From contig NW_026570246.1 of assembly GCF_019649055.1 (NCBI RefSeq), forward strand, positions 806,001-870,000: a stretch of 64,000 bases of DNA. Direction: 5' to 3'. The DNA is from Paramacrobiotus metropolitanus. Its lineage: Eukaryota; Tardigrada; Eutardigrada; Parachela; Macrobiotidae. A model generated the notes under the pieces. That model was not told the DNA's origin. It searched no databases and was given only the letters and a program-made list of their open reading frames with translations. A program made the position numbers and the translations under genes. Each line of letters begins with the position of its first letter. Position 1 is the first letter of the stretch. Below, in pieces: positions 1 through 64,000 of this stretch.

Positions 1-605
1 AGATACTTATTATCTGTTATCTAGCTGTGCATTAATTTATACACAATGCTGAACAAAACTTCGGGCAGGTTTTTCTTTTGTCTATTAAATATCATTAAAT
101 TAAGCGTGGTTGCGACAGTCGTTTTAGAGAATTTTCAGCAACGTACACGTATTTATATACCTATATTTAAAGGTATTTAAAGGAAGGTGCTAAAATTGTA
201 GCAAGATACACAAAAACATGCACTTGCGTTGAGCTTTTGGTCGATCCTGGCCTGACACCATGGCTATTTACCGTTGTTTAATTTATGTAAATGTGTTTCG
301 AATGGTAATCAATGCTTCCCCGAAATTCCAAAGAGTTATTATTTATCGCCCTCCATTGAGTGTAATTTTCTTGCGAGCATTATTGAAGTTTATATGTGCA
401 TAATGGGCATACAAAATCCCCGCTCATTATACTTTACAAAAAGACAGCTGCATTAACAATATGCAGTGTCACCTTAGCGTTTAATGCCAGCTGATCGAAT
501 TAGGCAGCTGTGCACGTACACACGGTATAGAAGTACGCACAGAATGTTGTCCTGTGTGCGGAAATGAAAGTTGCTTTAAAATGAGTGAATGAATTGTTTC
601 TTTAC
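1..605. other. No separate gene; probably otopetrin intron
   Basis: I see no convincing coding exon here. The stretch lies just downstream (minus strand) of a clean splice donor at 605 that closes an otopetrin exon, so it is most likely intron, with the remaining otopetrin exons beyond the left edge of the window. Confidence 0.5.
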
Positions 606-3600
606 CTGCTGCAGAATAGCCCCCATACTGGTTCGAGCGCGACATGACGGAAGATGGCGGTCGGTAACTGTTTCATTGATAACTGTCTTAATGGCTTCGT
701 TAGCAGTGGAAATAAATACTTCCAGTCGAGTTTGTGGTGCGTGACCATCGGCATGGGCCGGTGAATGGTGAGAACTATCGGCGTGGCCATGGCCAACACT
801 ATGGCTCAGGTGTACTGCAAAACCGGTAGGCCGGTGGGTGTCGGGCTCGAAAATGCTGTGTTCCAGTTCGTGTTTGGTCTCTTCTATTAAGACGCTCAGC
901 CAAATGCACATGTTCGTGGCAACCATCTAGGGATATTTCCGTACAGTGATGCAGAACTTTAATAGCTGTAATTTACTTACAATTCTAGGCGTGTCTGTTT
1001 AGCGATTTTATTATGAAGAATTACCGTACACTGTGCTGCACTGTGCACAGTGTTCATTCCAACTCCGTAGCAGGCAGAATTAAAATAAAATATTAAAGAT
1101 AGCGTTACCATTTTACAGTTGTTAGACAACACTGCACAATATTGTGCAAATCACGCATTATGCAGAGTTTTCGTTAACTTTTAAACGTTAACCTGCTCGC
1201 CAATATGGCAAATATATATGCGCACGGCCGCTGCTTATAGTCATTGGATGATTATCGAAATGGCCTTAAAGGTCACCGAAACTATTGTTGTTAATTACTC
1301 CTACGCAGTTTTTGTTGACAGAGGTTTTGAAAGTTTACATCTTACATGCATGAGGCCAAAACTGGCAACGTTCGTGTAGCGGTCCGTCCTTATCTAAAAT
1401 GCATGAATGCACAGCATTAACATTACTCTTTTGAATAAATTTCGGCGGTTCGTGTAGGTGTGGTCCGCCCAGTGGCGCACGTGTCACAGTTGCGCACTAA
1501 CCTTGGCATTGACAAAAATTAAGTACAACTGCACAAAGGAAAATATGAAACGGAAAGCCGGTGTAATGGCCGAGAATATATCGTCGCAGTCGGTTCCCAG
1601 GCCGCGCAGTTCAAAATACTGCCCAAATTCCAAACAGGAATAAAGCATGGTACCGATACCGAAAACCACCGCTCCCTAACAAAAACACAGACTGTGGACG
1701 AATTTGTGCAAAAAATATTCTTGCTGTAAACCTTAGCCTTACCACTCGCAGGTAAAAACTCCCAGTTTTTGTTAAGTTATTATGCGGTATAAATCTGGCC
1801 GGAGTATTGCGACCAGTAGACATTTTCCGCAGTCCCAATATTGGTGATACCAGTCTTCTCGTCGAACGCACTCTTATACGCCACCATGATATCACTCTGA
1901 GTTTTTGTCTTCGTCCGGTGTTAAATAAGAATCCGAAAGCAAACAACAGGAACAGCAAGGACACAACGTACAGGTATAGATAAAAGCTCTGTTAAAGCAA
2001 ACAGTTTTAAGAGAGTGACATAAGTACAATATAATAAGGGAATGTTGATGGTTATCTCTTTGTGCAGTATGGTGCTTTTTTGCAACACAACGCAGAAAAA
2101 TTTATTTTTCACAGCTTCTAGTTTGGGAACTACCATATTAGATTATAAATGCAAATACAGCATCTGCCTGTACTAATCTGTAACATTTGAAAATTACTAC
2201 CGTTGTAATTTTTAGTAGCAGTTCGCTAAATATCATTTAGACTGCAAATTACATTTTTACTTATTATAAAACATGTTGTCTTTTACTGAACTGCTCAGCA
2301 TCAGTGTACAGTAGTGTATGCACATGTCCCCATCTATATTCACTGTACGTACTAAGATAAAAAAATACGTACTTAAGTTATTTGCTCAAGTGAACTGTTT
2401 TATCGAACTATGGTGTATAAGTTGTATCGAGGCATTACGAAAGCTCTAAGGCATAAAATCGAACTGGCAGCCTGTACGATGACGTCACGGTGGAGGAGAC
2501 CGATCTTGCGAACTCCATAGGCTTGCACGCTCTTTGCGTTCCAGCAGAACGAAATTTCCTTGCGTCTAAATGGTTTGTTTTTGTTTAAAACTGAAAAACA
2601 TGATGTTTCGTCACTGTCCCCGAAAATTCTAGCGGTAAAAGTTGAGTTAAAAGCAGTTTGGCCTCGCACATGGTGGATCCAAGAGCCAAGGTACTGGTGT
2701 GTCTTCAAAGAGTGGTTAAGCTGCAACCATGGCCGTTTTCTTAATGATTAAAGTCCAGGAAACAAAGTCAAGTGAAAACATAAATTTCTGGACTCGTATT
2801 TCAGAAAGTGTTCACATACTGATAGTGACAGATAGTCAGCAACTTAGTCGGAAGACTGCAGCCGTCCACAGTAAATCCGCACCACAAGCATAGCCACAAG
2901 TGCAGGCTTCTTCCATAGACTTCCATGTTAAATAAAAACACTCATATCGCATCTAATTTGCAGCGGATCCGCGCTAACTTAGTATCAGAAGAAACAACAA
3001 ATTATTCTCTTTCTTTTGAGATGTCCCTGGAGACTTATAAACAAAGGTACAAGGAATTCTAGAATTCAAAGTTGAATGTAAGTCTACGGGCGACACAGTA
3101 CATCGTCTCCACTATCCTGACACCGTCGCAGTCGATTTTATGCCTGTAGCTTTCGTAATGCCTCGGTTGTATCAATTACTAATGAGCGACCATAGTCCGA
3201 AAAGAAGGATTTGCTCGGTCACGCAAGGCTGCAGAATGAACTGGAACTGGCTTTTTTCGCAAACGCTGCAGCGTCAGCTTTTAGTGAAAACAAAAGGACT
3301 CATACAGAAACAACTGGAGCTTTTGAAAAAGAAATTATGTAAACACATTAACCAAGGCCGCATTAGGGTATAGGTTCTGTTCTTCTCCTGGGAATGCTGT
3401 TGAATCTTAGGGAAACGTATACGAAGCATGCTAAATCAGCCAAATGCTAACAAAGGTGTCGGTGACTTGCTTTCAAGTGAAAATTGAGAACATAATACAG
3501 GCTTTCTTGTTCTTCTTGTTCTAAATGTTTCCTTTCAGGAAAAAAAGTGCATCTGTTTACGATTTGAATAGAAAAGCCACCAGCAATGTTTTTGGAAACT

Positions 3601-4911
3601 GTTTATAGTTGTAACATCTGACCACGTAGGCTATTTCGTACAACACACTTTAAGTGTTTCCAGTTTTGCATTTCGCCCTTGTGGCGTCATATATGTGTCA
3701 ATAGAAATGCCGGCAAACTAAGTCTCCACATTTAGGAACGTGAAAGGACACAGCAAGGCTCTTCTCTCTGCTTGACAGGAAACGCTTAGAAATTTGACTG
3801 TGATATTACAGCACTCGTACTAACAATAAAATTTTTGTAATGTGTACTGCAATATCGTAAAACTAAACCGAATATGACAGTTATACGTGTGCTACTGAGA
3901 TGGACTGTAATATTCAAGTAAGCTTCTTCCGAGTAGGTCATCACAAAATTAAATTTTAATTTTTTTATAAATATATAAATACTTTGCAAGGGTAGCTTTT
4001 GATGACAGATCTAGCCTACTCTAGGTAGGACGTACAAACAATTATCATAAAAAATTCAGCAGTGCAAACTTTGATTGATGGAAACATGTACAGCTCGTGT
4101 TCGATACTTACAACTTTCTCCTCTGCTCAGTATAGTAATTCTATACTTATCCGTTTCAGTTTTACGAGTAAATTCGAGAAAAAAACATATTAGTTTCTGA
4201 AGCTGAAACTACTGTTTTTCTTATGTCAGTTTGATTGTCGTAGCGTTTTATAAATTTCGGGCAAGCCCTTAGCCCTCTAATGTACTGGCGGCGACCGAAA
4301 TTTACACAATCCCACAAAAAAATTGCTGTCATTAGCCAAACTATGGGAACGCACTAAAACATAAATTTTGAAGATAGTGCATGAACGTAACATCTTGGCT
4401 TACCTGATAAAAAAGCGGGCCTATATCCACAGCAATAATCTCAGAAATCGGAAGGGCAGCACCAAGTACAAACAACACGAACGCGTATATACAGCTTAAA
4501 AATCTCCAGTTGAAACTCCTGCAGTCATACGAAGACAATCCAGATTGCACAGCTTGCACATAATAATTACAGTCGCAGTTCATCGACGGGGGATCACATA
4601 TTAGTAATATTAGCAAAACTAGAATCAGTACACACGCGCTAGTGCGTCAAAGTTGATACGGAATTTACTTACGATGCGAGTTGTTGGGATTCTTCCAAAT
4701 CGCTATCGCTAACACAGCTGTCCAGAGTTTCGGCGGACGCATGCGACGCGTGCACCGGATCGTGGTCAACTGATCGGAAACTTTTAGGCGAACTAGGAAA
4801 ATAGCCGCTGACGGACCGCGGATTGTATTGGACTTTCGGCTTAACCACCAGAGGCTGTGCTTCCGGGATAAATCCATTTTGGTTGTTCTCTGTTGGTGGC
4901 GGATTCTCCAT
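606..4911 (-). CDS. Otopetrin-family proton channel (5' part, six exons)
   Basis: Otopetrins are multi-pass membrane proteins that conduct protons. Six exons join in frame with GT-AG borders: 4673-4911, 4404-4518, 1743-1988, 1502-1675, 1346-1393 and 606-926. The start (ATG at 4911) gives about 80 hydrophilic, proline-rich cytosolic residues, then a first membrane segment ending LFYQ, then SFYLYLYVVSLL at the next exon. The family signature is clear: FGIGTMLYSCLEFGQYFE followed by a cysteine and a Q-x-YLIFVN segment in the 1502 exon, then ASFGLMH and VATNMCIWLSVL. The 1346-1393 exon is only 48 nt. Intron 2 is about 2.4 kb (1989-4403), unusually long for this window. The last exon seen has a His-rich loop (HGHADSSHHSPAHADGH). 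The C-terminal half is outside the window, so this entry is partial. Family call is firm; the paralogue is not assigned. Confidence 0.9.
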
Positions 4912-6410
4912 GCTGCTCAATAGTGATCATATAATCAAAGGTCAACCTTGGAAAAAAACTTTCCTTTATCGCGTAAATTGCGATGCAGCTGCAGCATGGG
5001 AAAAGAGGTCGACGACGACAAATAAACGCTCCACACTGACCAACAAATATTGCATGCTCTTTCCTATGTGTGGCAGGTAACGAAATTTGTGTGTCAAAGT
5101 TTCTGTCAGTACTTTGCGTCTCGGTTTACCAGCTTGTACTTGTCCACCTGGAAGAAAGAATTACCGTACTGGGAACCGTACAATACCTTTTTTTCGCAGA
5201 CATACAGCTATTTTCTTCTTCTGAATGGGTTTAATTTTGCGAGCGGTCATGTACCGTGCAAGCACTAAGGCAAATTATACAGTCACGTCCAACAATGCTC
5301 AAGTACTGTTTCTTTTGCTTACTTTTGTATGCTGTACATTACTGCTGTAGTACTGAAAAGTTCTTTTCTGATTACGTACTACCTCGTCGCTTTGCCGTCA
5401 AAAAATGAAGCTCTCTTTAACCGGTTCTCAAATGCGCCATATCATTGTATATAAATTACTTAGAAAATTTGCACAATTATTTTTATACCAGTCGCCAGGA
5501 GTGATTATTGACTGCACCAACACTAAGGAATGTGGTCGATAAATTTCAAATAAGTTCAGTTTTCATAAATTAATTAAAAATCAGCCTGTCGTACTTACAG
5601 TACCGGTATGTTTGAATATTAGGCAAATTTAGTCGGCAGCTTGGACATTTATCTAAACTGCTCACTGGTTTAAATTATTGGTTTTCCGTGGAAATCGGTC
5701 GTCGTGGTCGGTGTAACTTGATATAAGTATAAAAAACAATGGTCAACCTAAAGTATAGACCGCGATTGTGTTTTGGACATCGTCAAATCCCGCGCAGTTG
5801 TAATGTAATTAAATCTTCTGGGCCCCGTTTTAAAAACGTTCTGAACAAAAGTTTAAAGCATTTATTTGAGCCTTATTTATCCAATTTCCTGCCGATGTCA
5901 TGTGCCGCAAAACTATCAAGTAGAGTAGCCTACACACTGAATGTAATTATTAACGCTTATTGCACAACAGTTAGCATATTTCGACGAACTACAAGTAAAA
6001 GAACTACTGGAATGAAAAAACTACAAGCATCTTTTGGAGAATTTTACCAGTCACTCAATTTAAGTTGTCGGTATTGTAAGACACACATGAATAAAATTAA
6101 TAAATATCGTTAATTATTTTCAGTTACTTTAATTTGTGAGCCAGTTACAGCGACCAATGAATAAACTGCTTTCTACAGGCGTAAGACAATAATGCAGTAT
6201 CAACATATACATCTCTGAATAGTATGCGTTTAAACCACGACCGTTAAATGCATTGTTTAGAGAAATACGAGTATTATGATATCAGTTAACTGGTTCAGAT
6301 ACATATGGACAACACGTCAGCTATGCATTACATTACACGCTTGACTGCCACAGCCAATTGAATAATATGCGATTTCACTAAAACTTTGTAATTATTTCTG
6401 ATTTTGGAGT
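4912..6410. other. Intergenic, no gene seen
   Basis: This is the upstream region of the otopetrin gene and the downstream region of the repeat-protein gene. A 124-codon plus-strand reading frame at 5739-6113 has no recognisable domain or splice context and I do not call it a gene. Confidence 0.5.
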
Positions 6411-8261
6411 TCAAGGATGCAGATCTGTGCCAGCCGGCTGGAAAGACGGCTTCAGAGTGGGTTGGGAAGTAGTCGATGAAACTTCCCGTTTGGAAGCACT
6501 ATGTGTTGCGTTTGTAGAAGTCGCTACTTCGGTAGTAGTCTCCTCGGGCGCTTGCATGGGGTGAAGGGTAGAGGTCGCCTCACGCTTGTGATGACCTTGC
6601 GTCGGCGTCTGATGTGGGTCCTGCGTTGTGGCTTCGCGCTTGTGATGACCATGCGTCGGCGTCTGATGCGGGTCCTGTGTGGTGGCTTCGCGCTTGTGAT
6701 GACCATGCGTCGGTGTCTGATGCGGGTCCTGCGTTGTGGCTTCGCGCTTGTGATGACCATGCGTCGGTGTCTGATGCGGGTCCTGCGTTGTGGCTTCGCG
6801 CTTGTGATGACCATGCGTCGGCGTCTGATGCGGGTCCTGTGTGGTGGCTTCGCGCTTGTGATGACCATGCGTCGGTGTCTGATGCGGGTCCTGCGTTGTG
6901 GCTTCGCGCTTGTGATGACCATGCGTCGGTGTCTGATGCGGGTCCTGCGTTGTGGCTTCGCGCTTGTGATGACCATGCGTCGGTGTCTGATGCGGGTCCT
7001 GCGTTGTGGCTTCGCGCTTGTGATGACCATGCGTCGGTGTCTGATGCGGGTCCTGCGTTGTGGCTTCGCGCTTGTGATGACCATGCGTCGGTGTCTGATG
7101 CGGGTCCTGCGTTGTGGCTTCGCGCTTGTGATGACCATGCGTCGGTGTCTGATGCGGGTCCTGCGTTGTGGCTTCGCGCTTGTGATGACCATGCGTCGGT
7201 GTCTGATGCGGGTCCTGCGTTGTGGCTTCGCGCTTGTGATGACCATGCGTCGGTGTCTGATGCGGGTCCTGCGTTGTGGCTTCGCGCTTGTGATGACCAT
7301 GCGTCGGTGTCTGATGCGGGTCCTGCGTTGTGGCTTCGCGCTTGTGATGACCATGCGTCGGTGTCTGATGCGGGTCCTGCGTTGTGGCTTCGCGCTTGTG
7401 ATGACCATGCGTCGGTGTCTGATGCGGGTCCTGCGTTGTGGCTTCGCGCTTGTGATGACCATGCGTCGGTGTCTGATGCGGGTCCTGCGTTGTGGCTTCG
7501 CGCTTGTGATGACCATGCGTCGGCGTCTGATGCGGGTCCTGCGTTGTGGCTTCGCGCTTGTGATGACCATGCGTCGGCGTCTGATGCGGGTCCTGTGTGG
7601 TGGCTTCGCGCTTGTGATGACCATGCGTCGGTGTCTGATGCGGGTCCTGCGTTGTGGCTTCGCGCTTATGATGACCATGCGTCGGCGTCTGATGCGGGTC
7701 CTGTGTGGTGGCTTCGCGCTTGTGATGACCATGCGTCGGTGTCTGATGCGGGTCCTGCGTTGTGGCTTCGCGCTTGTGATGACCATGCGTCGGTGTCTGA
7801 TGCGGGTCCTGTGTGGTGGCCTCACGCTTGTGGTGACCATGCGTCGGTGTCTGATGCGGGTCTTGCGTTGTCACCTCCCGTTTGGCATGGTGGCTTTGTG
7901 TCGTATCGTTTTGGTGAGAAGAAGCCGTTGTCGCTTCCCGCTTAGCATGGTGGTGTGGCGTTGTGGTTCCATAGGTGGGTCTTGAATGTGTACCGGGAAC
8001 GGGCTCGTCGTGCGACGAGTGGACGTCTGCAACGGAACAAAGGCATTAGTATGAAAAAACTCTTTTTATCTGGATTTGTTTACAATTTGCTTTTGTTGCG
8101 TCGTTAAGTAAATCTGGTGTGATAGTGAAGACATGGTCAAAACTGTTCTTTCGCCATTAGCTATAAATTACGGAATCGGAAGGAAAATAATTTATTCGTC
8201 GTGGCATACCTTCGAGTAAGAGCAGGCAAATGGCCAAAACAACCCCAACATAGAACTTCAT
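6411..8261 (-). CDS. Secreted His-rich tandem-repeat precursor protein
   Basis: Two exons (8210-8261 and 6411-8026) encode 555 residues. The first exon gives a classic signal peptide: Met, Lys, then a hydrophobic run VGVVLAICLLLLEG. After two imperfect repeats containing HHAKREA/HHAKREV come 24 copies of an 18-residue unit, TTQDPHQTPTHGHHKREA, almost identical in protein and DNA. The tail is Ser/Thr-rich and carries one more ASKREV. Each unit ends in Lys-Arg followed by Glu-Ala, the layout of a prohormone-convertase (furin/Kex2-type) site, so processing would release many copies of one 16-mer peptide. That processing is inference. Alternatives are a repetitive cuticle or mucin-like protein, or a metal-binding protein (His-Gly-His-His in every unit). 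Other frames are open only because the 54-bp unit is a multiple of three. No known family recognised. Confidence 0.75.
6570..7869. repeat. 54-bp tandem repeat array, 24 copies
   Basis: The unit is exactly 54 bp and stays in phase throughout. Copies differ at a handful of positions only (for example T/C in CGGYGTCTG and the TGCGTTGTG/TGTGTGGTG variants), which are shuffled among copies. This points to recent expansion or gene conversion. Confidence 0.95.
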
Positions 8262-9634
8262 TGTGATGGCACAATGGCACACGACAGTGATAATTTTGCA
8301 ATGTCTCGTAAAATTAAAATTATTCTTAATTCCGAAGTAGTAATTAGTAGTTTGCTTTGCACGAACTGGAAGTCTAACGTTGGTTCTTTCTTTTTATATA
8401 CTGTTTGCTTGCAATGGTTTGCAGTTTCCACGCACTGCATCAAATAAGAAACTTACAAAAGCGATGCCATCACTACATCAGTAGACCAAAGGTCAGGGTT
8501 GTTTTCTGGGCTTTTCCCATACATAAAGCTGCTGACTAATGCAGAGCTCTGTATTTAAAGATCGCATCAACTGAAAAAATATTTATTTATAGAAAACTTA
8601 TGACGCTGCACTGAATCCTCCTTTTTCTCTCCTGATTTGAACAATTTTTAAATTCTATTTGGTCTGAGGGAACTCTTCCTGCAGTAAATCTAGCTGTGTG
8701 CAATGATTATTAATGTTTAACATAACGTAATGATCGTCATAAAACATTATCTTCGCAAAATTATGTAAGAATATTGTTTCGCGCGAAATTTACTTATTGT
8801 GTCAGCAAGATACTTTAGTTCTTATCATCTGTAGTCATTTTTGTACTTCATTGATGATTTGGTTCCTATCGTACACCGTAAGCCGATACTCATCATATCA
8901 TTACACTATAGAAGTATACATGCAGCAGTGTCTTTATGTTCTACACTACAGCTACTTCTACTACTAAAGTAAAACATTCTCGTTCAAGAGAAAAAACAGA
9001 TGGCAGTTCAATATTCTTACAACCTGCTTTTCGAGAAATGCATCAAAGATCTGGTATAAAATTTTTTAAAATTTTCCTCAAAACTTGCATTTTTTAAATT
9101 TGAGAATGTTTGTAGATTTCTCCAAGCTCAGCTAAACGTTTGTTCTGGTGTGTCGGGCGAATGGCCACCCTCCGAAGTAACAGGGCCGTTTAGCTTGTGT
9201 TACATGAATGAACTGTGTACCGTCAGATCACTATGTTTTGGCGTGCTCGCTGACCTTTGGTACGTGATAGGTTTTCCAAATAATGATTCGGACAATTTTC
9301 CATGGCAAAGTACCAGCTGTAATTTATGGTGGATGGACTAATAACGCAGTGGCACTTTCTGATTATAACGCTAAATTAGTACTGCGCGATAAGGCTTCGT
9401 TCCCGTAAATTATTTGAATCTTCGACGTTTAAGGTCAAAGTATGCCTGTCCTGCCGCTGGACGTGCCAAAAGCACCCAGAATCAGCAGTTTCGCAAAAAT
9501 ATCATCGCTGATGTTAATGCAACACTGCGGTCTTTCCTCTGAATTCCCTGGTCGCAGTAAACAAACCACAAATTCAAATGAAGTAAACAATTTAAATAAG
9601 GATATTTATTTTGTGGATCGATCTCATCTACCTA
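8262..9634. other. Intergenic, no gene seen
   Basis: AT-rich sequence between the repeat-precursor start and the transposon. Short reading frames at 9150-9341 and 9442-9735 lack domains and splice context; the second runs into the transposon terminus. Confidence 0.5.
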
Positions 9635-9662
9635 CAGAGGGTGATTTCGCAATATGCTTCCA
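9635..9662 (+). repeat. Left terminal inverted repeat of the mariner-like element
   Basis: 28 bp identical to the reverse complement of the right end, directly preceded by TA. Confidence 0.9.
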
Positions 9663-9746
9663 GCACGGGAAAAAATTCCCGAAAATTTCCCTTTCTATTC
9701 TTTTAATCTGTTTGCTAGCCAGTCTTGTGGGATGAAGTGTGCCTAA

Positions 9747-10859
9747 TTGTTCAAAATGATTTGTTTAGTTCGAGCGATAAACATGGCACGAAAAACCGAT
9801 TTAAAAACAAGGTGCCGAGTGCTGGCTCTATCAACAATTTGTAAAAGCCACAGAAAAATCGCCGAGTGTTTGATGAGCAAAGGGATCGCTGTTTCTCATA
9901 CTACGGTAAATGAGATGTTGAAACTTTATGGGCCCGAGAGTGAAGGGAATGGTTCGCCTGTAAAATGCCTAGAAAATCAGTGCCTACCCAAAGTTCCCAC
10001 AAAGTCTCTCGTCGCCGAAGTCAAGAGGGTTATCTCAATACCGAATCCACCGTCTCAGAGACAGCTGGCAAGGAAATTTGGGACATCCCAGTACACGATA
10101 TCGAAAATTGTTCTTCAGGATCTTGAAGCGAAAGTACCTAAAAATGTCAAAGTACAGGCCCTATCAGAAAAGCAGGCAAAACAGCGTGCTTGTCGTGGTT
10201 CCCAATTTGCCAAATTTCTGAACCAGCGAAATTCACTCTACATTATTTTAATCGACGAAGCTTGAGTCTATCTTGATTATACGGGCAAGCGAAGAAAGAT
10301 CTGCTACAAGTTTAAAGGATCCAAAAATCCCGAAAATTGGATAAAATTTTGCAAAGTTAAAAAACAACTAGGTGGTATGTTCATCGCCGGAATTTCTTTT
10401 CGTGGCCTAACAGCGATCCGGTTCATTCCTCCCACCCCTAAAATAACCGCCGATCTCTGCATTCAAAACGTGTTGGAGCCATTGGTGCAAAAAGACTTCC
10501 CCCGTGTCTATCCAGGCGAAGAAAGGAAGGTGGCACTGCATCAGGACTCCGCTCCCGCACATACTTCCAAAAAAATCTGCCAGCGGCTAGCTTCTCGCGG
10601 CGTCCGAAACATTCCGAAGGGCATGTGGCCGAGCAACTTACCGGACTCAACATCCATGGATTTTGGAACGAACGGGATTTTTAAAAGAATTTTGTATCAG
10701 AAGTATGCAGCGTCGATTCGTGGTTTGTTAACAGTCGCGCGCCGATCTTTCTCTAGTATTTCAATTACCCTGATATGTCAGATACTTTTTTCCTGGCGTT
10801 ATTGTGTGGAGTTGATGGCAGAGAAGAAGGGCTTTCAGATAGAGCAAATATTAGAATAA
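9747..10859 (+). pseudogene. Tc1/mariner-like transposase, broken by an in-frame TGA
   Basis: The N-terminal part has a helix-turn-helix character (HRKIAECLMSKGIAVSHTTV; later SQRQLARKFGTSQYTISKIV). The catalytic core follows: IILIDEA for the first acidic residue, HQDSAPAHTS for the second, and a WPSNLPDSTSMDF block for the third region. A TGA immediately after IDEA (about 10263) interrupts the frame, which then continues unchanged with LDYTGKRRKICYKF and beyond. The element is therefore non-autonomous as sequenced. The stop is the only disruption I see, so the copy is fairly young or the stop is recent. Confidence 0.85.
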
Positions 10860-10899
10860 AGTCAATGCGGCGGATATTATAATAAATTTATGAATAGAG

Positions 10900-10927
10900 T
10901 GGAAGCATATTGCGAAATCACCCTCTG
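10900..10927 (-). repeat. Right terminal inverted repeat of the mariner-like element
   Basis: 28 bp, reverse complement identical to the left end, directly followed by TA. Confidence 0.9.
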
Positions 10928-10929
10928 TA

Positions 10930-12139
10930 CGCAGTATTTCGGCTTTTTGGTATTTGTTTTCGGTTAATTTTGCTGCTGTTTGAGCTTCATGAATCGGAAG
11001 TGATGCCAGCAGATGTACAACACATGCTGGATATCGTGGAATAAACACCATAATACTGTCGATCTGACTAATAAACGCACAAATAGCAAATTCCAGATGC
11101 TTTCCTTTTTTCTTCTTTTTGAAGATTTGCTTTGCTCGTTAACTCCATAAGGCTACAATTATATTGCTGAATGTGAAAAAGAAAATGTAATCACAATATT
11201 CAATCTCGGAGTATGAGTACTTCTATGCGTCATTATTCAGACAGTTATTTGTGCCTTGTAAGGTCAATGTAAACGTGCGGACAATGGTATAAATGTAATT
11301 ATGTTGTACTGTAAAATTACTATCTTTTTGTGAAAAATTAATTTTTTTGGGCTAGTTTTAATACTTCAGATTTAATATGAAGTACAACTGAAAGCTCGTG
11401 GACGTTTAAATTATGTGTTAGAAGCCGAAGAGGCGCAAAATTATTGTGTTTTGCTATAATGCCGTTTTGACAATAACACCATAATTTTGGTTTCACTTGA
11501 TATGTACTCGTATTTAGCAATAACCGTCTGCGCAACGAAATTAAAGCCTTTGGAGATAGCACAACACAAAGATCAGAAGTTAATCACTGTACGTACGCAC
11601 CTTACCCGTAATTCAATTATGTAATTGAAGTGCTGCAAGTAGGACTCGTAATTCGAACTTTTGTAGGTATCGTCGGAAGAATATGCACAGTGAGTGCACA
11701 GTAAAAATTTCTCATTGACAGTCATTGTTTTGAATTCTGATACTGTCCCTAAATGTAAGGCATAACGGACGTCCTGGTCAAACCTGTGCCGTACTCTTAC
11801 TGTAATCCTACATCACGGTTTGTGATCGTACAAACAATTCTGTCTCGTTACGTCCTGCTGCACTGCACGTTGTTGCACACTGTTGCTTAAATTCTTATAT
11901 AAATGTTATAGCAAGTTAACAACAACAACTTCCTAAATCGCAAAAGCTCCTTTTAAGCTAGAAAATATTGCGAGAACTAACGAAGTTTCACCGAACAACA
12001 CAATACAATCAACGTTTTTTAACGATACACGTGATTTTCCCTTGGTTAATTTTTATTTTCTTTGCTAGCAAGGATTTGCACTATATACCGCAAAAATCCT
12101 GTACATGTTCGTCTACCATAAGCGAGCATCCTTGAAGCT
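10930..12139. other. Intergenic, no gene seen
   Basis: AT-rich sequence downstream of the first fucosyltransferase-like gene; no domain-bearing frame, no RNA gene recognised. Confidence 0.5.
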
Positions 12140-13610
12140 TTACAACAGCCCTTCCCAAAACGAAGGAAAATAGTCACCGGGTTCAAACATGTTTTCCATA
12201 TCACTTCCACTTTCCGGCCAGTTTCGATAGTAAACGACCTGCCGTGCATCACTTAGATACGCGCCCCACCATCCAAAACTTCCCACAGTTAGTATCAGAT
12301 TGTCCATTAAAGTAAGGATTGCCATATCAACTTCCGGTGAAGTGTTTTCGATAAATACAAAATTTGGTTCGGGAAAGAGATTCTTACAGAACTGAATGTC
12401 ATTGCTGACGACAACAAAAATTACCGGTGCAAACATTCGCTGAAAACGTAGAGCCGCACGTAATAAATACTGATCCGTGGCTGGACGATGTCCGTGATCT
12501 CGCTGGTTGAAATTCAGAATATCTCCACGCCGCACGTGAATCCCTATTAATGTCGGCATCGTTAGCGGTCGCAGTACTTCATCGGGAGACGCATCATGCA
12601 AATTTTGCAAGCCGGTGCTTATCGCTTCAACGCTTTTAACGTATACGTCCTGGCTGAATGTAAATAAAGACTGGATATCAGCGCGGTATTCATGAAAATA
12701 TTTCCATGATTGTAAATAACCTTCCAAAAGAACGTTCATATTTCTTTTCTTCGATGATACATTCGCGAGCCAGTCTGTATATACACCCGGTGCGATTTCT
12801 CTTAACATCGCAGCTTCCCACGCTGCCTTCCCGCTATTTCCGGCAAAGGTCACGCGATCCATCTGCATCAGCTTGAAATTGGCAAAATGTCTGTCAAAGG
12901 CAGAATAGTTGTACAGGACAACCGGTATTCGCTTGTTGGTCCTGGATAAGCCGAACATAGACGCCATCATGAACATCCAGTTTCCCAGTCCACCTTGCGA
13001 ATCAAAATTGGAAGAAATGAACAACGGAGTTTTGTTTTCGTACGACTGCATGATCCGACTTGTCTCGGCAAGATGATAGGAAGCGTGTTTCAGTCGTTTG
13101 CTCACTTTCATTCGCAGTCGTTGCACTGTAAGTTTTAGAATGAATCCCTGATTTTTTAACGACAAATCGTCGGTAATTTGGAGTGGATCTCCGGCAGCGT
13201 TTATTTGCATCAGAATCTAAATAATTAGATGAGGTATTTATTACAAATTTGTGCATATTTCCGCTATGCTGAAAATATTTACATCAGTACTCGTACATTT
13301 CAGATGTGCAGTACGTTTTATTCCATCTCTAAAAATTATACGTATCGGTCAGTTTACTTGCCTCGTCGATCATGGACGAATTTATTTTGCTGGCATACGT
13401 CAGTCTAGAAACCTTGCCAATCGAATCCGCTGCTGTCAATGGTGGCACACATTGTAACTCAGAAGAATTTGCAGTTTCTTCAGAAGGAAAACGATTCAAG
13501 TTCAACGTTCCCGGTGAATACGTCAAAATAATCAGCGACGTCAGCGAGATCGAGATTATCACAATACCGCAGAGTTGCGGTGCCTTCCGGACTGCTTGTG
13601 AGCTCCCCAT
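12140..13610 (-). CDS. GT11 family (alpha-1,2-fucosyltransferase-like) Golgi enzyme
   Basis: GT11 enzymes transfer fucose from GDP-fucose to galactose in the Golgi. Exons 13362-13610 and 12140-13216 encode 441 residues from the Met at 13610 (an upstream in-frame Met at 13706 would add 32). A type II membrane anchor (IVIISISLTSLIILTY) lies near the N-terminus. Family motifs are all present: GGLGNWMFMMAS, the GDP-fucose motif IGIHVRRGD, and VGSFGWWGAYLSDA with the C-terminal DYFPSFW. The exon junction fits best as a GC-AG intron (GAG|GCAAGT), phase 0, at the same place as the intron of the neighbouring paralogue. Exact acceptor sugar unknown. Confidence 0.88.
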
Positions 13611-14521
13611 TGCTAAGATCTGCATGTAGCAATCTCTCGCATTTCCGGTCATAAAGAGTAATCTAGTTCCAGTACAAACATCTGAGACAGTCTGCACTGT
13701 CGACATTGACCGTCCTCATGATCCGTGAAGTCGAAATGCACTATTTCTTCCTGAAACAAAAAGCGCTTTTCCGATTTTTATCCACACCACGAGTTTTTTT
13801 TAATTTTCCAGACAGTTCACTTGCAAGAGGAAAATACAGATGTGTCGCCATATCGCATGTTTAATGTTTTGATCGAGTAAAAGCTAGCTAGGTTTGGGTG
13901 TATAGGAAACATGCATGCACTGTGTTCTCGTACAGTACGATAGACGTAATGTGCGGTCTTACAAGCTCACAAAATAAAAAACATTGGATTTCTTTGACAA
14001 CCAGAAGCCATCGGCGGCTATTGCACTAAAACTTCAAAAATTTGGAAGAAGTGGCAGACCGGTTTGCATCACCGTTGTGCATACGGTTAGAAGCATTGAA
14101 CTTTGAAGGTCAAGGGTATACGGTAATGGTGTCTGCCAAACTCTTGCTCTGTCCAGCTAATGAACTGGTTTATGCGTTAACGTTGCCGAATGTCGCACAT
14201 TGTCGAAGTTGAAAGTCAATAGGTGTACTCTGTACTTCAGAAGTTTGGATTTGTCCTGATTTAGTATGCTTAAATACATTGAATCTGTAAATGCAATTCC
14301 GTAACACATGCGACAATTTTGACATTTGTATTAACGGAACGTTTAGGACAAAAATTAAAATCCGCTAGCTGCAGTAGTTAACAACTGTGCACACACAGCG
14401 TATGCCAAATACAAGAAATACAGTGGTGTATAAATTATAATTAATACAAATCTGTAACGTATCGCTTTGTACACAGCAAGATCACTGAAATACTGCGAGA
14501 AAAGATGCAGTTCATTTTGAA

Positions 14522-16144
14522 CTACAAAAAACGCTTCCAATCCGGCAATGTGTAGTAATAATCTTCGCTTTTCTCGTTGTTTATATAAGAAACCTCCACC
14601 GCGTCTCCCAGGTACGCACCTAACCATCCTTCCACGCTGTCTGTGAGAATCACATAATCCATTAAAGAAGTCAAAGCAACGCTGACTTCCGAAGTGATAT
14701 TCTCCACAAATACAATATTCGGTTCGGTGAACAGCTGCTTACAGTAACCAACTTCACTGCAAAATAGATAAAACAGAACGGGCGAATGCAGTCTCTGGTA
14801 ATGGAGAACGGCGCGCAGCAGACGCCGTTCATCCGCAACCGGCGAAGGCGATTTCCCAAGATTGACATGTACGGCCACCACGGAGGGCAGCGCCCACTCG
14901 CGGACATCGGGCGCAGACTGCATCATTTCGTACAGTTTATCAACCAATAGAACTATGCTCTGATTATAAATGTCTCGTTTGAATGTCAGTAGCGTCCTGA
15001 TGCTCCATCGCGTAGATTCATCCACTTTCCATTTGTGCGAAGACTGACGTAGTTTGGTGTCTTTGTTCGGCACATCCTGGGGATGATTTCGATGACTTCG
15101 CCTTTGTTGCTTGTCAGGGTGCTGTAACTCACTTTTTGCATGGTGATGTTTTCAAAATGCTGCGCAGCGGCGTGTGCTTTAATGGTCAGCAGAACCGGAA
15201 TAGCATCGCGCGATTTGGCGTTGGCAAACAGTGACCCCACGGCCATCATCCAACTGGGCACGTCCATGTCCACTGGTAAGTCAACGGTAACGTATGGCGG
15301 TGGATTCTTACTAGGGACAATCATAGTCTCATTGGGATCTAAGAATCCTTTGGCGCGTAGCGTCCGTAAATCAGCGCGGAATGCTAATCGGTTTTGGGTC
15401 CACATCGCAACCGAATAGGGAGCCGTGATGGATTTGGTGAAGTTCAGATGTGACGGATCTCCAAAGTTCATCACATAAAACATCTAAAAACTATGTATTT
15501 AAATATGCATTTGCGACTTCCTCAATATTCTCTGGAGTGTACTGCGTGCATACCAAACTTATCCGTATGATATTGATTCAGCTATATAAGCATGCCGCTC
15601 AATTAAATGGCACCTTGCACTTTTATGAAGCAGTTCATTTTGGCTTTCGCTTTATTCCTATCACATTGATTTACAATTCTTGCTGGTAGACGGTAGTAAC
15701 ATTTTTTTCTTTCAGCCTTTAAAGACTGGAAGCACTAGTACAGATAATAGCAGATCTTCTGATTATAGTCATTACCTCTGAGACGGTCAAGCCTGTTCCA
15801 TTGGCAACCCATCCGCTCATGCTGGCAAGTTGACTATAATAATCCATAAACTGAAACGGCGAAATATCAATATATTTTCCGGATGTGGAGTTAACCGTTG
15901 TGGCGGGCTCCGATCTATCCGTATGGATAGCATTTTCCAGAGCTATCCTTAAGAATTCCTTGGGTGTTTTCATTACCGAATTAACTTTTTCGCTGTACGA
16001 AGTCGAAAGATAGTTGGCAGATGGAACAAGATTTCTAAATTCGGAAGTATTAAAGTCTACGAATGCAATCACAAACATCCAGAAAATAAATCCAACTATA
16101 CACATTCCAGCCAGACCAGAAAACAGTCTCACGGTGTGGAACAT
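14522..16144 (-). pseudogene. Degenerate GT11 paralogue (frameshifted, active-site motifs lost)
   Basis: Tandem partner of the gene at 12.1-13.6 kb with the same two-exon plan: exon 1 15776-16144 (membrane anchor MCIVGFIFWMFVIAFV, ATG at 16144) and exon 2 14522-15483, joined in phase 0. Exon 2 aligns with the paralogue but changes frame by one base near 15,055-15,075 (IEIIP then a second frame with RTLLTFKRDIYNQ). The nucleotide-sugar motif that reads IHVRRGD in the paralogue is VHVNLGK here, and GSFGWWGAYL has become DSVEGWLGAYL. Even without the frameshift it would lack the Arg-Arg-Gly-Asp core, so it is either a pseudogene or a relaxed pseudoenzyme. Confidence 0.7.
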
Positions 16145-16696
16145 CTTCCCAGCTCTCCGGTAAGGCGGGAACTGCTAAACTAATAACTGAGTTGTTCCCA
16201 TATATTATGTGTTGCAAATTTCACAATGTTGTGTCCTTCTACCGAAAGTGTCTCTTTTACAGCTGGTGAACGAGTAATTATATGGAATGAAAACCAGTTC
16301 GCAAATTTTTGTCTATGGCTTGAGGGAAACATCAAGCTGTCGTTAGAGATCGAAGATTTCTATTCGAAGGCAGCCACGACAAGACCGAGCGCGTAAAATT
16401 CGTTTTTTAACCAACAGCGTAGTGATAACAAAAAAAACAGTATTTTCGTTAAAACATTGAGTAGATCGTAAAACAAATTTAAAATTCATCCGCTACCTAC
16501 ACATCCATGCTTTAGTTTTCGGCATGCAAAATTCGTGACCAGCTGGCCTTAAAGGTATGACAAGATTGGCACTGAGGCAGTTGAAACAATTTGAAATGGA
16601 GTATAACAACTATATTGTTAAACAAGTAAAAAAGAGTATAAGCCATAAAAAAATCAAAAAGAATGTACATGCAACATCGAGGTATGTCATCAGACA
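16145..16696. other. Intergenic, no gene seen
   Basis: No convincing exon; upstream region of the degenerate GT11 gene and downstream of the Asn-Pro-Tyr-rich exon. Confidence 0.5.
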
Positions 16697-17901
16697 TCAA
16701 TGATTCCATTCAATAACGGCCGCCACGTTTTCCGTGATGCTGGTGTTCCCTTGTCGCTGGTTGTGCAGAGCGTAATCAGCGTACGGATTGGCATACGGCG
16801 AGCGGTTTTTCCCAGCATTCGCATATCCGTGATTTGCCTGATGTTCTGACTGCACCACAGTCGCATACGCCGCATCTGCAAAAAAAGGCACGGAGTAATC
16901 AACTGATGGGGAGTGCTAACCGAATTGTAAATTGTCTGGAAATTATGAAATATGTGGAGTAGTGGAACGAGTACATGAACCGGCTTAATGCGAGTAAAGA
17001 AAGAATTCATACGAATTTGTGCGACAGCTCCGTACGGTGGGTGTTCAACAAGGCAGTATAACCAGTTCTGGAAGCAACGGAAAGAGCGGAAATATTAAAC
17101 GCTTGCTTTTGTTTAAAATAATTTTTAATTCACGATTATTGACAAGCAGGTAAAGACGTCGTACACATTTAAATGAAAGAATAGACACGCTGGAATATTC
17201 AGCTCACTTACCAAGTTACGAGTACGTGACTTCTGAATATCTGGCCAGTAATTAAGCATAAACTCTCCTCGTGTTAATGCGCTACAGCGATTTAAATTGT
17301 AAAGTGAAACTAAATTTTACTGTAAAATAGATTGACTTCCCAATAATTTTTCAACCATTCCATACCGCTTTTCACATTCTATGTGACGAACGATCATGTT
17401 CCAACAAAAAGAACACTTACACGGATTGATACCCGGTCGCAGTTGCTGCTTCGACAATGCTTCGTAGATGGCAGTCAGTTCCTTATCGTCGGCGCGGGAA
17501 TCAAACCCTCCGTGGCGACGGAGCGGAGCGGGACGCGGCCCCTCATACTCCGGATCGTAGACGTAACGGGGTGGCCCCTGAATGACAGTGCTGGTGCTGC
17601 CCGTCGACCAGATACTGCCACTGCTAAACGGATTGTAAGATCCGCCACGCCCGCTGCTCGAGCCTTGATACGCGGTCTCCGGCTGCAGTGGGCGCATCGA
17701 TGAGGTTCCAGTCGGGGGGTGATACTGTCCCATCCCATCCGCGCAGCCGCGATAGGGATTTGCCCACGGACCGAAGGGATTGGCGTCCTGAGTAAAAAAA
17801 TCCTTGGGTGGCTGGTAGAAGGCAGGAAAACTTCCGTCGCGGCTGTCACTCGCCGGTCCGCTACGCTCAGCGCCTTGAAACCAGTAACCGGTTAAATTCA
17901 T
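16697..17901 (-). CDS. Unrecognised Gly/Ser/Pro/Tyr-rich protein, or XRN1 C-terminal tail exons
   Basis: Two exons, 17421-17901 and 16697-16875, join in phase 1 through GTAAGT...TTTGCAG to give 219 residues. The sequence is low-complexity and disordered: Gly/Ser/Pro-rich with recurring Asn-Pro-Phe/Tyr (ANPFGPWANPYRG, INPYAAYA, SPYANPYADYA). No catalytic or folded domain is visible. I place the start at the ATG at 17901, but the same exons could be the disordered C-terminal tail of the XRN1 gene immediately upstream, since XRN1 orthologues end in long low-complexity tails. A transcript would decide. Function not assigned. Confidence 0.5.
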
Positions 17902-20137
17902 AGAAGTACTTACTCAAAATGGAAAATGTACGTCCGGTATAAATAAAAATCTCTTTACACGTTTCCGATGGGTTGATATGCACGCTCTTAAAGCCTCAGT
18001 AAGTTACAATAATTCAGTAAGATTTTATTATTTTTATACCTTCAGTTTTCAACAGACTGGTGAATGCATTTTCAGCCTGATCCTTAGATTGTGAAGATTT
18101 CGCAGTCTTCCAGTGCTGTTCCATTCTGTCCCAGTTCTGGCATGGATTCATACTGCAGATATTTGTACAAACTGAAGATAAACCTTTGTTACGATCAATG
18201 ATTTCGATTCCGGGAACTGAATAATAATAATTAATAGGTACAGTATATACTGATATATTTAATTAATAGGCACAGGAAATGCAGTGATTATTATTGCTTC
18301 CAGTTTGAGGTGACGAAATTTTGCTAATTCGGCCCGTCAGCTTGAGCGTGCAATAAAAGCAAGGATAAACAGAAAAAGAAAAACTAATGGCTGCTAACCA
18401 TAAATAAGTGCACGAAATTCACCAGACTCAGACCAGGCTTTTTACAAGATATATAGGGGAAACAAAACTTTACAAAAAAACAAATATTGAAAACAGCAAA
18501 ATATCCTGGTGGCTGTTTAGTGTCTGCGGTTTAGGTTGACTTACCTTGTCCTCACAAGACCTTATCGGGCAGGTTGATCAAGGTCCTTCTATGCTATTCT
18601 CCCACTCACGACTTTCCACTCTTGTCTCTTGAGGTTACGGATTAAAATCTATTCATAAATATCTATAGCGGCTTTGAAAGCGTACCGATAAAAAATAAAT
18701 AGCTGCAATTTGCGAGATTTGAAAAAGCCACTCAAAGAAGAGTGTCTGTGGAATGCATAGGTGTCAACATCGGTGTTTATTGTTCACCGTGTGTCCGAAA
18801 CGCCGACGCAAATTGACAAACCGGGGAATCTAAATAAGGTTGCACAATACTGGCGCTATACACCCAGGTGTATGCGTGTGCCGACGCACCTGCATAGAGC
18901 GAAAAATTTGCAAGCACGTTGTATGGACTTGGCCACTGGGAAACGCAAGTTCGTTTCCCAGCTTCCCAAGTCAAGGGAACCTACTATACTTGAACGACAG
19001 TTGTAGAGTAGATAGTATCAAATTAAACGTATCTGTAGACTGTTCAGTTTCACTGTGTCAGATTTACTTTCTCAACACAAACCTGAAGTTGGGATACGAC
19101 AGCTCACTCCCGGCTTTGGAATAAATAATAAATATAACGAAAATTAACCAGATTTAACAGAAATAACTTTAGGCACTCGTATAATTTTAAATTTATACGA
19201 TGACAACATATTCGTGCTCCCGACGGTGACCCAGGACTGGCAATCTGCAGTCCAATCGTAGCATCAGAACACAACACGCAACTGCCATTCGCAGCAGTTT
19301 TGTCCGACAACCAGTTAAAGGATTGTTATTACTAAATAATAATACAATAAATAAATTTTTTTTGCTTACACAATAGTTCTAAGTTTCAAAAGAATTATTA
19401 ATGACAAAACCGAATTACAAACGAGTGAAACAATTCACATGAGATGCATCGCTCACATTACACATACACTGTACAGAGTACTAGTTATATATAGAACTCA
19501 AAACTCAAGCAATTACTTATACGAGTACTGTACTTAATCAACTTAATTAATAAGGTGAGCCGGTATGACCCATGCATGAATACGGCAGCTAAGATAGTGC
19601 ATCAAGTATTAAATGGAAAAGCCAGTCAACACCAAAGTAGTCGGTGTTCGGTGTTCGAGGGCTCAAACAAAATCTTTAAGTGAATATGATTTTCAAAATT
19701 TCCCATTATAGCTTATAGCCGTTATCGGTGTACCGTATCAGTAATAACAAAAACCAACTTTAAATCCCGCAGCAATGCGTGAGTGCTAGAGTTATTCTAG
19801 CTATAGAAAATCTGAAAAAAATGCACTGAGAGCCGCCGACTTTGCCTTGATTTGTTTTGAAGCACGTAAAATTTCGTACAGGTGGCAGCTTTCTCATTAA
19901 AGTACGATCTCGAACCACCTTCTCCCAGTTATTAAAAACATAAAAGATTAAAGAACTGATAACGTAATCAGCTTTCATCGGTGGATCCTGAGAACAATGA
20001 GGCAAACAACAAAAACGATTTCGTTCCACTCTTTCAACTTCCAAGCTCCCAACATGCGTGGTGGCTGTGCAGAAAACAATACCAAAAATCCCGAGACGTA
20101 AGAGTTCAACACAACACAGTTGAGCATCACCATCTAT
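17902..20137. other. Mostly non-coding; one candidate exon near 18,040-18,174
   Basis: On the minus strand 18040-about 18174 is an open stretch (NPCQNWDRMEQHWKTAKSSQ...) closed by a GTATAA donor, with normal-looking codon use; it may be a further exon of XRN1 or of the 16.7-17.9 kb gene. The rest shows no supported gene. Confidence 0.35.
18936..18961. repeat. Perfect 10-bp-stem hairpin
   Basis: CTGGGAAACG, a 6-nt loop CAAGTT, then the exact reverse complement CGTTTCCCAG. It stands alone in non-coding sequence; role unknown. Confidence 0.6.
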
Positions 20138-23100
20138 CTAGACTCGCTGAGCTGGAAGGTAAACACTTGGGCCATACTGGTGCTCCAGTTCCCACTGCCG
20201 GCGTTCACCGTGTGTAATATTCAGCAAGGAAGCAGCTGGCAACTCCTGAACGTACGTTAGAGCATCTCCACTGGCAAAGGCTTCGTCAAAAAGGACAGTA
20301 ATATAAACACTAGCCGCCAAGTCAGATTTTGTGATACTGATCACAGTTCCACGCAGGCCGAGCGGCACCACCGCTTCTCTGATGTTCACCACGCGATCGT
20401 ACATCTCCCACATTACAGTGTCATCAGGAAGGACACCCGCTGCCTCCTCCGTGTACTAAACAATAAAAACCATACGCCGAAATAAAGATTAAATACAGCT
20501 AAACATAAAAAATCTTAAGAACGCAGAAAACCAGACTACGCACATCGCAAGGTTTTAGCTATGGCAAAGTTTACAGTGTTACTCTAGTAACTCTACATTC
20601 TTTCAACCTTCAAAACGCAAGATAACAGAAGAAATAATGATAATTTATCTATCAGTGTACTGTGTAAGCTCTAAGGCACCTTCTACACCAAGATCAAAAG
20701 TGCGATACTTCAAATCAGCAAAACGAGACTTACCCTATACAAAAATTTCGGCGCAATAAATGCCCGAAATCGGTCGCGTCGATTTCCGTAACGACTCTTA
20801 ACGAAAGCAACTTTTTCCTGTATCGCTGCAATAATTCCATCGTCCAGCATTTCTTCACCACATGCTTGCTGAGCCACTTTATACGTCGGTAACGTCTTAA
20901 GATAATCTGAGACCTCTTTTAATTTCGCCTCAGCTCGGCCCGGATAAACCTCCTCCATGATCGGATCCTGGCACTCATTCTTCATCCAGTGACCAATCAA
21001 CTCGGGGAATCGCTGTCGAAAACCGTGTAACAAATCCAACACTTTCTCTGAATACAACCAGTTGTATTGTCCCGGCTTCGTGTCGGATTCGACCCGTTTG
21101 GTGTACCCGCGAACCTGTACAGACACATTTAAAATATCAGTAAGTTCCAAATTCAAATGCAAATTTTTTTCCCTCGGTTTGACCTACTTCGGTACTGGCT
21201 TTAGATGCTTTTAACGAGAAGCCAATGTTGACTTTTTCGCTATCACCGGCGTTGATGCGTGCATAAACGGTTCCAGTCAAACGAGAAACAATAGGTGGAG
21301 TCAAATTAAGTATTCTCGCAGCTTGATAGGCGGGCTCGTATTGGGTAGAAAGTTCCTGTGAATATACACAAGTAACACAACATCTCCGATTCTCCAGACT
21401 TCTCGTCTACTATATAGAATACTGGTTAACCTTTCTCAGCCATAAAAAACACATACATCTTCCCGATTGTAAACATGGCTCATAATTGGTTCCGCTGGCC
21501 TCTCGAAGATGACGAACACTTTATTCTCCGCCCGATCATGCGAGACAACCTACAAGTTCAAAATTTAAATACTCCCAACTAGAGTCCCAAGACACATAGT
21601 TGTATGTGTGGAAACACGAAAACTCTTACCTTTCCCTGGCAGCCATAATACGGGAAAGCCAAAACAAAAACGGGAAAATTCATCGGGAACAACTGATCAG
21701 CGAACAATCTTTTTTTCGTCTCTGTTTCAGGAGGAGCGAGAACCACCAATTCGGCAGGAAACGGGACCTCCCAGGAAGACCACTGAGGCTCCAAATACGC
21801 CACTTTACTGTCTTTCCGAAAAACGTAACGCTTCCCAACACAAACGCGACAATAGTACAAAACATCGGCACTGTCGATTTGGATGCCTTGTCGATTTTTC
21901 AATCTAAAACAAGCACAGGTTTTTTATAAAGAAACTGTGCAATAGTACACGTACAACTATTTTCGACTGCGGTTAAACAAGTTCTAAAAATATAGTCGTT
22001 GCATCTGCAACTTTGACACAATTAAGATCCTTACAGAAGCTGCGCACCACTGTACAGTAATTAAATGCTGTAATCATGCACTTCCTCTAACGACTTTTAA
22101 AGTATAATTCTACTAACTTTGCCTCGATTTCCTTCTTGTGTTTGGAGTACTGATCCATCTGTTCGTTTTCCATATTCACTTGCATTCCAGTAGAACCACC
22201 ATTTTCCACGAAAAATCCCCTTGGACTAACAGCGACAAATTGTATCATCCCATCCGTTACGCGGGTCACGAGAGCCATTGTGTGATGGGGCCAACTGACG
22301 AATACTTTCTTGCCAAGGAACTTGTACCCTCGCTCCAAGTAATTCTATAACAAACACATCCGTTCAGACAGCCTCCCATTTACTGTAGTTCAAGTCTAAG
22401 AATATCTGACTAGCTACGAGTGTCAAAGATTTCCTATTTAAGTATGAGAAAGCAATATTCAGAAGCAACGACGCCCTTCTATTTAACGACTGTTGAACGT
22501 ACTGTGGAAGGATCCTTGTGTACCGTCAACACCATACTTTTTCCCGTAGATCGGCGCTGAAACACTGTTACAGCGCCTATTTGCAGTGATGCCTAAATGA
22601 AGTACAGCACAAGGGACCATTAATAGTAAACAAACAATAATTCGCATTATGCACAATCTACTTGTATCCTTACTGAATGCGGCACAAAACCAAGCGACGG
22701 GAAGCCGGGTTGGTATAGCTGTCCTTTGGTCAGGCGACCTTTGCGTATTTTTTTCCGGTCCAAAATATGGAAGTTGTAGTTATAAGTTCTAATCCTACAG
22801 ACACCGGCAAATTACATTAGGGAAATTTAAACAGATTATCAGCATAATATTTCTGAAAGTACTTCCTACTACTAAAGTCAAAGTGGCGATCGAAAAATTG
22901 ATGAACTATTTCCAACAAACAAAATAAATCGCAATCACAAGTGATAGTGCTCGGTGTTCGAGTAAAAACGAGCATTAAAAATATAGGGCGTTCAAAAAAA
23001 AGGAACGAAAACCGTAGAATAAATTGCGGCATTAGAGTATCCCCGAATGGCTTACACAGCACGAAGAGGATTAATGGGAGTGAATTTCTTCGTCGGAGGT

Positions 23101-26078
23101 GGGTACACTTGGCCGTTGGGTTCACCGCTATGATGGAACACAAAACCTTTTCCAATAACATTTCGGCGCTTCTCTTCGGGGCGCAGCTGATTCAGTAAGG
23201 GCCGCACGGCATCCGTCAGACGTTTCTGCAATTATGTTACTGCATAAATTTCTTTATCCAGGTTTACTGTGTCCCAAACGAGCTACCTCATCGATAAATG
23301 GTACCAAAACCACAGCTTCCCACTCGTTGGCTTTCCCGTTTAAATCCGTAGCAAAGTCAGCCGGGTAAAAGTCGTAAATCGGACTATTCGCGGAAAACAA
23401 GTACTGAAACAAAAACAAGAAATTATTACCTGACTAAAGGCACACCATCAAACATAAACTTATTTGCTTCCAACAATTTCTATTTTACATGAAATGACTC
23501 CGGTAAGCACTTTTTGCTTCGTTCCGGAAGTACGGCCATCAGCTGCTCGAATGGTTTAAACGGTTCACCCAGCTCATACTCCGGATTGAGCGTCGCGAAA
23601 TTTTTTAAATCCGAAACGTATGGAGCATAGTTGTACGGATAAAACCTGCATGCGAGGTTGGTCAACACAGAGTGCTGGTAGAAATATAAATACTTCTATC
23701 CATATTTTTTGCAATTCGACATACCATTCCCAAGACGGAACGCCATGGTAATAATAGTGAAGATTCCACTGGATAGCCCGAACGTATTCGCATGCCATGT
23801 CAGATAGGGTCTGGCTAAAAAATCGACTGTGTTTTTGCGTTCGCTGGAGACAAACGAAAATCGACTTCTTACTCGTTGACTTCTGCCATTCGAAGCTTGT
23901 CTTTGTAGTATTTCTCTTTGTGCTCGAAAACTTTTTGCTTCTGCAGTTCTAGAATCGAATACACAATAAATAAACATTTTCTCGGTTACGGTATGCTACA
24001 CACCGTTCCGTACAACTGAAGAGATAAAAAAACGATATAAGCAAAATATCAACAAAATCAGAAATGGCCATCAAACGAACCTTCCGCAGCCTCCTCTTCG
24101 ATGTCGTTGTCAGCAAGAGCTTTTTGAAAATCGAAATCTTCTGGACCGGCTTCATCCCATCCACTGGCAGTCTGCAGCTCGTCATGGACAATTGCGCCTC
24201 GCTTCATTTCCATCCAACTCATATCGTCCACCTCATTTTCTACACGGTCCAGGTCCATGCAGACCAACGCATCCAACAGCTTTTGGAATCGCTCCAAATT
24301 CAAATAACCCCCTTCGTTAATGTACCCATCCAATTTGGGCAGGGTCTCGGAATATGCGTGATAAATATCGTCAAAAGCATTTTTGTTGATATGCAACCCC
24401 GGAAGATGAGGTATGAAATCGTTTCCCACCAGGAAACCCATTAAAATCCAGTCATCGATAATCTTCTCCAGATCGAAAGGAAATTTCAGATTCGGCTGCA
24501 AAGCACAAATATCCACATAACAATAACAGATAGTCGTCTAAATGTTTCCCACCTTTACGCCTTCAAATTCATGCTCTAAATAATCTCTCAGAATCGATAA
24601 ATGCAGCAAATGGAAAGTGATTTTCTCGGGATTCGTTTCCCTAAAACCGATAAAAATTGGGATGAAAAAACAAACCACTCTTAAAACCATACTGAATCGC
24701 CATCGATTTTCTGCGTACGTTTTAGCGGTCTTTCCGAACTTGACTTCCTCGCGCAGAAGCGACATAAACGGTTCATGGACAGATAGTCCCAGCATGACCT
24801 GCAAAAGATCTTTGCATACCGCGTTCAATATTTTTCGAAAGTGAAATCTTACTAAGTCGGCATCCAGTCCATACAAGCAATGGCGAGTATCTGGATTGTA
24901 CGATTTCTGCGATCTGATAAAGCGAATAAAATCCAAGATCTTGTGCTCGCCCTCACCCGGCACCTACAATTTGCAGTGTTGTAAATGACAAACTGCATCT
25001 TGTGGTAAGCCAAAGCAAACTGCACCCGGGGCGTACCAAATGGCTTGAATAATAAACTTCCAGATGCCGCCAGGACGGATCTTGGGAAATCTTTCGGGTA
25101 ATCATGTATTGCAGGTGCTTGTCCAGTCGTTCCATAAAATCAGTACCTGCAATTATTATTCCGAGTTTCCGACCTAAGTACTGCAGTATACCCATTTTCA
25201 GTGCCTCCATTCAGGGCAAACAGAAATAAAAATATTATGTCTGATCTCCAGAAATGACAACAATGGCAGGCAAATTCTGCATGTATTAAATTACAAATCA
25301 ATCCTGTAATCTTTTCCTTAAAAAAAAACGATAATAAACCAATACAGAAATCGTGCAACCTTTTCCCAGTAGAAAATAAACTTAGAAAAGCAAAAAACGC
25401 GATTTTATTTTTATTACATCAAGAGTCGACTCACCTGGCGTAATGCAGTTGGAATCAAAACGCTCTCCAGGTGGAAGCGGTTTTCCTTCGCGACGAGCGA
25501 TCAGTTCCTGTTCATAAGCATCCTTCGCGGACCTGTAACAGTTTTTTCATGCATTGCCGATCCCACATGAATCACCACTCAACAACAAACTGGCGAACCG
25601 AAATCGGCGGCCTCGCTGCTGATTCATTTTTGCGCGCGGCGCCACACCGTCCACGGCCAGGTACAAAATGCCTTGAGGACGAATAAAGGTGCAGAGGACC
25701 TATGGATTTAAATTATGCAGACTTTCGACTTGATGGAATTTTTATGGGGGATTCCGGGCTCTGCCGTACCTCGATATAATGGAAAATATTGTGAAAAATC
25801 TCCTCTTCACTGATGCGAAAGCTGACATCCGCATCGTTCGGATGGGAACAATGGTGGATGATACCGTTCATATCCAGGTAAAAGTTGTCAAATTTTGGTA
25901 TCTACAATAAAACAGTCCCGTGTCCATCGCGCCCCAAGATTCGGCAACACAAAGGAAAAATGATTCCGGAACTCGGTCGCTGCCATTTTGATTTACGACT
26001 TACTTCATCTTCCTTCACCAAGGAGCTCAAGCACGGATATCTCTCCGATATCCAGCGATAAAACTTAGGAACTCCCAT
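20138..26078 (-). CDS. XRN1: XRN1 / Pacman 5'-3' exoribonuclease
   Basis: Cytoplasmic 5'-3' exonuclease that degrades decapped mRNA. The ATG at 26078 opens [15 protein letters not shown], the invariant XRN N-terminus. Early exons: 26004-26078, 25770-25901 ([10 protein letters not shown]), 25599-25699 (GRRFR), 25435-25532 (RFDSNCITP), 25037-25146, then from 24963 [22 protein letters not shown] and, near 24.4 kb, [17 protein letters not shown]. Acidic nuclease residues sit in these blocks. Downstream come the [14 protein letters not shown] and [13 protein letters not shown] segments (23.5-23.8 kb), KVFVSWPHH (22.3 kb), [11 protein letters not shown] (21.6 kb), [20 protein letters not shown] (21.1 kb) and the SH3-like [20 protein letters not shown] (20.4 kb), in the same order as animal XRN1. 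Introns are short. The last recognised exon ends with a stop near 20138; a longer disordered tail may continue further left. Divergent from DONSON with about 610 bp between starts. Confidence 0.93.
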
Positions 26079-26689
26079 CTTGTAACGTCAGACGGAAAAC
26101 CGAAAACCTCCTGACGTGAGTCTCAACTTTGATGTCTGACAAAAAGCCACAACACAAACAGTGACGACGACAAGTCGACAACTACAAAAAATCTGGGTAA
26201 ATAAATCGGGTCAGGCCGCCAGGAGAAAATTTTATCTCGCATAGCACCATTTAAAGCTTCCAAACTGCCTCCTACAGGCGGTAACCAGTAGTGCCGCGTT
26301 TTCATTTCAAGTCAAAGAGCGACAGCTCCTTTCTCCTTGCAAGTATCAAAACTTCAATAATCAAAATTCAAAACTAAAAGGCCCAAAAAGATTTGAATTT
26401 TTATAACTTTATTTGTTAGATCATTGGTCTGTTAGAGGAAAACGTCCATTTTCAGTGATTTTCTACGTAAAAGTTCTTTTTGAAAATGTTTTATTTTGAA
26501 GTAAGAGTCTCATAGTTCTGGTTAATTGCTTTTCCACGCGATTTGTGAATGTCAGTGCAGCGATTCGAAACACTACACTTACAGACAGACTGTCTGAGAC
26601 AGCCGTGAGTCGTTAATTTTTGAGATACGCTACATGAACGTTTGAAACCGTTTGAGGACGCTCTTCGAGTTGGATGTTCGGAAGCTATC
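26079..26689. promoter_or_regulatory. Shared divergent upstream region of XRN1 and DONSON
   Basis: About 610 bp separates the two start codons in head-to-head orientation and holds no supported gene, so it presumably contains both promoters. No specific binding site recognised. Confidence 0.4.
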
Positions 26690-29335
26690 ATGTCGGGCCG
26701 TAAGCTGGCGACCCCCTCCAAGGTAAGTTTAGATAGTTTCTCAGCACGCCACATCATCCCTTCATCCGCATCATGAACTAGGAGAAAAAGACCGTTGCAC
26801 CATCTCCGCGCAAATCCAACAGTTGGTCGGCGGGCGCCGTTGCAAGCAGCCGTAGCAGTTTGGAACTGCCACGCTCCACTTCATCGGGATTGCGCCCACA
26901 GGTCTCTTTGAGCAAGTTCCGCGCTAAACGCTGCGAGGAGAAGTTGTCGTTCAAGCGGCACCTTCTGGACGACGAAAGTGACAGCGGTTTTGACAGTCCC
27001 AATTCACAGAGCAGCAGCGCCTACAAAAAACCGTTGCTGGCCAATCCGTTTTATCGCGATGATTCCACCTCGGACAGCACACAATTTACGCAGTTGGAAG
27101 GGCCGTCGACGGTGCCGTATAGTATAGTCATCGAAGCCAGTTCGCTGGTGGATCGCCTGAAAAGACAAGACGCCAGAACTGCGTATCTGGCATCCGGTTT
27201 ACAGGAACCCGGCCATGCGCGTAACATCGTGCAGTCCGCGTCAGTTAATCAGCCTGTTGCCTACAAAGAGGTTTGAATTAACTAACTACCACAGTCTGCC
27301 ATACGTTGCTATTTTCTTTAATTTTAAATTAAGGAAAAGTTAGGAAATATATTTTTTAGATCACATTCCATATATGGAAATATAAAGAGTAGTTAAGTTT
27401 TTGAGGTTTATGAAATTTTTTATTTCATTCTTCTGGCTAGGTTTCAGTTTTCTTAATGTATGTTGATTTGTTTACTGTGTATTTATGTGATAAATCCTAA
27501 ATGCGCTTATTGTTAATACTCTGTAGATAGGCATTGGTGTTTTAGAATTGTTATTTTTCGTCAGAGCGCTTGCTCATTTATTTCTTGATAAATAAAGTTA
27601 TTAAACTGAACTGATTGCAGGCTTTCGTTCCATATAAAGATTATTACGATTGGAGCCTAAAAACTAAATTACGCATAACCATTTCAAATGACCTGAAATG
27701 GTTAAGTGCGCTGACGCCGCAAGATCGGACGAAACGGATCAAGCCAACGGTACATGGTAAAATAATTTTCCACGTGTTTTTTTTTCCGTAAACTTTTTTT
27801 GTTGTTGCAGAAAGGAGAAGGCCAAGCAGCCGGTAGCCGATTCATGCGGCTGCTGCAGTATTATATCTTCCCTTTCCTCAACGGCGTGAAAACGTTTCCT
27901 CGACAAGCAGTGTTTTCGATGTACGGTTCCGTGAACGTTTCGAACTCGCAAGTCCTCGTCTTTCAGATGTATTATATTTTGCAGGGAAGCGAGCATTGAT
28001 TGGCAGAAAGTGATGCCTGATTTGCAAAAAGAATGGTCTACTAGTCTGTTGGAATTGTTGGACAATTTGACAAGCGGAGAATGCCCGTTCTTTTACGTTG
28101 TATCGCATCAGTGGATAGCCTTATTTCTAAGTCGGAAATTAAGCGGCGCGGACAGATGTTGTGGATACATCACGCCCACGACAAGCGGTTTCCGAGATAC
28201 AATGGACATTCATGGCATTGCTTTTCGAATGCCACTCAGACCACCTACTGACGGACAGTGTGCGGACAAATCAATCGATGAGTAAGCAGTTGGTGAAATG
28301 ATGGTTTTTGAAGTAACAAGTTAATATTATCATCGTTTTTAACATTATCCTTTCAGATATACCGACTGCACTAGTTTTTTTTGCTCCTGTGTCTTAACTC
28401 GGCTATGCTGCACTGCGATTAGTGACATTCCGGTGAAAAATTATGGTTGTCTTTAGGTTGGATACCAGTAGTGAGAGCGAAAAACATGGGCAAGGTGGTA
28501 TGAATATTCAATGGATTAAAGAAACCTGCTTGTCTGTTGGAAAGATCATCGATACGACTAACAAAAACTCCCTGGAAAATTTAATCGACTCCCGTCCGGA
28601 ATCCATCGTGGCTTTGGATGGAGCTGAAGTGGAGTCGTTTGTAACGGCTTTGGCAAAAGAGAAATCATTGCAACCTAGTGGTGGGTTGTTGGTCAATGTG
28701 CCTCCAACGCTGATCGCCCCTGTTACATTTGCGAATGCTACATCAAGAAAGCTGGAGGTTAGGGCATAATTCCATGTGATCCTTATGATTTCTTTAATCA
28801 TCTCGCTGTCAGTAAGTAAGATAAATCAAGCTTTCCTCACAGGGTTTATGGTACCGTAACGAGAATCTGGGTGTATGGCGCATTTGGTTTGGGTTACTAA
28901 ATCAGTAGTCGTTTGTTTTTCGACGGTGAATTAGATTTCCTAATTTGTGGTATCTGATTTTTGATTTTACACGTCAACTTTTTCATGTAGTTTTCCTATG
29001 GTCGCTCGAATGGTGTATCGTTTTTGGAAATTCCTGACGGGCCAATTATGCCTCATTTTATCCCGGCGTTAGCGGAGCTATTGCGAGACAAGAACGCAGA
29101 TTTGCCTTCGGCTTCCGCAGTTTACTCCAGTTTGGAAAGTTCCTTAACCCTTGCCCGAATAACCGTGCCAGAAGAGAAGCATGATTTTGAAATTCAGCCA
29201 AATATTACCCAGGTGAAATTAGAGGATGCACTGCCAGCGCAGAAGACAACGCGACAGAAGTCAGTATCGGCCGCGACTTTTGAACAGCGTTACGCAAGTG
29301 TTATCGGCAGCATGTGCGCTTATCAGTATATTTAA
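26690..29335 (+). CDS. DONSON: DONSON, replication-fork protein
   Basis: DONSON helps assemble the replicative CMG helicase and stabilises forks in the nucleus. Seven exons (26690-26722, 26782-27270, 27621-27749, 27811-27893, 27985-28281, 28457-28757, 28991-29335) join with matching phases into 558 codons plus stop, close to the 566 residues of the human protein. The N-terminal third is disordered and Ser-rich, with an Asn-Pro-Phe (LLANPFYRD). Conserved blocks follow in family order: YDWSLKTKLR, LQYYIFPFL, CPFFYVVSHQWIALF, ITPTTSGFRDTMDIHGIAF, RPESIVALDG, VPPTLIAPVTFANATSRKL and LEIPDGPIMPHFIPAL. The N-terminal region has ESDSGFDSP, which matches the DSGxxS phosphodegron pattern. The first two exons could be mistaken for a separate small gene because the intron after 27270 brings an early in-frame stop. 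Confidence 0.92.
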
Positions 29336-30555
29336 ACAGCGCAGTTCTTTAAATGTGGTATCTGTAAATATGAGTAATCGATCAGCCCTTGTGGATTCAG
29401 GGATTGTTAACTTGTTATTTGTTTTTCTTTGTCGCATAATGCGAGCAGCTGTACATTCTGCTAACGTGTACTTCTATATTGAATTTATATTATTTATTGT
29501 GTCTATTATACATCACATTTGTTGTTTTCAGTAATTTATTCGTAAGTACTTGTGTACCGCAGAAGCTAACCCGAAAAACATGATTCGCACATAAGAAGTT
29601 TAGTACAAAAAACACCGCACAATCTCACCAACCATTAGACGACATCTAAAAAAACTAAAATCACAAAATTATTAATTTTTATCAGTGAACTGTCACACAT
29701 ACGAAAGCCGAAGAATGCAAGTATGACCTTTAGCCACATTCGAATTATGACAGAAGTCACAAAACTAATATTCCCATTCCAGAGAGTGCAATGATACAGT
29801 GTACCTATTAACAGCGATTATAAAAAAGCGGAAAAGAGCAGTAGCTACCGTGGAACTCTGTTACTCTTTTATAATTCAAAAATAATACGGTAGTGTGCGT
29901 GCAATATACAAAGTGAAAGATAAAAAAGTGACAAGGTGTGTTGTATCAAAAAGGCCTTATCTTTTATCAAACTTCGGACATCCTCCGACCACTCGATCAA
30001 AGTGGCTATAGGGATTCGTTTTATCCAAAAGAACACCGCAAATCCAACAGAAATTAGTGCTGCACTGAGTACACTGCAACCGGTTGCATCCTTCAATTTT
30101 CTACAACAAAGGCAGGCGCAGTTATTCAACAGGCTACCAGCTCCAAAAAACAAAGTTCTCATCTAATGCAGCAATAGTTAAGTTGACATTTTTTCACTTA
30201 AGTTCGGCAAAATTACCATGCGAACTGAAGCACTGTATACGGTCGTCAAAGAATAACTTCGTATGAATGCTTCGCATGTACATATTTTCTGCGGCATATG
30301 TAAAGTACAAGTTAGTATAAAATCATCAAGCTAATGATAGCGGACTACCAGTACCATGCAAAAACTATTATTAATAGTATAAACACATTAATACGTATAA
30401 ACACTTGAAATTAAGCGCAAATTATAACGACCTTGGCACTGTAGTTCGATTAGATTTGCAACAAATGCTACTCAGTAACTCCAACACCACTGTAGAAGAC
30501 GACGAGATAACCATTATGGTACTCGTACTGAAGTGTCACCCTTGCGTACATAGTC
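29336..30555. other. Intergenic between convergent genes
   Basis: No gene supported. Frames on both strands at 29,870-30,170 are open for about 75-97 codons but have no domain, start context or splice partners. Confidence 0.5.
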
Positions 30556-33500
30556 TTATTCAAATATATACAGCTCTGGATGACGCCATGCTTGCTCCTG
30601 AATCTGCTCTTGATCTGTTTGTTGGCCATGCTCCGGGAGACGCGCCAGACGATTCAACTGCATATTCCGATTAAAATCTGGGTACCGATGTCGTTCTAGG
30701 AAGTCGCGCATGAACCGCTCGTCCAGTTGTCTATGGGGTTGCGGCCGAGCATAACCCGCTCGAAATATATGTGGCTGACGGTTCAGCTGCTGGTAACCCG
30801 CACGAGGTCGAGCCATCGGCCGGATATTACCCAAAAAGTTACCCAAGACTCCACCTTGCTGGTACATGTTGCATTGACCGTTTGCAAAGTGACTGTACGG
30901 ATCCCGTTCCGGCATCTGCTGACCACACAGCCAGCAGAAATGGGTGTGGCATCTGGGACAGGTCATGTGATTACAACCATCAGCTTTCTACAAACAATCA
31001 AATGCATCTCTAAACGATATTACGCCACAATTGTGGCCTACAATCGAATACCACAGTGCCAAGGATCGTACAAGGGAGCTGCTGTTGAACGGTCTAAAGC
31101 GGGGACAAGAAGCAGACAACAGAAAAACCGCTCCCACCACCCTGAGTTGTCAGCAAACACTCACTTCAGTTGGAGTCTTGCAATTTGGACAAATTTTGCA
31201 TTTAGTACGGATGGTTTCTTCGGCGTCAAAATCTTCAATGGCGTGTTTAATGTTGTCTTTCCCGTGCAGCTGTTCCAGTCGGGCTTTCTCCTCGGCACTC
31301 CCATTGACGTATGAATTTCGTAGCTCGCGTTTTTGCTCTATAGCAAAAACAGTAACTTATAAAAAATGCAAATTTATAAAAAAACTAAGTTTCAAGTTCG
31401 AAGATTTGGCAGGCTACATTACGTAAAATTTTAGACAATATAATATCAAATTATTCGAGTCGTAGCACACAATATCGAAACAAATACAACTTAATAATCA
31501 CATACCAAAGGTCATGCAGGGCTGATCGCCATGGTCTTTTCCGCGGCACCAAGGACAATACTGCTTCCCGCATTTGGGATCAGGACAGGTGATATAACGC
31601 TCGTTCTGGGGCAGCATTTCCGCCTCGAACACCACTGCGTGAGTACAGTGAGGGCAGCGCATAATATCGTTCATGGTGGCTAAGCTTTGGTCCAGCAGCT
31701 TTCCGCCAAATGCTTCAAAAACGTCACGACTGACTACGTCAGCCAGCTACAAAAGCGAAAAACATGGAGCCTCTGAGAAACGTGTAGTAACAAAATGCTA
31801 ACGCTAGTGTGCAAACATGTTCCGTATCACAAAAAAACCGCCGAAGCAACATGGCTGCATAACGCGGAGAAACGGCTGAATGCTAAAATTCCTAATCCAC
31901 TCACTTCATGTAACGTGGTCTGGACATCGCACCCGTCACCAGGACAGCGTATGGCAGTAGTGTTCCCCTGCTCCACTTGGGCCCGCACATGGTTAGTAAT
32001 GCAACCGCGGCAGAATAAATGTGGGCATGCCGCCGAAAAGTCGGACAATTCCAACTGAGCAACTCGATCTGCACAGATGGAGCATTCCACCTGAAGATAA
32101 AAAGGTTGCAGCCTGTTTTTGGATAAAAAACGTTCGTTGTTGACTACCGGCGTCTACCGCTAAACGTAACTTTTGACTGAGAAATCATCAGCGATTAAAA
32201 AATATCAATCTGGGTTTGAAAAACCGTGACCTTTGTGCGTGAACTAAACGGAAGAAGTATCAAAGAATTATCAAGTTTAGTGGATTACAAATATAAAAAA
32301 ACTTTTTCGCCTCAGAGTTCTAGAATCCGGCATAATTCACTGCTTCACCAGCGTGTTTTAGCTGCACTTTTATGAAAAACACAAACTTCTTTACAGTTTA
32401 CCACTTTGCACATCTGAAAACCGAAACATGATACGATGAATGCCAGAAAAGACAGTCTTCCAACATCACATGGAAAATTTAAGGGCAATATAAAGCACGC
32501 TTGAGAAGTCAGTGAAGCCAGATTCGGTTAACCCAAGTATTACCTTCCAACACAATGTCACTAAAAATGGTTCAAGTGCAATACTGTAAACAAAATCAAA
32601 TTTGTAATAGTCATCTTCGACATTTTTCATCAATTGACCTTATCGCGTTCCTCAACATCCTTAATCTTTTTGTCATTGAATTTATGGATTCTTTCAAAAT
32701 GGACCCGCGCTTCCTTATCATTGTCGAACACGCACAATCCTAAGACATCCCGCTCCAAAAAACCCGACTCCGAAACACCCCGACTGGTGATGGTCATTCC
32801 AGATGGAACACCAAACAACGCCATCACGTTATTTCGCACCACCCGAAGAGCCTCATACAATGGACTTTGATTTCCGTCATTTTGGCATACTCTCCACTGA
32901 TCCAAAATACCGTTTACCATATTCAGAATATTAGCCTGTGGCACATAATTACACTCCACCCTCATAACAGGGGCAACATTTGGGTAGCGATCCGGAACTT
33001 CAAAATGAATAAACACTGGAGGAAAATACTGAACTTCTCGAACAGTGCGAACTAAATCAAATTCCCCGTTGGCAATGTGGACAACAGGATAAGGCTCATC
33101 GGTTCGGGGGAGAATTTTCACAAAACCCGAAGTGTTTTTAAATTTCGGATCAATTTTAACCATAACGTCTTCTTCTTTAAATTGCTCTTCCATGTGCATG
33201 CGAAAGATTTCAACGTGGCTTTGACGCTCAGATAACAGCTTTTCCATTTCCTGTAAAACATGTTACCCTTACCATTCAAGAACATATAGGGTTTCAGCAT
33301 GAAACTGGTGAAAAAACTTACATTATCTTCAATTTCAAATACAACTTACTAATTATACAGTTCTTAATTCCGAATACCTTCTTACAGTCCAATCACATGA
33401 CTTTATAAAACGGATATATCATCTTTAAACGGAGCACATTGGACATCATAAATTCATATTTTCAACTTACATCGGCCCGCCGAATAGCTTCTTCCACTTC

Positions 33501-36500
33501 GGTTCTGGAAGAAGGTCGCGGTGGCTGCATTAAAATCGGCTGCAGAGAATTTGCAGCTGGGAAAACACCTGCTCGCGGAGGCACGAACTGCCCTGCGACT
33601 GGATACGCTGCCCGAGGCGGCGATAAAGGAGCTTGTGGTCGAAGCGGAATAATGGGTGGGAACAATGCTGGCTGCATTAATGGCACTATAGGCTGCATCA
33701 TCGGTAATCCCGGTAGAAATTGCGGGCGCTGCGGAGGTGGAATGAATCCCGGGTTAAAAGTAGAAGGCATTCCGGGTTGCTCTTTCACTGGATGCAGTAC
33801 ATCCACGAGAACGGTAGAGCCATAACCAGGAGGGGCGTCAAACAGCTTGATTCCGTTATGAATGCCACCAGGCGTTCCAGGCACATACGTTTCCTATAAT
33901 AACAGAAGACCAAAATTCGTTACAGTGCTCAAATATCGTTAAAGACAGCAATATTTAACGGTGAAACAATCAATGCATGCAGGATTTAAATATAGGACAA
34001 GTGCATTGATCGAGAAGCAAAACTACACGAGATTTGTCATAGGTATAGCGAATCTTATTAAGGCCTATAAATAGGTTCATACTTCACACCAATCTTATTA
34101 AGGTCTATAAATAGGTTGACAACATACCCAAATTACTCCGGCTTCTTTTGTGCTTTGGCTTAGCCATTTCACAGTCCCGTATACCTTTTGGCCGTCAAAA
34201 TACGTGAAAACACGGCCGTTCATTACGATGACAAATTCTGCTACAGGAGTTGGGGGTGGGAGTAGTGGCTGTTTCGGATTGGAGATAGTGCCTGGGAACA
34301 CTGGGTGCGTCACCGATGGCGACACCGAAGAAACAAGTTGAGCAGCCGGAGCAACACTAGGCTGGGGCTCTTTTTTTGCACCAACTACAGTCCAACCACC
34401 CTCTTCACTGTTTTTCACATCTTCCGCATCATCACATGGGACAATTTCATCACATCCAACAAAAATTCCACATCCCGCAGGGCAATGCAGGTCAGTTGTG
34501 TGCGATCCGTTTTTCAATACACCTGAGTATTCCGACGCATTTTCGGGGCTTAACGGCTTATCCTGCACAAACAGAAATGCAGCAATACCAACCACAACCC
34601 TAGCAAAAAAAAACCCTTACGCATTCTTTCCAGTATTCTAACAATTTCTTCTACTAGAAATAATGTTTTAGAAAGAAATTCGTCGCTGCTCATTTGCCGT
34701 TGATTTTTTATAACGAAGTAAAGAAAATAAGCTTCATAGCCCATACCAGTTGCACTCCAACAGCCGATCCAACAGGATAATGTCCATCCACGTCCTTCCA
34801 TCGCACAGTGCCAACCGGACCGCCCTCTCGCAGTAAAATCACACGATCTCCTACTCTGAAATTGATTTCCGGTCGTTTGGGATCCGAAATTTCAAGATCC
34901 TTCAACTTTTTCACGTCCTTTGTGGAGGCGAACTTGCCGTAACCAGGTTTGCAGTTGAATGCAATGGCGTAACCGGACTGCGCGTCCCCAATAATACCTC
35001 CGAACGCCATATTATCGTGTTCACCAACTTGCTCGTCCTACAAGAAAATGCAGTGCAAATTTTAAAGAGCGTTACGTTCTCATCTCGTAGCCGCCTGCTA
35101 CTGACTTACCGTTTCAACTCCGTACATGTACTGATTGGAAATACGCTTAGCCACACCGATCCAGCGCAGCGTACCAATTATCAGCGGCTTCTCCGGTTCA
35201 ACCACGGCCACTCGGTCCCCTAATTCGAAGTCGCCGTGGGACTGATGATGGGTCACCAAGTCATCCGGCGAAGGCTCTGGTGCTCGCGCTGGCTGCGATG
35301 AAGGAGGTGGGGATTTCTCCACAGGAACACTCGGGGCAGTTACTCCTCCCATTAACCGCGCTTTGAATTCGTCATACAACATCAGTTCCTCGCGCGCCAT
35401 AACTCTAGCATGTCCCGGTTTACTTTCGAAGAGCTGCTTCTTTCTGTGTTTGCCTGTCCAGTTCTCTTGTCCCACTTTGTTTCTCTGAACAGAAAAACAA
35501 AACTCATCTATTTATCACCGTAATTTAGCAGACATTTTGATGGATACTAATTAGTAGGTAATCGCTTAGTTGCCACCTAAAATTACCCAGTTCCATCATA
35601 CGATTCTATAAAAATATGAATTAACAGCATGAAACCTCTGAATCAAATCTTTAATATTACAATTTAAAAGGAGTAAAACGAAGATATAAAATTAATACTC
35701 GTACATGTAGTAAAACATCGTTTTCAGTTACAGATCTGTATTAGTAAAAGAAGATTTCCCAAAGTTGAGAAAACAATAAACTCACAAATTCAACAACGTA
35801 TTTGTCAGGAAACTCCGAGCCAATGTATCTGATTGTTCCACGTTCCGGTTGTACGTCATCGCCATCCTCACCAGCCTTGACAATCCACATCACCTCATCG
35901 CCAACTTCCAATTCTTTTCCTCGAAGAAGCTCAAAAGGGTTTTCCTCACGAGCGGACTGTGGAGTTTCCGGATATGAAGCCGGGAGTGTTGCCTTATAGT
36001 CACTTTCCAACATCAATTCGTAGACCCCAACAAGTATGCCATGGCCCTTCTTGCATGGGAATAACTGTTTTCCGTCCGCTGATTTGCCTTCGAAATTTTT
36101 ATCCCCCTTTGGGACATCCTGAAAACAAAACCGGAAATAGTCGCGCCGGGACAGTATGCCCTACGACTTATTTTGAATCGAGCAAAACACTTGCCAATAG
36201 GACGCCAACTTTTTCCACAACGCTTTTGTCTTTCTTCTTCTCTGGCACATTACCGACAAATTTGACTTCACCAGGAACTGCCACTCCTTCCTTGTCATAC
36301 CATACCACCCGATCGCCTTTTTTCAATTTTTTATCTTGTTCTTTATCCTTCACCTTCTCCGCTTTTTTTGAACCATCCTTGTCGACGACTGGTGCGGCAG
36401 GTGTTTGGCAGTACCCGTAGTCGTTCTCTCGCATCAACTGTTTTAACAGGTCTTCTTCGTCCCTGAAGACGCCATACCGCTGCTGAACTTTGAAGGTGGC

Positions 36501-38059
36501 AATGGCGTTATGCATGCCCGTGAAATCATCATCGCCTTCCGGTGAATCCTAAACCATTACAACGTTGTGATCAGCTGCTTATGATCTTCACAATATCATA
36601 AGCAGTTCTATTTCTTGTAGCGCTAAGTCCAAAAGCCTACCAGTTCCAAAGCCATCTTCCGTCCGCTTCCCCGACTTCCGCCTACTTCACCAATAAACCT
36701 TACTGTGCCCCTGACGTGCCGGTTATCATCCTTGATCCACACCACTCGGTCGTTGATCTCATAGGTAGGAATCACAGTGGATGAAATGGCGGGAACTGTT
36801 GCTGATGCCTTGGGCGCAACATCGAACTCCTTCGACCATCCTGGCTTCATTCCAAAACCCTTCCGTGATACTGGAATTCAAATATGATTCATTTATACAA
36901 AAAAAATCAACAAACCAGTTATGTAAAAAACCTAGAATGTGTAACATAATAGCAAAAGGAGCGGTTCTCCGTCACTTTGTTTTTTACCACAGCATAAGAG
37001 TATCAGCAAAAGGAGCGGTTCTCCGTCACTTTGTTTTTTACCACAGCATAAGAAGTCAGATACACGATTTTGTTGAGAACAGTTACCCTCTTTTCTCAAA
37101 ATACCGATACAAATTTTAAAACGAATTAAATTTAATATAAGAATAAAAATAAAACATCAATTCGAAAAAGAAATACGAGTAAATAAAATAGCTTACTTCA
37201 TAATATGATGAATGTTGACGTTTTACGCATTGAATCCAACGCAAATCATAGAATCTAGCGAATCAGTCTTAGGCAACTCCACCATTTACTGCTACAACCA
37301 ACCTTCGTTCTGCACTTGTTTGAGCGTCTCCGATTTTCTGGTGCGCGCAGAGAACGGCTTCTTCCCCTCGAAAGGCACTTCCATTATCACATCGGCCAGG
37401 CGTATTGAGCAAATCGTTACGTACAATCCACGGCCGTTTTCACACTTGAAATGCGGAGATCCATCACCGGCGGTGGGTACCAGTTGGCGCAGCAGATCCA
37501 CATTGCTGTACGTCACCTCCACACCGAACCATTTCTCATCGCCGACCTTGCCCGGCGGAAGTTTCTGCAGCGGTCCCACATAGCGCACTGTGCCATGCAG
37601 TTGTGCCGCTCCGCACGACACCAACACATCGGATTCTTCGAAGATATGAATGGCTTCTTCCAGCCAATTCTCGTCGCGGCATACCAACAGACGCAGACGA
37701 TGCTGTTTTTCCGCACGCAGCAGCATCGTGGTGAACAAACTGATCTCAATCAGATCCTTCTCCATCGCCTGCACGAACAGTCCCTGAGATACGCCGTTGA
37801 ATTCGTCCAGCGACTCCAAAACCACCTGCCACATACATCATCTTAAATTTGTATGCACTGTTTGTCTGGTATATGCAATAAATTTGTCTGGTATATACAA
37901 TAAAACCATTACCTGGTTGGTCTCGTCGTTAAAGGATCTTGCCTGCAATAAGCATCCAGCTGGAACTGTGAAGGTTCCAACATCCACCACTGCGGACATA
38001 TCCCCGCTCATTAGCACCGTCAGCATATCGCGTTTCAGAACAAACTTGGAAAGACTCAT
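30556..38059 (-). CDS. CYLD-like N-terminus + seven CAP-Gly domains + RWD + RBR ubiquitin ligase
   Basis: Fourteen exons in one frame (about 1,580 residues): 37913-38059, 37303-37825, 36641-36870, about 36204-36548, 35786-36118, 35110-35484, 34747-35037, 34128-34562, 33471-33893, 32639-33250, 31905-32090, 31506-31746, 31165-31337, 30556-30987. Exons 1-2 resemble the CYLD N-terminus and first CAP-Gly (GTVRYVG...WFGVEV...FKCENGRGLYV). Six more CAP-Gly domains follow, each cut by a phase-0 intron at the same place: first half GDRVVW...GTVRFIG, second half DFTGMHNAIATFKVQQRYGVF and similar. A Pro-rich linker (exon 9) leads into an RWD domain (exon 10), RING1 (CSICADRV...CPHLFCRGC), IBR, and RING2 with the RBR active-site block GCNHMTCPRC. 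RWD-RBR order is that of RNF14. No CYLD ubiquitin protease domain is present. Exon 9 ends RRAD in phase 0 and exon 10 begins EMEKLL, reading as one helix. Main doubt: whether exons 1-9 and 10-14 are one transcript. Confidence 0.8.
33471..33893 (-). other. Junction exon: last CAP-Gly half plus proline-rich linker
   Basis: This exon ties the two halves of the gene together. It starts with the second half of the seventh CAP-Gly (GGIHNGIKLFDAPPGYGSTVLV), whose first half is in exon 34128-34562. It runs through a Pro-rich linker and ends in a helix TEVEEAIRRAD with a strong GTAAGT donor, so it must splice to something downstream; the next acceptor on this strand is that of the RWD exon, in phase. 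Confidence 0.7.
36951..37058. repeat. 54-bp tandem duplication in an intron
   Basis: Unit beginning AGCAAAAGGAGCGGTTCTCC at 36951 repeats at 37005. It lies in an intron of the CAP-Gly/RBR gene. Smaller intronic duplications occur at 34,050-34,118 (about 41 bp) and 37,862-37,905 (22 bp). Confidence 0.85.
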
Positions 38060-39137
38060 TCTCTGCAGTTACCAAATGCCAGCAGTAAGTAAAGTACTCT
38101 CGTGTTTCCTTAAATTAAGTAAAGTAACGCAATTCTGAGTTTGAGGTATCCAGACGAAACTGCAATTACCGTTTAGGTAGTGATGCGTATCAGAAAGGGC
38201 CACCTGGAACTGGAAGAACCAGGCCAACAGAAGATGCCGAATAAAGTAGGTACCACAAGGCACAAGCAAAGCTTTTCCACGGGAATCACATTATGACTAT
38301 CATACTGGAGAATCGCAGATCTTTCGAGTCTTGACGCACTCTTCAACCTGGAATCAAGCGGGCTCAAGGCCGGCTCTGGACTCCACTGAATTGCACTGTG
38401 TTCCTGAGGAATGTGTGAAGAGGATGAAGCTTGTTCAGACTACTGACTACACAAGGCACTCCAAATTCCAGCAACTGCAATCCAATGTGTTTGAATAACT
38501 TCGGTAATTTGTGAGTCAACTTGTGTCATCAAAATTTTCCGTTTTCAGACGTGACAATTTTTATTGTGCTGCGGTGGTGTGCCCACTGCTCATGGGAAGT
38601 CATCAGAGACAAAAACTAGCACTCGTAGTATCGTACGGTGCCGGTGCCAGTAACGTTACTGGCGCGCTGGTTTCAAAATTTTTTCTGCCAAAAATCTGAG
38701 TCTAAAGCTTCTTATATTTTTCTTACAGCTAGTTTTTCAACTTTTGTACTCATTTGGTAGGGTTAAGAAGGCTTTTTGGGTTTTAATACAATTATAAATA
38801 AACACTCCAATTTGTGTCTACCGTGGCAATGCTTGTGTGAGGACAACAACTACAATAATTAATAATGTACGTAACTGGACAACTAGATGCCCATCTTTGC
38901 CAAATTTGCCTTAACACTTTCGTAACTTTTGTGTAACGTGTGTGCTGTAAATAATGGAAAGCGATTATTAAAGTAAACCATTTCTAAATTATTGCCGCAG
39001 CCATTTCCAGTTGTATGAAGTCTTGGGTTCGTTCTCACGCTGTCGAAGCACGAACGACAAAGCATGTACATATCAGCGTTTATAGAAAAAAATCTTTCCG
39101 ATTTTCACAGATGAAGCGGAAACTGCACTCAAAAAAT
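38060..39137. other. Intergenic, upstream of the CAP-Gly/RBR gene
   Basis: No supported gene. It would hold the promoter of the minus-strand gene starting at 38059 and ends at the Polinton target site. Confidence 0.5.
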
Positions 39138-39143
39138 AACCGA
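39138..39143. repeat. Left 6-bp target-site duplication, AACCGA
   Basis: AACCGA directly precedes the first base of the left terminal repeat and is repeated directly after the right terminal repeat at 61812-61817. Six bp is the normal Polinton duplication length. Confidence 0.93.
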
Positions 39144-39290
39144 AGCAGCAGGATCGGCTCTATCAGCCAACTTTTTAAAAATTAGAATTAATAATTCTAT
39201 TAATAAATAGAAAATCGAATTAAAAAAATGAATTTCCAGCGTGGGAAAAATAATTTCGATAATTCGGAAAGAAAAATCGTGATTGGCTGG
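39144..39290 (+). repeat. Left terminal inverted repeat of the Polinton
   Basis: 147 bp; matches the reverse complement of 61665-61811 at 146 positions (one A/C difference within the AATTAATAATTC stretch). Begins with AG, as Polinton ends do. Confidence 0.95.
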
Positions 39291-39570
39291 TTCCAGTTAG
39301 CTGCTGGACCAATCACATCACAGGAAACACTTTGAATCTACCATTGCATTTTGCTTCTCCAAAAGGTCTGAGTTCTGCAGAACAAACTTTTCAAAGTTGG
39401 CTTTGGGAACTAAGTTGGGAAAACTATTATCTTCGTTTTCGTACTAGAGTCATCTCTATCAACCAAGTCAGCACGAGCTGGCTTATCGATTTGTAAGTTG
39501 CTTTTGAGTGCAGTGTACTAGGTGAACGATCGTACTGGTACCAACACAGGGCGAGCGAAGCGACGGTTGT
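39291..39570. other. Polinton subterminal region, no gene seen
   Basis: Between the left terminal repeat and the end of the TBP-like gene. Just inside the repeat, GATTGG and its complement CCAATC frame a short imperfect palindrome (39281-39315). Otherwise nothing recognised. Confidence 0.5.
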
Positions 39571-40762
39571 TCACAGCTTTGATTTTAATTCCGTTAACGC
39601 TGCATTCAAGCACTCCACAGACTTTGCGCCCAGAAAATTACATTTCCCGAATGAAAAGAACAGCAGTGCATGCGGATAAGCGAATAGGCAAACCAGTAAA
39701 TAATTCAGGAGTATAGGATAACTGCAGGCGATTACTAATACTTTCCAGATTTAACTTCTGACCAAAGTTAAAGGAACCAATTACATTAACAATACGATAA
39801 TTTGTAACCATACAGCGATAACCATACTGACGTAATACACTAGTAAAATAATGCAAGAGAGCGCAGGACTCCCGTCTAGATGTGCCGCCGTTGACTGTAA
39901 TCCGGCCATTAGCATATAGTTGACAGTGACCTTTAATGGGATGCAGTGTCCGGAGGAGTAAACCGGAAAATCTATGCGGTAGGTACTGGGCCATCGACAG
40001 TGTCTTCTCCAACTGAGCGAGGTCCAAGATGCAGTTTAGCTCCGCAGTCGCCACAACATTGGTCACCTTGACAGTCTGTTAATACGAGTACCATTGCTAC
40101 TACGTATATGCAAAATCAACTGGTACAAATGACTAACGATTCGTAAGGATTCTTACGGTACAAATACTCTTACCGATCCAGTGGACGGTTCCGCATTCGC
40201 ATTCATCTTGGGTCAGCTCTTTCTTGGTATCCGGTCGCTCTCTCATGCAGGTCGTGCAGGTCTTCTGGTTCAGGTACCCCTCCAACCATCTGGCGTACGC
40301 AACAGGCTTATTCCACTTGTCTGGACGTTCACTGGACAGCTGGCAAAACGATGGACACTTCAAATCGTCCAGGTTGAGAACGGTCGCTGGCTTCAGAATG
40401 CTGGCTAGGACGGCACACTTGTCTGCACCCTTTGCATAAAACTGCACATCGTACTGACGCTCGCCCTTACAATGAGGAAGGCCACAATCGTGTTCGTCAC
40501 CGAAATCGTCAAACATAACAGAGTACCAGGTATCGATCGTATTACGCAGGCTGCGGATATTTTCTGACAATTGCATGCCAAATATAACACCCTTGTTCAC
40601 ATTACGTAATCCATATTCTTCAACAATGTATTTCTTAGATGGATGGAAAACTGTCGCGAACATACTCTTGCCTTTCTCAGGACAAATAATAGCAAAATGC
40701 TTAAACACTTTAACATTTTGAATCTCAACATATTTAGCATCAACAACACAGGGAACAGCCAT
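39571..40762 (-). CDS. TBP-like protein with N-terminal Cys-rich domain (one frameshift)
   Basis: Exon 1 (40157-40762, ATG at 40762) encodes about 200 residues with Cys pairs (CGLPHC, CPSFC, and CTTCMRERP...CECG, zinc-ribbon-like). An 81-nt intron (40076-40156, phase 0) leads to a C-terminal domain resembling the TATA-binding saddle. First repeat: VATAELNCILDL, PHRFSGLLLRT, YANGRITVNGG, VLRQYGY. Second repeat: YRIVNVIGSFNFGQKLNLES, SYTPELFTGLPIRL. The Phe residues of RFSG and PELF occupy the DNA-contact positions of TBP. The last about 30 residues (GKCNFLGAK block to the stop at 39571) are in the +1 frame after about 39,655, so the assembled frame is broken or shifted at the end. It shares a motif-rich upstream region with the PC4-like gene. 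TBP itself binds promoter DNA to start transcription; here that role is inferred. Confidence 0.75.
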
Positions 40763-40858
40763 TTTGACAGCACTCTAATAAGACAAGTGAACATCAAATC
40801 CAAATGTGACAACTGATTTTGCTGTAGCTCGTATTTGAAGTGTATTGGCAGTGCTCTT

Positions 40859-40983
40859 GTGGCTAACCTACACAATGGTGTAGCTAGCCGACGCAGTGGC
40901 TAACATACGCAATGGTGTAGCTAACCGACGCAGTGGCTAACGTACACACTGCAGTGGCTAACTTACACAGTGCTAGCCTAACG
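40859..40983. promoter_or_regulatory. GTGGCTAAC repeat cluster, divergent TBP-like / PC4-like genes
   Basis: Seven degenerate copies of GTGGCTAACnKACRCA (for example GTGGCTAACCTACACA, GTAGCTAACCGACGCA, GTGGCTAACGTACACA) in tandem at 16-21 bp spacing between two divergent genes. Promoter role is inferred from position and recurrence elsewhere in the element. Confidence 0.7.
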
Positions 40984-41128
40984 ATTTGGTGGATGAGCTT
41001 TAACCACTTATCAGTATAAAATCAGTCTACAGCCAGAGCCCTGAAAAACAGTTTTCAGTTTTGTTTTCCTTTTTGATCTAACTTTGAAAATCGCTGGTGA
41101 CCTTTTGTTTTAACAACATTTTTCAATA

Positions 41129-42290
41129 ATGGAATTTCTTGCTGATATCCCGTCGACCTCGACCCCGGCCCGAAAGAATCCTAAGCGCAAGATCACCATG
41201 AAGATCTCCAAAGACCGGACGCAGCTGGAACCTATCAAGCGCCAAAAGAAATCCGACATCGCCAGCAGCAGCAGCAACAGCGCATCCGTTCTTACCGGCA
41301 AGCATGCCCGCTACGCCTTTACTGAACAGGGACTGCCCGTCTACAAAATCGGGTTCGACAAGTTTGCCCTGGTTCGCTGGTTGGAGGAGGGACGAAGGTG
41401 GTCCTAGCCGAATTCAAAGAGCAGCCGGATGGCACCTTTAAACCTGTGGATGCCAACAAGTACATCGCCATGACCATCAACAACTTTTTGCGCCTCTGTG
41501 GATTAATGCTGACTGGTAAAGCCGACTTGGTCTCGTCGTGCCCGCCGTTGTTCGATAATGGAAAGCTGTCTCCTCACTACTGCCTGGACGACAACCTGTA
41601 CTTCCAGTGGAGCCGCTACAACAACATGGACCTGGCCACTGTACGCCGTTTCAACCTGTCGCCTAACAAAGATTTGTACCCAACCAAGGTCGGTATTTCT
41701 TTCGGTCGGAAGGCCTACGAAGGACTCAAGGAACTGGTGGTGGACTTTACGCTGCTGAAGGAGATCCGGGACACCAACGAAGCTCACGATGTCGCCGCGG
41801 ATCCCAAGCCTGGTCTCGCTTCCGTTTCGTTGAAACAGGTTAGTTGAATACGTACAATTATTTTAATTTTACTTGTTACAATTTACACTGTCATTTTTAA
41901 TTGTCGGTTTTTAACAATGTGTAATTTTTGCGATGCGTGTATTTTACAACATATAATTTTTGAGCTGTCAGTTTTTGCACTTTGTTATTTTTAAACCGTC
42001 AGGTTTTCACACTGGTCCGATTTAATTATTAGGAATTGGCTGAAATTATGTTCCGCAATATTCGTGAGCACCGTGAAAATGCGACTGGTCGTACGCCGAT
42101 GCGCGGAATCGCTACAGATGAAGAATGGAACACTGCCGAAAAGGACGTTCTGGAAAAGAAGCAGATTCATGGTGTGTTGTTGTTGCTTAATCAGCTTGAT
42201 GTGGGTCAGTGTATTGATTTAGATGTTGATGGCTACTTGGCACAGTTCCGTAAGGAAGTGCGTGCCCAGTTGGATAAAATGATGATGTAA
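41129..42290 (+). CDS. Protein with two PC4-like domains (one frameshift)
   Basis: PC4/SUB1 is a general transcription coactivator that binds single-stranded DNA. The ATG at 41129 opens a Lys/Ser-rich, disordered leader (KNPKRKITMKISKDRT, SSSSNSAS) like that of PC4. A first PC4-like unit follows: IGFDKFALVRWLEEG, then VVLAEFKEQPDGTFKP and an amphipathic helix. A second: NMDLATVRRFNLSPNKDLYP, TKVGISFGRKAYEGLKELV, matching the strand-strand-helix pattern with the Gly/Lys-Pro turn. A 194-nt intron (41839-42032, phase 0) joins the C-terminal exon 42033-42290 (FRNIREHRENATGR...), which is helical and unrecognised. Frame changes by -1 near 41,390-41,400 inside the first unit, where one frame ends in TAG. 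The PC4 call rests on pattern similarity by eye and needs a profile search. Confidence 0.55.
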
Positions 42291-42328
42291 CGCGTAACGC
42301 TGCATGCCGTAATTACTGGTTATTTATT

Positions 42329-42843
42329 TCATATTAATGCACGAACAATCTGTTTTTCTAGAAATTTGCTATTGCATATTTCTGTATTAAGCTGGAAATA
42401 ATGATTAACAGTTCGGCAAACCATCTTGTCATTGCTCGCCTTATTATCAGTAAACATTTTAACAATTGAGCCAAATGGCTGACCACTGCACCTCTGTAAA
42501 ATAAAAACATACAGTACTGTCCACACACAGTAGAAAATTCAGACTGCAACACTTCGCCTTGGGTCACTAGTCTAACACTACCAGAAAATCTTTGCCTGAG
42601 TGCGTTGCTGTAGTACGCCGGTAATTTCCCATTCGAGTCGAAAAATTCAATGACACTGGCTTGGTCCTGGTATATGGCTACCCAATGCTCTCCCGGCTGC
42701 TTTGCTGGGTCCGTATTGACGATACATGATGCAGGATAAGGCTGTAGATCCATTGGTACTTCATCGGCAGCAAACACACCACGGAATGTCGAGCTAGTAA
42801 TAGGGTTAGCCCGCATGGCCGCCGATAATTGTTCCGAGTTCAT
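42329..42843 (-). CDS. Adenovirus-type cysteine protease (Polinton PRO), frameshifted near the C-terminus
   Basis: Maturation protease (peptidase family C5 type) that would process virion proteins. Start ATG at 42843 overlaps the capsid stop as ATGA. The catalytic His lies in GEHWVAIY, the acidic residue region in VIEFFDSNG, and the catalytic Cys in STVCGQYCMFLF. After CMFLF the family-like continuation (RCSG..FGSIVKMF) is in the -1 frame, ending at 42329, while the original frame runs into an unrelated tail ending at 42358. The slip point is in a T-rich run (about 42,488-42,500). The active-site residues are all upstream of the break. Confidence 0.85.
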
Positions 42844-44183
42844 GTTGAGAAGTCAGCAATCAATTGACGATGCTGGTTAAACTCAATAATACTATCAAAC
42901 ACCATCATGCACACCATCATCAGCGATTTAGCATGTGACTTTGCAAAGGTCACCGACACACTTAAATTTCCCTGTTTGATTAAAGTCAACGGTCCACGCC
43001 CCGTATGACCAGGTGTCAAATCAAAACCGAAAATAGCGTATCCTTCGTTATAGCCATTACGATTGACCGACCAGCATCCGGTGGGATGGTTTTTTGCGCC
43101 CAGTGCATCCAGCAACCCATCGTAACATTCCAATGACTGATTTTTCGCAAAATCAGCATTGTATGGTTTGGTCGGATAACTTTGTCCATCCACTTCCACA
43201 CTTATCTGCCGTACGTCGAAATGGTGAAAATTAAATGGATTTTTCTGGTAATTGCCGTGAAAATCTTCGCTGTCCAGGAAACCAATGAATACCACCTTAG
43301 GAATTTGACCAATCTGCAGATTGGTCACTACAGTACTTTGGGTGTTCTTCGGAATGTCGGCCACCCGCATGACAATCCGTTCAATGTGGTACTTAACCGT
43401 GCGATTCAGTAACTGGCCGGCTACAGCGGTCATAAAGTCCGGAGCCGGAATATAACGGCGTACTGATAACCGAGCATTCCGAATGAATGGTTTGTATGTT
43501 TTGGTATCTTTATCGGCATCCCAAACACGTAGGCAAAATTCTGGCCGGTTCATAACTAATCGTATTTGGACAGGAATGCCCGTACAGAGCGGTTTGCTTT
43601 GGTCAAATAAATCGGCAAATATTTTTCCGGATAATTGTACATATTCTCCCTTCCCAAAAAGGTCATGCCGCCATACTTCACCAGTGTTATCGGTCTGATT
43701 GTTCATTTTTCCCGGCAAATCCAGCGCATAGCCCGCTGAGCTTAATTGCGAAAATTGCGCTTCCGGAGAATGAAATAACAATGATTCAAAATAAGCGCGA
43801 TACGGATAAAATGTTGCCGCGTCCGAGATGAGGCGATTAGCCACCGTTACATGAACCGATTGGAATATTGAATGCAGAAAATTGTTCACCGGGGCCACCC
43901 CCTCAGCGGCAGTGATTATTTCAAAATTATTCTGGTTATTTTTCTTGACCTTTATTGCCACTTCCAACTCCAGTACCATGTCACCTAAACTCAACAGTCC
44001 GGCCGTACTAGGAGGAATGTAGAAGTTAATATCGCCAGCCGTCCCATCCTCGGTAAATATCGTTGTAGGATTAAGTTTCTCGTGTTCAGTGCGCCATCGG
44101 TCGGTCAATGTTGCAGGCAAAGCAAAGAGCTGATTTTCCAACTGCATTGCTGGCTCCGAATTGGGCATCATCATCATAGCCAT
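42840..44183 (-). CDS. Major capsid protein (double jelly-roll, Polinton hexon)
   Basis: 447 residues, intact. The block APVNNFLHSIFQSVHVTVAN followed by ATFYPYRAYFESLLFHS is the conserved signature of Polinton/adintovirus double jelly-roll capsid proteins, and the length fits the shorter adintovirus-type hexons. It would build the icosahedral shell with the penton. It lies between the small basic protein (ending 44186) and the protease (starting 42843) with essentially no spacing. Confidence 0.88.
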   Translation of the reverse strand: MAMMMMPNSEPAMQLENQLFALPATLTDRWRTEHEKLNPTTIFTEDGTAGDINFYIPPSTAGLLSLGDMVLELEVAIKVKKNNQNNFEIITAAEGVAPVNNFLHSIFQSVHVTVANRLISDAATFYPYRAYFESLLFHSPEAQFSQLSSAGYALDLPGKMNNQTDNTGEVWRHDLFGKGEYVQLSGKIFADLFDQSKPLCTGIPVQIRLVMNRPEFCLRVWDADKDTKTYKPFIRNARLSVRRYIPAPDFMTAVAGQLLNRTVKYHIERIVMRVADIPKNTQSTVVTNLQIGQIPKVVFIGFLDSEDFHGNYQKNPFNFHHFDVRQISVEVDGQSYPTKPYNADFAKNQSLECYDGLLDALGAKNHPTGCWSVNRNGYNEGYAIFGFDLTPGHTGRGPLTLIKQGNLSVSVTFAKSHAKSLMMVCMMVFDSIIEFNQHRQLIADFST

Positions 44184-44185
44184 GA

Positions 44186-44584
44186 TTACAGAAAATCAGG
44201 AATATTTGTCGGGGGAATTCTACGGGCACGCTTTGAAGTTTTACGGGCTTTACGAGTACGCTTTCTCCGCACACCTTCGCCTTGCTGCATCCGTCTACTA
44301 ATAGCTTCGCTGGCTTGTGCAGCAACGTCTTTAATAGCTCCGGTGGCTGCTTCTTGCAAGTGCGGTGTTGCTGCTTCGAGTGCTGCCTTAGCATGCGGTG
44401 CCGCTCTTCGTATAATAGGTTTAGCAAATGAAGAAATCTTAGCAATAATATTCTTTAATACTTGCGCAAAACCAGAACCATTCTGCAAAGTACCACGATA
44501 GCGCAGAAGAGGGCTACCACCAGTCTGCGCCACGAAAACGTCTTCATACCGCCGTGGGTCAGGAACATACGGTACTAAAGGCAT
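44186..44584 (-). CDS. Small basic virion protein (pVI/core-like)
   Basis: 132 residues. N-terminal half contains GGSPLLRYRGTLQNGSGF and an amphipathic Ala/Ile-rich helix; the C-terminus is strongly basic (RRKRTRKARKTSKRARR). Position between penton and capsid genes and the Gly-Ser-Gly-Phe plus helix layout resemble the adenovirus pVI/pX-type minor proteins of Polintons. Exact homology not established. Confidence 0.6.
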   Translation of the reverse strand: MPLVPYVPDPRRYEDVFVAQTGGSPLLRYRGTLQNGSGFAQVLKNIIAKISSFAKPIIRRAAPHAKAALEAATPHLQEAATGAIKDVAAQASEAISRRMQQGEGVRRKRTRKARKTSKRARRIPPTNIPDFL

Positions 44585-44585
44585 T

Positions 44586-45581
44586 TTAAAACAGCTTCTG
44601 CGGTCGGAAATGCAATTTCACCAACGATTTGCCGTTCTCGAACTTGGCGTTTTCTCCCAGGTCATCAGCCAATGTCAAGTGCACTGTCTCAAAATGCTGA
44701 GCAATAACAGGGACATAATGGGCCTTGTCGAACCTTGCTTCCACGAGAGGATCCGTACCGCCTCTAATAGGTACATTACGCAAAAACTGCGCTGCAGTAT
44801 CGCCAATTAAACTGTAGTCAGCCACATCACAATAAACAAATAAATTCTGATTTTGCAAATGGGCATTAGCCGCTTGATCAGCAATAAATTCCCGAGTTTC
44901 GGAATAATTTTCATCCTTGCATTTTTCTATAAACGTTTCGACAACGCCATCAACAGCCAAAAAATCTGCCTTTTGTGGGGTGAGATCCCAAAAGTCTGTT
45001 GTTAGGTGTGATTTTCGAAATCCCAGTATTTTCTGCAATGCCATGGATTCCGGGGGAAAATACACGGTTGTTCGTGGTGTTCCAACAGTAATTTTGACCC
45101 GTTGATTATTATGGCTATCGAGTTGCATTTGCACATACTTATTTTCTGGCAAAATGCTCAAGTTCTTGAGAAGGCTTCCGTTGACGCGGAAATAAGGGCT
45201 CTTCATGCTCATCACTGGTGCGTTCTTGTTGATCACCTCCAGTATTGCCGCCACATTTTTATAATTACCAGCGGGCACTACTATGTCCTCAGTATACGAA
45301 CTCCGCCCTAGTATTTCTACTAACCGATCCGTATTGGCCTCTTTCTCTTTATCCCAGACTCTAGTATACTCCAGGCCATATACAGTATCCAGAATAATAT
45401 GCTGGTCATGACTCAGAGTATATAAAGAATTATTGCACTGAAATTCCACCAAAGCCATTTCCCAGCGCCCTTTGAGTGATATGGGATGCTTAAGGCGTGT
45501 TGTCCAGTCCGATGCAGTATTTTCGGTGAAACTGTTGACATCGCTGGGTAGCGTTAAGTAGAATGGCGATCCTTCAAACAT
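44586..45581 (-). CDS. Penton / minor capsid protein (single jelly-roll)
   Basis: 331 residues, intact. The N-terminus FYLTLPSDVNSFTENTASDW and LKGRWEMALVEFQ is the typical Polinton penton start (Phe-Tyr-Leu-Thr-Leu-Pro-Ser, then 'net effect on Leu-x-Gly-x-Trp-Glu'). It would form the capsid vertices. Its start overlaps the integrase stop by 28 nt, and 1 nt separates its stop from the next gene. Confidence 0.85.
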   Translation of the reverse strand: MFEGSPFYLTLPSDVNSFTENTASDWTTRLKHPISLKGRWEMALVEFQCNNSLYTLSHDQHIILDTVYGLEYTRVWDKEKEANTDRLVEILGRSSYTEDIVVPAGNYKNVAAILEVINKNAPVMSMKSPYFRVNGSLLKNLSILPENKYVQMQLDSHNNQRVKITVGTPRTTVYFPPESMALQKILGFRKSHLTTDFWDLTPQKADFLAVDGVVETFIEKCKDENYSETREFIADQAANAHLQNQNLFVYCDVADYSLIGDTAAQFLRNVPIRGGTDPLVEARFDKAHYVPVIAQHFETVHLTLADDLGENAKFENGKSLVKLHFRPQKLF

Positions 45582-46608
45582 TTTTCACTGACCCACGAGT
45601 CGTGTTCCGGCCCGTATCCCAACCACCGTACTAGTGCTTTACCTTTTCGCCGTTTGATTACAAAATCAATAGTATGCTCTTTATTCTCTACATTCCGCAC
45701 GCGTGATAATTCTTTCTCGTAAAATTGCCCTTTAATAATTACACCGTGCTCATCTTTTAGCCGATATACAGGAATCTTGTGCCGTACGACTTTGGCAATG
45801 GTGAATATTTCTTCTTTGAAATTATAATTATATCCTTTGTCTAATTTTCCCTTGTTAACAGCTAGACGAACCGTATCGTCCACTTTAAACTTGGGTTCTT
45901 CAGCGACAGTGTCTTTGTACAGCTTGTTAAATACTTCCAATGAATTTTCTTCGGTGACATCAACAGGGCGCATGCCGTGAGCGCGGTGGACAGAACGGTT
46001 GTACGAATGCACCAGGTCATTGAGCTTATCGGTATAGCGTGTGGACACTCGGTGTCTGAATAGCCGGACCATGCGTGATTTTATAGTGCGTATTACTCTC
46101 TCCACCATGGCACATTTTATATCTTCATTCTCGGATGTAAAAAATTCCACTCTTTTGGATTTCAGAAATGACTGAACAATATCATTCACAAATTCGCGCC
46201 CTTTATCAGTCTGTACACGCATCGGTTCACCCAAGTCATCAAACACTTTTGCAAAGCATTTCTTGTTTCCGTAGCATTTTTGCTTTTCATTTGAACCACA
46301 CATAGATTTTTAGAAAAGCAGTCTATGGCAAACAACAGATATTTTATACCATCATTCTCTTTGTAATATTTAGAAAAATCAGCCAAGTCAATTTGATACT
46401 GCATTTGAAGGTCCGTGACCACAATTTGATTGCGTTTAAAACGTTTCGAACGGTCCTTTGTTACCGTGTACTCATCCAGTTCCTCCAACAGCTCCTGGGC
46501 CTTCCCACGGTTCAGTTTGTGTTGCTTTGTCGCTTGATAAAACCTTTCTACGCCGCCAAAGCTTCCGGGATTTTTTGCGTCCAGATATTTTTTCAGGAGT
46601 TGATTCAT
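45554..46608 (-). CDS. Retroviral-type integrase with C-terminal chromodomain (one frameshift)
   Basis: Inserts the element and makes the 6-bp duplications. First ATG at 46608 (MNQLLKKYLD). Catalytic triad residues are visible: Asp in YQIDLADF, Asp in VQTDKGREF, Glu in MVERVIRTIKSRM. The C-terminal domain ends with a chromodomain: DFVIKRRKGKALVRWLGYGP followed by DSWV. Between the first and second catalytic Asp the frame shifts by -1 near 46,260-46,275, so the protein is split as assembled. Chromodomains on integrases usually read histone methylation and steer insertion; that role is inferred. Confidence 0.9.
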
Positions 46609-46682
46609 TGCAACACGTTGAGACACAATTTATCCGGAAAACTCGGCAAAGGCGTAGAACTGATGGCAGAAAAGAGGACATG

Positions 46683-47135
46683 CTACGGTAAGGTTATCCA
46701 CTTGGCTCGTGGATTGCCTGCGCCTTTTTGCCCTCCTTTTGTTTTGCGGGCACGCAGTCGACCGGATGGTGGTGTATGAAAAATTTCCTGGTGGTCAACT
46801 TCTGCTGGTGTAGTGGGCGGACTCAACTGACGCCTGGGTACTTTGCGTTTGGGCTCTTTAGCCGGCTCGGGTGGTTTTGGCGCGACGTACTTGGGCACTT
46901 GGATGGGGTTTTCTTCGGGAATCGCACGTGGCTTCAGTGCAAGAAAGCGCTCTAACGTTGAAGATAGCTGGTTGGCCTTCTCGTACTCGCTTATATCATT
47001 ACGGTTAACGATCTTGGCAACTAAATTGTCTAGGGATATCACTTCTACCGCCTCCGGAGGTTGCTTGTTCAACTGAATTTTATTGGCCAGGCGGTCGTCC
47101 ATTATTCGCTTAGGTACAATTAAAAATTCATCCAT
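46683..47135 (-). CDS. Conserved-position Polinton protein, proline/basic-rich
   Basis: 150 residues, start MDEFLIVPKRIMDDRLANKI, then a Pro/Lys-rich C-terminal half with RLRARKTKGG. It sits between the small membrane-active-like protein and integrase, overlapping the former by 8 nt. A Phe-Leu-Ile-Val-Pro-Lys-Arg start is recurrent in Polinton virion accessory proteins as I remember them, but I cannot assign a function. Confidence 0.55.
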   Translation of the reverse strand: MDEFLIVPKRIMDDRLANKIQLNKQPPEAVEVISLDNLVAKIVNRNDISEYEKANQLSSTLERFLALKPRAIPEENPIQVPKYVAPKPPEPAKEPKRKVPRRQLSPPTTPAEVDHQEIFHTPPSGRLRARKTKGGQKGAGNPRAKWITLP

Positions 47136-47454
47136 TGCCGATTAAACTGCTTAGCACACCGGCAATGACGGGTAAAAGTGCTCCAATGAATCCGCCCTGC
47201 TGCAGGATCTTTCGCTTTTTCTTGATCGGGTATCGGCGTAGTGCCAAGAGCCTCAGGGACTTTCGGTGTCGTTTACAGGTATCCAGATGAGCCGGCGGCA
47301 AGGTAATGGTATTTTTAATAATATTGACTGCAATCTCCTCTATCCCTTTCAGCTGGTTCCGATTAACATACTCTAGTAAAACCTTCCGCTGTTTCGGCCT
47401 CAGACTCCGTAAAGTAATAATGTAGGGCGCTAAGGTCTTCACTCTTTCCGACAT
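47128..47454 (-). CDS. Small basic protein with hydrophobic C-terminus (Polinton virion protein)
   Basis: 108 residues: helical, Lys/Arg-rich body (LRPKQRKVLLEYVNRN, RHRKSLRLLALRRYPIKKKRK) and a C-terminal GGFIGALLPVIAGVLSSLIG segment that looks membrane-active. Proteins of this plan next to the ATPase are common in animal Polintons and have been compared with adenovirus core/lytic peptides. Overlaps the ATPase gene by 16 nt. Confidence 0.7.
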   Translation of the reverse strand: MSERVKTLAPYIITLRSLRPKQRKVLLEYVNRNQLKGIEEIAVNIIKNTITLPPAHLDTCKRHRKSLRLLALRRYPIKKKRKILQQGGFIGALLPVIAGVLSSLIGNG

Positions 47455-48128
47455 GGCTTTGGCAGGGTACTGTTGTTCTTACTTAAATAAATCCGCATAT
47501 ACTGATCCGGCATCACATGAGACCGCACCCTTAAATAGTCGGGGCAGTTACTTCTCAAGTCCAGAATGATTGGCTGGTACGCCTCCGAAGTGACCTTTCG
47601 GTAAGCGTCCACCAGGTGCGGTAGACCCATCTGACGAGCCAGTGTACTAATCTGATTTACGTCACGCACGTTCTTAAACAGTACTAGATACTGGCAATTT
47701 AGCATAATGTCTCTCATCGCTTTTCCCTGTTTATAGAGATTTTGAAGGATCAAAATCACGGATACATTTTTGTGATGTATGCCTTGCGTAAATAACTTTG
47801 TACATCGCATATCCTTGTTAATTACGTGTGACAAGTCGTCAATAATAAGCAGCGTGTGTTGATTAGTATTAAAAAAATCATCATTGGCTAGTACTTCTTC
47901 TATGCCCTTAACAAATTCCACTTCCGGCTCTGCCTCTAGTAGCAGATCAAATCCTTTCTGATATTCACCATAACAATACACAATGCGATCAGGCGGTCGG
48001 TCTATCATCTGCTCTCGGTTTTTAATTAAATTAAACACAAATTCACTTTTTCCCGACATAGTCGGTCCGCATACACAACAGCCAAAGCATGCCTTAAAAC
48101 GTGGATCACTATCAAGCACTGAATACAT
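47439..48128 (-). CDS. Genome-packaging ATPase (FtsK/HerA, A32-like)
   Basis: 229 residues, intact. Walker A is GPTMSGKSEF; Walker B is LLIIDDLSHV; a downstream Gln/Asn-containing segment ILILQNLY matches the sensor region. It would pump the element's DNA into the capsid. First gene of the compact minus-strand virion block. Confidence 0.92.
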   Translation of the reverse strand: MYSVLDSDPRFKACFGCCVCGPTMSGKSEFVFNLIKNREQMIDRPPDRIVYCYGEYQKGFDLLLEAEPEVEFVKGIEEVLANDDFFNTNQHTLLIIDDLSHVINKDMRCTKLFTQGIHHKNVSVILILQNLYKQGKAMRDIMLNCQYLVLFKNVRDVNQISTLARQMGLPHLVDAYRKVTSEAYQPIILDLRSNCPDYLRVRSHVMPDQYMRIYLSKNNSTLPKPCRKE

Positions 48129-48209
48129 GTTTGCGCATAAAAAAAAACAACAGTTAGACGTACAAAAGCGCTTTCAAACGCACACAATTGGTCGAAAACA
48201 CTTAAATGT

Positions 48210-48542
48210 CTACGTCCACCAATCCAAAGGCTGGGCTCCTCCCCATGCCAGGTCGTACACACGGTCCACCCACGCCCGCCCGCGCATGGCCCTCACGTAT
48301 CCGCAGAATGGATTGAGGTACACGTGCTTTTTCCACGCATCCATCCCATCCTCCCAGTCGTCCGACAGAGTGCGCTTGCAGTGGAAACACGTTGCAAAGC
48401 ATGTGGCCGAATATATGAACCCTGCCTCTGCCAACGAGCGCGACGCGTTAAGCCTGCAAGGATGACACCAGTCACTATACGTTGCCAATCGCGCTTCGTA
48501 CGTGGCGTACTCGGAACAGCCAAAACTTTCCATGAAACTCAT
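48210..48542 (-). CDS. Single BIR-domain (inhibitor-of-apoptosis-like) protein
   Basis: 110 residues. RLATYSDW, LAEAGFIYSA, then CFHCKRTLSDDW, a His in WKKHVYLNPFC and the final Cys give the zinc set C-x2-C-x17-H-x6-C and the Gly-Phe of a BIR domain. No RING is present, so it is survivin/BIR-only in layout. BIR proteins bind caspases or chromosomal passenger partners; which applies is unknown. It faces the GTGGCTAAC repeat cluster at 48,618-48,698 and is intact. Confidence 0.8.
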   Translation of the reverse strand: MSFMESFGCSEYATYEARLATYSDWCHPCRLNASRSLAEAGFIYSATCFATCFHCKRTLSDDWEDGMDAWKKHVYLNPFCGYVRAMRGRAWVDRVYDLAWGGAQPLDWWT

Positions 48543-48617
48543 TTTCGTTTATTATTTAAAAAGGAAAAGAAATCAAGGAAAATTACGGCTTTTATTTCGT
48601 TTGTTTCCGGTGGTATA

Positions 48618-48698
48618 GTGGTTAAGCCACACGGTGGCTAACCGACGCGGTAGCTAACCGACACAGTGGCTGAGCGACACGGTGGCTAACCTACGCAG
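48618..48698. promoter_or_regulatory. GTGGCTAACCGAC repeat cluster between divergent genes
   Basis: Five tandem 16-bp units: GTGGTTAAGCCACACG, GTGGCTAACCGACGCG, GTAGCTAACCGACACA, GTGGCTGAGCGACACG, GTGGCTAACCTACGCA. It lies between the BIR gene (-) and the small membrane protein gene (+). Confidence 0.75.
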
Positions 48699-48779
48699 AG
48701 TCTTACCAACACAGCAGATGAGTATTTCAAGTTCAGTTTGTAATTATTTAAGTGAACAGTGAACGCCTAAGAGAGCAAA

Positions 48780-49010
48780 ATGGCGAATTTACAGGGCATG
48801 ATTCCCAGGCTGGACCTGGTCGAGCGCATCGACAACCGCCTCGGAAAGTTTTGTATTGGTTTATTGTGGTTAATGTTGATTGTTATTCTAATAACGTTCG
48901 TCTGCCTTGAAAATATTATAAAAGTTATTGCCCACCGCCCTCGGCTGTTGGACCTCTGCGTGAACGACACAGCATGTAATGCCACTGCTATCTACAACAT
49001 TACGGGCTGA
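48780..49010 (+). CDS. Small single-pass membrane protein
   Basis: 76 residues, ATG at 48780. A central hydrophobic segment (CIGLLWLMLIVILITFVCL) is followed by a short tail with two Asn-x-Thr glycosylation sequons (NDTACNATAIYNITG gives NDT, NAT, NIT). No family recognised. It is driven from the opposite side of the repeat cluster at 48.6 kb. Could be an envelope-like or host-membrane protein; function unassigned. Confidence 0.55.
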   Translation: MANLQGMIPRLDLVERIDNRLGKFCIGLLWLMLIVILITFVCLENIIKVIAHRPRLLDLCVNDTACNATAIYNITG

Positions 49011-49294
49011 CCTTTCGTGAACTCCCTCCTACGACTTGTCGCGGCAGTCATTTCTGCAACAAAAGCGGACTAAAGATCAACACAAGACTCCTGAATCCAG
49101 TCCTTACATTGGCAGTTCTCCTTCCAACCAGTGGGAGATGGGGCAGTCGGAATATGTATTTAATGCTGTTGATGTTCTGACTTTAATAGTTACTAATTGA
49201 TTTTGTAATGTTGATTTGCTGCGGTTTTGTCGACCTACTGTAATTACCATTGCAAAATGAATTAAAACGTCAAACGTCAGATTTTATTGTTTAT

Positions 49295-52200
49295 TCACTT
49301 TGGTACATAGCCAAACGGTAAAGTGTTCCAATTCTCAACAATTCGGCGCTTGTCATAGGTCATACGAAACTTCTTAGACATGTCGCGCTGCCGCAAAGTC
49401 AAACTGGGCTTATGGCGCTGTATAGAATCAGGATAATTAACATTCACTTCTTCTGAAGTATCCAACATCGACAACATGCGCTCAAAATTGATCAGTTCAC
49501 TAGTAGCTCCATTGAGAGTAAAACCTTTAAGCTTAACGATGCTGACGTCATCATTAGTCCTGTACGCGTATGTTTTCGGACCCAGGCTAACGAATTCGGT
49601 AATGTACTGTCCGGGTTTCAGTTCGTCCGTAAGGTCACCCAAAAACTTGCCCGTTTCCGGCTTGGGCTGGTCGGGTCGGTCCACGAAGATAATAGAGTCT
49701 GCAATATAACAGTGCAATTGCGGATCGTGTATAACGCAGCACGTCTTTGACTGACCGGTATCGAAATATAACAGTCGGTCCTGGACCTGTTCCATGAACT
49801 GCAGTAAATGCAGCCGAGCCCAACAAGTTGTAAACCTGCGGTCAGTTAGAAACTGGGAAAGGTCACGGTCAAAACAAGAAAGGTCATGGCCAGAAACGTG
49901 CGAGGTCACTAGTACTTACGCAGCAAGTACAACATTCGTGCTAGGATTATCTTCAATGAAGCCTTCCTCCTTGGTGTACATGACCTGCAGGACTTCTTCT
50001 CCAAAAAGATCCCACGAGTGGACATGGTACTGGCCGGACAGCAGCAGTTCGTAAAAACGGGCCGGGTCACTAACGTACTCCGTGGTCAACTTGTTGTTCT
50101 GCATACCCAAGCGGCCCCAAAAGCTACAACAAAACATAAATACTGCTCATGAAGTGGGAATCCTGTAACCTACTTACCTATTCAGCATCAGTTTGGCCAA
50201 GGAGCGCAAACCGGGATTTTCCTGCACCTTCTCACTGTCCAACTGTATGGCTTCTTTGGCTTGGTATTCCTGGATGTATTGGGTCTTTTGGTCTTCGGTC
50301 GTAACGTCCGTCGGCCATCCACTGGCCTCGGTCTTGATCTTTAGGAATTTGTTGATGTATCCTTCAAAGAGGCGGTCTTCGTGCTGGTCAAAGTGCCATA
50401 CCTCATAGATTTCCGCGATGACGTAACCACGGTCCAGCGCTGCCGCGATTTCCGGTGTACACCATGTGCCAGTCAGCGCGCGCTCGTGCGGCTCGTGCTC
50501 ACAAGGGGCGTTGATGCGCTGGTCGGCACAGGTCCGACAAAGTGGAAAGGTCAACTTGTCCTTGCTACGGTACGGAAGGATGGGCAAGTACAGGTCATCG
50601 GGCGGCAGCACCTTGCAAGACATAAGGCCAAAGTAACTGCGCGGATCCGCAAAATCCTTGGTGATGATGATCGGATGTCCGGTGGGATACCGTTTGGTCT
50701 TGTTGACGAACGGATATTCGCTGCAGACGTCGTAGTAACAGATCCGTTCATCCTCCACCACCTTGTGATGGAGCTTGACCGCGTTGGTGCGTCCACCGTA
50801 GAAGGCATCCCGCGGATTGATTCCGACTTGAATGTTGACGGTGCGAACATAATCGTTGAATTCGGGGTCAGTGACGCGCATCCTGTCATACTCATGTTCC
50901 CATACGACAATTACCTTGTATCCCATATCTTTAAAATACTGGTCGCGGTCCATGGTTTCCCGGTAAACGTCCGACATCTTTAGGCCGCGGTATGGATGCA
51001 CGGTATTGCCGGCAAAGCACTGAGGACAGCCGTGGAACCAACAGCCGTGAAATTCGTAAACCGTATTCGTCTGGACACAAAATCCGTCCACAAAGTACGA
51101 GCCGATCTTGTGCTCTGAGCCGGTGACCTTTGACTGAATTTCGCACTGACCTTCGGCTTCCATCCACTGTAGCCAACGAAGGGCCTTGGCGGACTGTGGG
51201 CGGTTGCGTCCGAAGCCCTGGTTGGGAATCAGGCCGATCTGCTCCGGCTTCAACAGGAAGGTCCGCCAGTACACGCTGCAGACTCCGGCAATGGTGGCGG
51301 CCGAGACAAAAGGATTCAGGCCATCACTAATGTCCGTGAAGAGCTGGGCAAACTGCTGGCAACACTGACGCAATACCGTAACGTCATTCTGACAATACTG
51401 AACGAACTCTTTCCGAAAATCAAAAACTCCGCCCTTGGCCGCAAACTCCGCATCGTACCACCGGTCAAAATCCATCCGGTCCTTCATCTTCATACTGCCA
51501 TAACCGTACTCGTCCTTGGAAGGAAAAGGCACAACGCGGTTCCAGTTCTCGGGCCGATTGAATCGGTGGGGAAAGGTTCCCTTGCTGGCATTCTGCAATC
51601 CAAAGGTCGCCGGCCATTTGGACAAACTTTGCGGATTGTAGTTGTAGCTGTCACGGAAGTGGATGTTGTACGGTGCCGGGACGTCCAACATCAAAATCTT
51701 GCCGCCATTCATGATGACCTTTGGGACGATGCCATTACGCAGCAACCAGTTGAGGATAAAGTATCCGTCAAACCCCTATGAAAAGCAGTCCGATATACCA
51801 GAGTGAATCTAAATGAACTGTCTGGACAGAATACCTTAAAATTGTGGGCAATGACGTAATAACCATGGTGGTTTTCCTGGAAAAGGAATGCGCAAAGGTC
51901 ATCGGTAACGTCCTGGCCAATATCGCTAACAGAGTCCGGGAAAATCCATTCAACCCCCTCGTCATTCTGCACCACCTATTATAACACAGCATTTTGTAGT
52001 TACACTATGAAATATATGCAGCGTCAAAACATACCGCCAAGTTGGGCACAAGGTCGCCTGACGATGAAACATAAGTTTCAAAATCAAAATACAAAAACTT
52101 GGAGGCGCTGCATTTCGTCTTCCGGTCCAACGTAAACGGCTTGGGACGCATGTAGCAGCGATGATCAGCCGGGAGGTCAAACACACCGCATGTCTTGCAT

Positions 52201-53471
52201 TTGGTCTCACCGCAACGATGGGGATTGTCCGGCTTTCGCCGGGCATTGGAGTAAATACATCGGCACTGGGCACACAGCCTCACGGTCGCACAGATAGCTT
52301 TACGTTGTCGATGCCGACCCTTTGCACTACCGACCTTGTGGTAATTAAAACAATCTTGCCCAGGAAAAGTACGATTACAGTCCCCACAAACAATCGGATT
52401 AACTGCATCTCGCGGGCAATCAACACGAAGGCATAAAGAACAATAAGCACTACAACGGTGATGGATGCGATTATCGTACCCCTTCATACAGTCAAAACAC
52501 CAGTAACTCTGCTTAAAAAACGCCGGCAACGATTTCAAAAGATCGAAATGACCATCATGATGCAGCAGAATTATGGTCTTCTTATGCTTATGACCTTTAT
52601 GGACTATCGCGTTCGCATGATCAACACTAGCCACAATAATGCGATATTTCGTAAGAACTCTTTCGAACGCGGGGATATCACTCAGACTGTACGGCCGCTC
52701 TGGTAAACCGGCTTCCTGGATAAGCTGCTTGGCTAACTTTGTAATCTTTCGCTTACCACGTCGCAGGCTTCGGAATAGCTTCTGGTCGTTGTCGGCTAAG
52801 GCTTTACCAATCATCAAGGCGCGCGCCATACAAAGGTCATCGTTGCCGTCCACAACCACCACGGACTTCATCTTCTTCAACCGCCGCATTAGCAATGCAG
52901 GTACATCCTTGAGACAGCGACCCACAGGAATTTCCGTATGCTGGACAAAAATTTGGAAGGAATCATCAATGATGAACTCTTCATGACTATTCAAAACGCG
53001 CTGAATATCAGCCATCCAACGTTTTACACTGAGTTCAGACCGTAGCGTCAAGGACGTGTACAAAGGGCGATTAAAATGACGAGAATCTACACGTAGGCGT
53101 ACCGCGTCATGGTCGCTTACACCAGTTAAAACAACAGACAAAATGTACTCAAGAATACACCAAATAGTTTGCGGAATATCACTGTGTGGAATATCCTTTA
53201 ACTCGGAAACTTGAATATCAAAAGTGTTAAGATGAACACGAAACTTTCGAGAATATTTACGACCGATGCACCGAACGTCAACACTATCAGCTATGCACGC
53301 ACTACCACCCCACTGGGGCACGGGATCTTCATACTCCCAGTCATCTGCTGCTGCTAATAGCGCGGCATCACGCAAAGTATCATCATCTAACTGCATATTA
53401 CCATCATCATCATCCCAATCACCATCCGCTATCAAGTCAGCCATATCAATATCTGATAATGTGTAATCCAT
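49295..53471 (-). CDS. Protein-primed DNA polymerase B of the Polinton (six exons)
   Basis: Replicates the element. Exons 52035-53471, 51835-51975, 50178-51775, 49920-50123, 49756-49835, 49295-49698 are phase-matched GT-AG and total 1,287 residues with no break. N-terminus is acidic, then Cys/His zinc-finger clusters (CFDCMKGY, CSLCLRVDCP, CGDCNRTFPG). Exonuclease motif I is LYFDFETY; motif II spans the 51,776-51,834 intron (HNFK then GFDGYFIL); motif III is the YCQNDVTVLR block. Polymerase motif A is YYDVCSEYPF; motif B crosses the 50,124-50,177 intron (KLMLN then FWGRLGM); motif C (YFDT then SIIFV) is cut by a 57-nt intron (49,699-49,755) that is itself open in frame. All five introns are 54-84 nt. 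Upstream is the motif cluster at 53.6 kb. Confidence 0.93.
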
Positions 53472-53562
53472 TTTTAAAATTTATTTGCAACACTTTCAGA
53501 ACAAAAATCACGCTAACTGAATTTTATTCAGAACAAGTGAGCATCAACTGAAATACTGATAG

Positions 53563-53616
53563 GAGCTAACGTACGCACTGCTGTTGCTAACCTACGCAGT
53601 GGCTAGGCTACACAAT
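53563..53616. promoter_or_regulatory. GCTAAC repeat cluster upstream of DNA polymerase
   Basis: Three units: GAGCTAACGTACGCAC, GTTGCTAACCTACGCA, GTGGCTAGGCTACACA, about 90-150 bp upstream of the polymerase start and just past the stop of the next minus-strand gene's neighbour. Confidence 0.65.
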
Positions 53617-54930
53617 AGTTGACAGGAAAGTTCAACACCTGACACTGCTGACGCACGTATTCAGTGCTTGCAAAGCATGTAAAAGAACAATCAGAATACA
53701 CAGGCATCAGTTCAATTAAAATGCTGTAGAAACTGGTAGCATGCAGTTCGGTTAACATGGAAAACAATTGGTCTTCCGTCGGTCCAACGATGTCCTTCGA
53801 GCGCGCAGCATGGACGGCTTCCATGGTCAGGTAAGCCCGGAAGTCGTTCCAAAACTCCTGCGGTAGCGCTAAAAAAATGAAGAAATAATTTAGTTAGTTC
53901 TTGCCGTTGAAGCCAATATAAAAATACATTTTTACCATAAAAAATTAGATTCAGTGAACAATGAACGTGAAAATATGAACATCGAACTGAACGGAAATGA
54001 ATTTTGATGAACACTGAACTTTAATGAACATTGAACTTTATGAACGTTGAACAATGAACTGAACTTGAATGAACTTGTGACCTTACGTTTGATCCCATGG
54101 GAGAATCCCGGGAAGAGCTGCGGGAGGAGCTCGTACCAGTTCTTGCCTCGGAGGCGCTGGAGGGTAGTCTGGCTGATCTTGGGAGTGGCTACGCTGCGAT
54201 GGTTGTCGCCCCTGCGCGAAATCCGCAGCTGCAGGTGCTTGCCAGAGATCCAGGCGGCGTGCAGGGTGAGAGAGAACTCTTTTCGAAACGACGGGCTGGC
54301 TAGCTCTTTCCTCTGGACAGGTGGCGACGGACTGCGGCTCAGGGCTTCGCACTCGGCGGAGAGGAGAAAGCGCAGCACTGCACGCAGCTCGCCCATGGTG
54401 GTGGCACAGCCGGCCCTCTCCTTCCCACGGCTGGTATGCAAGGTCGCGAACTGCGGGATGCCATTCTCACGGGTGATGTTGATCGTCAACGCTCCGGCTT
54501 GCGCCAAAGTCACAGTGTCCACGTTGGCGAACATCGAAACCAAGCCGCCAGGTCGGACTTGGAGGAACTCGTGCAGCGATGCTTGTTCACCGAGCGAAAG
54601 TGGGGATGGGTTCATCGGAGGCGCTGGGTCGAACGCTGGCACCAGTTGGCATGGCGGTTGAAACAGGGTAGTATTGCTGGGTTCCGGCACATGGATAAGA
54701 ACGGGAACAGGATCCGGTTCGAGCGGCGGCGGGGAGATGGCCTCGTAACGAGGCAGGAACTGCTCTTTCTGTGTATCCGGATCGACAAATCCCTCGCGCA
54801 CTTCGGGAACCACACCAGCTTCCCGCAGGATCTCATCCACGATATCGAATTCAGCGTTAAAGGACGCCACACTTTCATTAAAATTACGGCCCCAGGCCTC
54901 CCAATCCATTGGAGAAAGGTACTCGGACAT
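53603..54930 (-). CDS. Unrecognised Polinton protein, 369 residues, two exons
   Basis: Exons 54087-54930 and 53603-53868 join in phase (AAAC|GTAAGG ... TTTAG) to 369 residues; start chosen at MSEYLSPMDW. The N-terminal third is Pro/Glu-rich and disordered. The middle has two stretches with a strand-strand-helix look: ANVDTVTLAQAGALTINITR with GELRAVLRFLLSA, and GKHLQLRISRR with ISQTTLQRLRGKNWYELL. These faintly recall PC4-type units, which would make it a second single-strand-binding candidate, but I would not rely on this. The 218-nt intron is full of AATGAACnTTGAAC-type tandem repeats. Confidence 0.55.
53940..54075. repeat. Short degenerate tandem repeat in an intron (ATGAACNTTGAAC)
   Basis: Repeated ATGAACATTGAACTTTA-like units fill the intron of the 369-residue gene. 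Confidence 0.7.
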
Positions 54931-55068
54931 TTTAGAGATTAGTACAAACAAATAAATCGTGTAAGTCAAATATTACAAGTTTGTAATAGCAGATAACTAC
55001 AAATAATTTACATGAGATCGAGTTCCAGTGGTGTAAGTCAGCAACTGATTTTGCAGGTTGTAATAAAT

Positions 55069-55125
55069 CGTATACGCTAGCAACTGGCTGGGTAGACTAG
55101 CAACTAGATGGGTAAAGTAGCTACG
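55069..55125. promoter_or_regulatory. Degenerate GTTGCTAG motif cluster
   Basis: On the minus strand: GTAGCTACTTTACCCA, GTTGCTAGTCTACCCA, GTTGCTAGCGTATACG, upstream of the 369-residue gene. Weaker than the other clusters. Confidence 0.45.
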
Positions 55126-55316
55126 GAGCGTTGCTGTGGTAACGTTAAGTTTGTATGTGTGTATGCAAATACTTGTAAAAGTAAACTGAACTAACGTATG
55201 TGCGAGCACTTAATAATCCGTCAAACGTTAATTGAGACCGCAGTCGACTGATTTTTATTAATTTCATTCAACAATGCTAGAAAAATAACACAAGTAGCGG
55301 AAAAACAACAAACAAA

Positions 55317-56234
55317 TTACATTTCCAAATCCGCAGAATCCTCGGAGCACGAGTTGCTCACATGATCCATTTCCCAATCCGGATCTACGAATAAAAAGAA
55401 TTAAAAGCAAATTAAAAATAATTCAGCTTAAAAATCAAGTTTACCTTCTTCCAGCGCCTTGACGGCGGCTGCCATTTCTTCAGAATCCTTGGTGGATTCT
55501 TCTTCGAATTCTAGTAAAAAAAATATAATTGATAAATAAAAAGGAACGCAAGACGGTTAGATAGTAATTAAGAACATTAATAAAAATAATTACCAGTATC
55601 GGAAACATATAATTCCGATTCCTCATCGCTGCTGGAATCCTCCTGGACGAGGTGTCCGGTCACTTGGATGTCGGTGTTGGGAAACAGCAGCTCCAGTGCT
55701 TCCTGACAGGACGAACTGCGGGTGATCGGGTTGTATCCGACATCCAGTACATCCAAAGGCAGGTTTCGGATCGGTCGGAAGTCATCCGCCGAGTCAAACA
55801 GGTTGTCCGGAAGGTGGAGCTGCCGGAGGGAGTGACAGTCACGGAGGGCCTCCAAGGCCGATCCGGAAAGAGCGTTGCCCTCCAAGTACAGCGACTGCAA
55901 TGTCGCTTTACTGGGGAGATTGGCGAGCGATGTAAGGCCACACTTGGCCGCAGTGATGGATCTATAAATTTGCTTTTCATTTATTTACGTATTTTTTCAT
56001 TCTAAGATTTTTACCGAATTATTTGGGTTTTTTTAAAATTATTAATGTGAATAAAACTCACTGGATGTTGGTGAACTGGGCAAGCAATGGCGTTGCTGGG
56101 ATTTCCAACATCTTAAAATGATCAAAATACAATGTGGACGTCGTCGGCGCCAGGGTCTGCAGGTATGCCTCAACCTGGGCGGTTGCATCCTGGAAATTAA
56201 CGGCAGGAGCGGGATGGTCGGCGTTATTATCCAT
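55317..56234 (-). CDS. ANP32-like leucine-rich acidic protein (four exons)
   Basis: ANP32 proteins are nuclear LRR proteins with acidic tails that bind histones and inhibit phosphatases and acetylation. Exons 56062-56234, 55594-55961, 55445-55510 and 55317-55384 join with correct phases to exactly 224 residues. The order of features matches ANP32: TNIQSITAAKCGLTSLANLP, LQSLYLEGNALSGSALEAL, LRQLHLPDNLFDSADDFRPI, LDVLDVGYNPI, LLFPN, then an acidic tail (EDSSSDEESELY, EFEEESTKDSEE, SEDSADLEM). It is slightly shorter than animal ANP32A/B and its tail is less purely acidic. The intact four-exon structure suggests capture of host genomic DNA rather than a retrocopy. A motif copy lies upstream at 56,359-56,372. 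Confidence 0.85.
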
Positions 56235-56358
56235 GGTAACACAATACAGCAATAAATGTAAAAGAGCAAGGTAAAATACGCGGAACGAAGCTAGTGAGAT
56301 TGAATGTGGAATTCTGCTACAGCATCTTCTTTATATGCGAGTAAACGAGTACAAATTG

Positions 56359-56372
56359 TGTCGCTTAGCCAC
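56359..56372 (-). promoter_or_regulatory. Single GTGGCTAAGCGACA motif upstream of ANP32-like gene
   Basis: Minus-strand reading GTGGCTAAGCGACA matches unit 4 of the 48.6 kb cluster at all but one position; it is about 125 bp upstream of the start codon. Confidence 0.55.
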
Positions 56373-56605
56373 TAAACCAATAAGGATTTTCTATTTTATT
56401 TTAATATTTATTTGTCGAATGCGGCGCTCTCCACAATAGCGTACTACGCCTATTCCATTTTTAATTGAGCATTTACAGTTGTGGTGCACTACAGTAGTCG
56501 GTTAAGGTTATTTTAGCACAGATCATAGGAAAATCGTTGCAGAGCAGACGCTCACGACCATCCGCTCAAGGAATACAAGCTCTAATCATCACTAGACATA
56601 TCAAT

Positions 56606-58620
56606 TCAAATGACCAGTAACAAATTGTTCCACAACACACTGACACATTTTTCCTTGAGAATCGCCTCACTCTGCTTGAAATCACACCACTGTGCCTCGT
56701 TGCGCTCCAAAGCCTGGAAGGCCAAATCGTAGACCATCTGTTGTTCCACATCATCTTGTTCCATTCGGGCAGCATGCAGCGCTACATCCAGCAGCACCAT
56801 TCGAGCCGCCACATCCTCTACAGGTTTCCATACAATTGCCACAAAATGATCTGCATCACTGGGCAATTTGACCTTAGAGAGTTGCAGCTTCCGTATCGGA
56901 GTCCCCGGGAAAATGAATTTCTCTTCGCAGACATTAATTATACTATCAAACAGCATAGCTTCTTCTTCATTCTGATCGGCGTCAGCGCAAATCTCACGCA
57001 AAGAATTATCCGAGGAGGAAGATGCTTGTTGATGGATCAGGCACAATGCGTCCACCGCGGCATAGAAACTGTCCACTTTGTGCTGGTGTGTATATTCACC
57101 TTGTTTATGCGGCTTTTCCGTTCATTCCATAACGGTTTCAGCCACTTCTGGCATCACTACTGGATAGTGGACGGCGGTAAAGAAGTTATCTTCCATCCAG
57201 TCGTCCGATGGCAGCGGAATGTCAATCGGTTTAAACGCTTGCTTAAGTGATAAGGATGGAGAGGCATTGTTCGAAAGATTTAGTCTAGGTGACAATTGAG
57301 GCGAAACACTCCCGTCCGGTGAGTATTCGTTGACTATCGACCGTGTTACACCCAATAGATCGTCTACAAATAAGTTGATGCTGATTATGCCGGCGATTTT
57401 AAATAATTCCGTCAAATGAAACCACACCTTGCAGTTTCAAAAACTGTGCAAAACACTTAAAATTGCGTCCACCGGTAGTTTCAGTTTGATTTTGCAGTTT
57501 CAAAAACTGTGCAAGATACTTAAAATATCACAATATCTGCTGAGGTGCTGAAAACCTTACCAATAATAGAATGTCTAGACGACGAAGTGGATCTAGCTGA
57601 TTCGTGTGCAGCATCCTAATCTCCACCTTCCACCGCCCCAACTTTACGACCAGCAAACAGATCATTTCCATCCAGTTTCTTGTCACCGCCCGAATTATCG
57701 TTGCTAATTTCTTCAACCTCTTTTTCACTTGCATTGGCGGGGTGATCATCAATCTCTTCCACAATGGAAACAGCCACGCCGCTTTCCGACACAATATCAT
57801 CTAAAAACAATTCAACTTTTTAGCCTGTATTAACAAAACATCCCATTATTCATACCGGCTGCAGGTAGTAGTTCTCCATGTTCTAATTCATCTTCAACAG
57901 GGGACACTTCCTGCGCATTTTTGGAAGGGAAACGGAGATCCAAATCAAAGTCTCGTGGACGGCAATATCCGATAAAATAATATCCACCTAAATAAACAAT
58001 GTTATCAAAATCTTGCAGATTCACATCAGCTTGGCCAGTTTCCGAATGGCTGGACGACAAGAAATCACTCCGAATCGATGCAACAATATCGCTGCGGTTT
58101 TCGTTGGCAATGCTCTCGTCATGGGTGGCAGTTTCACTTTTCTTTGGGGGGAGATTTCACTCGGTCTGGTTGGTTTTGAATACCTTCATCGTCCGAAAAA
58201 GTGTCAAAATCGTCCACAAATGCATCTGAAGCAAGAAGTGTTAATTTCAAAATTATGTCCCACTGCTGTATTAAAGAATCTATAAACTGACAGCGTTGCA
58301 TTAATATGAATCCGATAAAAAACCACATGCAATTATGAATTTATGAACCAGCTAGAAAAACTAACCAAAAACGTTAAGGCATGCAGAATACCTGGAATGG
58401 AGAGCATCGGACTAAGCGTTGGCGAAACGATGTCATGAACATTGCTATCCACTTTGTCCAATTTGGTATTTCGATCCATCTTATCATCGCCATTAATGTG
58501 CAAACGAAACTCCTTTTCCGTGGAACCAGTCGCTGCATTGTACCCAGTCTTTCCATCGGAGTATCTTTCAACAACCGGATGATGTAGAGAAGGAAAGCGC
58601 CCACTTTCTCTAACGCACAC
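56606..58620 (-). pseudogene. Multi-exon acidic Ser/Asp-rich gene with in-frame stops
   Basis: A chain of short minus-strand exons with good GT-AG borders and similar acidic content. Examples: 58184-58225 (42 nt, DAFVDDFDTFSDDE), an exon ending near 57,850 (LPAAG), 57616-57800 (DDIVSESGVAVSIVEE), 57561-57615 (DAAHESARSTSSSRHS) and 57122-57363 (VSPQLSPRLNLS). An upstream exon near 58,390-58,600 has a related VSPTLSPMLSIPG. Reading is interrupted by an in-frame TAG at about 57616 and an in-frame TGA at 57122. The same frame continues past the TGA to 56606 with a helical domain (KVDSFYAAVDALCLIHQQ, FVAIVWKPVEDVAARMVLLD). It is therefore a decaying gene, two genes, or one using readthrough. Function not recognised; exon set incomplete. 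Confidence 0.4.
57429..57525. repeat. 63-bp direct repeat containing a small palindrome
   Basis: TGCAGTTTCAAAAACTGTGC occurs at about 57,431 and again at about 57,494, each followed by a similar ACTTAAAAT. Lies in an intron-like gap of the acidic gene. Confidence 0.75.
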
Positions 58621-58639
58621 ACATCACGCACCTGTGATG

Positions 58640-59740
58640 AATCGCTTCAAACGAACGCAGACAATTGCGTACACTTACTGGCACACTGGCTCAGATGCTG
58701 CGTGGACTGCACATTGAGCTGGAAAGTCTCGGCTGGCTGCTGGTCCATGGCATCGGGACTGCGCTCCGCTGCACAGACAACAACGTTCGGCTGCAAAACC
58801 CCGGCGTCGCTTGTTTAATTCACCAACAGAACAGACAGTTCGCTCACACTCGTGAGAAGCAGTACGTTCACGGAGCAGACCTTCAAATCATCGATCAGCT
58901 TTTCGATGGCCATGGGATCGCACAGATACCAGTCTTAACCAGATTGGGATGTCGATCAGCACGGGAAATGCGAGCCCGGTCCTTTGCCAACCCACTGCGA
59001 TGAACGCTTCCAGAACGGCGCAACCAAGTAAACAGGAGGAGCTAGTGATGAGGACGCGCTTGCTGAAGTTAGTGGCCATCGCTTCAGCGAAGCAGACACT
59101 GCACACAAAGAAGTCCAAACGGCACGCAAAATAGAACTACTAGTAATACAAATGCACGTTTGCAGCAAACATCTGCAGTCCTGTAAAATCATTACGACCG
59201 CAAAGTGTTTCGGGTTTACTTACAGTAATGCTTTCCAGTTACGTACATGCGGTGTGCGTGTGCGTGCGGTAGGTCATGCGACACGCTCAAATTCGCAGCA
59301 ATTATTCTTTTCGAAAGCAGTCCTACTTATCGTTAGTATGACTACGTACCTATTACCTAATCATATTTTGTGGCCAAAGCTTAAAAAATGCACTAATGTA
59401 CGCTGCATTAAAAATACATACACGGTACAACTAAAGTATTTGTGTTCTAATAAAAAGTTTGTTACTTCACCAACTACAATATAATAAGATTCATCATCTT
59501 TAAATCAGCTCGCGCTAACTGCGGACTGCGGTAACCAAAATTTGCAAACCATTTAACTGGATTTCATGATCAACAAAAAAACATAACCGCTTGCACGCAA
59601 CATAAAAATCTAATGATTCGCTACGAAAGTAAAGCCAGAAAACTATTTATCCATTTTTTAGCAGACAGCAGGGAGAACCAAACCATCTGCATATGAAAAA
59701 CACAAAACAATATCTTATGTCAACTAAGTCGCGTTTCCTA
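58640..59740. other. Unresolved stretch of the Polinton
   Basis: Minus-strand reading suggests coding remnants without a consistent frame. Near 59,070 there is MATNFSKRVLITSSSCLLGC..., near 58,915 MAIEKLIDDLKVCSVNVLLL..., and near 58,750 MDQQPAETFQLNVQSTQHLS with a GTAAGT donor at about 58,673. They may be exons of one accessory gene upstream of the acidic gene. From 59,160 to 59,740 I see nothing. Confidence 0.3.
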
Positions 59741-59953
59741 TCACACAAACCCAAAGTTCGTGGTTTAAATGGCTAAAAGCAGTTTGGCTCGCATGATGAT
59801 CTGGGAAGAGTAATACGGAATATAAAATCGTGAGATGCACGTGTTGGCTGTCGGTAGATGTGTATCATCGGCCGGCCGAATGGTCACCGACGGGAGCGGC
59901 GCGAAATCAGCTTCACTGGCCGGCATGGCTGAACACCCCGTCCAGAAATACAA
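59741..59953 (-). pseudogene. Stranded terminal exon of a UBR5/hyd-type HECT ubiquitin ligase
   Basis: A single open stretch behind a good splice acceptor (TTATTGCAG|TTG) encodes the last about 70 residues of a HECT domain: [37 protein letters not shown] with the catalytic Cys, and [16 protein letters not shown]. The pattern, including the TNFGFV end before a TGA at 59741, is that of UBR5/hyd, whose C-terminus reads AIKTKNFGFV. Here the Lys codon after LLLAI is TAA, so the frame is cut eight codons early. No other HECT exon is present. It looks like a fragment of a host gene captured into the element and decaying. The acidic gene upstream has a GTAAGA donor four bases after its stop, so the exon may survive as a 3'UTR exon. 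Confidence 0.8.
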
Positions 59954-60172
59954 CTGCAATAAATTAACGTGTCAACAACAGAGAGCTCTGTAAAAACTTA
60001 TCGCAACATATTGAACTCAATGTGTGTATGCGTGTACATGAAGACTACAAATTTTATACTGAAAATTTCACAAAATTCCCATTTATTTTCCTTTAAATTT
60101 CTATCACATAAAATGACTTTTCCAGCCTAACTGCTATTAAAAATTTAGGAATAATTAAAAAGTGGTCTTACA
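59954..60172. other. Non-coding, possible intron
   Basis: AT-rich sequence between the GTAAGA donor at 60,169 and the acceptor of the HECT exon at 59,954. Confidence 0.4.
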
Positions 60173-60628
60173 TTAATTTTCTTCCTCATCTGTGTCCGTC
60201 GTGTCCTCTCCGTCACTACCCAAGCCAGAATCGGCGTCATTTTCGGCGGCCGGTTCTTCTTCTTCCGCCTGCTCTGGCATCCCATCCTCGCCCTCAGCGG
60301 CATCCCACCATCCACCCGCCGGAGCCGGCTGGCCATCATTTGCTCCCCATCCCCCAGCGTCCCCATTCATCGGCACTTCCTCCACAACAACGGGTGGCCA
60401 TTCCGGCCCCCAATCCTCCACAGCAGCCCCACCACCGCCGCCGGCCGCATTGACCGGCGCGGCCGCTTGCTCCACATTCTGCATAGCAGCAGGCGCAGCA
60501 TGCGCAGCGTTGAGCTGCTCCTGCAAATCCAACTGAAAATATTCGAGCTGCATAAGCTCGTCCCGTCGGAAATATAGCAGCTCTATGACGCGGCGTTCAA
60601 AGTCGTCCTGCGGTATAAAGGGATCCAT
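60173..60628 (-). CDS. Acidic Gly/Ala-rich low-complexity protein
   Basis: 151 residues from the ATG at 60628. A short helical N-terminus (FERRVIELLYFRRDELMQLE) precedes Ala/Gly/Pro-rich and then strongly acidic sequence ending DTTDTDEEEN. It contains DSGLGSDGED, which fits the DSGxxS phosphodegron recognised by beta-TrCP. GC content is well above that of neighbours. No domain recognised; an acidic transactivator or DNA-mimic are possibilities only. Confidence 0.5.
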   Translation of the reverse strand: MDPFIPQDDFERRVIELLYFRRDELMQLEYFQLDLQEQLNAAHAAPAAMQNVEQAAAPVNAAGGGGGAAVEDWGPEWPPVVVEEVPMNGDAGGWGANDGQPAPAGGWWDAAEGEDGMPEQAEEEEPAAENDADSGLGSDGEDTTDTDEEEN

Positions 60629-60942
60629 GTTGCCGTCGTGCGACTTATTTAGGTTTTCTTAGGCTTTCTTAGGTTTCCAATTTCTTTAGTTCAATAAGTA
60701 TTTTGATGAAATTTCAAAGGAAAAACGCGAAGAACAGCGGTAAACAAAAACGCAGTATGGACAAAATTTAAGGATAAATACTGTGCCAATTAATTTGTGA
60801 CCGAGCTGTAACAAAAAGTCGTGCACCGGGCACGATTTTTTTCATTGTTTAACATTTGCTCTACTTTTACCTCATGGCATTGGGTAAGCGAATGCAAGCA
60901 CACACCTACGACATTTTTAATTTTATTCTAATTGGTTCACAG
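60629..60942. other. Non-coding
   Basis: Upstream of the acidic gene and downstream of the zinc-finger gene. Contains a short TTAGGYTTTC repeat at 60,650-60,675; nothing else seen. Confidence 0.4.
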
Positions 60943-61451
60943 TCAATTCCCGCCACTGAGTGCGAACAACAAATGTACGGCTTCAAGCCGACAATCATGG
61001 CATTCAGTAGAAATAACCGAGACTGACTTTTCTATAAATCCCACAAATTTTCCACAGCGTTCACATTTCAACTGGTTAACATTTTTCACATCAATAGCAC
61101 GCGAAACTAACACAGCTTTTCCTGCGAAACCGGTGGCGCACTTGATCCAGTTGACGGCGGCATTGTAGAATTCCATGCAGGTTGAGCTGCTGTCGCTGGT
61201 GTAACCGCCGTGGGGTTCGTAGGCTTACGCTTCCCCGTAGGAACAACGGCTTTCAGGCGGGGCTCCCGCGGTTTTCTTTTTGGTGGACAGTTACTGCGCT
61301 GATGGCGTGGAAGTGCTCGCTGAAGCATTTCGGTGCGGCAGTTCTCACAGGTCACGCGGTTCTTGTTACTATGAACTTCTTTGATATGGCGTTGCATATC
61401 ATCTCTACGTGCAATAATTTTTCCACACTGTTTACATTGAAATTTAACCAT
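60943..61451 (-). CDS. Zinc-finger protein in two overlapping frames
   Basis: From MVKFQCKQCGKIIARRDD (ATG at 61451) come a C2H2 finger (C-x2-C-x12-H-x4-H) and a C2HC finger (VTCENCRTEMLQRALPRHQ...C), then a Pro/Ala/Thr-rich linker ending at 61107. A second frame, -1 relative to the first and open from 61176 to 60943, carries LKCERCGKFVGF and TECHDC, a four-Cys ribbon. Either these are two overlapping genes or one gene with a one-base deletion in the 61,107-61,176 overlap, like others in this element. Likely a DNA- or RNA-binding regulator. A motif copy lies upstream at 61,575. Confidence 0.55.
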
Positions 61452-61574
61452 GGTCACAAGTGTTAATTTCAAGGATACAGGTCGAAAATAGAAAATGCTG
61501 TTTTGAAATACGGTGATCTGGAAACTGAAGAAGAGCAAGAGTGGAATGTTTGCACCCGGTACCAGTGGTGCCGG

Positions 61575-61588
61575 GGTACGTTAGCCAC
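61575..61588 (-). promoter_or_regulatory. Single GTGGCTAACGTACC motif upstream of zinc-finger gene
   Basis: Minus-strand reading GTGGCTAACGTACC equals the GTGGCTAACGTACA unit of the 40.9 kb cluster except for the last base; about 125 bp upstream of the start. Confidence 0.6.
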
Positions 61589-61664
61589 TAGGCCAATTAC
61601 GTAATTTTGAATTTTGAATTTTAATATTCTATTGTTGTGCTTGGGGGGCGGGGCTTATCCGCAG

Positions 61665-61811
61665 CCAGCCAATCACGATTTTTCTTTCCGAATTATCGAA
61701 ATTATTTTTCCCACGCTGGAAATTCATTTTTTTAATTCGATTTTCTATTTATTAATAGAAGTATTAATTCTAATTTTTAAAAAGTTGGCTGATAGAGCCG
61801 ATCCTGCTGCT
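61665..61811 (-). repeat. Right terminal inverted repeat of the Polinton
   Basis: 147 bp, inverted partner of 39144-39290, one mismatch. Confidence 0.95.
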
Positions 61812-61817
61812 AACCGA
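61812..61817. repeat. Right 6-bp target-site duplication, AACCGA
   Basis: Identical to 39138-39143. Confidence 0.93.
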
Positions 61818-61954
61818 GTCTGAAATTACTGGAAGAGGATCTGCGCACTGATTAATACTACTTATTATTACTTAATGTGTCGAAATTCAACACTGAAAGC
61901 AGAATCCAACATTCGATTAACAGAACAGAAATAAAACTTGACGTTACTATCACG
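61818..61954. other. Host sequence downstream of threonine aldolase
   Basis: Short 3' flank between the Polinton target site and the aldolase stop. No poly(A) signal that I would stake a claim on. Confidence 0.5.
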
Positions 61955-63450
61955 TTAGTGATAGACGAACTCGGTTTCCTGCAGCTCATCAGCCACATAC
62001 TGCAGCTTCGACATGACCATTTCAATGTCGACATCTTTGAGATTATTGTGCACCACCGCTCTGGCGATGTTGTGACCGAAAGGAAACATTCGGACATAAA
62101 TAGTTTCGCCCAGTTCCTTGACTTCCTGTTCCGTGGCCGACACGAGCCTCTTGCAGAATTTCGACGGCGGCAGACGATCGGTCTGCAGATCAATGAGGAT
62201 AATGTTGGTATGGACACCTTGCACGTCGACGCGGAAGAAAGGCGATTTATAATTGGCAATGGCTTCCGCTAGGCGCTGCGCTCGCGAATGGTCTTCCTCT
62301 AATCGAGCGGTCATTTTTTCTAAACTGATTAAACCGGCAGCAGCCAATATTCCCGCTTGTCGCATACCGCCCCCCAAGGCTTTCCGCAGTCGTCGCGCTT
62401 CCGCAATAAATTTGTCACTTCCGACAATTAAGGAACCAGCAGGAGCGCACAAACCTGTTGATGGTTCATTTTTTTAAAATGCAATTAATACAGAAGTTTC
62501 TGTCTTCAGTTTTGTTACAAAAAATTGAAACAACCGCCAAAGTTTACAGTTTTTTTCTTATTATTACAGTAAAAATATTTTAAGTCATCTTTTTTTACAA
62601 TCGAATTCATTTGTTCATATCACAAAAGCTCGTATGCGCTAATGCGCTTACCTTTTGAAAGACACACGCTGGCAGAATCGATGTTCTCCAGTAATTTCGT
62701 TATGGGAACATTTAAAGCCACTGCAGCATTAAACAATCTGGCTCCGTCCATGTGAATGGCCGGTACGCCATTCTCCTTTGCCCTTTTGGTGACCTTGGTC
62801 AGAAAAGCCAACGGCAGCACTTTTCCTCCACACATGTTATGCGTATTCTCTAAACACAGCAATCGCGTGCGCGGATAATGAATATCATCGGCCGTTCGAA
62901 TTTTCGACACCATTTCGTCGACCAGAAATGTTCCACCGCGCAGATTATTCAGTGTTCGCGCATGTACACCCCCGAACTGCGAAATGCCTCCCTGCTCGTA
63001 CATGAAAATATGCGATTTATCGCCCAGCAGCACCTCCGAACCGCGATCCTGGCAGTGTATCATCACACTGATCAGGTTGCCCATGGTGCCGGAGGGAACA
63101 AAAAGAGCGCTCTCTTTGCCTAACATGTCCGCCGCGGTGCTTTCCAGTAATCGCACTGTCGGATCTTCCAAATACACGTCATCGCCCACTATGGCGTGCG
63201 CCATGGCTTCCCGCATTTCCGGTGTCGGCTGAGTCACCGTATCGGAGCGCATATCGACGATTTTCGCTTTCCGGTCCAACTCGTTGGCCGGATCCAGTAT
63301 GGAACAGTATCCGAAACTTTTTTCAAATTGCTCACTTCCGTAACGTTTCAAGGACGGCATTGCAACGTAAGATCGGTCAAGCATTTTGTGCTGACAAGAG
63401 AACTTCCTCGCAATCAGCGACACCGGTAGTCGCAGGAAGAACGTTCGCAT
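61955..63450 (-). CDS. Threonine aldolase (PLP-dependent)
   Basis: Splits threonine or allo-threonine into glycine and acetaldehyde. Exons 62652-63450 and 61955-62454 (phase 1, TCAAAAG|GTAAGC) give 432 residues. Family motifs: [71 protein letters not shown] and the PLP-lysine block SVCLSKG, followed by [11 protein letters not shown] at the exon junction. The first about 25 residues ([20 protein letters not shown]) are basic and hydrophobic, as in a mitochondrial presequence. The gene is intact; the Polinton lies about 140 bp beyond its stop. Confidence 0.93.
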
Positions 63451-64000
63451 GATTGTACCGTACTTGTACAGTACTTGTGGATCGCAAAGACGTCGGATGA
63501 CTGTAAAAGTTAATCGGCTAATTAAAACAAACTCATCTGACGTTTGTTTGAAATTTAACTAATTTCTTATCATAAAAATTTAAAGAGTTGTTTAGAATAT
63601 GCCATGATCGAGCCAGGTGTACTTAACTTACAAAATACTGCAGAGAGTACAACAACTGACTGGTGAGATAAAGATTTCGAGCATGCAAGTAATCGTAAAT
63701 ACAAATATAATACCGTATGCATGCTATATCTGTCAGTGCGTATCATTCGAGACTTAAATTTTAATATCAACGCCATACTTTGGATAGATAAACTACGGCA
63801 AAAAGCTTAATTTTATGCAAGAATTTCTCCATAAATGAAGTATCAACGGTACAGAAAGTTACCATGTTGCCAGAGAAAACGCGAATTTACTGATTGAGGG
63901 AAACGGTGGGTGTGTTTCTGACACAGCAGATTCCGTTCGCGATTGCAAGAGAATAGATAACACAGGGAATTAGATTATTATACGTGATTTGTACAATTAA
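63451..64000. other. Upstream region of threonine aldolase, no gene seen
   Basis: Presumed promoter region of the minus-strand aldolase gene; no recognisable sites or further gene before the window ends. Confidence 0.4.

What the first reader, a model, noticed from the sequence alone, without database searches (positions are those of the whole stretch)
39571..40762. A Polinton encoding a TATA-binding-protein homologue
The C-terminal domain shows both TBP repeats in order, with PHRFSG, YANGRITVNGG, YRIVNVIGSFNFG and SYTPELFTGLP, fused to an N-terminal Cys-rich (zinc-ribbon-like) domain of about 200 residues. TBP is a host basal factor; I know of no TBP described as standard Polinton cargo. An element with its own TBP could direct polymerase to its own promoters or compete for host factors.
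Basis: partly seen in the sequence, partly recalled or inferred. Interest (0 to 1): 0.9.

Follow-up and report, generated by a model that had tools for sequence, protein, structure and literature searches.

The report
Polintons carrying their own TBP gene
A virus-like mobile element in this genome carries its own version of the TATA-binding protein, the factor that tells RNA polymerase where to start; the same gene recurs in most of the relatives found here and looks maintained by selection, which suggests that the elements mark their own promoters.

Summary
The TBP homologue is real and sits in a canonical Polinton (39144-61811; terminal inverted repeats, 6-bp target duplication). It is no one-off: 147 of 185 TBP loci found in the host genome lie within 20 kb of a Polinton packaging ATPase (about 8 expected), and 145 of 183 ATPase loci have a TBP that close. 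Twenty element TBPs form one clade apart from the host's TBP, track the ATPase (Mantel r 0.89) and show dN/dS 0.10-0.25: an old, selected component. Corrections: in this lineage the Cys-rich domain is not fused to TBP but read from an overlapping frame of one spliced message (two other copies do show fused frames); and this copy's TBP frame breaks in the second repeat while others stay open. A PC4-like gene lies head-to-head with it; no element TFIIB was found. DNA-contact residues are changed in a conserved way, one TFIIB-contact Glu is kept, and the patch bound by TFIIA/Mot1 is mostly lost. Best reading: the element marks its own promoters and borrows host TFIIB and polymerase. Family and selection are well supported; the mechanism is inferred.

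The parts
39144..61811 (.). Polinton element (22,668 bp) bounded by terminal inverted repeats
   Evidence: inverted repeat 39144-39299 / 61656-61811, 97%; ends AGCAGC
39138..39143 (.). left target-site duplication AACCGA
61812..61817 (.). right target-site duplication AACCGA
39144..39299 (+). left terminal inverted repeat
61656..61811 (-). right terminal inverted repeat
39638..40075 (-). TBP gene, exon 2: first TBP repeat and start of the second; frame ends at 39638 in this copy
   Evidence: PF00352 E=1.8e-22; PDB TBPs; splice model
40174..40206 (-). TBP gene, predicted exon 1 (ATG at 40206; 11 codons), inside the Cys-rich gene in another frame
   Evidence: an ATG in this frame in 8 of 8 window-lineage copies
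39571..39680 (-). rest of the second TBP repeat, in a different frame (gene broken in this copy; read apart, not joined)
   Evidence: frame 1; open in other copies
40076..40173 (-). predicted intron, 98 nt, GTAAGA...TTAACAG
   Evidence: donor and acceptor present in 8 of 8 copies, 69-103 nt (sites picked by rule, no RNA data)
40174..40762 (-). Cys-rich N-domain gene, exon 1
   Evidence: nothing better than chance in Pfam (best E=0.0073) or PDB (E=0.13)
39972..40075 (-). Cys-rich N-domain gene, exon 2 (second Cys cluster, stop at 39972-39974), overlapping the TBP frame
40763..41128 (.). 366-bp region between the divergent N-domain/TBP and PC4-like genes; tandem repeats 40859-40962; TATAAAA at 41015
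41129..41847 (+). PC4-like coactivator gene, in two frames in this copy (41129-41407, 41398-41847)
   Evidence: PF02229 E=8.3e-5, 22.5 bits, under the cut-off of 25; 29.1 and 34.1 bits in relatives
42358..42843 (-). adenovirus-type cysteine protease
   Evidence: PF00770 E=1.4e-4, 22.1 bits, cut-off 21.3
42840..44183 (-). putative major capsid protein (label by position and recall; no profile match)
44186..45581 (-). two conserved genes (44186-44584; 44586-45581), putative virion genes (label recalled)
   Evidence: matches in the same order in L063, L064, L065, L066, some partial
45554..46626 (-). integrase with chromodomain, in two frames in this copy
   Evidence: PF00665 and PF00385 below their cut-offs
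47439..48128 (-). A32-type packaging ATPase
   Evidence: PF04665 E=3.4e-5, 23.9 bits, cut-off 22.8
49295..53471 (-). family-B DNA polymerase, in several frames
   Evidence: PF03175 E=2.3e-36 for 50174-51745; phrog_1907 for 49295-49909; 52005-53471 assigned by position only

Best explanation
The gene is an element-encoded TATA-binding protein that has belonged to this host's Polintons since before their sampled lineages split, and it serves their own transcription. Inferred mechanism: the element TBP bends promoter DNA as a normal TBP does, but prefers a core-promoter sequence other than the host's. It recruits host TFIIB through its second-repeat stirrup, and so host RNA polymerase II, while escaping host regulators such as TFIIA, Mot1 and NC2. 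In the window-type lineages a PC4-like coactivator is made from the divergent gene. The small Cys-rich protein encoded upstream, as a rule in an overlapping frame, is a separate partner or regulator of unknown activity. Shown: TBP identity, residence in Polintons, single origin among those sampled, co-inheritance, purifying selection, overlapping frames, PC4-like neighbour, no TFIIB detected in elements. Inferred: splicing, promoter preference, TFIIB recruitment, escape from regulators.
For: TBP profile and PDB matches. 96 of 122 Pfam-found TBP loci and 147 of 185 in the union lie within 20 kb of a Polinton ATPase; 5.4 and 8.2 expected. 10-kb pieces of four lineages, ATPase 45-60% identical to the window's, all 4 hold TBP near ATPase, integrase and putative capsid genes. 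One clade of 20, ultrafast bootstrap 100, apart from host TBP. Mantel r=0.894, p=0.0002, n=10; r=0.708, p=0.0036, n=8 without close kin. dN/dS 0.10-0.25 in the 10 of 12 chosen pairs that gave a value. In 20 element TBPs, some of them near-identical: F99, F190, F207 kept 20/20, F116 is Tyr in 18/20, N69 19/20, N159 19/20; but T124 is Asn 19/20, T215 is Leu 20/20, V122 is Thr 17/20, V213 is Asn 17/20; TFIIB-contact E188 kept 19/20; Lys at 145 in only 2/20 and at 138 in 2/20. 8 of 9 PC4 matches other than the strongest lie head-to-head within 1.4 kb of an element TBP (one search read). TFIIB matches only at 3 loci, on contigs without a listed TBP locus.
Against: No expression, binding or solved-structure data. 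The other TFIIB-contact residue, E186, is Glu in only 8 of 20 (Thr in 10), and L006 lacks both Glu, so host TFIIB use is uncertain. The three most diverged TBPs (L045, L046, L051) lack the V122 and V213 changes. No shared promoter motif was found: TATAAA lies upstream of PC4 in the window, L011 and L007 but not in L013, L014 or L063. 38 of 185 TBP loci (one is the host's) and 38 of 183 ATPase loci lack the partner within 20 kb. PC4 was not found in the L064-L066 pieces (one window query, part of each element) nor in the L007 piece by Pfam. This copy's TBP and PC4 genes are broken, as are L012 and L016 in TBP and L011 in PC4. One host genome only; viral contigs gave no relative.
Confidence: 0.55

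Rival explanations
1. The element TBP is a competitor: it occupies host TATA boxes or ties up TFIIB to dampen host transcription, rather than serving element promoters.
For: The stirrup Glu188 is kept in 19 of 20, so it could bind host TFIIB; a single small gene can act alone.
Against: DNA-contact residues differ from host TBP in a conserved way, unexpected for a competitor at host promoters; PC4 pairing in some lineages points to transcription of its own.
Confidence: 0.2
2. The protein is a DNA-bending factor for replication, integration or packaging that no longer takes part in transcription.
For: Intercalating aromatics are kept while regulator contacts are lost; in L064, L065 and L066 TBP lies close to the packaging ATPase; PC4 is also a single-strand DNA-binding protein (PMC4931448, abstract in the listing).
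Against: One TFIIB-contact Glu is kept in 19 of 20; PC4 too is best known from transcription (abstracts).
Confidence: 0.15
3. Recent capture of a host TBP or TBP-related factor, or host TBP duplicates into which Polintons inserted.
For: TBP paralogues exist in animals (PMC3142196, abstract in the listing).
Against: 20 of 20 element TBPs tested form one clade apart from host TBP; co-divergence with ATPase; stereotyped position in the gene order; target duplications outside the gene.
Confidence: 0.03
4. Decayed cargo without function.
For: The window copy is broken in TBP and PC4; L012 and L016 are also broken in TBP.
Against: dN/dS 0.10-0.25 and open frames at most listed loci.
Confidence: 0.02

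Closest known systems
TBPs of large DNA viruses (megavirus, Yellowstone Lake phycodnaviruses; survey in PMC7221094)
   Same: Virus-encoded two-repeat TBP that keeps DNA-binding aromatics and loses the host-regulator patch.
   Different: Almost all such viruses were found to encode a TFIIB-like protein (PMC7221094 section 11; also the PMC4602308 passage), and megavirus also its own RNA polymerase subunits (PMC11464507 passage). Here no TFIIB is found in elements and the carrier is a ~23-kb Polinton; polinton and maverick occur 0 times in the main text of PMC7221094.
Polinton/Maverick elements and adintoviruses
   Same: Inverted repeats, 6-bp target duplication, family-B polymerase, integrase, A32 ATPase, adenovirus-type protease; conserved morphogenesis block.
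   Different: Six main texts searched for TATA, TBP and transcription-factor words gave none (PMC8097293, PMC4642659, PMC10120064, PMC11071308, PMC11071296, PMC4028283; not every word in each). Vertebrate Mavericks are reported without introns (PMC8097293 passage); the window lineage has a predicted intron.
TBP-related factors of animals (TBPL1/TRF2)
   Same: Diverged second TBP with changed DNA contacts (Trp at 116 in the recalled TBPL1 sequence; also PMC7221094 passage).
   Different: Chromosomal genes; the tree does not place element TBPs with the one recalled TBPL1.
PC4/Sub1 coactivator p15
   Same: Pfam PC4 match in the divergent neighbour, above cut-off in L013 and L063.
   Different: Larger protein (234-237 aa in those two), far weaker than the presumed host PC4 (27-33 bits against 81).

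Membership tests
TBP family | two tandem TBP repeats | tested here: met
   two stretches in window, L063, L064, L065, L066; second repeat incomplete in the window copy
TBP family | intercalating aromatics F99, F116, F190, F207 | tested here: met
   F at 99, 190, 207 in 20/20; 116 is Tyr 18/20, Phe 2/20
TBP family | saddle fold | tested here: inconclusive
   single-sequence model pLDDT 55; Foldseek top hits are TBPs, TM 0.46-0.48, one at E<=0.001
TBP family | canonical TATA-contact Thr/Val set (T124, T215, V122, V213) | tested here: not met
   replaced by Asn, Leu, Thr, Asn in 17-20 of 20; role of positions recalled. This lowers 'binds host TATA boxes', not TBP homology
TBP family | binds promoter DNA and supports initiation | not testable with these tools
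   needs experiment
Orthogonal viral TBP-TFIIB system | TFIIB homologue encoded with the TBP | tested here: not met
   PF00382: 6 matches at 3 loci, all 8 candidates scored, none on a contig with a listed TBP locus; a very diverged TFIIB could be missed
Host TBP or TRF | groups with cellular TBPs | tested here: not met
   20 of 20 element TBPs in a separate clade, ultrafast bootstrap 100, against five cellular sequences
Polinton/Maverick | terminal inverted repeats and 6-bp target duplication | tested here: met
   second copy on C232 flanked by TATATA
Polinton/Maverick | protein-primed family-B polymerase | tested here: met
   PF03175 E=2.3e-36; protein priming itself not tested
Polinton/Maverick | RVE integrase | tested here: inconclusive
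   two frames match PF00665, 18.8 and 20.1 bits, under the cut-off of 32.6; tblastn places it in the block in 4 of 4 lineage pieces
Polinton/Maverick | A32-type ATPase and adenovirus-type protease | tested here: met
   PF04665 and PF00770, both just over cut-off
Polinton/Maverick | double jelly-roll major capsid protein | not tested
   no Pfam match to 42840-44183; no structure run; label recalled
PC4 family | PC4 domain over curated cut-off | tested here: met
   29.1 and 34.1 bits in L013 and L063 against 25; no match in the L007 piece; window piece 22.5, below it

The most novel reading that the evidence does not exclude
A whole radiation of Polintons uses a second core-promoter code: a redesigned TBP, with PC4 in some lineages, that reads element promoters and plugs straight into host TFIIB and polymerase II. 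It would be a viral initiation system without its own TFIIB or polymerase, acquired once before the lineages diverged, with a partner protein encoded in an overlapping frame.
Probability: 0.4. Interest if true: 0.9.

Novelty: new variant of a known kind. Interest (0 to 1): 0.8.

Why it matters
How Polintons are transcribed in their hosts' nuclei is, to my knowledge (recalled), largely open. An element-borne TBP kept under selection across diverged lineages makes this testable: it predicts a distinct promoter sequence, a defined set of host partners and a way round host control. It would also move virus-encoded TBPs from giant viruses with their own polymerase to 23-kb elements that, as far as seen here, must use the host's, and could offer an orthogonal TBP for synthetic promoters.

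Tried and rejected
Fusion of the Cys-rich domain to TBP: rejected for this lineage. The conserved donor (40173) keeps the two frames apart in 8 of 8 copies, and the donor that a fusion would need (40156) is missing in L012-L016 as I read the sequences printed. Against this: two copies of other lineages, L038 and L067, have both domains in one open frame, in L067 with the second Cys cluster gone; I take these as secondary fusions. Misassembly: rejected. Host TBP or TRF: rejected. Chance co-location: rejected; the expectation is analytic and assumes uniform placement. Known fold for the Cys-rich domain: none found; the best were chance-level (Pfam E=0.0073, PDB E=0.13 and 0.32), and its single-sequence model is useless (pLDDT 29). 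Shared TATA promoter: not found. Rfam on the window at gathering score: nothing. Viral contigs with TBP, N-domain, ATPase and MCP queries: nothing.

Full report
WHAT IS THERE. The minus-strand frame at 39638-40066 is a TBP: Pfam PF00352 at E=1.8e-22 with two matched stretches. In the PDB the top 35 of 51 listed sequences are TBPs or TBP fusions (one, 4wzs, is named only as a protein), headed by E=1.4e-16. A single-sequence model (pLDDT 55) finds TBPs as its best PDB hits. The gene lies in an element of 22,668 bp with 156-nt inverted repeats flanked by AACCGA on both sides. The element has A32 ATPase, adenovirus-type protease and family-B polymerase profiles over cut-off, and integrase and chromodomain matches below cut-off. 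A near-identical copy sits on contig C232; similarity stops at the inverted repeats on both sides, to within one base (99.6% and 98.7% over the 1.6-kb ends compared), and that copy has its own duplication TATATA. So these are independent, recent insertions and not a misassembly.

GENE STRUCTURE, CORRECTED. In 8 of 8 copies of the window's lineage (the window itself as L009, and L010-L016) a short intron with a GTAAG donor and CAG acceptor (69-103 nt) lies between them (sites picked by rule, no RNA data). Splicing it carries the Cys-rich frame on into a second Cys cluster and a stop (window 39972-39974); the TBP frame on the same spliced message opens with its own ATG (window 40206) inside exon 1. 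Of 11 copies of other lineages looked at, 9 have the two in different frames: L041, L036, L039, L042, L007 with 68 nt overlap at the TBP ATG, L003 and L037 with 13 and 17 nt, L033 and L035 unmeasured. Two, L038 and L067, have both in one open frame. So the rule is two proteins from overlapping frames, with occasional secondary fusion. In the window copy the TBP frame breaks within repeat 2 and the remaining similarity is in another frame; the PC4-like gene is also in two frames. Other copies have these frames open.

HOW WIDESPREAD. The host genome (169.8 Mb) gave 150 scored TBP-domain matches out of 493 candidates, all over the Pfam cut-off, merging into 122 loci. Three ATPase searches (150 scored of 422, 425 and 422 candidates) gave 183 loci. 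96 of 122 TBP loci lie within 20 kb of one and 45 within 2 kb, against 5.4 and 0.7 expected. A further TBP search with a diverged query (150 of 284 scored) raised the union to 185 TBP loci: 147 of 185 within 20 kb of an ATPase (8.2 expected), and 145 of 183 ATPase loci with a TBP. The window's own broken TBP is not in these lists, so its ATPase counts as lacking one. The counts are lower bounds, because not all candidates were scored. 37 non-host TBP loci have no listed ATPase nearby; among the 25 such loci of the first set, 11 have the Cys-rich domain within 1.5 kb, and 52 of 85 Cys-rich matches lie that close to a scored TBP. Pieces of four elements (L063-L066) show TBP with ATPase, integrase and putative capsid genes in four local layouts: the window's order in L063, TBP and Cys-rich gene divergent from ATPase in L064, polymerase-TBP-ATPase on one strand in L065, and TBP head-to-head with ATPase, start codons overlapping, in L066.

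HISTORY AND SELECTION. In an LG+G4 tree of 20 element TBPs with the host TBP and four recalled cellular TBPs, the 20 form one clade with ultrafast bootstrap 100; the host TBP sits with human and yeast on short branches, and the nodes among cellular TBPs are weak (61-66). Within-element distances of TBP and ATPase correlate (r=0.894, p=0.0002, n=10; r=0.708, p=0.0036, n=8 after dropping two close kin), as expected if TBP was carried along since the common ancestor. dN/dS was 0.10-0.25 in 10 of 12 chosen pairs; the other two gave no value (dS 0, or saturated).

FUNCTIONAL RESIDUES. Numbering follows yeast TBP (roles from recall and from PMC7221094, sections 7, 11, 12 and passages). The 20 rows include near-identical pairs. 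Phe 99, 190 and 207 are kept in 20 of 20; 116 is Tyr in 18. Asn 69 and 159 are kept in 19 each. But T124 is Asn in 19, T215 Leu in 20, V122 Thr in 17, V213 Asn in 17; the three most diverged proteins lack the last two changes. These sites contact the minor groove (recalled), so they suggest a different but conserved DNA preference. The TFIIB-contact Glu at 188 is kept in 19, Glu 186 in 8 (Thr in 10). The basic patch used by TFIIA, Mot1 and others is mostly lost (Lys at 138 in 2, at 145 in 2). PMC7221094 reports for large-virus TBPs that regulator contacts are lost and that a viral TFIIB almost always accompanies them. Here TFIIB was found only at three loci away from TBP, so host TFIIB is the likely partner; the loss of E186 in most speaks against a fully host-like contact.

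NEIGHBOURS. The divergent gene is PC4-like: 22.5 bits in the window (below the cut-off of 25), 29.1 and 34.1 in L013 and L063; the L007 piece gave no match. Genome-wide, 10 PC4 matches from 78 candidates: one strong (81 bits, presumably the host gene) and nine weak, of which eight lie head-to-head within 1.4 kb of an element TBP (one search read). The window's own PC4 is too weak to be in that list. The region between the genes holds tandem repeats in two lineages with unrelated units. TATAAA lies upstream of PC4 in window, L011 and L007, not in L013, L014, L063. No promoter rule can be drawn from this.

LITERATURE. Searches (listings and abstract starts) showed no paper on a TBP or PC4 in Polintons or adintoviruses. 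Two that hold the words, PMC7786948 and PMC11125864, were checked by passages and are about other things. Main texts searched by word, passages seen: PMC11071308, PMC12220804 (TATA and transcription factor only), PMC8097293, PMC4642659, PMC10120064, PMC13419823, PMC11071296, PMC4028283: none speaks of it. PMC11464507 and PMC4602308 (passages) report TBP in giant viruses and phycodnaviruses. The nematode polinton paper could not be read, supplements were not searched, and the library lacks most subscription journals.

VERDICT. A real, old and selected TBP gene family carried by Polintons, new in print as far as these searches reach. Its role in reading element promoters is the best-supported but unproven mechanism. 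The result rests on one unnamed host genome; whether it extends to other hosts is open (viral contigs: none; no eukaryote collection could be searched).

Noticed in passing
whole genome G000: Very high Polinton load: at least 183 ATPase loci in 169.8 Mb, from over 420 candidates per search.
   Followed up: partly
window 40859-40962; L007 2319-2502: Tandem repeats (37 bp x 2.8; 22 bp x 8.4) between the TBP/N-domain and PC4-like genes, with unrelated units in two lineages; possible regulator-binding arrays.
   Followed up: partly
L066 5430-5431: TBP and ATPase genes are head-to-head with start codons overlapping by 2 bp, leaving no room for an ordinary promoter between them.
   Followed up: no
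L067 111-1331; L038: Two copies have the Cys-rich domain and TBP in one open frame (407 and 317 aa), in L067 with the second Cys cluster missing: apparent secondary fusions.
   Followed up: partly
G000 C7:604013 and 611065; C70:392466 and 399534; C1:977418 and 984472: Some elements carry two Cys-rich domain matches about 7 kb apart, only one of them beside TBP.
   Followed up: no
G000 C140:233254-253426: Three TBP loci and four ATPase matches within about 20 kb, partly in inverted order; nested or rearranged elements.
   Followed up: no
window 6411-7985: Long tandem-repeat ORFs (unit about TTQDPHQTPTHGHHKREA) with raised GC, 54%.
   Followed up: no
window 9747-10859: Two plus-strand ORFs that look like a broken Tc1/mariner-type transposase (recall; not tested).
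   Followed up: no
window 12140-13210: Glycosyltransferase family 11 gene (PF01531, E=2.5e-23), with similar-looking ORFs at 14522-15483 (by eye).
   Followed up: no
window 61107-61538: Small C2H2 zinc-finger ORF at the right end of the element, weak Pfam matches below cut-off.
   Followed up: no
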